The position numbers were made by a program, and so were the translations under genes. This document shows positions 1-38,520 of a DNA stretch of 38,520 nucleotides, piece by piece; the stretch's first letter is position 1, and the number at the start of each line of letters is the position of its first letter. Source of the stretch: Alphaproteobacteria bacterium (GTDB taxonomy: Bacteria > Pseudomonadota > Alphaproteobacteria > UBA828); the NCBI GenBank assembly GCA_022826345.1, contig JAJDVB010000150.1:1-38520 (forward strand). Direction: 5' to 3'. Below the pieces are notes generated by a model. That model saw nothing but the letters and a program-made list of their open reading frames with translations, was not told where the DNA came from and made no database searches.

Positions 1-52
1 ACAGTACGCTTACACTGGCCTGATCCCGGCTTGCGCACTCCGGGTCGAGGCC

Positions 53-2188
53 ATGCCGCAACACATTGAAAATAAATCAAAACCTCCCGCTACCGAAGGC
101 AGATTCCGAATAGGGGTGGACATTGGCGGCACCTTCACGGATATCGTGCTGGAGCGCGGGCCTGAGCGCTTCACGGCGAAGGTGCTGACGACGCCCGACG
201 CGCCCGAGGAAGGCGTGCGCCAGGGACTGGCGCAGGCGATGGAGGCATGCAGCGTCGCCCCCCACGAGGTGGCGCTGGTCATCCACGGCACCACGCTCGC
301 CACCAACGCGATGATCGAGCGCAAAGGCGCGCGCACCGCGCTGATCACCACCGAAGGGTTCCGCGATTCCATCGAGATGGGCACGGAGAGCCGCTTCGAG
401 CAGTACGACATCGACATGGAGAAGCCGGTGCCGCTGGTGCCGCGGCAGTGGCGATTCCCCATTCCCGAACGGCTCAACGCCGCGGGCGATCCAATCCTGC
501 CGCTCGACGAGGCGGCGGTCGCGGCCACGGCCACCCGGCTTGCCGCCGAGGGCATCGAGAGCGCGGCCATCGGCCTCCTGCACTCCTACGTCAACCCGGC
601 GCACGAGCGCCGCGTGCGCGACATCTTGCGCGCGGCGCTGCCGGACCTCGCGATCACGCTTTCCTCGGAGGTCGCACCGGAGATGCGCGAGTACGAGCGC
701 TTCTCGACCGCGTGCGCCAATGCCTATGTGCAGCCGGTCATGGCGCGCTACTTGCGCAAGCTGGAGGACGGCCTGCGCGAAGCGGGCTTCCGCTGCCCGC
801 TCTTCGTCATGCTCTCCGGCGGAGGCGTCGCCGACATCGGGACGGCGATTCGTTTCCCCATCCGCCTCGTCGAGTCCGGGCCGGTGGGAGGCGCCGTCTT
901 CGCGAGCCACGTCGCCCGCCAATGCGGGCTCGATCGCGTGCTCTCCTTCGACATGGGCGGCACCACCGCCAAGATTTGCCTGATCGACGACGCCCAGCCG
1001 CAGACGACGCGGGCCTTCGAGGTGGCCCGCGCCCATCGCTTCCTCAAGGGTAGCGGCCTGCCGCTCCGCATCCCGGTGATCGAGATGGTGGAGATCGGCG
1101 CGGGCGGCGGCTCCATCGCCGTCGTCGACCGGCTCGGCCGCATCGCTGTGGGGCCGGAGAGCGCCGGCGCCCAGCCGGGCCCGGCCTGCTACGGCCAGGG
1201 CGGTGCGGAGCCCACGGTGACCGACGCCGATCTGTTGATGGGGCGCATCGACCCCGCCGAGTTCTCGGGCGGGCGTATCGCGCTCGACGAGCAGGCCGCC
1301 ACCGACGCGCTTTCCTCCGGAATTGGCGCACCGCTCAGCCTGGAACCGCAGATGGCCGCCCTCGGGGTCAGCGAGATGGTGGGCGAGAACATGGCCGGTG
1401 CCGCGCGTGTCCACGCCATCGAGATCGGCGCCACGCTTGGCGAGCGCACGATGATCGCGTTCGGCGGCGCGGCGCCCCTGCACGCCGCCCGCCTCGCTGA
1501 GAAACTCGACATGGACCGCATCCTGATCCCGACCGCCGCGGCGGTGGGCTCTGCCGTCGGCTTCCTCCGCGCGCCGGTCGCCTACGAGGTGGTGCGCAGC
1601 GCCTACCAGGTGGTGAGCGCCTTCAACCCCGAGCTGACCAATCGCGTGCTGGAGGAAATGCGTGACGAGGCCGCCGCGATCGTTGCACGGGGAGCGCCGG
1701 GCGCGCAGACACGGGAGCACCGCTCCGCCTACATGCGCTATCTCGGCCAGGGGCACGAGGTGGTCGTTCCCCTCCCCAACCGCACCTGGGAGCGGGAGGA
1801 CACCGCCATCATCCGCGAGGCCTTCGAGACCGCCTATGAAGCGCTCTACGGGCGCATCATCCCGAAGCTCGACCTTGAGATCGTGAGTTGGTCCGTCGGC
1901 GTGAGCGCCGTGCCGGAGGCCGTCGCCCCCATCGAGCCTTCCCCCGAAGCAGCGGCGCCGCCTGCGCGCGGCGTGCGGCCCGTGCTTGATCCGGGGAGCG
2001 GACACGTGGTCGAGGCAGCGCTCTACCGGCGTGCGGATTTTGCCCCCGGCGCGCGGGTGGACGGGCCTGCGCTCATCGTCGAGACTGACACCACGGCAGT
2101 GGTGAGCACGGCGTTTACCGCCTCGGTCGATGCCTTGGGTGCGATCGTGCTGGAACGCCGGACGCCACAAGGGGAGGACCCCACATGA
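53..2188 (+). CDS. hyuA: Hydantoinase/oxoprolinase family protein, subunit A (HyuA-like)
   Basis: This 711-residue protein is the ATP-binding subunit of the ATP-dependent hydantoinase/5-oxoprolinase/acetone carboxylase superfamily. A HyuA N-terminal domain opens with DIGGTFTD at about residues 23-30, the phosphate-binding loop of the actin/Hsp70-like fold. HGTTLATNA follows near residue 80. The central HyuA domain has SFDMGGTTAK near 300, GAGGGS, and the AGAQPGPACYG block near 375, with AFGGAAPLHA after it. The length is usual for a separate A subunit. The ATG is preceded by GAGG only two bases away, so initiation is uncertain, but the conserved domain begins at about residue 19 and excludes a much later start. 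The stop overlaps the next gene's ATG (ATGA), so the two subunits are translationally coupled. The substrate cannot be told from sequence: hydantoins, 5-oxoproline, lactams and ketones are all known in this superfamily. Confidence 0.93.
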   Translation: MPQHIENKSKPPATEGRFRIGVDIGGTFTDIVLERGPERFTAKVLTTPDAPEEGVRQGLAQAMEACSVAPHEVALVIHGTTLATNAMIERKGARTALITTEGFRDSIEMGTESRFEQYDIDMEKPVPLVPRQWRFPIPERLNAAGDPILPLDEAAVAATATRLAAEGIESAAIGLLHSYVNPAHERRVRDILRAALPDLAITLSSEVAPEMREYERFSTACANAYVQPVMARYLRKLEDGLREAGFRCPLFVMLSGGGVADIGTAIRFPIRLVESGPVGGAVFASHVARQCGLDRVLSFDMGGTTAKICLIDDAQPQTTRAFEVARAHRFLKGSGLPLRIPVIEMVEIGAGGGSIAVVDRLGRIAVGPESAGAQPGPACYGQGGAEPTVTDADLLMGRIDPAEFSGGRIALDEQAATDALSSGIGAPLSLEPQMAALGVSEMVGENMAGAARVHAIEIGATLGERTMIAFGGAAPLHAARLAEKLDMDRILIPTAAAVGSAVGFLRAPVAYEVVRSAYQVVSAFNPELTNRVLEEMRDEAAAIVARGAPGAQTREHRSAYMRYLGQGHEVVVPLPNRTWEREDTAIIREAFETAYEALYGRIIPKLDLEIVSWSVGVSAVPEAVAPIEPSPEAAAPPARGVRPVLDPGSGHVVEAALYRRADFAPGARVDGPALIVETDTTAVVSTAFTASVDALGAIVLERRTPQGEDPT

Positions 2189-3945
2189 ACGGCAACACCC
2201 AATCCGGGCTCGCCCAGATCCAGACGCAGATCATGTGGAACCGCCTGATCTCGGTGGTCGAGGAGCAGGCGCAGACGCTGCTGCGCACCGCATTCAGCAC
2301 CACCGTTCGGGAGGCCGGCGATCTCTCCGCCGGCGTCTTCGACACCAAGGGCCGGATGCTCGCCCAGGCGGTCACCGGCACGCCCGGCCACGTCAACTCC
2401 ATGGCCATTGCCGTGCAGCACTTCCTCGCCCGCTACCCCAACGAGGTCATGCGCGAAGGCGACGTCTACATCACCAATGATCCGTGGCTCACCTGCGGCC
2501 ACCTGCACGATCTCACCGTGGTGACCCCGGTGTTCCGCGAGGGCCGGATCATCGGCTCCTTCGCCTGCACCGCCCACGTGGTCGACATCGGCGGACGCGG
2601 CTTCGGGCCGGATGCGCGTTCGGTGTTCGAGGAAGGGCTCTACATCCCGATCATGCCGCTCTGCCGCGAGGGCCGCATCAACGAGGACCTGCTGGAGATG
2701 GTGCGCTGGAATGTGCGCGAGCCGCTCCAGCTCGAAGGCGACGTCCACTCGCTGATCGCCTGCAACCGGGCGGGCGCGGACCGTCTGCTCGCCATGATGG
2801 ACGAGTTCGGGCTGGCCGGCCTCGACGCGCTGGGTGAGGAGATCATCGAGCGCTCGCGCGCTGCCACGCTGGCCGCCATCGCCGAGCTGCCCAAGGGCGC
2901 CTACCGCAACACGCTCACGATGGACGGCTACGACGAGCCGATCACGCTGGCCGCCGCCATGACCATCTCGGGCGAGGGCATCCACGTCGATTTCTCGGGC
3001 ACCTCGCCCGCCAGCAACCACGGCATCAACGTGGTGCTCAACTACACCACCGCCTACACGAGCTTCGGCCTCAAGTGCATCGTGGCCAAGGACATTCCCA
3101 ACAACGCGGGCTCGCTCGCGCCGCTCACCGTGTCTGCGCCGGAAGGTTCGATCCTCAACGTGCCCAGGCCCTGGCCGGTCGCGGCCCGCCACGTCATCGG
3201 CCACATGCTGCCCGACCTTGTGTTCGGCTGCCTGCATCAGGCGATCCCCGAGCGCGTGCCGGCGGAGGGCGCGGCCTCGCTCTGGATCGTGCAGCTGCGT
3301 GGCGGCGCGACCGCCATCGACAGCGAGGCCCGGCGCAACGCGGCGTTCGACCCGCCGGAGTTCGAGGTAGCCCTCTTCAACTCGGGCGGCGCCGGTGCGC
3401 GGCCGACCAAGGATGGGCTCTCCGCCACCGCCTTCCCAAGCGGCGTGCGCACCATCCCTGCCGAGGCCACCGAGACGGTGGCACCCATTGTGATCTGGCG
3501 GAAGGAACTCGCGGCAGACACAGGCGGCGCCGGCCTGCTGCGCGGTGGGCTCGGCCAGGCAATGGAGATCGGCGGCGCGGACGGCGCGCCCTTCAGCGTG
3601 CTCGCGCAATTCGAGCGCATCCACAACCCCGCGCGCGGCCGGGGCGGCGGGCTCGACGGCGGGCCCGGCACCATCGCGCTTGACGATGGCACCGCGCTGC
3701 GCGGCAAGGGCCAGCAGACGATCCCGCCCGGCCAGCGTCTCAAGCTGGTGCTCCCCGGTGGTGCGGGCTACGGTGACCCCCGCCACCGCGGGCCTGAGGA
3801 CGTGGCGGCCGATGTGCGGAACGACCTGGTCTCGCCCGAGGCCGCGCGGCGGGACTATGCGGTCGCCGTCTCGGCAAACGGCACGCTCGACGAGGCTGCC
3901 ACCGCTGCCCTTCGCAGAGGTGGCGCGGCCACGGGAGCCGAATAG
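2185..3945 (+). CDS. hyuB: Hydantoinase/oxoprolinase family protein, subunit B (HyuB-like)
   Basis: This 586-residue cytoplasmic subunit is the partner of the preceding HyuA and is expected to form the substrate-hydrolysing complex with it. The hydantoinase B fold is recognised from REAGDLSAGVFD near residue 44, the YITNDPW motif near 95, GHLHDLTVVTPVF, HVVDIGGRG near 130, the FSGTSPASNHGIN block near 270, and the glycine-rich tail GGAGYGDP near 530. Length and order are normal for a separate B subunit. It starts on the ATG that overlaps the hyuA stop. After it the strand carries no gene for about 530 bases, so this looks like a two-gene operon whose beginning may lie left of the window. It differs in sequence from the other B modules in the window, so it is a diverged paralogue rather than a recent copy. 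Confidence 0.93.
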   Translation: MNGNTQSGLAQIQTQIMWNRLISVVEEQAQTLLRTAFSTTVREAGDLSAGVFDTKGRMLAQAVTGTPGHVNSMAIAVQHFLARYPNEVMREGDVYITNDPWLTCGHLHDLTVVTPVFREGRIIGSFACTAHVVDIGGRGFGPDARSVFEEGLYIPIMPLCREGRINEDLLEMVRWNVREPLQLEGDVHSLIACNRAGADRLLAMMDEFGLAGLDALGEEIIERSRAATLAAIAELPKGAYRNTLTMDGYDEPITLAAAMTISGEGIHVDFSGTSPASNHGINVVLNYTTAYTSFGLKCIVAKDIPNNAGSLAPLTVSAPEGSILNVPRPWPVAARHVIGHMLPDLVFGCLHQAIPERVPAEGAASLWIVQLRGGATAIDSEARRNAAFDPPEFEVALFNSGGAGARPTKDGLSATAFPSGVRTIPAEATETVAPIVIWRKELAADTGGAGLLRGGLGQAMEIGGADGAPFSVLAQFERIHNPARGRGGGLDGGPGTIALDDGTALRGKGQQTIPPGQRLKLVLPGGAGYGDPRHRGPEDVAADVRNDLVSPEAARRDYAVAVSANGTLDEAATAALRRGGAATGAE

Positions 3946-3949
3946 GGGC

Positions 3950-3971
3950 CCCGCCGCCGCAACGGCGCGGG
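3950..3971 (+). terminator. GC-rich hairpin just after hyuB, possible terminator
   Basis: Five bases after the hyuB stop codon a GC-rich inverted repeat (CCCGCCGCCG, loop CAA, CGGCGCGGG) can form a stem of about nine pairs with one bulge. No T-run follows, so intrinsic termination is only possible. A transcript-end hairpin is the alternative. Confidence 0.25.
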
Positions 3972-4010
3972 TAGCAGCGGAGCAGGGCTGCGGCCGTCGG
4001 GTCGCGGGCC

Positions 4011-4083
4011 GATAAGCGGGATTGACCGGGATTCACCGAGATGAAGTGGGATTAATTGGGATAAGCGGGATTCCCTGGGACGG
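4011..4083 (+). repeat. Decamer array, copy 1 (GGGATT every 10 bases)
   Basis: GGGATT or a close variant starts at 4018, 4028, 4038 (GAGATG), 4048, 4058 (GGGATA), 4067 and 4077 (GGGACG). The step is 10 bases except for one 9-base step. The array begins GATAAGCGGG. A second copy with exactly the same spacing, including the 9-base slip, begins 164 bases further on. Hand alignment gives 61 of 73 identical positions. Ten-base spacing would put each motif on one face of the helix, which suits a protein-binding array. The function is unknown. Confidence 0.85.
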
Positions 4084-4174
4084 CCGGTGCGCTTTCACGG
4101 CCTGCTCGGTGGCGTACTGCGTGGTGCGATCCTGACGCGGGCGCCGCGCGCCACCCACCGCGCGGTAGCAAGCT

Positions 4175-4247
4175 GATAAGCGGGATTCGTCGGGATTCAT
4201 CGGGATTAGGTGGGATTAAATGGGATAGGTGGGATTCGCCGGGACGG
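4175..4247 (+). repeat. Decamer array, copy 2 (GGGATT every 10 bases)
   Basis: This is the second copy of the 73-base array. GGGATT-type motifs start at 4182, 4192, 4202, 4212, 4222 (GGGATA), 4231 and 4241 (GGGACG). The unit at 4202 that reads GAGATG in copy 1 is regular here. Most differences from copy 1 fall in the variable bases between the motifs, so the motif itself appears to be conserved. Confidence 0.85.
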
Positions 4248-4476
4248 GCAGCGGCCGACGCGAGGTGCGGCCACTCGACCGGGAAGTCGCCTCTTTGCAA
4301 CCGACATGTGCTGTGCGCCCTCCCTCCCCATGGCGCGATCGTGGCGCGAGCCCCGCGCCCCGTGCACCGCACCAAGGTCCGGTGTAAACCTGCATCCCCT
4401 ACCGCGCGCGGTCCGCCCCTGAGGCCGGCGGCGCGCGGAAAACACGGTGTCCGCGATCGCGGGCGGGGAGAACGAG

Positions 4477-5340
4477 ATGGAGCGAATTCCGGTGCGCATC
4501 GGCGCCCACACGGTGACCGCCTTCAGCGAAGGCGAGGGCGACGACGTAATCCTGGTGGTCCACGGCGGGCCTGGCGTCCCGTGCAACTACGTGCGCGACG
4601 CCCACCTGCGCTACGCAGAACAGGGGTATCGCGTGGTCTCGTGGGACCAGCTCGGCTGCGGCGAATCCGACCGGCCGGACGACGATTCGCTCTGGACCGT
4701 CGAGCGCTACGTGGAAGAGATGGAGACCGTGCGGAGCGCCCTCGGCCTCGGCCGCGTCAGCGTGGTGGGCAACTCATGGGGCGGGATGCTCGGCCTCGAA
4801 TACTGCCTCGCCCATCCCGAGAGCGTGAAGTGCTTCGTCTCCAGCAGCATCGCCTACGACTTTCGCGAGGTGCAGCAGGGCTTCGTCCGCTGCAAGCAGA
4901 ACCTCGGCGACGAGACGGTGCGCATGATGGCGCGGCGCGAATCCGAGGGCACCACCGAGCACCCTGAATACCAGGCGGCCGTGACCATCATGCTCTACCG
5001 GCACATGTGCCGGATGGAGACCTGGCCCGAGCCGGTGCAAGCATCCCTCGGCGATATCGGCTACGGCCCACTCAGGCGCATGTTCGGCCCGCACCTCTTC
5101 AACTGCACCGGCACGCTCCGCTGGTACGACCGCGTGGGCGATCTGCACCGCGTGACGACGCCCGCCCTCGTCGTCGCCAGCGAGCACGACTACATCCTGC
5201 CGGAACTCTGCGCCGTCTCCTGCCAGTACCTGCCGAACTCGGAGTACGCATTCTTCCCCGGTTGCGCCCACATGCCCTTCTGGGAGAACCCGGAGGGCTA
5301 CCACGCCGCCGTCGGCCCGTTCCTGGAAAAGTATCGGTAG
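4477..5340 (+). CDS. Alpha/beta hydrolase, proline iminopeptidase-like (S33 family)
   Basis: This 287-residue enzyme resembles the proline iminopeptidase and tricorn-interacting factor F1 group. The family's oxyanion-hole motif HGGPG is at about residues 29-33, DQLGCGESD near 57-65, and the nucleophile elbow GNSWGG puts the catalytic serine near 100. The likely acid is the Asp in SEHDY (about 238) and the likely base is the His in GCAHMPFW (about 265). The expected role is removal of an N-terminal residue from small peptides, or hydrolysis of an amide or ester. There is no signal peptide, so it is cytoplasmic. I chose the ATG at 4477 over an in-frame GTG at 4447 because GGGGAG ends six bases before it. 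A Sir2 gene follows 12 bases after its stop, suggesting one transcript. Confidence 0.85.
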   Translation: MERIPVRIGAHTVTAFSEGEGDDVILVVHGGPGVPCNYVRDAHLRYAEQGYRVVSWDQLGCGESDRPDDDSLWTVERYVEEMETVRSALGLGRVSVVGNSWGGMLGLEYCLAHPESVKCFVSSSIAYDFREVQQGFVRCKQNLGDETVRMMARRESEGTTEHPEYQAAVTIMLYRHMCRMETWPEPVQASLGDIGYGPLRRMFGPHLFNCTGTLRWYDRVGDLHRVTTPALVVASEHDYILPELCAVSCQYLPNSEYAFFPGCAHMPFWENPEGYHAAVGPFLEKYR

Positions 5341-5352
5341 AGCGCGGCTGAG

Positions 5353-6111
5353 ATGGAGGACGCCCGCGCCGATATCGAGCGCCTCGCCGGGATGATCGCG
5401 GACGCGCGCCGGGCGGTCGTCTTTACCGGCGCCGGGATATCGACCGAGTCGGGCATCCCGGACTTCCGCAGTCCGACCGGCATCTGGTCGCAGACCACGC
5501 CGATCTATTACCAGGACTTCCTCGCCTCCGAGGACGCGCGTATCGAGGCCTGGCGGCGCAAGGTGCTGATTGACCGGGACATCGCGGGCGCCACGCCCAA
5601 CCGCGGGCACCGGGCGGTCGCCAAGCTGGTCCGAATCGGCAAGGTTTCCAGCGTGATCACCCAGAACATCGACAACCTGCACCAGGATTCGGGCGTACCC
5701 AGGGAGAAGGTGATCGAGCTCCACGGCAACGGCAGCTATGCGAAGTGCGTCGCCTGCGAGACCCGCTACGAGCTTGCTCCGATCAAGGAGGCGTTCGAGA
5801 GGGACCCCGTGCCACCTGCCTGCACGCTCTGCGGCGCGCCGGTCAAGACGGCGACGATCTCCTTCGGCCAGGCGATGCCGGAGGACGAGATGAGGCGCGC
5901 GAAGCACGAGACGCTTGCCTGCGACCTCTTCCTCGCCATCGGCTCGTCGCTCGTCGTCTACCCCGCCGCCGGGTTGCCCATGCTCGCCAAGGAGTCCGGC
6001 TCCACCCTGGTCATCCTGAATCGCGAGCCCACTGACCTCGACGGCATCGCCGACCTCGTCATAAACCGCGAGATCGGCCCGACCCTGGGCGAGGCCGCGA
6101 ACGTGAACTGA
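5353..6111 (+). CDS. Sir2 family NAD-dependent protein deacylase
   Basis: This 252-residue sirtuin removes acyl groups from lysines using NAD+, giving nicotinamide and O-acyl-ADP-ribose. The NAD-binding GAGIST is near residues 26-31, PDFRSPTGIW near 37-46, and the catalytic block TQNIDNLHQDSG near 98-109 followed by ELHGN with the catalytic His near 124. A zinc ribbon of two CXXC pairs (CVAC and CTLC) lies near residues 132 and 157. The Rossmann end has IGSSLVVYPAA and ILNRE. It lacks the Y..R pair typical of CobB desuccinylases in the spot I checked, so the acyl preference is open. The 3' end overlaps the oppositely oriented integrase gene by about 50 bases, which is unusual and suggests the integrase is a late arrival or its tail is read-through. 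Confidence 0.93.
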   Translation: MEDARADIERLAGMIADARRAVVFTGAGISTESGIPDFRSPTGIWSQTTPIYYQDFLASEDARIEAWRRKVLIDRDIAGATPNRGHRAVAKLVRIGKVSSVITQNIDNLHQDSGVPREKVIELHGNGSYAKCVACETRYELAPIKEAFERDPVPPACTLCGAPVKTATISFGQAMPEDEMRRAKHETLACDLFLAIGSSLVVYPAAGLPMLAKESGSTLVILNREPTDLDGIADLVINREIGPTLGEAANVN

Positions 6112-7081
6112 GGGCGGGCCGCTCCCTCTCCCGTCCCATCAGCTCCTCGATGCGATCCGCGATGCGCTGAGCCGGCTCCCGGAGTTGCTCAATGGTCCAG
6201 TCGGCGGCGTACCCCTCGGTCACGTCGTTGGGTGGCGCATGGTTCACCAGCCGCTTGGTCAGGGCGTGCGGCAGCATCAGCTCCCGCTCGGCCACCGTGA
6301 TGAAGTAGTTGCGCATCCCGTGGAACCAGAACTTCGCGCCACCGGCCTCGCTGATGCGGCGGTGGAAATAGGTGAGCTTCACGAAGTAGCCCGTGCGGCT
6401 GGAGGCGGAGGGAAACACCCAGCCGCCCTTCAGATGACCGCTCTCGGACCAGCGGCGATCAAGAATCGCCGCCAACTGCCGGGTGATGGGAAGCTCCAGC
6501 GGCACACCGGTCTTGGTCTCGTCCACACGGAAGACCCCTGCCTCCCTGTCTACGCGATCCCAGCGGAGGGGCATCACCTCGCCGCGCCGCATCCCGGTGT
6601 ACATGCCGAACCAGAACACGTCCCAAAGCGCAGGGTTGCTCACCACCGCCTCGATGCCCCTGCGCCAGCACGGCAGGACCTCGGCGGGAGGCGGGATCTT
6701 GCGGCGCGGCTTGGGATGGAACCGGCCCCCGCCCGCGAGCCAGAGATCGACAGGATTGGCCAGCCCCTCATGATCCACGCAGGGCCGGCGATAGACCGAG
6801 CGCAGCAGGGACATACACTGGTTGGCGGTCGCCCAACCGTGTTTCTCGGTGATGCGGTTGAAACGGTCCTCCACGTCGCTGCGCATGATGGCGTCGAGAG
6901 AACGGCCGAGCCAGTCCGCCAGAGGCCGCTCCAAGCGATCCCGGTAGTGCTCGTTGGTGCTCGCCTTCCGCTTGGGATTGGCCTTCATGTACTCCTCGAA
7001 GGCCTGCCCGAGCGTCGGCATGCGGCGGCTCCTGGCGCGATCCGCCGCCGGGTCCTCGCCGACTGCGACCATGCCGAGCAA
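6059..7081 (-). CDS. Tyrosine recombinase/phage integrase, N-terminally truncated
   Basis: This 340-residue site-specific recombinase has every catalytic residue: Arg165 in TGMRRGE, Lys190 in DETKTG, His254 and Arg257 in FHGMRN, His281 in LVNHAP and the nucleophile Tyr291 in VTEGYAADW. The SAM-like core-binding domain is at about 23-115. P4-type integrases normally carry a further 80-90 residues (DUF4102) in front. Here only a remnant in the same frame is left (GEDPAAD, with REAHRLLG upstream of the listed start). Sequence similarity ends at the palindrome mosaic at 7168-7314. The first codon is a TTG. An ATG four codons in (7072) is an equal candidate. The frame stays open further upstream without a recognisable domain. 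It may be an inactive relic of a genomic island. No tRNA or att repeat is visible beside it. Confidence 0.82.
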   Translation of the reverse strand: MLGMVAVGEDPAADRARSRRMPTLGQAFEEYMKANPKRKASTNEHYRDRLERPLADWLGRSLDAIMRSDVEDRFNRITEKHGWATANQCMSLLRSVYRRPCVDHEGLANPVDLWLAGGGRFHPKPRRKIPPPAEVLPCWRRGIEAVVSNPALWDVFWFGMYTGMRRGEVMPLRWDRVDREAGVFRVDETKTGVPLELPITRQLAAILDRRWSESGHLKGGWVFPSASSRTGYFVKLTYFHRRISEAGGAKFWFHGMRNYFITVAERELMLPHALTKRLVNHAPPNDVTEGYAADWTIEQLREPAQRIADRIEELMGRERERPALSSRSRPRPGSGRSRGL

Positions 7082-7167
7082 CCTGTGGGCCTCGCGACGA
7101 CGCGGGCGGGCGGCTGGGTGCGACCCGAAGGGCGGTGCAGACCATGGCCCTGGTGAGAAATGTGGGC

Positions 7168-7314
7168 TAGAGCGCGTCCGACTTTGACGGACGCGCGACA
7201 GGCCGCGACCGCGGCCCGCCGCGCCAGCGGCGCCCTCGCGGAGGCGCCGGCCGGAGGCCGGCTGCCGTGAGCGACAAATGCTGGAGCGTTTCCGTGTAAA
7301 ACGGAAACGCTCTA
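7168..7314. repeat. 147-base mosaic of palindromes bounded by TAGAGCG/CGCTCTA
   Basis: The stretch starts TAGAGCG and ends CGCTCTA, an inverted pair. Inside are at least five hairpins: 7172-7196 (9-bp stem), 7201-7216 (GGCCGC/GCGGCC), 7229-7246 (GCGCC/GGCGC), 7246-7262 (GCCGGCC, loop GGA, GGCCGGC) and 7284-7312 (11-bp stem). It resembles the dispersed intergenic palindromes common in alphaproteobacteria. It sits exactly where the integrase loses family similarity and just before the MATE gene. Confidence 0.75.
7284..7312. repeat. Perfect hairpin GAGCGTTTCCG / CGGAAACGCTC
   Basis: This 11-bp perfect stem has loop TGTAAAA and lies 15 bases before the MATE start codon. It is the right-hand end unit of the mosaic element. 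It could be a terminator-like or RNase-protecting structure, or simply a dispersed repeat. There is no T-run. Confidence 0.7.
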
Positions 7315-7326
7315 AGGTCCGGCGCC

Positions 7327-8709
7327 ATGACCAAGGGAGTCGCCGTCGCGCCCGAGCGGCCGGCCAGTCAGGCCATGTCGTTCGAGCGCCATCTGATTCG
7401 GACCGCCCGGTTCGCCGGCCCGGTGATCCTCGCGCGCGCGGGCCTGCTCGTGATGGTCGCGATCGATTCAGCCATGCTGGGCCACTATGGCACCGCGTCG
7501 CTCGCCTACTACGCGGCGGCGAACGCCGCGCAGGTGGTGATGATCCTGATCGGCGTGGGCCTGCTGCAGGGCACGGTGATCGTCGTCTCCCAGGCGCACG
7601 GCGCGCGCGATTACGAAGCCTGCGGCACCTATTGGCGCGTGAGCATCGTCCACGGCGCGTTCCTCGGCGTCGTCATGGGCCTCGTCTGTCTGCTCGGCCG
7701 CTATACCCTGGAGGCAACCGGTCAGGAGCCGGAAGTCGTCATTGGCGGCGGCCGCGTGCTGGACATGATCGCCTGGGGCTCGCCGCCGCTGATGATGTGG
7801 GTGGTGTGCACGCACTTGCTGGAGGGCCTGAGCCGACCGATCCCGGGCATGCTGGTCATGCTCGGCGCCGTGCTGCTCAACGCGCTGCTGAACTGGATCC
7901 TCATTTTCGGCAACCTGGGCGGCCCGGAGATGGGGGCGGAGGGCGCCGCCATCGCGACCTCGCTCGTGCGCTGGGTGATGTTCGGGGCCCTGCTGCTCGT
8001 CGTGCTGCGTCAAGCGGACGCCCGCGCCCTCGGCATACACCGGCCCGTCACCGACTTCTGGGCGATCTCGAAGCGACTGAGGCGCATCGGCTATCCGCTC
8101 GGCGCCGCGCGGGGGCTCGAGACCGCGGCCTTTGCCGCGCTGGTCATGTTCGCCGGGCATCTCGGCACGGTATCGCTCGCCGCCTATCAGATCGGCTACA
8201 ACCTGATTGGGCTCGTCTTCATGGTCGCCATCGGCACCGCAGGCGCCAGCATGGTCCGGGTCGGGAACGCGGTCGGCCGGCGCAACGCCACCGATATCGT
8301 GCGCGCCGGCTGGGCGGGCGTCCTGCTCATCGCATTCCTCATGGCGTGTTTCGCCGGCCCGTTCCTCGGCCTCGGCCTGCCATTAGCGAAGCTCTACACC
8401 GACGATCCCGCGGTGCTGCCGCTCGCCGCGTCAGCCATCGGCATTTGCGGTATCATTCTGGTGTTCGACGGGATGCAGGCGGTGCTGATGGGCGCGCTGC
8501 GCGGCGTCGCCGATGTGTGGGTGCCGCCAGGGCTTCAGCTCATCTCCTGGTGGTGCATCACGGTGCCCATCGGTTACGTGCTGGCCTTCTTAGTCGGGAT
8601 CGGCGTCGACGGCCTGATGTGGGGTATCCTGGCGGGTGCGCTCAGTGCCAGCATTTTCCTTTCGGGCCGTTTCTTCGCCGTCGCGCGGCGGCCGATCGCC
8701 CGCTACTGA
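7327..8709 (+). CDS. MATE family multidrug/toxic compound exporter
   Basis: This 460-residue inner-membrane protein has about twelve hydrophobic segments in two pseudo-symmetrical halves, as in MATE (MatE, two repeats) transporters, which export cationic compounds against Na+ or H+. The N-terminal half contains [20 protein letters not shown] (about residues 38-57), a typical first-helix pattern with the D...LGHYG sequence. The second half repeats the pattern from about residue 265, with [16 protein letters not shown] matching the family's conserved R.GNA. The C-terminal part includes [14 protein letters not shown] near residue 383. Length is normal. The ATG has only a weak ribosome site, and an in-frame ATG at 7375 is a possible alternative. 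It precedes chvI on the same strand by 80 bases and could be co-transcribed with it. Confidence 0.9.
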
Positions 8710-8770
8710 CGCGACTTGCCGATCCGGCGCCCCAAAATCGCCACAGTGAGGCCATACTCGGGGCGTCCGC

Positions 8771-8792
8771 AGGAGGAGGAGGGATTAAGGTG
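8771..8792 (+). promoter_or_regulatory. Strong ribosome binding site that fixes a GTG start for chvI
   Basis: AGGAGGAGGAGGG (8771-8783) is followed six bases later by GTG at 8790. The encoded protein then begins directly with the receiver domain, and no ATG exists in the expected place. This decides the start. The long open frame running in from 7278 is therefore not part of the protein. Confidence 0.85.
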
Positions 8793-9482
8793 CCTGCGAC
8801 CATCGCGCTCGTCGACGACGACCAGCACCTGCTCACCTCGGTCACCATGGCGCTCGAGGCGGAGGGTTTCGTGGTCCGGCCCCACAGCGACCCGGTGAAG
8901 GCGCTACAGGAACTGCTGAGCCGGCCGGTCGACCTCGCGGTGCTCGACATCAAGATGCCGCAGATGGACGGCCTGGAGCTGCTCGCCCAGCTACGGGAGC
9001 ACTCGTCGCTCCCGGTGGTGTTCCTGACCTCGAAGGACGCCGAGGACGACCAGCTCTACGGGCTCAGCCAGGGCGCGGACGACTACATCACCAAGCCCTT
9101 CTCGGTTCGCCTCCTGGTCGAGCGGATCCGAGCGGTCCTGCGGCGCGCCGAGCCGGCCACGAGTGCCGACGGGTCTCGCGCGCTCGTGGTGCGGGGCGAA
9201 CTGGTGCTGGACGAGGACCGCCACCTCTGCACCTGGCAGGGCAACGCGCTCTCCCTCACGGTGACCGAATTTCTGCTCTTGAAGGCGCTGGCCCAGCGAC
9301 CCGGCCACGTTAAGAGCCGAAACCAGTTGATGGATGCCGCCTACGGCGACCAGATCTACGTCGAGGACCGCACCATCGACAGTCACGTCAAGCGCATCCG
9401 CAAGAAGTTCAGGGCCATCGATCCGGCCTTTTCGCAGATCGAGACGCTCTATGGTGTCGGCTACCGATACACCACGCCGTGA
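8790..9482 (+). CDS. chvI: Two-component response regulator, ChvI-like (OmpR family)
   Basis: This 230-residue transcription factor has a receiver domain at residues 3-115: acidic cluster VDDD (9-11), phospho-acceptor Asp53 in LDIKMP, FLTSKD with the conserved Thr80, and Lys102 in ITKPF. An OmpR-type winged helix follows at about 130-228 and ends GVGYRY. The ALVDDD, FDIKMP-like and [17 protein letters not shown] stretches match alphaproteobacterial ChvI closely. ChvI controls envelope, acid and host-associated genes in rhizobia and Brucella relatives. Start is the GTG after an excellent ribosome site. It overlaps the kinase gene by 32 bases. The usual neighbours hprK and PTS genes are absent downstream, so the assignment rests on sequence and the adjacent kinase. 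Confidence 0.88.
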
Positions 9483-11154
9483 TCCGGTCGAAGACGATCT
9501 GAAGGCGCCGCCGACCGCACCCCGGGCGCAGGCCGGCCGGGGCCGGCGGCCGCGCATCTCCTTTCCGCTGACGGCCCGGATCCTCGCCATCAACGTCATG
9601 GCTTTGGGGGTGCTGGTGGCGGGCTTCTTCTATCTCGACCAGCTCCAGCGCGACCTGATGGACGACCGGCTAGACGCGCTTGCACGCGAAGCCACCCTGC
9701 TGGCTGCCGCGCTCGGCGAAAGTGCGGTGGACACCGGCAACCCGTCGGAGTCGGGTCTCGGCCTCACCGACGCTGCGACCTTGATTTACCGGCTGAACCT
9801 GCCGGTCGATACGCGCGCGCTGCTGTTCAACGCCGATGGAACCCTCGCCGTCGATTCATGGCGGCTGCCGATGGCGCCGGTGCAAACGACGGAGTTGCCG
9901 CCCCCGGAGGAAGGCCGCGGCGTCTTTGGCCGGGCGGCGGACGCGGCCTACGATTGGATCACCGCGCGGCTGCCTCCGCGCACGACAGTGCCGCTCTACA
10001 TCGAGCCGCTTAATCCGCAAGCGGCCGACTTCCCGAAGGTGCTGAGCGCGCTGCAGGGCACCGCCGGGCGCGCCATGCACAGAACGCAAGACGCTCGGCT
10101 GGTGGCCGTTGTGTCCGCGCCGATTCAGCCGTTCCGCCGGATCCAGGGCGCCCTGCTGTTGGTGGCGGATGCGAACGACGTGCTGGAAAGCGTCCGCAAC
10201 GCCCGCTTCACCATCCTCCAGGCGTTCAGCATCGCGCTCGGAATCACCATCCTCCTCAGCCTCTACTTCGCAGGCACGATCACCCGGCCCGTGCGCCGGC
10301 TTGCGCGGGCGGCCGAGCGGGTGCGCGCCGGTGGCGGGCGCAAGGTGGCGATCCCCGACTTCACCACGCGCAACGACGAGATCGGGCGGCTCTCCGGTGC
10401 GCTGCGCGACATGACCGAGGCGCTCTGGGTGCGCATGGACGCAATCGAGCGCTTCGTCGCCGATGTCGCGCATGAGGTGAAGAATCCGCTGAGCTCCGTG
10501 CTGACGGCGGTCGACACCGCCCGACGCGTCGACGACGAGGAGAAGTGCGCGAAGCTGCTGGCGCTTGTCGGCGAGGACGTGAAGCGGCTGGACCGGCTGC
10601 TCAGCCAGATTGCCGACGCCTCCAAGATCGATACCGAACTGTTCCGTGCCCGGCTGGAGCCGGTCGATCTCGGCGCCATGCTGGCGACGCTCACGGAGAT
10701 GCACGGCACCGCCTCGATGGGCGAAAGCGCCACGGCAGTGCGCGTCGAGGTCGAGGGCGAGGGGCCGTTCACGGTGCTCGGTGTCGAGGACCGCCTCGCC
10801 CAGGTGCTCCAGAACCTCGTAAGCAACGCCCGCTCGTTCAGCCCGCCGGGCGGGACGATCACGCTCGGGCTGCGCCGGGAGGGCAGCGCGGTCATGGTCA
10901 GCGTCCACGATGACGGCCCCGGCGTGCCGGCCGGTATGGAGGAAGCGATCTTCCGGCGCTTCTATACCGACCGCCCCGAGGGGGAGCCCTTCGGTGCCCA
11001 CTCCGGCCTTGGGCTCAGCATCTCGCGCCAGATCGCCGAGGCCCACGGCGGCCGGCTGAGCTGCGTCAACCGGCGCGACGGTGCGGGCGCCATTGTCGGC
11101 GCAAGTTTCCGGCTGGAGCTTCCCGCCGCAGACTCTGTTCGACCAGCCGACTAA
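9451..11154 (+). CDS. chvG: Sensor histidine kinase, ChvG/ExoS-like
   Basis: This 567-residue inner-membrane sensor pairs with ChvI. A short proline-rich cytoplasmic leader is followed by transmembrane helix 1 at about 43-62, a periplasmic sensor domain of about 190 residues (63-254), transmembrane helix 2 at about 255-275 and a HAMP domain (about 276-330). The HisKA motif [11 protein letters not shown] puts the phospho-accepting His at 341. The ATPase domain has [15 protein letters not shown] (N box), DDGPGVP (G1), FRRFYTDR (F box) and [12 protein letters not shown] (G2). Both HENPL-type and G2 motifs are intact, so it should be active. The ATG at 9451 lies inside the end of chvI, a coupling typical of kinase-regulator pairs. 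ChvG kinases sense periplasmic stress such as acidity. What this one senses is unknown. Confidence 0.9.
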
Positions 11155-11162
11155 GGCGCTAC

Positions 11163-11378
11163 CTAGTGGACGCTGAGCGGCTCCAACTGGTGCTGGCGGG
11201 CGGCGGCGAACGCGAGTTCGCGGTCAGGCGCGACGCCAAGGAGACGGCCGTCCGGCGCATGGATGCCGTAGACGGCGGCGCCGTCCACCACAACTTCCCG
11301 GATGTAAGCTTCGTTGCCGGTGAGGAAGTGGACGTACTCCTTCCGCTCGCCGACAGTCGCCTGATCGCCATCATTCAT
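11163..11378 (-). CDS. DUF1150 family protein
   Basis: This 71-residue small protein ends in the signature of DUF1150, YGIHAPDGRLLGV followed by AFAAARQHQLEPLSVH. The family is restricted mainly to alphaproteobacteria and is often found next to Hsp20 genes, as here. Its biochemical role is unknown. I placed the start at the ATG at 11378: GGAGGAGG lies about six bases before it, whereas the in-frame ATG two codons earlier directly abuts the ribosome site. It lies 62 bases downstream of the Hsp20 stop on the same strand, so both are probably one heat-inducible transcript. It converges with chvG, with eight bases between the stops. Confidence 0.88.
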   Translation of the reverse strand: MNDGDQATVGERKEYVHFLTGNEAYIREVVVDGAAVYGIHAPDGRLLGVAPDRELAFAAARQHQLEPLSVH

Positions 11379-11440
11379 GACCATCCTCCTCCAGCTAGGC
11401 AGCAGCGCCCGCCGCGCCGTTCACACACGACACACCTCCC

Positions 11441-11869
11441 TTAGTCATTGCCCGCCCCATCGCCGCTCTTGATCGCGATGGTCCTCACGATCTCCGGCGC
11501 GGTGGGGCGAGTCAGCTCGATGTGAAGCAATCCGTTGTCGAGCCGTGCGCCGTCGATCTCGATCCCCTCCGCGAGCAGGAACGTGCGGTGGAACTGGCGC
11601 GCCGCGATGCCCTGATACAGGTAGACGGCACCGTTGTCCTCGGCCTGCCGGCCCCTGATGTGCAGCTCGTTGCGCTCGACGGTGACGTCGAGATTATTCT
11701 CGTCGAAGCCGGCGACGGCGAGGCTGATGCGCAGCCGCTCATCCCCAAGATGTACGACGTTGTAAGGGGGGTAGCCGTCGGTCGTGGAGCGGCTGAGCCG
11801 GTCGACCACCTCCTCCAGACGGTCGAAGCCGAGCAGAAGAGGGCTGCTGAACGGTGAAACTCGTGCCAT
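11441..11869 (-). CDS. Small heat shock protein, Hsp20 family
   Basis: This 142-residue cytoplasmic holdase is of the IbpA type. It binds unfolding proteins to keep them refoldable. The N-terminal arm starts MARVSPFSSPLLLGFDRLEE and contains the YPPYN motif before the alpha-crystallin domain at about residues 35-125. That domain holds ISLAVAGF, ELHIRGRQ and the characteristic F.RTFLLAEGI and LDNGLLHIEL strands. The start at 11869 was chosen over a longer frame to 12010 because it begins as other Hsp20s do and AGGAGGG (11877-11883) lies seven bases before it. The C-terminal I-X-I-like tail reads RTIAIK. Upstream are a candidate heat-shock promoter and thermometer leader, and the DUF1150 gene follows. 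Confidence 0.93.
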   Translation of the reverse strand: MARVSPFSSPLLLGFDRLEEVVDRLSRSTTDGYPPYNVVHLGDERLRISLAVAGFDENNLDVTVERNELHIRGRQAEDNGAVYLYQGIAARQFHRTFLLAEGIEIDGARLDNGLLHIELTRPTAPEIVRTIAIKSGDGAGND

Positions 11870-11982
11870 CGCCTTGCCCTCCTCTTTCGAGCGAGTGTCC
11901 CCGGGTGCGCTCGGCAGCGGCACGCGCCCTGAAGCGATCGATCGCGGTAGCCCTTGTGCGGCCGTCCGCCTCTCACTCCTCC
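11870..11982 (-). ncRNA. Candidate ROSE-type RNA thermometer in the hsp20 leader
   Basis: About 110 bases separate the candidate RpoH promoter from the hsp20 start. Near the 3' end, UCGCU (11890-11894) lies just upstream of AGGAGGG (11877-11883). ROSE elements of alphaproteobacterial hsp20 genes use a U-U/C-GCU motif to mask the ribosome site at low temperature. The arrangement and gene context fit. The full secondary structure was not computed. Confidence 0.45.
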
Positions 11983-12011
11983 ATGTGGGAAGCGCGTTAA
12001 TCTGAATCAAG
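11983..12011 (-). promoter_or_regulatory. Candidate RpoH (sigma-32) promoter for hsp20
   Basis: Read on the minus strand: CTTGAT (12006-12011), a 16-base spacer, then CCCACAT (11983-11989). Alphaproteobacterial RpoH promoters have CTTGA-like -35 and CCCAT/CYTAT-like -10 boxes. Position and orientation suit the hsp20 gene 114 bases away. Confidence 0.6.
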
Positions 12012-12031
12012 TCGTTTTGGTTTACAGACTA

Positions 12032-12062
12032 CTCTGTACTACAGAGCAAAATTGGATATACT
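12032..12062 (+). promoter_or_regulatory. Palindromic operator overlapping a promoter for the membrane protein/regulator operon
   Basis: CTCTGT-ACT-ACAGAG (12032-12046) is a perfect 6-bp-arm palindrome, with a further half site ACAGA at 12024-12028 in the overlapping ACAGA-CTAC-TCTGT pair. A good -10 box TATACT (12057-12062) follows, with the palindrome covering the -35 position. The operon encodes its own winged-helix regulator (12662), so autoregulation at this site is likely. Confidence 0.6.
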
Positions 12063-12098
12063 TCCCCTCATCACACATCTTGAAGCGCGGAGAGAGCC

Positions 12099-12662
12099 AT
12101 GAGCATGAACAAGGACGAGGCTTCCTCGGCACTGCACGACATAGAGGCGACGGAGCGCCGCAGCCGGACGCTGTTTGGCTACAGTCTGGCGAGCCCCTAC
12201 CTGCTGCTGTGGGGCACGCTTTGGATAATCGCCAGCGTCGTCAGTGCACTCTCAACCGCAAATGTCGGCATCGTCTGGGGTGCCGTCGACATCGTCGGTC
12301 TGCTCGGTACCGCATACTTGATCGTCCGTCATGCGCGGTGCTGCGGCGAGCGCAGCGACCGCATCCATCTCCTCCGCTATGTGGGATCGGCCGCCGTGCT
12401 GGTGGCCTTCATCGGGCTGACGCTCATGGTTTTCGAGCCGGTCAAAGGCGGCGACATCACGATGCTCTTCACCCTGCTGGTCGCGGCAGGCTATGCCATC
12501 GCGGGGTGCTGGATAGGTCTCCGCTATGCAGTCGTAGGCGCGGCTCTGGGCGGTCTCGCGGTTGGAGTGTTCGTCCTGGCGCCGACGCACCTGCACTTGA
12601 TCGTTCCCTTCGCGGGCGGCGGCGCCCTCATCCTCGGCGGCGTCTGGATGCGGCGCGCCTGA
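12099..12662 (+). CDS. Uncharacterised four- to six-helix membrane protein
   Basis: This 187-residue integral membrane protein has no enzymatic motif I recognise. A charged cytoplasmic N-terminus (about 1-28) precedes hydrophobic segments at about 30-50, 55-75, 90-110, 120-135, 138-158 and 160-180. The end GGVWMRRA is positively charged. GGAGAGA lies just before the ATG at 12099, supporting this start. Its stop overlaps the ATG of a winged-helix regulator (TGATG), a pairing often seen between a small membrane protein and its own repressor in bacteria. A function in membrane stress or transport could be guessed but nothing in the sequence proves it. It is transcribed away from hsp20 across a shared 230-base region with an operator-like palindrome. 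Confidence 0.85.
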   Translation: MSMNKDEASSALHDIEATERRSRTLFGYSLASPYLLLWGTLWIIASVVSALSTANVGIVWGAVDIVGLLGTAYLIVRHARCCGERSDRIHLLRYVGSAAVLVAFIGLTLMVFEPVKGGDITMLFTLLVAAGYAIAGCWIGLRYAVVGAALGGLAVGVFVLAPTHLHLIVPFAGGGALILGGVWMRRA

Positions 12663-12967
12663 TGAGCGCCCCCGATGAGATCGTCCACCAGTCGACGCGG
12701 CTCAAGATCATGTCGGCGCTGAACGCCTTGCCGCGCCGGGAGATGCTGGAGTTCGTCCGGCTCAAGGCGATCACCGGCGCAACCGACGGCAATCTCGGGT
12801 CGCACCTCACTACTTTGGAGAAGACCGGATACGTGACCGTTGTGAAGGATTTTGTGGGCAAGCGGCCGCGAACCCGCGTCCGCATCACCGCGCCGGGACG
12901 GCGCGCCTTCCAGAACCATGTCGCCTATCTGCGCGACATTCTGGAGAGCGAAGGCGCCGGCGCCTGA
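12662..12967 (+). CDS. Winged-helix DNA-binding transcriptional regulator (HTH_34-like)
   Basis: This 101-residue regulator consists almost only of a winged helix. Helix 1 is near STRLKIMSALNALPR (about 10-24), helix 2 near MLEFVRLKAITG, and the recognition helix near DGNLGSHLTTLEKTGYVTVVKDFVGK (about 42-67), followed by the wing RPRTRVRITAPGRRAF. The GNLGSHL..LE..GYV pattern is that of the ArsR/MarR-like single-domain regulators in Pfam winged-helix family PF13601. There is no effector domain. It overlaps the membrane protein gene by one base, and a palindrome in the promoter (12032-12046) is the likely binding site, giving autorepression. Confidence 0.88.
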   Translation: MSAPDEIVHQSTRLKIMSALNALPRREMLEFVRLKAITGATDGNLGSHLTTLEKTGYVTVVKDFVGKRPRTRVRITAPGRRAFQNHVAYLRDILESEGAGA

Positions 12968-12984
12968 ACGAAGGGAGAGACGGC

Positions 12985-13698
12985 ATGCATATCATGACGA
13001 ACGGCGGACGCCGGGGCGGACTCGTCCTCGGCCTTATCGCACTGCTGGCAGCGCTCGTGCTCGCCTTCCCTGCCGGAGCACAAGAGCCTGAGCGTTTTGA
13101 CGAAAAGGTGCGGGAGCTCTTCTTCGCCGGCTTCGCCGGCAACGAAGACGCGCTGCAACGCGGCATGGCGATGTGCGAGGAGACGCTCGCCGACGACCCG
13201 GATCATCCGGGTGCCCTGGTCTGGCAGGCGTCGGGCTGGTTTTACGAGTCGAGCTTCGCCTTTGCCCAAGGCGATATGGAAGCGGGCATGGCGCTCTACA
13301 ACAAGAGCGTCGCCCAATTCGACCGCGCCGTGGCGCTCGCGCCCGACAGCCTGGAGACGCTTATCCCGCGGGCGGCGGTCTACCTCTCCACCGCTCCGTA
13401 CGTCGAACACGCCCCGACGCGTAACGAGCTCCTGGAAACGGTGGTCGGCGACTACACCAAGGTTTTCAAAATTCGCGCGCCCGTATTCGACTCTCTCACC
13501 GTACACAGCCGGGGCGAATTGCTGGGCGCACTCGCGGAAGCCCTGTGGCTATTGGAGAGGCGCGACGAGTCGAAAATCTATCTGAACCGCATCATCGCCG
13601 AGCTGCCGGAGACCCCCTACGCGCTCATGGCCGAGCGTCAGCTCGACAAGCCGGAAGAGCGCGCCCAGCTCACCTGCCTCGGCTGCCACAGGTACTGA
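12985..13698 (+). CDS. Secreted TPR-like protein with C-terminal CXXCH motif
   Basis: The 237-residue product has a cleavable signal peptide: two Arg and Gly-rich residues, a hydrophobic core at about 13-28, and a likely cut after PAGA (about 32). The mature protein is helical, with TPR-like repeats in the pattern ...W..G..Y..., including AMYNKSVAQFDRAVALAPDS-type sequence near 106-125. Such periplasmic proteins usually act as scaffolds. The last residues read CLGCHRY, and CXXCH (Cys231, Cys234, His235) is the covalent heme c attachment motif, so this may be a cytochrome c or bind metal. There are no cysteines that could form a second heme site. GGGAGAG precedes the ATG. It directly follows the regulator gene by 17 bases. 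The role is not known. Confidence 0.82.
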   Translation: MHIMTNGGRRGGLVLGLIALLAALVLAFPAGAQEPERFDEKVRELFFAGFAGNEDALQRGMAMCEETLADDPDHPGALVWQASGWFYESSFAFAQGDMEAGMALYNKSVAQFDRAVALAPDSLETLIPRAAVYLSTAPYVEHAPTRNELLETVVGDYTKVFKIRAPVFDSLTVHSRGELLGALAEALWLLERRDESKIYLNRIIAELPETPYALMAERQLDKPEERAQLTCLGCHRY

Positions 13699-13973
13699 GC
13701 CAGTGAGGTGTTGGCCGATACCGGTCACATCAGGATCGGCGGTAATGCCGACATGATTTTGCTGAACAAGAGACCCGTAGACGATATGGAAATTTCAAAT
13801 CCATCGGCGCCGTTTGGAAGATGGGCATCGAAGTGAAGCCGAGGTAAAGCGACGGCCGGGCTGTGGGGGCCCGGCCGATGTGGCATGGTGGCGTGAGCGA
13901 ACGAATCCGCCGCCTGACATTCTCGCAACGGAGAGACGCCAGGCGGGCGGCGCAGGGGAGCAGGCCGCCCGCC

Positions 13974-14891
13974 ATGAGCACCGAGTCGACGGAACGGGCG
14001 GGCGGCCCCGCCATCGGGCGCACCTGGGAAGGCGTGCTTCTGATGGTCTTCACCTGCGCCTGCTTCGCCGGCATGTCGGCGGCGATCCGCCACATCTCGG
14101 CGGAAGTCTCGGTGTTTCAGATCGCCTTCATCCGCAACGGCATCGGCACCCTGATCCTGGTGCCCTTCATGGTCAGGATCGGCTTCGGGTCCTTCAGCCC
14201 GAGCCGCTTCAGGCTCTTCGCGGTTCGCGCCGTGATCGGCGTCTGCGCCATGTGGGCCTGGTATTCGGCGTTGCAGATCACGCCGCTCGCCGAAGCCATC
14301 ACGCTGAACTTCACGGTCTCGCTCTGGATGATTCCAGTCGCCATCCTGATGCTGGGCGAGCGCGTCGGCCCGCGCCGCTGGGTCGCCACCGTTGTGGGCT
14401 TCGCCGGCGTCCTGATCGTCCTGCAACCGGGCGCGGAGACCGCTTCCATCGGCGGCCTGCTCGCGATCTTCGCGGCGCTGCTCTTCGCCACCTCGATGGC
14501 GCTGGTGCGCCTGCTCGCGCGCTCGGAATCGCCGCTGGCCATCGTCTTCTACATGAACCTGATCATGACGCCGCTCTCGCTCGGCCCCGCGCTCTGGTGG
14601 TGGCAGATGCCGACGATGGAACAGCTCGGCTGGCTTCTCGGTATCGGCTGCGTGCTGACGATCGCGCACTTCTCGATGGCGCGCGCGCTCTCGATCATGG
14701 AAGCGACTGCGATCGTGCCGCTGGACTTCACCCGCCTTCCCTTCGCGGTCCTGATCGGATGGTTTGCGTTCGGCGAGTTTCCCGGCATCTGGACCTGGGT
14801 GGGCGCGGTCTTCATCGTCGCCAGCGCCGTCTACATCGCACGCCGCGAAGCGCTCCTGGCCGGCCGCCGCCCGACAGCCATCGGCCCGTAG
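13974..14891 (+). CDS. EamA/DMT family transporter (RhaT-like permease)
   Basis: This 305-residue inner-membrane transporter of the drug/metabolite superfamily has ten predicted helices in two five-helix EamA halves, about residues 12-140 and 160-295. Family hallmarks include FAGMSAAIRHIS near residue 23 in the first half and LGIGCVLTIAHFSMARALSI near residue 217 in the second, followed by EATAIVPLDFTRLPFAV. Substrates of this family range from amino acids to nucleosides and cannot be told here. I use the ATG at 13974 because sequence similar to other family members starts there, although its ribosome site is distant. A GTG start at 13893 would add a charged, non-membrane leader. It is followed by the SDR gene 77 bases on. 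Confidence 0.88.
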   Translation: MSTESTERAGGPAIGRTWEGVLLMVFTCACFAGMSAAIRHISAEVSVFQIAFIRNGIGTLILVPFMVRIGFGSFSPSRFRLFAVRAVIGVCAMWAWYSALQITPLAEAITLNFTVSLWMIPVAILMLGERVGPRRWVATVVGFAGVLIVLQPGAETASIGGLLAIFAALLFATSMALVRLLARSESPLAIVFYMNLIMTPLSLGPALWWWQMPTMEQLGWLLGIGCVLTIAHFSMARALSIMEATAIVPLDFTRLPFAVLIGWFAFGEFPGIWTWVGAVFIVASAVYIARREALLAGRRPTAIGP

Positions 14892-14968
14892 TCTGCCGCT
14901 CGCCCCGCGTCTTTTGTGCGCACCGGCGGTTTGCTATGTAGACGCCCGGAATTCGAAGGGAGTTGGAC

Positions 14969-15733
14969 ATGAACATCAGCGGGCAAACGGCGATCGTCAC
15001 CGGCGGCGCATCGGGGCTGGGCGAAGCGACGGCGCGGCATTTGGCGGCCGCCGGCGCCAAGGTCGGCATCCTCGACATGAACGAGGAGCTGGCGCAGAAG
15101 GTCGCGACCGAGATCGGCGGCGCGGCAGCCGTCTGCGACGTGGTCGATGCGGCCAGCCACGAAGCCGCCGTCGCCCAGGTGCGCGACGCGCTGGGGCCCG
15201 CGCGAATCATGGTCGCCTGCGCCGGCATCGCGCCGGGTGCCAAGCTGGTGGGCCGGGACGGCAACGCAAATCCTCTGGAGAGACTCACCCGCGCGATCCA
15301 CGTCAACCTGATCGGCACGATCAACTCGTGCCGTCTCGCCGCCGCCGACATGGCCGCGATGGACCCGATGGAGGACAACGAGCGGGGCTGCATCATCACC
15401 ACCGCCTCGGTTGCGGCCTTCGAGGGCCAGATCGGCCAGCTCGATTACGCAGCGTCCAAGGGCGGCGTCGCGGCGATGACGATCCCGATGGCGCGCGAGC
15501 TCGCCCGCGATGGCATCCGCGTCAATTGCATCGCGCCGGGGTTGATGGACACGCCTATGATGGCCGGCCTCTCCGAGCCGGTGAAGCAGTCCCTGCTGGA
15601 GACGACGGTCTATCCGAAGCGCCTCGGCACTGCCGACGAGTACGGCGCGCTCGCCGTGCATATCGCCGAGAACACCTTCATGAACGGCTCGGTAATCCGC
15701 TTCGACGGCGCGCTCCGCATGGCGCCCAAGTAG
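14969..15733 (+). CDS. Short-chain dehydrogenase/reductase, type-2 3-hydroxyacyl-CoA dehydrogenase-like
   Basis: This 254-residue NAD-dependent oxidoreductase has the Rossmann motif TGGASGLG at about 10-17, an Asp after beta strand 2 (GILDMN, about 37) that prefers NAD over NADP, CAGIAPG near 86-92 and the catalytic Ser-Tyr-Lys in TASVAAFEGQIGQLDYAASKGG (about 147, 160 and 164). The tail MDTPMMAGL and FNGSVIR-like FMNGSVIRFDGALRM resemble HSD17B10-type 3-hydroxyacyl-CoA dehydrogenases, suggesting an acyl-CoA or hydroxy-acid substrate. Among several in-frame starts, ATG 14969 lies six bases after GGGAG (14958-14962), whereas the TTG at 14963 abuts it. It sits on the plus strand facing the NTF2/HpaB set that runs towards it. 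Confidence 0.9.
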   Translation: MNISGQTAIVTGGASGLGEATARHLAAAGAKVGILDMNEELAQKVATEIGGAAAVCDVVDAASHEAAVAQVRDALGPARIMVACAGIAPGAKLVGRDGNANPLERLTRAIHVNLIGTINSCRLAAADMAAMDPMEDNERGCIITTASVAAFEGQIGQLDYAASKGGVAAMTIPMARELARDGIRVNCIAPGLMDTPMMAGLSEPVKQSLLETTVYPKRLGTADEYGALAVHIAENTFMNGSVIRFDGALRMAPK

Positions 15734-15766
15734 CACCCGGCACCCAGCGGCCTCCGAACCCTTGGC

Positions 15767-16258
15767 TTAGTCGGGAGACCAGGGCGCGATCCGGGTCTCC
15801 CACGCGGGTACGGCCGCCGGGCTGAAGAGCTTGAGCGTGAGGTCGATGCGGGCGAACTTCCAGGCGCCGCCCTCTTTGCGCAACTGCGAGTCGTACCAGC
15901 CGCCGATCCAGGTATCACGGGTCGCGCTGCCGTCCTCCGTCGTCACCTTGGCGAGCTCCCACAGATAGTGGTTGCTGGTCGCGCTCAAGCCGTCGGCCGC
16001 CACCTCGACGATCGGCTGGGTCATGTAGTGCATGGCCCAGGGCATGAAGGTGGTGCAGTTGGGACGTATGTCGCGGATGATGCCGGCGCGCGTCTCCCAG
16101 TGGCCGATGCCCTCGCAATGCCACACCGCGTCCTCGGTGAAGAGCGGCGCGACCAGCGCGGGGTCGCCGTTATGATCCACGGCCTGCGCGTAGCGCGCGA
16201 TCAGCTGGTTGATCGCCTCGATGTCCTCGAGGCGTTGCAGCCGCTCTTCGATATTCAC
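15767..16258 (-). CDS. NTF2-like (SnoaL_4) domain protein, copy 1
   Basis: The 163-residue product is a cone-shaped NTF2/SnoaL-like fold: EERLQRLEDIEAINQLIARYAQAVDHNGDP (helices 1 and 2), LFTEDAVWHCEG, HY.TQPI.EV and a conserved GGWYDSQLRKEGGAWKFAR strand. Members include dehydratases, isomerases and dioxygenase small subunits. There is a clear homologue next door. It is the last gene of a minus-strand set (CitE-like lyase, HpaB-like monooxygenase, two NTF2 genes). It probably starts with GTG at 16258 after GGGAA. No catalytic residue can be assigned, as Asp/His positions differ between family members. Confidence 0.85.
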   Translation of the reverse strand: MNIEERLQRLEDIEAINQLIARYAQAVDHNGDPALVAPLFTEDAVWHCEGIGHWETRAGIIRDIRPNCTTFMPWAMHYMTQPIVEVAADGLSATSNHYLWELAKVTTEDGSATRDTWIGGWYDSQLRKEGGAWKFARIDLTLKLFSPAAVPAWETRIAPWSPD

Positions 16259-16277
16259 GGGCGCTTCCCTTGCGCGG

Positions 16278-16766
16278 CTACCCCTTCCAGGGCGGAATCG
16301 GCGTCTCCCACGTCGGCGCGCTGGCGGGGCTCAGCAGCTTGAGGATCAGCTCGATGTGGACGAACTTCCAGTCGCCGCCCTCCTTGCGGAACTTCGATTC
16401 GTACCAGCCCCCGATCCAGGTGTCCTGATCCGGGCTGCCGTCGTCCTGCACCGCCTTCGCCAGCTCCCACAGGTAGTACTCGCCGGTGGCGGTCTGGCCG
16501 TCTTCGGCCACCTCGATGATCGGCTGGGTCGCGTAATGCAGCGCCCACGAGAGCACCTTGGTGGAGGTCTCGTGCAGACCCTGGACAATACTGTCCCGGC
16601 CTTCCCAACGCCCGATCCCCTCGCAGTTCCAGACCGCGTCCTCGGTGAAGCAGGGCGCCATCAACGCCGGATCGCCATTCCTGTCCGCCGCCGTCATGTA
16701 GCGGGCGATGAGCTGCTTGATTGCCTCGATGTCTTCCAGGCGCTGAAGGCGTTGCTCCACGGACAT
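16278..16766 (-). CDS. NTF2-like (SnoaL_4) domain protein, copy 2
   Basis: This 162-residue paralogue of the adjacent gene shares the opening EQRLQRLEDIEAI.QLIARY, the NGDPAL..P.FTEDAVW.CEGIG.WE core and the GGWY.S..RKEGG.WKF strand. The two are clearly a tandem duplication that has diverged. The ATG at 16766 follows GGGGAAAGAGAG, so the reading frame that continues upstream is not part of it. Because it follows an HpaB-family monooxygenase by 35 bases, a role in further conversion of that enzyme's product is plausible. Whether the two copies form a heteromer is not known. Confidence 0.85.
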   Translation of the reverse strand: MSVEQRLQRLEDIEAIKQLIARYMTAADRNGDPALMAPCFTEDAVWNCEGIGRWEGRDSIVQGLHETSTKVLSWALHYATQPIIEVAEDGQTATGEYYLWELAKAVQDDGSPDQDTWIGGWYESKFRKEGGDWKFVHIELILKLLSPASAPTWETPIPPWKG

Positions 16767-16801
16767 GCTCTCTTTCCCCTTCGTCTGTTTGGGATGAACG
16801 T

Positions 16802-18349
16802 TCAGTTTGCGACGCGTTTGGGCGGCGCCGGCGCCTCCGCCGGCTCCTTGCAGCCGATGGGGCAGCACCGCCCCGGCTGGCGGTCGCGGCTCTCCGCCCC
16901 GCTCTCGTCGGCGAGCACGCCCCGGTCGAGCAGCTTCTCGACCAGCGCCACCTTGTCCTCGACCGGATAGCTGCGGAAGATTTCGAGCCCCGTGGCCTGC
17001 GGCGAGCCGCCGCCGTGCAGGCTGATGACCGAGTACCAGCCGGCGGTGCCGGAGGCGGTCAGGTCCTCGATCAGGCGCGCGACCTCCATGCGCTCGCCGT
17101 AGGGCAGGTCCTCCCTCCCCTTCAGCACCTCGGCGAGCGTGCCGGCGGTGGCCGGATTGTGGTCCTCGTCCGGCCCCGGCAGGGCAACCACCAGCCCGCC
17201 CGAGACCTCGTGGGCGATGCGGTGCATGTCGTAGATCTGAGTCGACAGCAGCAGCTTGCCGATATTGGCGAACACACGGTCGGGCTCCACGCAGCCGGAG
17301 CCGTCCGCCACGCCGTAGACCGAGCTCGCGACGCCGCAGGCATAAAAGCCCTCGACGATCTTGATCAGCTCCACCATGCGGTCGCGCAGGTGCGAGGTGC
17401 GCTCGACTTCCAGCCCGTTGGCCTCGGCCATCAGCACGCCGGCGCCGATCAGCAGGTCGCCGAAGCCCGCGCGCGCGCCAACGCACGAATGCCGGTGGTG
17501 GGTGGCGTAGGCCTGGGTCAGAAACTGCGAGTGCTCCCACTCGCCCGCCAGGAACACCCGCTCCCACGGCACGAACACGTCGTCGAAGATCACCACGCCG
17601 GTCGATTGGCCGTAGCGGGCGCTGAACGTCGCCGCCTTCTCCCCCGGCCGGCCCGCCGGCCGGGCGACGACGGTGACGCCGTCCGCGTCCACCGGCACCG
17701 CGCAGCAGAGCGCGAAGTCCTTGTCGTTCTCGGTCATGTTGCGGCAGGGCATGACCAGGTACTCGTGGACGTAGGGCGCGGCGGTGACGATCGCCTTCGC
17801 CCCCCGGATCACGATGCCGTCGGGCCGGCGCCGGGCGATGTGCACGTAGGAGTCGCGCACGGCCTGGGCATGGGGGCGGCGCGAGCGGTCGCCCTTGCCG
17901 TCGGTCATGGCGACGCCGAGAGTGAGGTCCTCTGCCTGCACTCGATGGAGATAGGCGAGGAAGCGCTGGTGCAGCGCGCTGCCGGTCTCCTGATCGATAC
18001 GCCAGGTCGTTTGGTGAATGGCGTTGAGGCCGTCCTGGGTCAGGTAGCGCTGGGCGCAGCCGGTGTACTGGCAGACGAGGCGCACCGCCTCCAGCTTGTG
18101 GAGCTGGTCGGTGGTCGAGCGGTTGATGTGGAGGAAGCGGTGGACCTCGGCGCCGGTGCTCTCCTCCACCGCCGCCATCGTGTGCTTGTGCTGCTCGTCG
18201 CGCGCGAAGTCGTAGACAAGCCCCAGCGCCGCGACTCCCGGCCCGAAGCGGGGCTCGTCCGCGACCGACGCGACCTCGTCGCCGTCGACATAGACCCTGG
18301 GCGTGAGCCGCCTGAGCGACTCCCGGTACTCCTCGCCGGACATCAGCAT
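16802..18349 (-). CDS. 4-hydroxyphenylacetate 3-monooxygenase-family flavin enzyme (HpaB-like)
   Basis: The 515-residue product has the acyl-CoA-dehydrogenase-like HpaB fold. An N-terminal HpaB_N part (about 3-270) with LRRLTPRVYVDGDEV and THLHRF-like HRFLHINRST is followed by a C-terminal part with HRHSCVGARAGFGD, TSHLRDRM and ASSVYG. FADH2-dependent HpaB hydroxylates phenols. The related 4-hydroxybutyryl-CoA dehydratases hold a [4Fe-4S] cluster by four residues. By my hand comparison only the first Cys and the His are kept, the other two being Tyr and Ala, so a dehydratase role is unlikely. A C-terminal cysteine-containing tail (GRCCPIGCK) is unusual. It has a good ribosome site six bases before the ATG at 18349 and lies 14 bases after the lyase gene, so they form an operon. 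The flavin reductase partner is not in view. Confidence 0.82.
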   Translation of the reverse strand: MLMSGEEYRESLRRLTPRVYVDGDEVASVADEPRFGPGVAALGLVYDFARDEQHKHTMAAVEESTGAEVHRFLHINRSTTDQLHKLEAVRLVCQYTGCAQRYLTQDGLNAIHQTTWRIDQETGSALHQRFLAYLHRVQAEDLTLGVAMTDGKGDRSRRPHAQAVRDSYVHIARRRPDGIVIRGAKAIVTAAPYVHEYLVMPCRNMTENDKDFALCCAVPVDADGVTVVARPAGRPGEKAATFSARYGQSTGVVIFDDVFVPWERVFLAGEWEHSQFLTQAYATHHRHSCVGARAGFGDLLIGAGVLMAEANGLEVERTSHLRDRMVELIKIVEGFYACGVASSVYGVADGSGCVEPDRVFANIGKLLLSTQIYDMHRIAHEVSGGLVVALPGPDEDHNPATAGTLAEVLKGREDLPYGERMEVARLIEDLTASGTAGWYSVISLHGGGSPQATGLEIFRSYPVEDKVALVEKLLDRGVLADESGAESRDRQPGRCCPIGCKEPAEAPAPPKRVAN

Positions 18350-18363
18350 CCCGCGTCTCCCGT

Positions 18364-19248
18364 TCAGCCGGCCTGCGCGTCCCTCTGCCGGATCGCCTCG
18401 GCGATCCGCAGCACCCGCTCGGCCTTCTCGTAGATCGGGTAATCGATGAAGTAGCCGTCAACCTGGATCGAGGCGGAGCCCGCAGCCTCCGCCTCCCTGA
18501 ATGCGGCGACGTGCTTTTCCGCCTGGGCCACGGCCTCGGCGCTCGGCGTGAACACGCGGTTCACCGGCTCCACCTGCTTGGGATGGATGCAGAGCTTGCC
18601 CTGGAAGCCGAAGCTGATCGCGGTCTCGGCCGAGCGCTCCAGGTTCTCGTCGTCGGCGAGGTCAATGAAGACCGTATCGATGGGAGGCTCCAGCCCGCCG
18701 ACGCGGGAGGCGAGCACGATGGTCGCGCGCGCGTGCGCCAACTCGGCCTCCGCCCCGGTCCAGACCATGCTCATGTCGCGGGTGTAGTCGCCGGCGCCGA
18801 AGGAAAGCCGGCGCACCCGCGTCTCCGCGTCGGCGATCGCCTGGGCGGCCGCGACTCCCCGACCGGTTTCGATGATCGGCACCAGGTCGATCGCGCCCTG
18901 CTCCAGCCCCCGCTCGCGCTCCAGCTGGCCGAGCAGCCAGTCCACCGTCTCCAGCTGGCTCGGCGCCTCGACCTTGGGCAGCAGGATGCCGTCCACGCCT
19001 GCCGCAACCACGGCCTGGAGGTCGCCGTAGCAATAGTCGGTATCGAGCCCGTTCACCCGCACGTAGCCGAGGCAGGGACGCGGGGCCTGCAACGCCTCCA
19101 CGACCACCGCCCGCGTGGCCTCCTTCTCCGCCGCAGCCACCGCGTCTTCGAGATCGAGCACCACCGCGTCCGCACCCGCGCCAAACACCTTGGCGACCTT
19201 GCGCGGGTGATTGCCGGGGGCAAACAGGTAGGTGCGATGCAGATTCAT
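18364..19248 (-). CDS. CoA ester lyase, HpcH/HpaI (CitE-like) family
   Basis: This 294-residue TIM-barrel protein is of the citrate lyase beta/malyl-CoA lyase type. It begins RTYLFAPGNHPRKVAKV, contains the family's GADAVVLDLEDAV at about 24-36 (metal-binding Asp/Glu), YVRVNGLDTDYC, LPKVEAPSQLE and IIETGRGVAAA (metal-binding Glu), and GAGDYTRDM. The C-terminal CIHPKQVEPVN near 225 is where citrate lyase relatives bind the CoA substrate. Retro-aldol cleavage of a 3-hydroxyacyl-CoA or related acid is expected. Substrate is unknown. I chose the ATG at 19248 because the family sequence begins there; upstream codons are not conserved. It heads a minus-strand set with the HpaB-like enzyme and two NTF2-like proteins. 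Confidence 0.88.
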   Translation of the reverse strand: MNLHRTYLFAPGNHPRKVAKVFGAGADAVVLDLEDAVAAAEKEATRAVVVEALQAPRPCLGYVRVNGLDTDYCYGDLQAVVAAGVDGILLPKVEAPSQLETVDWLLGQLERERGLEQGAIDLVPIIETGRGVAAAQAIADAETRVRRLSFGAGDYTRDMSMVWTGAEAELAHARATIVLASRVGGLEPPIDTVFIDLADDENLERSAETAISFGFQGKLCIHPKQVEPVNRVFTPSAEAVAQAEKHVAAFREAEAAGSASIQVDGYFIDYPIYEKAERVLRIAEAIRQRDAQAG

Positions 19249-19312
19249 GGGAACTCGCAGGTGGCTCGGGTCAAACAACCACAGCCCCCCGCCCCGATCA
19301 AGGAGGCCGCCG

Positions 19313-19954
19313 CTACTCGGGGTGGAACGCCAGCTCGCCGTACCAGGCGCGGGCGCTCTGCCCGCAGTTGTCCGAGTCAGTCATGACCGCGATGCCTTCG
19401 AGCTCGTCCACCTCCATGTCGAACAGGCGGAGGAAGTCGGCGCGAACGTCCCGCCGGTGGGTCCGCCAGGTGCCCGCCTCGGCAACCCCGGTATCCATCG
19501 CCACCATCATGACCTTGGAGGTGAACGGGTTCGGCCAGCTTTCGCCGACTTCAGAGCGGTTGGCCCACACGTAGTTGATCGCCCGCGGCAGCCCGAACAA
19601 CCCCTCTCCGGGCGCCACCACGTAGACCCGGGCGGCGTAGTCGTCGCCGTCCTTGATCCGCTCGTCGTCCACCGCGAGCGGCCTCTCGATGCGCCAGCTC
19701 CATTCGAGGATCGGCGTCGCCTCGATATCGATCTCCCGCTCGAGGTAGAGGCTCGATGCCGTGGCGGTGCTGTCGGCCTCCAGCACGCGCCGCCCGTCGA
19801 GCTTGACCACGCGGTAGCGGGTCTCGCCCTCGAACTCCTCGATCTCCCAGTCCCCGCTGTCGCCGCGCGCGGGCCATTCGAGAACCAGCGTCTCGGCATG
19901 GGCCGGCAGCGCGACCAGCAGCATCGCCAGGAGAAGAGGAATGCAGCGTCTCAC
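19313..19954 (-). CDS. DUF3047 family secreted protein
   Basis: This 213-residue protein is likely exported. The start GTG (19954) gives a classical signal peptide: charged RRC, hydrophobic IPLLLAMLLVAL and PAHA just before ETLVLEWPAR. The mature part is DUF3047, with RIERPLAVDDERIKDGDDYAARVYVV, LPRAINYVWANR and AGTWRTHRRDVRADFLRLF, a beta-rich fold whose function is unknown. In the ATG alternative at 20005 the leader gains 17 residues, and no ribosome site helps decide. It is transcribed away from the acetamidase gene across a 306-base region. Confidence 0.8.
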   Translation of the reverse strand: MRRCIPLLLAMLLVALPAHAETLVLEWPARGDSGDWEIEEFEGETRYRVVKLDGRRVLEADSTATASSLYLEREIDIEATPILEWSWRIERPLAVDDERIKDGDDYAARVYVVAPGEGLFGLPRAINYVWANRSEVGESWPNPFTSKVMMVAMDTGVAEAGTWRTHRRDVRADFLRLFDMEVDELEGIAVMTDSDNCGQSARAWYGELAFHPE

Positions 19955-20260
19955 GGCGCGAGCATATGTTGGCTGGACGCCGGCGTCATGTTCACTCCCA
20001 TTCATCCGCCCGGTGTCGTCGATGGCATGAGCCAGCCGGTGCAGCTCTCCCTGATGAAGTCTCGCCAAAACATGCTGCGAGGACAACCGCTTCCGAGGTG
20101 GCGCCATACCGCATTCCTCACCACGGCTACGGCCTGCGTCGTGCACCCGCGCACTTTGCGGTCTCAAGCCGGGGGCACCGGCTCCCCCGCGCCCCGACGG
20201 CCGTGTAAGATCGGAGCGCTCCCGATCGCAGCGCCTCCCAATCTTGCGAGGAGACCCGAG
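19955..20260. other. Intergenic region between divergent genes with an imperfect palindrome
   Basis: These 306 bases separate the DUF3047 start (minus) from the acetamidase start (plus) and must hold both promoters. I see no gene here: the open frames are poor. The only structure I can name is GATCGGAGCGCTCCCGATC at 20209-20227, a near-perfect palindrome missing one G, lying about 34 bases before the acetamidase ATG. It may be an operator. A GC-rich hairpin (AGCCGG/CCGGCT) lies at 20167-20182. Confidence 0.5.
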
Positions 20261-21376
20261 ATGGCCGCACACGAGATTCGCATCGACCGGACCAAGACGC
20301 TCTCCGACGAGCCGGGGACCGGCCACAACCGCTGGCATCCCGACATCCCGCCCATCCTCACCATCGAGCCGGGCGACGAGGTGCTCATGGAGACACGGGA
20401 CGGCGGCGACCAGCAGATTTCGCGTGACTCGACCCTTGACGACCTCCTGCGACTGGACCTCAACCTGGTGCATCCGCTGACCGGCCCGATCTACGTCAAG
20501 GATGCGGAGCCGGGCGATCTTCTGGCCGTCGAAATCCTGGACGTGAACCCCGGTGACTTCGGCTTCACTCTTGCGATTCCGGGCTTCGGCTACCTGCGCG
20601 ACGTCTTCACCGAGCCCTTCCTCGCCAAATGGGAGCAGGACGCAGGCGGCGCAGTCTGCGAGGAGATACCGGGCGTGCGCATCCCCGGCGCACCATTCAT
20701 GGGAGTGATGGGAGTCGCCCCCTCGCACGAGCTACTGGCCCGAATCGCGGCGCGGGAGAACGACCTCCTCGCCGCTGGCGGGATGGCGCTGCCGCCCTCG
20801 GCCGAAGGCGCGATCACCCGCAACCCCGTCATCGACGGCGAAGCGTTGCGAACCATGCCGCCCCGCGAGCATGGCGGGAATTTCGATACCAAGCAGATGA
20901 TCGCCGGCACCACGGTCTACTTCCCGGTCTACACCGAAGGTGCGCTGTTCTCGGCGGGCGACGGCCACTTCGCCCAGGGCAGCAGCGAGTGCTGCGGCAC
21001 GGCCATCGAGACTGACCCGACGCTGCGCGTGCGCTTCGACCTGTGCAAGGGCCTCGCCGCCGAGCGCGGCATCCGCGACATCCACTATTCGCGCAAGAAT
21101 ACGGCGCCGGTGGGGAATGCCCTGGAGCGCGGCGGTTACTACGCAACCACCGGCCTCCCGATCCAAGAGGACGGCACCAACCTCGCCGAAAACATCAATC
21201 TCTCGACCAAGAACGCGCTGCTCAACATCATCGACCATCTGGTGCACGAGCGTGGCTTCACGCGGATGCAGGCCTACGTGATCGCGAGCGTGGGCGTGGA
21301 CGTGACCGTGGACGGCATCGCGGCGGTGCCCAACACCGTGGTCTCCGCGATCCTGCCGGACGACATCTTCGTCTGA
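20261..21376 (+). CDS. Acetamidase/formamidase family protein
   Basis: The 371-residue cytoplasmic amidase belongs to the FmdA/AmdA family, which hydrolyses short-chain amides to a carboxylic acid and ammonia. Family sequence includes the opening ...IEPGDEV, HPLTGPIYVKDAEPGDLLAVEILD at about residues 69-92, the GVMGVAPS motif and RENGGN-like REHGGNFDTKQMIAGTTVYFPVYTEGALFSAGDGHFAQG, the metal-binding His/Asp region at about 205-245. C-terminal LSTKNALLNIIDHLVHERGF is typical of the family. The ATG at 20261 lies seven bases after GAGGAG, so frames extending far upstream are not part of it. A YjbR-family gene follows 27 bases downstream. Its amide-degrading role fits the other nitrogen-scavenging genes of this window. 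Confidence 0.92.
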   Translation: MAAHEIRIDRTKTLSDEPGTGHNRWHPDIPPILTIEPGDEVLMETRDGGDQQISRDSTLDDLLRLDLNLVHPLTGPIYVKDAEPGDLLAVEILDVNPGDFGFTLAIPGFGYLRDVFTEPFLAKWEQDAGGAVCEEIPGVRIPGAPFMGVMGVAPSHELLARIAARENDLLAAGGMALPPSAEGAITRNPVIDGEALRTMPPREHGGNFDTKQMIAGTTVYFPVYTEGALFSAGDGHFAQGSSECCGTAIETDPTLRVRFDLCKGLAAERGIRDIHYSRKNTAPVGNALERGGYYATTGLPIQEDGTNLAENINLSTKNALLNIIDHLVHERGFTRMQAYVIASVGVDVTVDGIAAVPNTVVSAILPDDIFV

Positions 21377-21403
21377 TCCGATGCGGGGAGTGGGAGACAA
21401 CGG

Positions 21404-21748
21404 ATGAGCCGCGATACGGTCAACGCGATCTGTGAGACGTTTCCCGGCGCCGAGCTATCGGATCCCTGGGGCGGCGGGCACGACGCCTGGAAGGTGGGCG
21501 GCAAGATGTTCGCCTGCATCGGCTCGAAGCTGCCGGGCGTCAACATCAAGACCGACAGCATCGAGACCGCCGAAATGCTGATCGAGATGGGCGTGGGCCG
21601 CAAGGCGCCCTACTTCCACCGCTCCTGGATCAACGTTCCCTTGGACCTGCCGGAAGACGAGCTGCGCCAGCGGCTCGCCGACTCCTACCGCATCGTGCGC
21701 AAGGGCCTGACGCGAAAGGCCCAGGCGAGCCTCGCGCCTTTCGATTGA
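21404..21748 (+). CDS. MmcQ/YjbR family protein
   Basis: The 114-residue product is of the YjbR/CyaY-like fold: it opens with the helix SRDTVNAICETFPGA, then PWGGGHDAWKVGGKMFACIG, NIKTD, and a C-terminal ...HRSWINVPLDL..DELRQRLADSYRIVRKGLTRK. Family members are double-wing DNA-binding-like proteins whose biochemical task is not settled. It lies 27 bases after the acetamidase stop and is probably co-transcribed. GAGTGGGAGA is the likely ribosome site. The C-terminal end is normal. Confidence 0.85.
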   Translation: MSRDTVNAICETFPGAELSDPWGGGHDAWKVGGKMFACIGSKLPGVNIKTDSIETAEMLIEMGVGRKAPYFHRSWINVPLDLPEDELRQRLADSYRIVRKGLTRKAQASLAPFD

Positions 21749-21782
21749 CGACCCAGATCGATGGGAATGCCGCGGTCGTTTG

Positions 21783-22277
21783 TCAGGCCGCCTCGGCGTA
21801 ACAGTCTATGGGCTGGCCCTCCGACCCCGAGCGACTCTTGAAGGCAAAAACCATCGGTAGCGGGCCTTCCGACGCTTCACGCTGGCGGATCCTCATACCG
21901 GGAATTGCGTTTTCTGGAATCTCGATGCCGGGCGCGCAGTGACCCAGCACGTTCAGGATGAGCTGCCGGATAATCTTTTCCGTATAGCCGCCGGGGCGCG
22001 TCTTGCCATTCTCCCAGCGCGAAACGACGGTCTTGTCGCTCAGATCAATTGCGCGGGCGAATTCAGTTCCCGACAGATGCAGGACGTGGCGCAGGAAACG
22101 GAGTTCCGCCCCCACCAACTGAACCGGCGCGAGCACACGGGCCACGGCGACGGTCGCCAGCAGCATGTCCAGGTTCGGAATTTCCAGGTTACCGTCGTCG
22201 TCCTCTCGGACGGTGTCGAGTAACGTGATCGGAATTCCGATCTCGGGCGTTGCGTCGTGCTCTCTCTTCGTCTTCAT
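21783..22277 (-). CDS. HTH-containing antitoxin-like regulator
   Basis: This 164-residue DNA-binding protein has an XRE/HTH_3-like domain at about 58-110: AELRFLRHVLHLSGTEFARAIDLSDKTVVSRWENGKTRPGGY. Recognition-helix residues DKTVVSRWENG are typical of lambda-repressor-like folds. The rest, an acidic N-terminus and a C-terminal tail, is not recognised. A DUF4258 gene precedes it on the same strand by 75 bases. Such DUF4258/HTH pairs resemble type II toxin-antitoxin loci in which the HTH protein binds the toxin and represses the operon. Here the HTH gene comes second. No zinc-finger CXXC of the MqsA type is present. Toxicity has not been shown for DUF4258 proteins in general, so the label is tentative. 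Confidence 0.75.
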   Translation of the reverse strand: MKTKREHDATPEIGIPITLLDTVREDDDGNLEIPNLDMLLATVAVARVLAPVQLVGAELRFLRHVLHLSGTEFARAIDLSDKTVVSRWENGKTRPGGYTEKIIRQLILNVLGHCAPGIEIPENAIPGMRIRQREASEGPLPMVFAFKSRSGSEGQPIDCYAEAA

Positions 22278-22352
22278 GCCTGCTTCGGTTTAGGGCGGAC
22301 CAGAGCTCAAACCATCGTTAGCCTTTACCGCCCGAATCCCCTCTCCTTTCCG

Positions 22353-22694
22353 TTACAGCCGGCCACCGCCACCAACGGCATCCGACGTATCGATCGCCGT
22401 GATAATGACAACGCGGCCTGGTCCGGTTTGGTCCAAATTGGCCACCACCTCCAGGCGCCTACCGTCCGAATCGCGACCGGCGACACGGTACTTGTCCAGC
22501 CCGCTTCTAATATCGGGTTCGACATGCACTAATGATCCGGTCTTCAAGACAGTCCGTACCTGTGGCAGCCGAATATCTCGCTCTTGCATTCGAACTCGCG
22601 CATGCTGCGTCAGCCTGATGTTGAAATTGGGAAAATCCCGAAAGAAAATTCTGTATTGCGAGAGATAGTTACCGGGTACCACACTTGCTGCCAT
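22353..22694 (-). CDS. DUF4258 family protein, putative toxin
   Basis: This 113-residue protein carries DUF4258 signature sequence LTQHARVRMQERDIRLPQVRTVL at about 28-50, then a beta-hairpin with DKYRVAGRD and a C-terminal VVIITAIDTSDA. DUF4258 proteins have an RNase-toxin-like (RelE/MqsR-like) small beta fold and are commonly encoded with an HTH protein, here the gene that follows. The H.R..ER start of the domain may be the catalytic or RNA-binding part. The start is not secure: GAGG lies just two bases before the ATG at 22694. A GTG a few codons in is another option. Divergent transcription from the hyuB at 22976 leaves 281 bases with two operator-like repeats. Confidence 0.75.
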   Translation of the reverse strand: MAASVVPGNYLSQYRIFFRDFPNFNIRLTQHARVRMQERDIRLPQVRTVLKTGSLVHVEPDIRSGLDKYRVAGRDSDGRRLEVVANLDQTGPGRVVIITAIDTSDAVGGGGRL

Positions 22695-22789
22695 TACCTC
22701 GTCCCCATCGGCCTCTAAGCCGCACTGTTTCCAAGTGTGTCATTGGCCTCTTCCCTTTCTGTCTGCTGTGCCGTTCCTGACAGGCGCAC

Positions 22790-22853
22790 GGGCGAGTTGA
22801 TCATCGATCAACCTCCCAACCGCAATATGAGGGCGAGTTGATTTAGAGTCAAC
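22790..22853. promoter_or_regulatory. Two repeated operator-like sites (GGGCGAGTTGAT direct repeat with TCAAC inverted arms)
   Basis: GGGCGAGTTGAT occurs at 22790-22801 and again at 22831-22842, 41 bases apart (about four helical turns). In each, GTTGA is followed by TCAAC to form a 17-base palindrome-like site: GTTGATCATCGATCAAC (22796-22812, 7-bp arms) and GTTGATTTAGAGTCAAC (22837-22853, 5-bp arms). This is a typical layout for a dimeric repressor bound at two sites. It lies between the divergent TA-like pair and the hyuB gene. Confidence 0.65.
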
Positions 22854-22975
22854 CATGTTCGCTCGTCAGAAGAGAGCCTGAGCGAAGACGCCCCACCCAC
22901 CCGCTTGCGGCCCGGCGGGTGCTGCGCCACTGTGGCCGCCGCCCCGAGAGCGGCGCCGCACAGGAGGTCCCGTCC

Positions 22976-24664
22976 ATGGACATGGTCACCATGAACATCA
23001 TCGATTCGACGATGGTGTCCATCTGCCGTGAGATGGGCATCACGATGATGAAGACCTCCTACTCGACCATCTTCAACGAAGGGCTGGACTTCACCTGCGG
23101 CCTCGGCAACACGCGGGGCGACCTGATCGGCGTCGCAGAGTTCAACCCCTCGCAGATCGGCGGACTGCCGCTCGTCCTGCAGACCTCGGCCCAGGAAATC
23201 CCCCACGACGAGGTCGAGGAAGGCGACGTCATCGTCCACAACGACCCCTACCGGGGCGGCATGCACACGCCGGAGCACACCTTCATCAAGCCCGTGTTCT
23301 ACCGGGGCGAACTGATGGGCTACGCCGTCGCCATCGGCCATGTGGCGGAGGTGGGCGGCATGGTGCCGGGCGGCTTCGCCGGCGAGGCTACCGAGATCTT
23401 CCACGAGGGCATGCGCGTGCCCCCGGTCAAAATCAAGGAGCGCGGCGAGGACGTGGTCGAGGTGTGGAAGCTTCTGCTCGCCAACTACCGCACGCCCCGC
23501 ACCAACTACGGCGACTTCCGCGCGCTCATCAGCGCCGTCGACGTGGGCGCGGCCAGGCTCACCGCGCTGATCGAGAAATACGGGCCGGAGACTTTCCGCC
23601 AGACCGCGAACGATCTGATGGACTACGCCGAGGCCCGCATGCGGGCCGAACTCTCGGCGTTTCGCGACGGGGTCTACAGCTTCGAAGATTACATGGAGGA
23701 CGACGGCATCGAGGACCGGCCGTACAAGATCCACGTCGATGTCCACGTCCAGGGCGACGAGGTGGTGGTCGACTACGGCGGCTCCGACACCCAGGCGCAG
23801 GGGCCGATCAACGCGGTGCTCTCGGTCGCCTGGTCCTCGGCCTACAACGCGATCCTGCACCTCACCGACCCGTCGATCCCCAAGAACTCGGGCTGCTTCC
23901 GCCCGATCAAGATCGTGGCGCCCGGCGGCTCCATGGTGAACGCGGACTACCCGGCCACCTGCGTCGGCGGCAACACCGAGACCCACATCCGCATCGCCTA
24001 CACGATCATCGCGGCGCTCGCGCAATGCGTGCCGGACCGCGCCTTCGCCACCGACGCGGGCACCCACAGCAACTTCCTGTTCGGCGCCACCGACCCGCGC
24101 TCCGGCGACTACGTGGTCTGCTACGACTTCACCTGCGCCGCCTGGGGTGGGCGCTCCTTCGCCGACGGCAACGAGGTCATCAACTGCATCAACGGCAACT
24201 CGCGCATGGTGCCGATCGAGGTGTTCGAGGTGCGCTATCCGTGGATGATCGAGGAGTACGCGCTGCAGCCGGACACCGGCGGGCCCGGCCGGTACCGGGG
24301 CGCCCATGCGCTGGCCAAGATCCTGCGCTGCATGGACACGGAGATCACGGTGAGCTCGGTCTCAGACCGCCACAAGATGCGGCCCTGGGGCCTGCTGGGC
24401 GGCGGGCCGGGCGCGACGGGCGGGCTCTTCTATCAGGAAGCCGGCAGCAACGGCTGGCGCCCCTTCACCGAAGCCTTCGGCAAGACCTCGCCCAGCAAGT
24501 TCGCCAACGCGACCATCGGGCCCGGCGACCGGGTCCGGCTGATCGCGCCGGGCGCGGGTGGCTACGGCGATCCCGCGGAACGCGACCCGGCCATGATCGC
24601 CGAAGACCTGAGCGAAGGCTGGATCACGCCGGAGGGCGCGCGCCGCGACTACCGATACTATTGA
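22976..24664 (+). CDS. hyuB: Stand-alone hydantoinase B/oxoprolinase-family protein (HyuB-like)
   Basis: The 562-residue protein is a full-length B subunit: opening MDMVTMNIIDSTMVSICREMG, TSYSTIFNEGLDF near 27-39, GDVIVHNDPYRGGMHTPEHTF near 83-103, GHVAEVGGMVPGG near 120, and GAGGYGDPAERDP near the end. AGGAGG eight bases before the ATG at 22976 fixes the start. Unlike the other B genes here, no A gene lies on either side: upstream is a divergent TA-like pair and downstream a TIR gene on the opposite strand. It must use an A subunit encoded elsewhere, or its original partner was displaced by the foreign genes. The substrate is unknown. Confidence 0.9.
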   Translation: MDMVTMNIIDSTMVSICREMGITMMKTSYSTIFNEGLDFTCGLGNTRGDLIGVAEFNPSQIGGLPLVLQTSAQEIPHDEVEEGDVIVHNDPYRGGMHTPEHTFIKPVFYRGELMGYAVAIGHVAEVGGMVPGGFAGEATEIFHEGMRVPPVKIKERGEDVVEVWKLLLANYRTPRTNYGDFRALISAVDVGAARLTALIEKYGPETFRQTANDLMDYAEARMRAELSAFRDGVYSFEDYMEDDGIEDRPYKIHVDVHVQGDEVVVDYGGSDTQAQGPINAVLSVAWSSAYNAILHLTDPSIPKNSGCFRPIKIVAPGGSMVNADYPATCVGGNTETHIRIAYTIIAALAQCVPDRAFATDAGTHSNFLFGATDPRSGDYVVCYDFTCAAWGGRSFADGNEVINCINGNSRMVPIEVFEVRYPWMIEEYALQPDTGGPGRYRGAHALAKILRCMDTEITVSSVSDRHKMRPWGLLGGGPGATGGLFYQEAGSNGWRPFTEAFGKTSPSKFANATIGPGDRVRLIAPGAGGYGDPAERDPAMIAEDLSEGWITPEGARRDYRYY

Positions 24665-24708
24665 GAGTCCATCTCAACGAGCGCCCGAGTATTTGCTCCG
24701 CGCTACCT

Positions 24709-25800
24709 CTAAAATGGAATATCGTCTATATCACTGCTAGAAGTTTCGGAAATACTCTTTTCCTCAACAGAAAAGTCTTTTCCAGTCGCATCGCATAGGA
24801 ACTTTTCCAATCTTCTGTATTCATTGGTCAAGTATATGGCATTGTGAAGTTGATCATTGTCTCTAAATCCGTTCACAATCTCCTTGATCTCGGAGTCAGT
24901 CAATTCCTGCACAACCTCCTTCATTCGATTAAATCGCGATTTCGTCTCACAAAAATCTGGCGAATTCACAAATGCTCGCACTAACGAGGCTTGCAGCCTT
25001 TGCCCATCATAAACTTTCTCTGACAGCAACTTGTATATCTGAGGAGCTGCGGCAGTCAAATTATCAAGATTGCACTTCAATGCCTGCTGATTGCCGATAA
25101 AGCCCTCCGGGTCCTTGGTCTGTAACTTTACTGCTACAATTGGTATGTCTTTACCTAACGCGAAACCAATCTCCTGATTAGTCCAAATACTCTCATGAAA
25201 ATCGTCTGTGACGAAGGCCAACACGACTTCCATAGTTTCCAGACCCTTAATAATTTCGGCCTGCCAAATGCTCATTGGTTCAATGGAGTCGTGTGCTACA
25301 AAACACGATATGCCGTATGCCTCCAAAGCCTGTGCGAGCTCATTTGCCTCCGCTTTCCATTTATCCCTGTGACTAATGAATAGCCTAATCATTCCTGATT
25401 TCCAGATAGATAGTGAGTCTGGATCTCGCTTCACTCCCCCGTAAATGGGTCTGGCGCGCTGGCACTCCTCTTCGTTTTCATCGTGCACTTCGAGGTGAAC
25501 ATTTGCAAAGAATTCACCGTTAACATTAGCGCAAAGCGTGTTCAGGTCTTTACAAATTCGCTCTGCCACAGGATTTATGTGGTTGATATCAATTTTGGAC
25601 AGCTCTTCAATCGGCAGGAAGAGTTGAACATCGTGTCCATGTGTTCCACCATTCCAATTGTCGTAAACGGTTGCTTCTTCTACAAGCGCACGAGAGAGAC
25701 CTATTAGATCGCACAGCAGTCGGTTCCCATCCCGAGTATATTGTGCATGCAATAGATGACGATAAGTTGACAGTCTTCTTGGAAGGCGGAAATTTTCCAT
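24709..25800 (-). CDS. TIR-domain protein with an unknown N-terminal domain (putative defence effector)
   Basis: The 363-residue protein has a TIR domain at about residues 137-250: MIRLFISHRDK opens it, and SIWTNQEIGFALGKDIPIVAVKL near 204-226 carries the Glu (about 210) that is the catalytic NAD-cleaving residue in bacterial TIR enzymes. The N-terminal 120 residues are conserved-looking but unfamiliar to me, with VYDNWNGGTHGHDVQLFLP near 45-63. The C-terminal third is helical with no known domain, ending in acidic SDIDDIPF. Base composition is very different: a sample line was 42% G+C against 67% in the adjacent hyuB, so horizontal transfer is likely. TIR proteins of this kind often deplete NAD to stop phage infection. 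No partner gene such as a Thoeris ThsA lies next to it. The start at 25800 lacks a strong ribosome site. Confidence 0.85.
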   Translation of the reverse strand: MENFRLPRRLSTYRHLLHAQYTRDGNRLLCDLIGLSRALVEEATVYDNWNGGTHGHDVQLFLPIEELSKIDINHINPVAERICKDLNTLCANVNGEFFANVHLEVHDENEEECQRARPIYGGVKRDPDSLSIWKSGMIRLFISHRDKWKAEANELAQALEAYGISCFVAHDSIEPMSIWQAEIIKGLETMEVVLAFVTDDFHESIWTNQEIGFALGKDIPIVAVKLQTKDPEGFIGNQQALKCNLDNLTAAAPQIYKLLSEKVYDGQRLQASLVRAFVNSPDFCETKSRFNRMKEVVQELTDSEIKEIVNGFRDNDQLHNAIYLTNEYRRLEKFLCDATGKDFSVEEKSISETSSSDIDDIPF

Positions 25801-25824
25801 GGTTCTTAACTTCGCAACAGCGGT

Positions 25825-25838
25825 ATTAGTCCACTAAT
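25825..25838. repeat. Palindrome ATTAGT-CC-ACTAAT upstream of the TIR gene
   Basis: This exact 6-bp inverted repeat with a two-base centre lies 25 bases before the TIR start and four before the end of the neighbouring gene. It is AT-rich like the TIR gene. It might be an operator for that gene or a scar of its insertion. Confidence 0.5.
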
Positions 25839-25841
25839 GGT

Positions 25842-26237
25842 TCAGATGAGCGCGACGGCCGCCGCTGCGCACTCCTCGTCCTCCTCCCCGGTGCCGCCGC
25901 CGACGCCGCAGGCGCCGATGACCTGGCCGTCGCGGATGATCGGCACGCCGCCGCGGCCCAGGATCATGTGGCCACCGTCCTTCGCGACGATGCCGCGGAA
26001 GGTGGGGTGGTCCGCCCGCTCGGTGAGGTCGCCGCTCGGGCGGCCGAAGGCGGCCGACGCGGCGGCCTTGCCCTGGCTGCCATAGACGGCGGCCCAGATG
26101 GCGCCATCCATGCGCTGAAACGAGACCAGCTTACCGCCCGCATCGCAGACCGCGACGCAGACCAGGATATCGATACTCCGCGCGTGCTCCATCGCGCCCT
26201 CGGCAACACGGTTGGCTTCGTCGAGTGATAACGTCAT
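25842..26237 (-). CDS. GlcG/HbpS-like heme-binding family protein (DUF336)
   Basis: The 131-residue protein is a GlcG-type domain: it begins SLDEANRVAEGAMEHA, then VCVAVCDAGGKLVSFQRMDGA, the conserved KAAASAAFGRPSGDL, and GGVPIIRDGQVIGACGVGGGTGEEDEECAAAAV at the end. Family members occur in glycolate utilisation, corrinoid and other small-molecule loci, and some bind heme or cobalamin-like cofactors. GGGGAGG six bases before the ATG at 26237 secures the start. It follows the large oxoprolinase-type gene by 35 bases, so it is the last member of that transcript. I cannot assign its ligand. Confidence 0.9.
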   Translation of the reverse strand: MTLSLDEANRVAEGAMEHARSIDILVCVAVCDAGGKLVSFQRMDGAIWAAVYGSQGKAAASAAFGRPSGDLTERADHPTFRGIVAKDGGHMILGRGGVPIIRDGQVIGACGVGGGTGEEDEECAAAAVALI

Positions 26238-26272
26238 GGCATTCCTCCCCTGGATATTCGTTTAGCTCAGCG

Positions 26273-29200
26273 TCACTCAGCCGCTTCCGGTAACGGCTCC
26301 GCCCGCTCCGCCGCCGGCCCGTAGCCGCCTCCCGTCGGAGTCTGGAGAACGAAAACATCGCCCGGCCCGACATGGGTGCTGTCGCGACCCGAAAGCTCGA
26401 GCACGGAGCCGTCCGCCCGCTCGACCCAGTTGCGGCCGCACTGGCCGGGCTCGCCGCCTGCCATGCCGTAGGGCGGCACGATGCGGTGGTTGGAGACGAT
26501 GACCAACTCCATGTCTTCGAGAAAGCGGATGCGCCGGTCGCAGCCCGAGCCGCCGACATAGGCGCCTGCACCGCCCGAGCCGTGCCGCACTGAGAAGGTG
26601 TCGAGCATCACCGGGTAGCGCCACTCCAGCACTTCGGGGTCGGTGAGCCGCGTGTTGGTCATGTGCGTATGCACCGCCGAGGTGCCGTCGAAGCCCGGCC
26701 CCGCGCCCGAGCCGCCGCACACGGTCTCGTAGTACTGGTGCGTGTCGTTGCCGAAGATGACGTTGTTCATGGTCCCCTGGCTCGCTGCGAGCACGCCGAG
26801 GGCGCCGTAGAGCGCATCGGTCACGGCCTGGCTGGTCTCGGTATTGCCGGCGACGACGGCGGCCGGATACTCCGGCGCCAGCATGGAGCCCTCGGGGATG
26901 ACGATGTTGATCGGCTTGAGACAGCCCTCGTTCAGCGGGATGTTGTCGTCCACCAGGGTGCGGAAGACGTAGAGCACGGCCGAGCGGCAGACCGCAGACG
27001 GCGCATTGAAGTTGGTCGGCCGCTGCGCGCTGGTACCCGTGAAGTCGACGGTGGCCTCGCGCTTCTCCTTGTCGAAGCTGATCTTGACCTTGATCTTGCC
27101 GCCCTCGTCCAGCGGATAGGTGAATTCGCCGTCCGCCATCACGTCGATGACGCGGCGCACCTGCTCCTCCGCATTGTCCTGGACGTGGCGCATGTAGGCG
27201 TGGACCACGTCCAGGCCGAACTGCTCAATCATCTTGTGGACCTCGCCGACGCCCCTGTTGCCGGCGGCGATCTGCGCCTTGAGGTCGGCGACGTTGTGGT
27301 CGGGCTGGCGCGCGGGATAGCGGCCGGCGGCGAGGTGCGCGCGCAGCTTGTCCTCCAGGAAGACGCCGGCATCCACCAACTTGAAGTTGTCGAAGAGGAT
27401 GCCCTCCTCCTCCACGGTGCGGCTGTCCGGCGGAGTCGAGCCAGGCGTGCGCCCGCCGATATCAGCGTGATGGCCGCGGCTCGCGACGAAAAACAGGATC
27501 TCCTCGCCCGCCTCGTCGAAGATCGGCGTGATAACGGTCACGTCCGGCAGGTGGGTGCCGCCGTTGTAGGGCGCGTTCACCACGTAGACATCGCCGGGCT
27601 TCAGGGCGCCGCGGTTCTCCTGCAGCACCGTGCGCACCGATTGGCCCATGGAGCCCAGATGGATCGGGATGTGGGGCGCATTGGCCACCAGATTGCCGTC
27701 GGGGTCGAACATCGCGCAGGAGAAATCGAGCCGTTCCTTGATGTTCACCGAATAGGCGGTGTTCTCCAGCGTCACGCCCATCTGCTCGGCAATGGACATG
27801 AAGAGGTTGTTGAAGACTTCAAGCATCACCGGGTCGCACTCGGTGCCCACCGCGAATGTGCGCTCCAGGGGGACAACGCGGGTGAGCACGAGGTGGCTCT
27901 TCGCCGTCAGCTCCGCCTGCCAGCCGGGCTCGACCACGGTCGTGGCGGTCTGCTCGCGGACGATCGCGGGGCCAGTGACGCGGTTGCCCGGCAGCATGGC
28001 GTCCCGGTCGAACACCGGGGTGTCGTGCGCGCTTCCGTCCATGTGGGCCTGCACCGTCGCGAGCCGTGGAAGCGCGTCGGCAGCCGCGCGGTCGCTCCGG
28101 TCCGGCTCCTGCGTCTCCGCCATCACGCCGATGCCTTCCACCGCCGCCGCTTCGACGATCAGCCTCTTCTGCGGCATGATGAAGCCGTAAATCCGATGAT
28201 GCGCGGCCTCGAACCGGGCCTGCATCTCCTGCGGCGTTCCGAACTCGATGGCGTGCGGCGTGTCGCTCCCGTCGTAACGGATGTGCGCGCGACGGAGGAC
28301 CTCGATGCGCGCGTCGGGGATGTCCTGCTCCCGCAGCTCCGTCTCGGCCTGTCCGGCGAGATCGTCGAGCACCGCCGCAAGCTCGGGCATCAGCGCGTCG
28401 TCCAGCGGCGCCTCGACGGCCCGCTCCCGGAGCGCGCGAATGTCCGCGAGTCCCATGCCGTAGGCCGAGAGCACACCGGCGAAGGGGTGGATCAGCACCG
28501 TCGTCATGCCGAGCGCGTCCGCCACCAGGCAGGCGTGCTGGCCGCCCGCCCCGCCGAAGCAGTTGAGCGTGTAGCCGGTCACGTCGTAGCCGCGCTGCAC
28601 CGAGATCTTCTTGATCGCGTTGGCCATGTTCTCCACCGCGATCTTGAGGAAGCCGGCGGCGACCTCGGTGGGCGTGCGCTCGTCGCCCGTGGCCTCGCGG
28701 ATCTCCGCCGCCAGGCCTGCGAATTTCTCGCGCACCGCGTCGGCGTCCAGCGGCTCGTCCTGGCCGGGGCCGAAGACGTGGGGGAAGAATTCAGGCTGCA
28801 GCGTGCCGAGCATGACGTTGCAGTCGGTGACGCAGAGCGGCCCGCCCCGCCGGTAGCTCGCCGGTCCCGGATCGGCACCCGCCGATTCGGGCCCCACGCG
28901 GTAGCGCGCGCCGTCGAAGAAGCAGATCGAGCCGCCGCCCGCCGCCACCGTGTGGATCAGCATCATCGGTGCGCGCATGCGCACGCCGGCCACCAGCGTC
29001 TCGAAGGCGCGCTCGTAGGCGCCGTCGTAGTGCGCCACGTCCGTCGACGTGCCGCCCATGTCGAAGGAGATGATCTTGTCGAAGCCCGCCTGCCCCGCCG
29101 TCTCCACCGCGCCGACGATGCCCCCGGCCGGTCCGCTCAATATCGCGTCCTTGCCCTGGAAGAGCGTCGCGTCGGTCAAGCCGCCGCTCGACTGCATGAA

Positions 29201-29917
29201 CATGAGCCGCGTGCCGCCCAGCTCCGCCGCCACCTGATCGACGTAGCGGCGCAGCAGCGGCGAGAGGTAGGCATCGACCACGGTGGTGTCGCCGCGGCTC
29301 ACGAGCTTCATAAGCGGGCTGGTCTCGTAGCTTGTCGATACCTGGGTGAAGCCGATCTCGCGCGCGAGTTCCGCCGCCGCCTGCTCGTGCGCGGGGAAGC
29401 GATAGCCGTGCATGAAGACGATGGCGACGGAGCGGATGCCGTCGTCGTAGGCCGCCTGAAGCAAGGGCCGCGCCGCCGCCCCGTCCAGCGCGCGGAGCAC
29501 GGTGCCGTCGGCCATCACCCGCTCGTCCACCTCGACGACGCGCTCGTAGAGCATCGAGGGCAAGACGATCTGGCGGTCGAAGAGGTTGGGCCGCGTCTGG
29601 TAGCCGATTCGGAGCGCATCGGCGAAGCCCATGGTCGTGACCAGCAGGGTGCGGTCGCCTTCACGCTCCAGCAAGGCGTTGGTCGCCACCGTGGTGCCCA
29701 TCTTGACCACGTCGATCTCGTCGCCGGGAATCGGCGCACCGGCGGCGACGCCCATGAGCTCGCGAATCCCCTGGATCGCGGCATCGCGGTAGTGCTCCGG
29801 GTTCTCGGAGAGGAGCTTGCGCGTCACCAGGGCGCCGTCGGGACTACGCCCCACGATGTCGGTGAAGGTCCCGCCCCGGTCGATCCAGAATTGCCAGCGC
29901 GGCTGGGAATCAGCCAT
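26273..29917 (-). CDS. Fused HyuA-HyuB, 5-oxoprolinase (ATP-hydrolysing)-like
   Basis: This 1214-residue single-chain enzyme has the layout of 5-oxoprolinase, which opens the pyroglutamate ring with ATP to give glutamate. The A part begins [21 protein letters not shown] at residues 8-28, then [28 protein letters not shown] near 285, [12 protein letters not shown] and the [18 protein letters not shown] block, with [20 protein letters not shown] near 460. The B part starts near residue 695: ...[61 protein letters not shown] and GGGGGYGP-like [15 protein letters not shown] at the end. Length and [12 protein letters not shown] fit bacterial 5-oxoprolinase well. The ATG at 29917 is preceded by GGAG nine bases away. 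It is the fourth HyuA/B locus here, and the only fused one. A lactam other than 5-oxoproline remains possible. Confidence 0.93.
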
Positions 29918-29964
29918 GTCGCGATACTCCAACTATCGAAATAACGGCGGCCGGTCTGCGGCCC

Positions 29965-30744
29965 TCAGTCCACCAGCCCGATCTCGTCGCCGGCCTTGAC
30001 CGGCCCCTCCTTGATCACCGCCGCGTAGACCCCGGCGAAGCCGTCGCGCGTGCGATTGACGTGCTTCAAGAGCGCGGGCGTGGTCTCGGCGGTCTCAGGG
30101 TGGATGGTGATGAACTTGCAGCGGGGGTCGCGCTCCACGACCATCAGCTCGACCTTGTCGCCCACCGCGACCCTACGGCCCACCAGCTCGTCCTCGTAGA
30201 AGCCGCCCTGCTCGCTCCAATCGACGTAGAGGTTGGAGCGGAACTGCAGCTTGTGGACATCAATGCCGGTCTCCTCGGCAAGCTGGCCCACGGTCTGCAG
30301 CGAGAACAGCGTCACCGGCCGGCAATCGACCAGGCTGCGCTGGGTGAACCGCAGCGAGAGATCGCCCTTGGACCTGTCCTCGATCCCGTCCAGGAAGGCC
30401 GGGTCCTCGATATCCAGCACCGAGCCGTCGGGGCGTTCCACCTCGACGGCGAAGGCGTCCGCCTCCGGAAAGGGCGCATGGATGTTGGCGGGATGGCCCA
30501 TCGCCTCTTCCATGTTGTCGGGCTTGAGCGTGCCATCGCGCTGCTTGAAGCGCGCCTGGTAGAGCACCAGGTCCTCCTGCTCCCGCGCCGTGTGCCAGGG
30601 GAAGGCCGGGTCCGCGGCGGAGGACGCGATCGCATAGACCCGATCGCCCATCAGCCCGGTGAAGGCCACGAAGATCTCGTCGACCTCCTCGCCCCGCATG
30701 CTCTTCACCGGATACCGCCAGATGCTCTCAACCCTGCCCAACAT
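29965..30744 (-). CDS. MOSC domain-containing protein
   Basis: The 259-residue protein has an N-terminal MOSC_N barrel (ESIWRYPVKSMRGEEVDE near 6-23, the YPVKS motif being diagnostic) and a C-terminal MOSC domain with FRSNLYVDWSEQGGFYEDELVGRRVAVGDKVELMVVERDPRCKFITIHPETAE near 178-230. The Cys in DPRCKFITI corresponds to the conserved cysteine in mARC and YcbX, where it holds the molybdenum cofactor. Such proteins reduce N-hydroxylated bases and amidoximes, or carry sulfur. No ferredoxin domain is attached. It sits between the deaminase-like and oxoprolinase-like genes in a minus-strand run, 47 bases before the latter. Detoxification of N-hydroxylated analogues is a plausible inference. Confidence 0.92.
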   Translation of the reverse strand: MLGRVESIWRYPVKSMRGEEVDEIFVAFTGLMGDRVYAIASSAADPAFPWHTAREQEDLVLYQARFKQRDGTLKPDNMEEAMGHPANIHAPFPEADAFAVEVERPDGSVLDIEDPAFLDGIEDRSKGDLSLRFTQRSLVDCRPVTLFSLQTVGQLAEETGIDVHKLQFRSNLYVDWSEQGGFYEDELVGRRVAVGDKVELMVVERDPRCKFITIHPETAETTPALLKHVNRTRDGFAGVYAAVIKEGPVKAGDEIGLVD

Positions 30745-30884
30745 CGCTCTGCCCTTTCCCGTTCACGTGACCACCGCCGGCCGCCCCTTACGCCCCTGTG
30801 TACACCATTTACGGACGTTCTTCCGGAATGAAGCGGGATTCTTCAGGCCATCGGGCAGCGCCCCGACCTCGCGACGCGGGCGGG

Positions 30885-32186
30885 TTAGCCTTGCGGCTTG
30901 TAAGTCAACGCCACGCTGTTGGGCCGCCCCGGCACGCTGAGCTCCGTCACGGTCTCCGGCGTGCGCGCAACCACCTCGCCGCGGCGGATCACCGCGAGCC
31001 GCGTCGCCCGCAGTCGAATCGCTTCCAGCGGGTCCGCGGCCTGGAGCACGACCATGTCGGCGTGGCAACCGGGCTCAAGCCCGTAACCCTCGAGGTGCAT
31101 CATCCTGGCGGGGTTCACCGTGATCGCGTCGAAGCAGGCCCGCACCTCGTCCTCCTTGAACATGGCCGCCACGTGCGAGCCCATGTGCGCGACCTCCAGC
31201 ATGTCGGCGCTGCCATAGACGTACCACGGGTCCATCATGCAATCCTGGCCGAAGGCTATAGTGATGCCCGCCTCTCTCAGCTCCGGCACGCGCGTCATGC
31301 CGCGCCACTTGGGATAGCTGCCGTTGTTGTGCCCCCACGCCGCGATGTTGGTCAGGGGATTGGGGGTCACGCCGATCTCAGACTCGGCGATCAGCGGGAT
31401 CAGCTTGCTGACGTAGTAGTTGTCCATGACGTGCATGGAGGCCAGATGCGAGGCCGTCACCCGCCCTTGCAGGCCGAGGCGGTGGGTCTCCCTGGAAAGC
31501 GTCTCGATGTGGCGCGACATCGGGTCGTCGGTCTCGTCGCAATGCATGTCGACGAGGAGCCCGCGGTCCGCCGCAATCTCCATGAGCTCGGTCACCGACG
31601 CGGTGCCGTCGGCCATCGTGCGCTCGAAATGAGGGATGCCGCCCACGACCTCGACGCCCATGTCGAGCGCCCGTCGCAGGAGCTCCTGCGCGTTGGGGTA
31701 GCGGTAATAGCCCATCTGCGGGAAGGCGATGAGCTGCAGGTCGATGTACGGCGCGACCCGGCGCTTGACCTCGAGCAGCGCCTCGACGCCGGTCAACCTG
31801 TCGTCGCAGACGTCCACATGGCTGCGAATCGCCTGGATTCCCTGGGCGAGCGCCATGTCGCAATAGGTCATCGCCCGCTCGGCAACCGCCTCCGGAGTCA
31901 ATTGGCGCTTCAGCTCATCCCAGAGGTAGATGCCCTCGAAGAGGAGGCCGGATTGGTCAGGGCGCGGCAGGGCGTCCGTCAGCGGGCGCGCCAGCGTCGC
32001 ATCCATGTGGAAGTGAGCATCGATGAAGGGCGGCGAGACCAGCCGGTCGGTGGCGTCAATTTCCTGCGCAGCCTCGGCCTCCAGCGCGGGCTCTACGGCA
32101 ACGATGCGCCCGTCCTGCACGCCGATGTCCACGCCCGTCCGCCCATCAGGCAGATTGGCGCCGCGCACGATCAAATCCATCGCCAT
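30885..32186 (-). CDS. Cytosine deaminase-like amidohydrolase (CodA family)
   Basis: The 433-residue metal-dependent ring deaminase resembles E. coli CodA along its length: DAHFHMD (metal-binding His pair, about 56-62), NQSGLLFEGI-like DQSGLLFEGIYLWDELK, RSHVDVCDD, LQLIAFPQMGYYRYPN, HCDETDDPMSRHIETLS (catalytic Glu), TASH, NPLTNI and WGHNNGSYPKWRGMTRV. The CodA FGHDD block reads FGQDC: the catalytic Asp is kept but the next residue, Asp314 in CodA and known to control substrate choice, is Cys, and the preceding His is Gln. Cytosine may therefore not be the substrate; creatinine or another iminolactam-like ring is possible. GGGGAGAG seven bases before the ATG supports the start. It stands 234 bases after hyuB3 and 140 before the MOSC gene, on their strand. 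Confidence 0.9.
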   Translation of the reverse strand: MAMDLIVRGANLPDGRTGVDIGVQDGRIVAVEPALEAEAAQEIDATDRLVSPPFIDAHFHMDATLARPLTDALPRPDQSGLLFEGIYLWDELKRQLTPEAVAERAMTYCDMALAQGIQAIRSHVDVCDDRLTGVEALLEVKRRVAPYIDLQLIAFPQMGYYRYPNAQELLRRALDMGVEVVGGIPHFERTMADGTASVTELMEIAADRGLLVDMHCDETDDPMSRHIETLSRETHRLGLQGRVTASHLASMHVMDNYYVSKLIPLIAESEIGVTPNPLTNIAAWGHNNGSYPKWRGMTRVPELREAGITIAFGQDCMMDPWYVYGSADMLEVAHMGSHVAAMFKEDEVRACFDAITVNPARMMHLEGYGLEPGCHADMVVLQAADPLEAIRLRATRLAVIRRGEVVARTPETVTELSVPGRPNSVALTYKPQG

Positions 32187-32363
32187 GTCGTCTCTCCCCT
32201 TATCCGCTTCGCCTCAAGCGACGCAGACCGCGACCATAGTGAGGAATGCGGGCCAGGCCCGCCATCGACACGAGACCAGTTCAAGGATGGCGACAGCTTA
32301 AGCGCCCTGCGCCTGCGCAGCCCCGCCTCCTGCAGCCGCTATATCCCGGGCAATTCTCGCGAG

Positions 32364-32388
32364 ACCGCCGTAAGCCTCATTCGGCGGT
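32364..32388. other. Hairpin in the gap between hyuB and the deaminase-like gene
   Basis: ACCGCCG and CGGCGGT form a 7-bp stem around an 11-base loop, in the 233-base gap downstream of hyuB. No T-run follows on either strand. It might mark the end of the hyuAB transcript. I see no gene in this gap. Confidence 0.3.
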
Positions 32389-32419
32389 CAATACGAGCCG
32401 ACTTCGGGGTGTTTGTCCC

Positions 32420-34345
32420 CTACTCCGCCGCGGCGCCTGCTTCGGCGGCCTTGGCCTCACGCTCCTGCAGGAAGCGCAGCACGCGCCGGTTGAACTCCGG
32501 CGGCTTGGGTGGCGCGAGCTCGGTCTCCTCCAGACAGCGCTCGCGGAGCTCCTCGACGGTGCCACCGCGGTCGAAGAGCTGTACCTCGCCCCGCGCCGCG
32601 CGCATCTTGTCGCGGAGTGCCGTGGTCGCCTCTTCGTCGACCATCAGGTCGTCACGCAGCACCACCCCATAGCGCTCGGCACCAGCACGCGTGACCAGGC
32701 CGCGCTCGACCTCCAGCGCCACCAGGGCCGGATCGCGCTCCAGAGGATCGCCCCAACCGCCGCCGCCCCAGGTCTTGAAGAGCAGCAGATCGCCGGCCTC
32801 GACCTTCACGTGGTCGCACTTGGACGGCAGCACCTCGAAGGAGCCGTCGGCGCGGTGGATTTCCTTCCGGCTCCGCCCGCCCGGCAGGCCGCCGTTGACG
32901 CCCCACGGATAGGTGAGCCAGCGGTCGTCGTGCAGCGACATCTCGCCGGGCTCAAGCGCCCGGTAGCCGATGGTAACGCCGTTGCCGCCCCGATGGAGGC
33001 CGGGCCCGCCGGAGTCTGCGATGGTCTCGTAGACCTCGATACGGAGCGGGAAGTATGCCTCCAGGAACTCGTTAGGCACGTTGGTGAACGAGGGCCAGAG
33101 CGAGTGCCCGTCGGGGCCGTCGCCGGCCGGCCGGCCGGGGATGCCGCCAAAGCCGATCTGGTAGAGCTGGTACCACTCGCCCTCGCTCGAATAGCCCGAA
33201 TACATGAAGTGCGGGCTGTCGGAGAAGCCGGCCGCCACCATGAGGTTGGGTGCGCGCTGGCCGAGCAGGCCGCCGAGCACGTCGAAGATGCGCCCCAGCG
33301 CGTGCGTCCGCGACGAGAGCGCCGCCGGCTTCAGCGGCTTGAGCAGCGTGCCCGGCGGGATTTTCACGTCGACGTGGTCGTAGAAGCCGTCGTTGAACAT
33401 GATCTGCGGATCGAAGACGTTGATCATGTAAACGCCGACGAACATCTTGAACATTTCTTCGTTGAGGAAGAAGTTGATGGAGCTTTCCGACTGCGGATCG
33501 GTGCCGTCGAAGTCGAACACCAGCACGTCGCCGTCGCGCCACATCTTGCAGGCCATCTTGTAGGGGCCCATGCCGAGGCCGTCGTCGCAGATATAGTCCT
33601 CGAAGTAGAGGGTCTCGTCCTCACCAACCGTGTTGCGGATCAGGTGCAGCATCGCGCGCCGGTTGCGCTCAAGCAGCTCGTCCATCGCCGCGATCACGGT
33701 ATCCACGCCGAAGCGATCGCAGAGCTCGTGAATGCGCTTTTCGGCGAGGCGTACGGCGGCGATCAACGCGTTGAAGTCGCTCCGGTTCCACTGCGGCATC
33801 CGGCACTGGTGCAGGATCACCTTGAGCACGTCGTCCTGCAGCTCGTCGTTCTTGTAGATCTTGACGATCGGGATGACGACGCCTTCCTCGTAGATCTGGT
33901 TGGCATCCGTCGGGAGGCTCCCCGGCACCTTGCCGCCGACATCGGTCATGTGGCCGAACATGGAGGCATAGGCGATGAGACGGCCGTCGCGATACACCGG
34001 GCGCAGAATCAGCCAATCCGGCGCATGGCTGATGGCACCGGCGCAGCTGTAGGGATCGGAGGTGAGGAAGATATCCCCCTCCTCGATGGTGCCGTCGTAC
34101 TCGCGCTTGAAGCCGTGGATGAAGGAGCCGAACTGGCCGACGACCATCTTGCCGTCGGGGTTCGCGATCATCGGGAACTCGTCGTGCTGCTCGCGGATTC
34201 CCGGCGACATGGCGGTGCGGTAGAGCACGGCGTCCATCTCGTAGCGGGCGCTGCGCAGCGCGCTCTCGATGATGTCGAGAGTGATCGGGTCCATATCGAC
34301 CGGCTCGAATGGCGCGTCGTTGGTCTGGACGATGGTGACTGGCAT
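32420..34345 (-). CDS. hyuB: Hydantoinase/oxoprolinase family protein, subunit B (HyuB-like)
   Basis: The 641-residue B subunit is longer than most. It carries DPITLDIIESALRSARYEMDAVL near 19-41, GDIFLTSDPYSCAGAISHAPDW near 95-116, GHMTDVGGKVPGSLPT near 130, FDFDGTDPQSESSINFF near 290, and GGGGWGDPLERDPALV near 560. A charged C-terminal helix with EEATTALRDKMRAARGEVQ, ETELAPPKPPEFNRRVL and FLQEREAKAAEAG extends beyond the usual family end. The ATG at 34345 is 17 bases after the hyuA stop. GGGGGA is somewhat far for a ribosome site. With the preceding A subunit it forms one ATP-dependent ring-opening enzyme. It is distant in sequence from the other B modules in this window. Confidence 0.93.
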   Translation of the reverse strand: MPVTIVQTNDAPFEPVDMDPITLDIIESALRSARYEMDAVLYRTAMSPGIREQHDEFPMIANPDGKMVVGQFGSFIHGFKREYDGTIEEGDIFLTSDPYSCAGAISHAPDWLILRPVYRDGRLIAYASMFGHMTDVGGKVPGSLPTDANQIYEEGVVIPIVKIYKNDELQDDVLKVILHQCRMPQWNRSDFNALIAAVRLAEKRIHELCDRFGVDTVIAAMDELLERNRRAMLHLIRNTVGEDETLYFEDYICDDGLGMGPYKMACKMWRDGDVLVFDFDGTDPQSESSINFFLNEEMFKMFVGVYMINVFDPQIMFNDGFYDHVDVKIPPGTLLKPLKPAALSSRTHALGRIFDVLGGLLGQRAPNLMVAAGFSDSPHFMYSGYSSEGEWYQLYQIGFGGIPGRPAGDGPDGHSLWPSFTNVPNEFLEAYFPLRIEVYETIADSGGPGLHRGGNGVTIGYRALEPGEMSLHDDRWLTYPWGVNGGLPGGRSRKEIHRADGSFEVLPSKCDHVKVEAGDLLLFKTWGGGGWGDPLERDPALVALEVERGLVTRAGAERYGVVLRDDLMVDEEATTALRDKMRAARGEVQLFDRGGTVEELRERCLEETELAPPKPPEFNRRVLRFLQEREAKAAEAGAAAE

Positions 34346-34362
34346 CTCGCTTTTCCCCCGCC

Positions 34363-36417
34363 TCAGTGGCCGACCGGGTTGATGATGATGTTGCCGTATC
34401 CGTCGACCACGCCCACATGGCCCGGCAGGACGAGCGTGGTCGAGTCCATCTCGGTCACGATCGCCGGCCCCTCGATCCGGTTGCCGGCCTGGAGCCTGCC
34501 GCGGTCGTAGATGGCGGCCTCCTGATCGCGATTGTCGACGTAAACCGAGGCACTCGCAACCTTGGCCGCCGATGGATCGGCGCCGCCCTCGGCCACGTGA
34601 CCGGCTTCCACGAAGGTCTCGGCGCCGCGCATGATGGCGCGCAACGTCACGATCTCGTGCTCCGCGTCGAGCGCGAAGGTGAAGAGCTGGGTGTGCTCGT
34701 CGTCGAACTGCTTGGCGAGCCAGGCGAGCCCCTCGCGCTCGAACTCGTCCGCCGTGAAGCTCACGGGGAGCTGCAGCCCCTGGCCGTGGTAGCGCAGGTC
34801 CACCTCGTACTGCACCGACTGGTCCTCGCGCGCGATGCCCTCGGCATCGAGCTCCTGCCGGGCGCGGGCCTCGAGGTCGTCGAGGATGCCGCGCACCTCG
34901 GCGTCCGAGGTCTCCGAGAAGCGCCGCACGAAGCTCATCGAAGCCTCGTCGGTCACCCGCGTCGTGGCATCGCCGTAGGCGCAGAGCACGCCGGGCGAGG
35001 GCGGGATGATGACCGGCCACGAGTTCATCAGCTTGGCGAGCGCGTTGGCGTGCAGCGGCCCGGCCCCGCCGAAGGCGATCAGCGCGAAGTCGCGCGGATC
35101 GAACCCCTGCTGCACCGAGACCAGCCTGAGCGCACCGAACATGTTCTCGTTGACGATATCGATGATGCCGGCCGCAGCCCGCTTGAGATCGAGACCCAAA
35201 GCCGTGGCGACAGTCTGCACCGCGTTGACCGCGGCATCGACATCGAGCTTCATCTCGCCGCCGATCAGCTCGCTCGGCAGGTAGCCGAGCACGACATTGG
35301 CATCGGTAACCGTCGGCTGGTCGCCGCCCATCCCGTAGGCCGCAGGCCCCGGATCGGCGCCCGCGCTCTGCGGCCCGACACGAAGCGCGCGCGTGATCTC
35401 GGGCACGTGGGCGATCGAGCCGCCGCCCGCGCCCACGGTACGCACGTCGAGCGAGGGCGCACGCACGGTGACGTCGCCCACCGTGGTCTCGCGCCGCTTG
35501 CGCGGCACGCCGTCGAGGATCAGCGCGACGTCGGTGGACGTGCCGCCCATGTCGAGTGTGAGCAGGTTCTGGTAGCCGGCCTGCTTGGCGATCCAGAGCG
35601 CGCCGGCCACACCGCCGGCAGGCCCGCTCATCAGCACGTTCACCGGCGAGTTGCGGCTCGCCTCGACCGAGGCGAGGCCGCCGTCCGAACGCAGGATGTG
35701 CAGATGGGCGTCGATCTTGCGCTGCTTCAGCTCCCGCTCCAGGTTGCGGACATAGACCTGGACCACCGGCGCCACGTAGGAGTTGGCGACCGTGGTGATC
35801 GCGCGCTCGTATTCGTACATCTCGGGCAGGACCTCGGACGAGATCGAGACCGGCACGCCGGGCATCACCTCGTGGGCGATCTCGCGGATCTGCTCTTCGT
35901 GTATGCCGCCGGCGTAGGCGTTCATCAGGCAGACGGTCAGCGCCTCGATCCCTTTGGTCTTGAGATGGGAGAGCTTCTCGCGCAGGTCGTCCTCGTTCAG
36001 CTCGCGGACCACGTCGCCCCGCGCGCCGGTGCGCTCTTTCGCCTCGACGGTGAGCTCCAGTGGCGCGAGCGGCTCGGGCTTGGGCCAGATGATCCAGCCG
36101 GCGAGGATGCCGGGAACGAAGGAGCGGGCGATCTGCAGCATCTGCCCGTAGCCCTCGGTGGTCACGATGCCGACGCGGGCGCCCTTCCCTTCCAGGATGG
36201 TGTTGGTCGCGACCGTGGTGCCGTGCATCACGTGGGTGATCGAGGCCGGCTCGACGCCCGCGTTCTCGCACACCCGCTCGATGCCGTTGAGCACGCCGAT
36301 CGAGGAATCCTGCGGGGTGGACGGCACCTTCGCACGGTAGGTGCCGCCGCTCGATTCATCGATCAGCAAGAGATCGGTGAACGTCCCGCCGACGTCCACC
36401 CCTAAGCGAAAAGCCAT
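34363..36417 (-). CDS. hyuA: Hydantoinase/oxoprolinase family protein, subunit A (HyuA-like)
   Basis: The 684-residue A subunit starts FRLGVDVGGTFTDLLLIDE at about 3-21, then MHGTTVATNTILEGKGARVGIVTTEGYG, a SEVLPEMYEYERAITTVANSYVAPVVQ block, [24 protein letters not shown] near 280, GAGGGSIAHVPE and [25 protein letters not shown], and IAFGGAGPLHANALAKLM near 440. GGAGGAG about six bases before the ATG at 36417 fixes the start. It is on the strand of the ABC permeases and begins 102 bases after the second one ends, so transporter and enzyme are likely expressed together. Homologues in this context hydrolyse N-methylhydantoin, hydantoins, lactams, or carboxylate ketones. Confidence 0.93.
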   Translation of the reverse strand: MAFRLGVDVGGTFTDLLLIDESSGGTYRAKVPSTPQDSSIGVLNGIERVCENAGVEPASITHVMHGTTVATNTILEGKGARVGIVTTEGYGQMLQIARSFVPGILAGWIIWPKPEPLAPLELTVEAKERTGARGDVVRELNEDDLREKLSHLKTKGIEALTVCLMNAYAGGIHEEQIREIAHEVMPGVPVSISSEVLPEMYEYERAITTVANSYVAPVVQVYVRNLERELKQRKIDAHLHILRSDGGLASVEASRNSPVNVLMSGPAGGVAGALWIAKQAGYQNLLTLDMGGTSTDVALILDGVPRKRRETTVGDVTVRAPSLDVRTVGAGGGSIAHVPEITRALRVGPQSAGADPGPAAYGMGGDQPTVTDANVVLGYLPSELIGGEMKLDVDAAVNAVQTVATALGLDLKRAAAGIIDIVNENMFGALRLVSVQQGFDPRDFALIAFGGAGPLHANALAKLMNSWPVIIPPSPGVLCAYGDATTRVTDEASMSFVRRFSETSDAEVRGILDDLEARARQELDAEGIAREDQSVQYEVDLRYHGQGLQLPVSFTADEFEREGLAWLAKQFDDEHTQLFTFALDAEHEIVTLRAIMRGAETFVEAGHVAEGGADPSAAKVASASVYVDNRDQEAAIYDRGRLQAGNRIEGPAIVTEMDSTTLVLPGHVGVVDGYGNIIINPVGH

Positions 36418-36519
36418 TCTTTCTCCTCCCAAGCGCAGTATGCGGCCAAGGCCGAGCCAGCGGGCGCGGCAGAGCGGCTAGCACCCTGCTAAGGTTTGCG
36501 CCAGCAGCGGCTACCGAGT

Positions 36520-37383
36520 CTAGCCGTCCGACGCTTTCTCCGCCTTTTTGGCGATGCTCAACCCGGCGCCGGTGCGCCGTTTCTGAATGATGTAGACGGC
36601 CAGGAAGCTCACGAAGATCACCACCAGCGAGAACACCGTCGTCATGGTGCCGATGGCGTAGATCGCGGGCGTCGCCGCCAGCGTGAGCGTGTTCACGAGC
36701 TCGACCGGAAGCGTATTGAACTCGCCCGCCACGGACGATGTGCGCGGGAATTCGTCGTAGGAGAGCGTGAAGCCGAAGAGGGCCACGCCGATCAGCCCCG
36801 GCAGCGTGATGGGTATGATCACGTTTCGGAGCGTCTGCCACTGGGTCGCGCCCTGGTCCTTGGCAGCCTCCTCAAGCCTCGGGTCGAGCCGGCTGAACAC
36901 CGCCAGCATGATCAGCACGCCGAAAGGCAGCGTCCAACTCAGGTGCGCGCCGAGAGCGCCCGACCACCACTGGCTGGTCATGCCCAAGTTGGAGAAGCCC
37001 AGGCCGATACCCAGGCTGATCAGGATCGACGGGCAGATCAGGCTGGCCACGACGATGTAGAAGACCACGATATTGCCGGTGAAGTTCTTGCGGAACGCGA
37101 GACCGGCAAGGAACGAAATGCCCATGGTCAGGAACATGACGATCAAGCCAAGAATGAGCGAGCGCCCGAACGGCCAGCGGAAGTCGCCGATGTAGGACGG
37201 GTCAATCACCTCTTTGAACCAGAAGAGTGAGAAGCCCTGCATCGGGAATGAGAGCGAGGCGCCGTCGTCCTGGAACGAGAGCACCACGATGATGATGATC
37301 GGCCCGTAGAGGAACAGGAGGTAGAGGTAGAAGATCGTCGCGCGCGGCCAATAGCCCGGCGCTCGTCTGGTTTCGTGGCCCAT
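36520..37383 (-). CDS. ABC transporter permease, spermidine/putrescine type (PotC-like)
   Basis: The 287-residue inner-membrane permease has six hydrophobic segments: about 20-38, 70-92, 104-126, 135-155, 180-200 and 245-265. The cytoplasmic loop that contacts the ATPase, EAAKDQGATQWQTLRNVIIPITLPGL, is at about 177-202 and keeps the EAA...G signature. WFKEVIDPSYIGDF and RTSSVAGEFNTLPVELVNTL resemble the PotC/YdcV group of polyamine, mannopine and opine importers. It starts two bases after the first permease gene stops, so translation is coupled. The 102-base gap to hyuA downstream is compatible with one transcript. The ATPase gene is not in the window, so it must lie to the right or elsewhere. 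Confidence 0.92.
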   Translation of the reverse strand: MGHETRRAPGYWPRATIFYLYLLFLYGPIIIIVVLSFQDDGASLSFPMQGFSLFWFKEVIDPSYIGDFRWPFGRSLILGLIVMFLTMGISFLAGLAFRKNFTGNIVVFYIVVASLICPSILISLGIGLGFSNLGMTSQWWSGALGAHLSWTLPFGVLIMLAVFSRLDPRLEEAAKDQGATQWQTLRNVIIPITLPGLIGVALFGFTLSYDEFPRTSSVAGEFNTLPVELVNTLTLAATPAIYAIGTMTTVFSLVVIFVSFLAVYIIQKRRTGAGLSIAKKAEKASDG

Positions 37384-37385
37384 GG

Positions 37386-38255
37386 CTAAAGCTGCTTTCG
37401 CACGTCGACGAGGCGCATGATGATGCCGACGATGATCAACACGGCCAGCATCAGGATGATGGCCGAGGCGGACGCCGGCGGATACTGGACATTATAAATC
37501 TGGTTGCTCATGGAGGCCATGACCGTACCGACCCGCGCGCCGCTGAGGATGCGGATCGCCGTGAAGTCGCTGGCCACCAGGGCGATCACGAAGATCGCTC
37601 CGATGGCGAGGCCCGGCTTGCAGAGCGGGATGATCACGTGCCACAGGATCTGGATCCCGTTGGCACCGTTATCGCGCGCCGCCTCGATCAGGTCGCGATT
37701 GATCCGCGCCATGACGTTGAAGAGCGGCGCCATCATGAAGAGCGTAAATATTTGCACGTAGGACAGGAAGACGGCGAATTCCGAGAATAGGAGAAATTGG
37801 AGCGGCGTGTCCGATATGCCGACTGCCATGACCGCCTGGTTGATGATGCCTTCCTTCCCCAGGAACGGAATCCAGGCCACCATGCGGATGACGCCGGAGG
37901 TCCAAAACGGCACGACGCAGAGCAGGAACAGAAGCAGTTTGGTTCTGAGTTGAATGAGGTCGAAAACAAGAAAATAAGCGAGGGTAAAGCCGAGAACCGT
38001 CGTGATAGCCAGCGTGATCGCCAGCATCTTCAAGGTTTGCACATAGTTGTCGAACGTCAGGTTTTTCGAGAACAGCTTGATGTAGTTGGAGAACGTCCAG
38101 TCGCCCTCCACCATCATGAAGCCGTTGAAATTCCACAGGCTGATGATCAGGATCACGATCACCGGCCCCACCAGGAAGAAGGTGAGCGTGATCAGCAGCG
38201 GCGAGATCTGCAGCGCCGTCGCGTAGCGTTTCAAGAAAGCGTTGACCGCCGCCAT
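37386..38255 (-). CDS. ABC transporter permease, spermidine/putrescine type (PotB-like)
   Basis: The 289-residue permease is the first of a pair. Hydrophobic helices lie at about 15-38, 70-95, 104-124, 142-165, 200-225 and 255-278. ATPase-contact loop EAARDNGANGIQILWHVIIPLCKPGL is at about 188-213. VPFWTSGVIRMVAWIPFLGKEGIIN is typical of the PotB/YdcU permeases, which import polyamines and other cationic small molecules. The ATG at 38255 and GTGs two and one codons earlier are possible starts. The ribosome site is weak. An intercistronic hairpin separates it from the solute-binding protein gene. Confidence 0.92.
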   Translation of the reverse strand: MAAVNAFLKRYATALQISPLLITLTFFLVGPVIVILIISLWNFNGFMMVEGDWTFSNYIKLFSKNLTFDNYVQTLKMLAITLAITTVLGFTLAYFLVFDLIQLRTKLLLFLLCVVPFWTSGVIRMVAWIPFLGKEGIINQAVMAVGISDTPLQFLLFSEFAVFLSYVQIFTLFMMAPLFNVMARINRDLIEAARDNGANGIQILWHVIIPLCKPGLAIGAIFVIALVASDFTAIRILSGARVGTVMASMSNQIYNVQYPPASASAIILMLAVLIIVGIIMRLVDVRKQL

Positions 38256-38305
38256 CACCACCGACTCTTGGGCAATTCAGGTCTTCAGAATTAAGAAAAG
38301 AAAGT

Positions 38306-38339
38306 GGGGGAGCGGGACGCTTCGGCCCCCTGCTCCCCC
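38306..38339 (-). terminator. Intercistronic hairpin between the solute-binding protein and permease genes
   Basis: GGGGGAGC and GCTCCCCC give an 8-bp perfect stem, extended by GGG/CCC around a loop, in the 99-base gap between the binding-protein stop and the permease start. On the minus strand it is followed by ACTTTCTTTTCTTAATTC, moderately U-rich. Partial terminators of this kind are known between binding-protein and permease genes and raise the ratio of binding protein to permease. Confidence 0.6.
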
Positions 38340-38354
38340 TTATGCGTTCGCCCC

Positions 38355-38520
38355 TTACGCGGCGATGAACTCGTTCCAGCGGTCGGTGAGGTACTCGTTC
38401 TCGTCCATGACCGAGTTCCACACCGCGACGCGGCCCATGCGGTTCTTGTAGGAGCCGCCGTCGCGCACCGCGCCCGGCTTCTCCATGAGCTTGCCGAACG
38501 GACTGTAAATGTCGACCGTG
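38355..38520 (-). CDS. ABC transporter solute-binding protein, PotD-like (C-terminal end only)
   Basis: Only the last 54 codons lie in the window. Read on the minus strand, they give TVDIYSPFGKLMEKPGAV, DGGSYKNRMGRVAVWNSVMD and ENEYLTDRWNEFIAA, then a TAA stop at 38355-38357. The WN.VMDE...L...WNEF.AA end is that of PotD/YdcS-type periplasmic binding proteins. The gene lies directly before two PotB/PotC-like permeases on the same strand, so it is the binding protein of that importer. The N-terminal signal and ligand site are outside the window. Confidence 0.85.
   Translation of the reverse strand, partial: TVDIYSPFGKLMEKPGAVRDGGSYKNRMGRVAVWNSVMDENEYLTDRWNEFIAA

Follow-up and report, generated by a model that had tools for sequence, protein, structure and literature searches.

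We asked whether a cytosine-type deaminase gene that adjoins genes for an ABC importer and a HyuA-HyuB pair belongs to one pathway with them, or whether two separate functions lie side by side. The stretch of alphaproteobacterial DNA analysed, here called the window, is 38,520 nucleotides long. An earlier note had described PotD/B/C-like importer genes, a HyuA-HyuB pair and a CodA-like deaminase on one strand, and coordinates together with Pfam and NCBIfam profiles confirmed all of them, on the minus strand. The row starts with the C-terminal fragment (last 54 codons plus stop, 38355-38519) of a PotD-like solute-binding protein, 81% identical to the complete PotD of locus L001. It is followed by a PotB-like (37386-38261) and a PotC-like (36520-37383) ABC permease, both assigned by Pfam and NCBIfam; PotB precedes PotC and HyuA1 in relatives too. 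HyuA1 (34363-36432; Hydantoinase_A, 1.2e-90) is the predicted ATP-binding subunit of an ATP-dependent cyclic-amide hydrolase, and HyuB1 (32420-34345, ATG at 34345; Hydantoinase_B, 2.8e-144) its predicted metal-binding subunit. The deaminase AMH, a CodA-like amidohydrolase (30885-32186), comes next. The gaps are 2 bases between PotB and PotC, 87 between PotC and HyuA1, 17 between HyuA1 and HyuB1, and 233 between HyuB1 and AMH.

The next gene after AMH encodes a MOSC-domain protein (29965-30744, minus strand), a neighbour found in L001 as well, not in L002. A second Hyu enzyme, a fused HyuAB (26273-29932, minus strand), lies on this side of AMH, and an HbpS-like gene comes after both. The window holds three HyuB domains besides HyuB1: one in the fused gene, one at 22976-24664 and one in a HyuA+HyuB region at 53-3945. 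A TIR-domain gene (24709-25800) has 44% G+C, compared with 66% for the window, and matches a Thoeris type III protein weakly (54 of 220 bits); the stretch that carries it (24672-25841) is missing in L001, where its flanks are 52 bases apart.

Gene order around HyuA1 and HyuB1 in related genomes

We searched 60 relatives, G001 included, with a 650-residue HyuB1 translation from 34372, nine residues longer than the form from the ATG at 34345. Matches at E 1e-150 or better were found in 21 genomes, and in 15 the identity was at least 79%. The close relatives, among them G001-G004, the genomes of loci L001-L004, are all metagenome-assembled, and absences in them may be gaps. Pot genes lay directly before HyuA1 in 13/13 of these 15 genomes with enough sequence; the contigs of G008 and G023 stop short of the Pot position and were left out. 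PotA-PotD-PotB-PotC was complete and in this order in 11 of the 13. The earlier note had advised looking past position 38520 for the ATPase gene, and PotA indeed stands before PotD in the relatives. The opposite strand past PotA carried an acyl-CoA dehydrogenase gene in 11/11 genomes and a class III CoA-transferase gene, with formyl-CoA transferase as its best solved match, in 10/10. The conserved gene order, and the ATP-site and metal-site residues kept in HyuA1 and HyuB1 (see below), bear out the proposal that importer and HyuAB form a putative unit of uptake plus ring opening.

The importer had been called polyamine-type. It does share its gene content, and the families of PotA, PotB and PotC, with the spermidine/putrescine importer PotABCD, but its genes all fall below the curated cut-offs, most of them far below. 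On the NCBIfam spermidine/putrescine profiles, the window's PotB scored 128 of 348 and PotC 109 of 326, PotA of L001 scored 342 of 482, and the solute-binding protein barely resembled solved polyamine binders (best E 0.0026). Given these scores, import of polyamines was set aside as unsupported. PotB and PotC of the window are 97% identical to those of G003 and 74-79% to those of G001, whereas HyuA1 is 98% identical to that of G001 and 93% to that of G003; this pattern suggests an exchange of the importer genes (36520-38519) from lineage to lineage.

Downstream of HyuB1, 11 loci have an ICL/PrpB-like lyase gene. Eight belong to the 15 genomes (L148-L152, L154-L156), and three (L160-L162) have a HyuB at 67-70% identity. 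An amidase gene follows the lyase in five loci (L149, L150, L152, L154 and L156), and PrpD-like and Sua5-domain genes are also present downstream in some. No lyase was matched in the stretches fetched downstream of HyuB1 in G001-G004. A gene without a known Pfam family occupies this place in G003, the same gene and a radical SAM gene were found in G004 and G008, and in G010 a radical SAM gene is followed by the ICL/PrpB-like lyase. Since the genes 3′ of HyuB1 differ among G001-G004, G008 and G010, this side varies within the window's sublineage, and AMH appears to be one of several genes that have come in there.

Linkage of the deaminase to HyuA1 and HyuB1

Only the window, G001 and G002 have AMH after HyuB1. 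Among the other genomes, it was missing downstream of HyuB1 in 8/8 for which 5 kb or more of sequence is available on that side (L145, L146, L148, L149, L150, L154, L156 and L157), and in the shorter downstream stretches of the other five. G003 and G004 carry it on other contigs, and searches of G007 and G010 gave no close copy (best match 44-45% identical), which may reflect incompleteness of these metagenome-assembled genomes. Even in G001 and G002, HyuB1 and AMH are parted by an antisense gene that encodes 276 residues (DUF4875), and next to this gene G002 carries a repeated fragment of the HyuB1 3′ end. The DNA around AMH that is common to the window and to L002, L165 and L166 starts at 32213, 27 bases before the AMH start codon.

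We further studied the surroundings of 80 deaminase loci from species genomes, 56 of which were flanked by 5 kb or more of sequence on each side. A BMP-type importer lay within 10.5 kb in 43/80, and in 39 the permease of this importer was no more than 500 bases away; 51/80 had this importer or at least one pyrimidine-related marker. The markers were PreA/PreT (6 loci), dihydropyrimidinase (11), carbamoylase (15), an SsuA/NMT1-like binding protein (16) and a RutR-like protein (7). NCBIfam cut-offs were passed for PreA (740.8 bits against 335), dihydropyrimidinase (465 against 393) and carbamoylase (642 against 452), and were not reached by the PreT-like, RutR-like and importer proteins. Importer and markers were both missing in 29/80 loci, including the closest, L001-L004, and any HyuA or HyuB gene was near the deaminase in 4/80 (L001, L002, L003 and L008). 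A tree built from 103 of the 106 deaminase rows joined the window and L001-L004 in one clade with support 100, nested in mostly importer-linked rows, a placement that is weak (80-91). In L004 (334-4633), an 87% identical deaminase comes after LivG/LivF-like ABC genes, an alpha/beta hydrolase and an isochorismatase-family hydrolase, close-packed on one strand.

The earlier note had made the deaminase a step in the importer-HyuAB route. This is contradicted by a linkage limited to the window and two genomes, with an antisense gene in between there, and by deaminase relatives that stand more often beside a BMP-type importer or pyrimidine-catabolism genes. Judged by these gene neighbourhoods, the locus would probably consist of two independent units, PotA-PotD-PotB-PotC-HyuA1-HyuB1 for the uptake and ATP-driven ring opening of a cyclic amide or imide, and a cytosine-type deaminase. 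The deaminase may have come to lie 3′ of HyuB1 in an ancestor of the window and the two sampled genomes.

It is also conceivable, if unlikely, that AMH and HyuA1B1 (or the fused HyuAB) act in succession on a different imported ring, for example a pyrimidine, isocytosine or a triazine-like compound, in the window's sublineage only. AMH and HyuB1 share a strand, and a pattern scan of 30600-32800 revealed no terminator or promoter between them. With no terminator found across these 233 bases, read-through from HyuB1 into AMH is possible, a point that the scan neither supports nor excludes. Moreover, AMH2, a CodA-like gene distinct from AMH, comes right behind another HyuA-HyuB pair in G003 and G004; in G001 and G002 it is found about 4 kb away from yet another pair (AMH2 loci L190, L191, L220 and L221). 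However, the antisense gene in G001 and G002 and the location of the deaminase elsewhere in G003 and G004 argue against successive action, and Hyu neighbours are less telling in genomes with so many HyuB-like genes. At E 0.001, the HyuB1 query had 53, 46, 42 and 37 matches in G001-G004 (3.6-4.7 Mb each), none in G005 and 2 in G006. With 37-53 HyuB-like genes in each of the four relatives, a Hyu neighbour is weak evidence. Three further counts speak against independent units. One is the 29/80 deaminase loci, L001-L004 among them, that lack every pyrimidine-related marker. The share of G001 near one of its listed HyuB genes (46 of 53) was 2.7% within 500 bases, 5.4% within 2 kb and 17.5% within 10 kb, and the first two values mean that chance adjacency is not common. 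By hand count, 7/17 CodA-like genes of G001-G004 lay within 10 kb of a listed HyuB; compared with the G001 rate this gives a binomial P of 0.02 on the assumption of independence, which orthologous genes such as these do not have.

Candidate substrates of the deaminase and the creatinine question

AMH passes the cut-off of the cytosine deaminase subfamily NF005748 (709.9 bits against 438). It matches E. coli CodA and the CodA-like 4r7w, which we take to be the Klebsiella 5-methylcytosine deaminase, with about 327 bits each over nearly the full length. His58, His60, Gln157, His215, Glu218, His247 and Asp315 of AMH occupy positions that presumably have metal-binding or catalytic roles in CodA. 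AMH shares these residues with both CodA and 4r7w, and they were identical in every covered row of a 109-row alignment, in which at least four rows are duplicates, since L116-L119 contain the genes of L001-L004. The position of CodA Trp319 was Trp in 104/109 rows, another residue in 3 and uncovered in 2. At site 314, where we take the wild-type CodA residue to be Asp, AMH has Cys316 and 4r7w Ser; Cys was found in 86/109 rows and Ser in 21, and 2 were uncovered. A small residue at this site presumably admits 5-methylcytosine as a substrate, and Cys316 gives AMH this mark of a 5-methylcytosine deaminase. One paper (PMC6186785) describes the Klebsiella 5-methylcytosine deaminase as related to cytosine deaminases. 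Because AMH keeps the cytosine-deaminase catalytic residues and has Cys at the Asp314 site, cytosine and 5-methylcytosine rank above creatinine, and AMH most likely acts on cytosine or 5-methylcytosine.

Use of creatinine through a cytosine deaminase and an N-methylhydantoinase is already in print, as a proposal drawn from the annotation of sponge metagenomes (PMC6742649). In the window, such a route would have the importer take up creatinine, the deaminase convert it to N-methylhydantoin and HyuA1B1 open this ring with ATP to N-carbamoylsarcosine. The gene types suit this route, and the best PDB match of both HyuA1 (459 bits) and HyuB1 (225 bits) is the solved N-methylhydantoinase (7hk5 series, 9h03). 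That enzyme differs in being one fused chain of 1288 residues, whereas HyuA1 and HyuB1 are encoded by separate genes. We searched four related genomes with the HyuA part of 7hk5 and found that the nearest relative in all four is encoded at another locus, in G001 on contig C57; it is a fused chain some 1290 residues long (64-65% identity, 951-961 bits). HyuA1, at 38-39% and 442-466 bits, ranked 7 of 22, 8 of 20, 4 of 18 and 13 of 17 among matches at E 1e-120 or better, and is not the genome's closest gene to the solved enzyme. With so much closer a relative at another locus, the suggestion that this HyuAB is the N-methylhydantoinase finds no support. The fused gene is surrounded by serine ammonia-lyase, amidase and other genes, and no deaminase was matched there with a query set that included AMH. 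The creatinine route is further opposed by the importer scores below the polyamine cut-offs and by a deaminase that is not conserved with the importer-HyuAB unit. Synteny and the better N-methylhydantoinase relative at another locus led us to reject it; creatinine degradation is unlikely here, and the three-step route set out above seems very improbable.

No N-carbamoylsarcosine amidohydrolase was recognised at the annotated loci. The isochorismatase-family gene directly before the L004 deaminase was considered for this role, but its low scores do not warrant the assignment. It matched 3kl2 with 83 bits, biuret hydrolase with 62, RutB with 52, 3eef (named N-carbamoylsarcosine amidase related) with 50 and 1nba, the solved carbamoylsarcosine enzyme, with only 35. 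On curated profiles it scored 69 of 370 for biuret amidohydrolase and 62 of 378 for RutB, far under the cut-offs. Taken together, the data would correct a tempting annotation, in which cytosine deaminase and HyuAB are read as creatinine degradation in metagenomes (as in PMC6742649): here they are not conserved together, and the genome has a closer relative of N-methylhydantoinase at another locus.

Predicted chemistry of HyuA1B1 and the abundance of HyuAB genes

HyuA1 Asp13 and Asp294 align with Asp11 and Asp295 of the ATP site of CapA, and HyuB1 Asp55, His107, Asp110 and His132 (counted from the ATG at 34345) align with CapB Asp41, His99, Asp102 and His124. The pair therefore has both the ATP-site aspartates and the Asp-His-Asp-His metal site of the ATP-dependent lactamase/hydantoinase superfamily. 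Mutation of these residues in caprolactamase lowers or abolishes activity, according to its description (PMC8453981). Since HyuA1 and HyuB1 retain the residues on which caprolactamase activity depends, ATP-dependent hydrolysis of a cyclic amide or imide is the best reading of HyuA1B1. The caprolactamase CapAB of Pseudomonas jessenii (PDB 6yra; PMC8453981) likewise has two subunits, an ATP site and an Asp-His-Asp-His metal site. However, HyuA1 and HyuB1 reach 534 of 1000 and 200 of 1000 on the NCBIfam equivalog cut-offs, below the caprolactamase equivalog. HyuB1 lacks vicinal cysteines at the position that aligns with those of the CapB pocket, and HyuA1B1 is adjoined by importer and acyl-CoA genes.

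An acetone/acetophenone-type carboxylase belongs to the same superfamily (HyuA1 matched acetophenone carboxylase ApcC with 338 bits and structure 5l9w at 2.9e-93), and the neighbouring CoA-transferase and dehydrogenase could process its product. We consider it very unlikely that HyuA1B1 is such an enzyme and not a cyclic-amide hydrolase, given that HyuA1 scored higher with caprolactamase (534 bits) and N-methylhydantoinase (459) than with carboxylases (338 and 317), and HyuB1 showed that order too.

For a cyclic-amide hydrolase, we infer the substrate class and every pathway step from what is observed directly, namely gene order, its conservation and the intact catalytic residues. The ABC importer may take up a small cyclic amide or imide, whose ring HyuA1 would activate with ATP and the HyuB1 metal site would hydrolyse, after the mechanism proposed for caprolactamase. 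The CoA-transferase and acyl-CoA dehydrogenase genes nearby, joined in many relatives by genes for an ICL/PrpB-like lyase, an amidase and a PrpD-like protein, suggest that the ring-opened product would enter acyl-CoA metabolism through these enzymes. Judging by the gene neighbours, a cyclic imide whose half-amide the amidase cuts would fit. More tentatively, and with rather less than even confidence, the island might represent an undescribed route for cyclic imides or lactams that runs from PotADBC-like uptake and ATP-driven ring opening through ammonia release by the amidase, CoA transfer and acyl-CoA dehydrogenation to PrpD/ICL-type cleavage. If so, the lineage would have specialised in opening cyclic amides and would carry dozens of HyuAB systems, this island among them. 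The conserved uptake-plus-ring-opening cluster itself lends itself to testing.

The expansion of the HyuAB superfamily in G001-G004 is striking and points to a lineage unusually rich in HyuAB-type genes. In a class sample of 289 genomes, at least 20 first-look PF02538 candidates, counted by hand with at most four per genome scored, were found in 10 of the 182 listed, and the other 107 had no match. Judged by titles and the openings of abstracts, the open-licence literature yielded no report of many HyuAB copies per genome or of HyuAB with such an importer. On another contig of G001 (C24, locus L163), a second pair resembling HyuA1 and HyuB1 (63% identity) lies near its own PotD, PotB and PotC (59-65%), another HyuB and an amidase.
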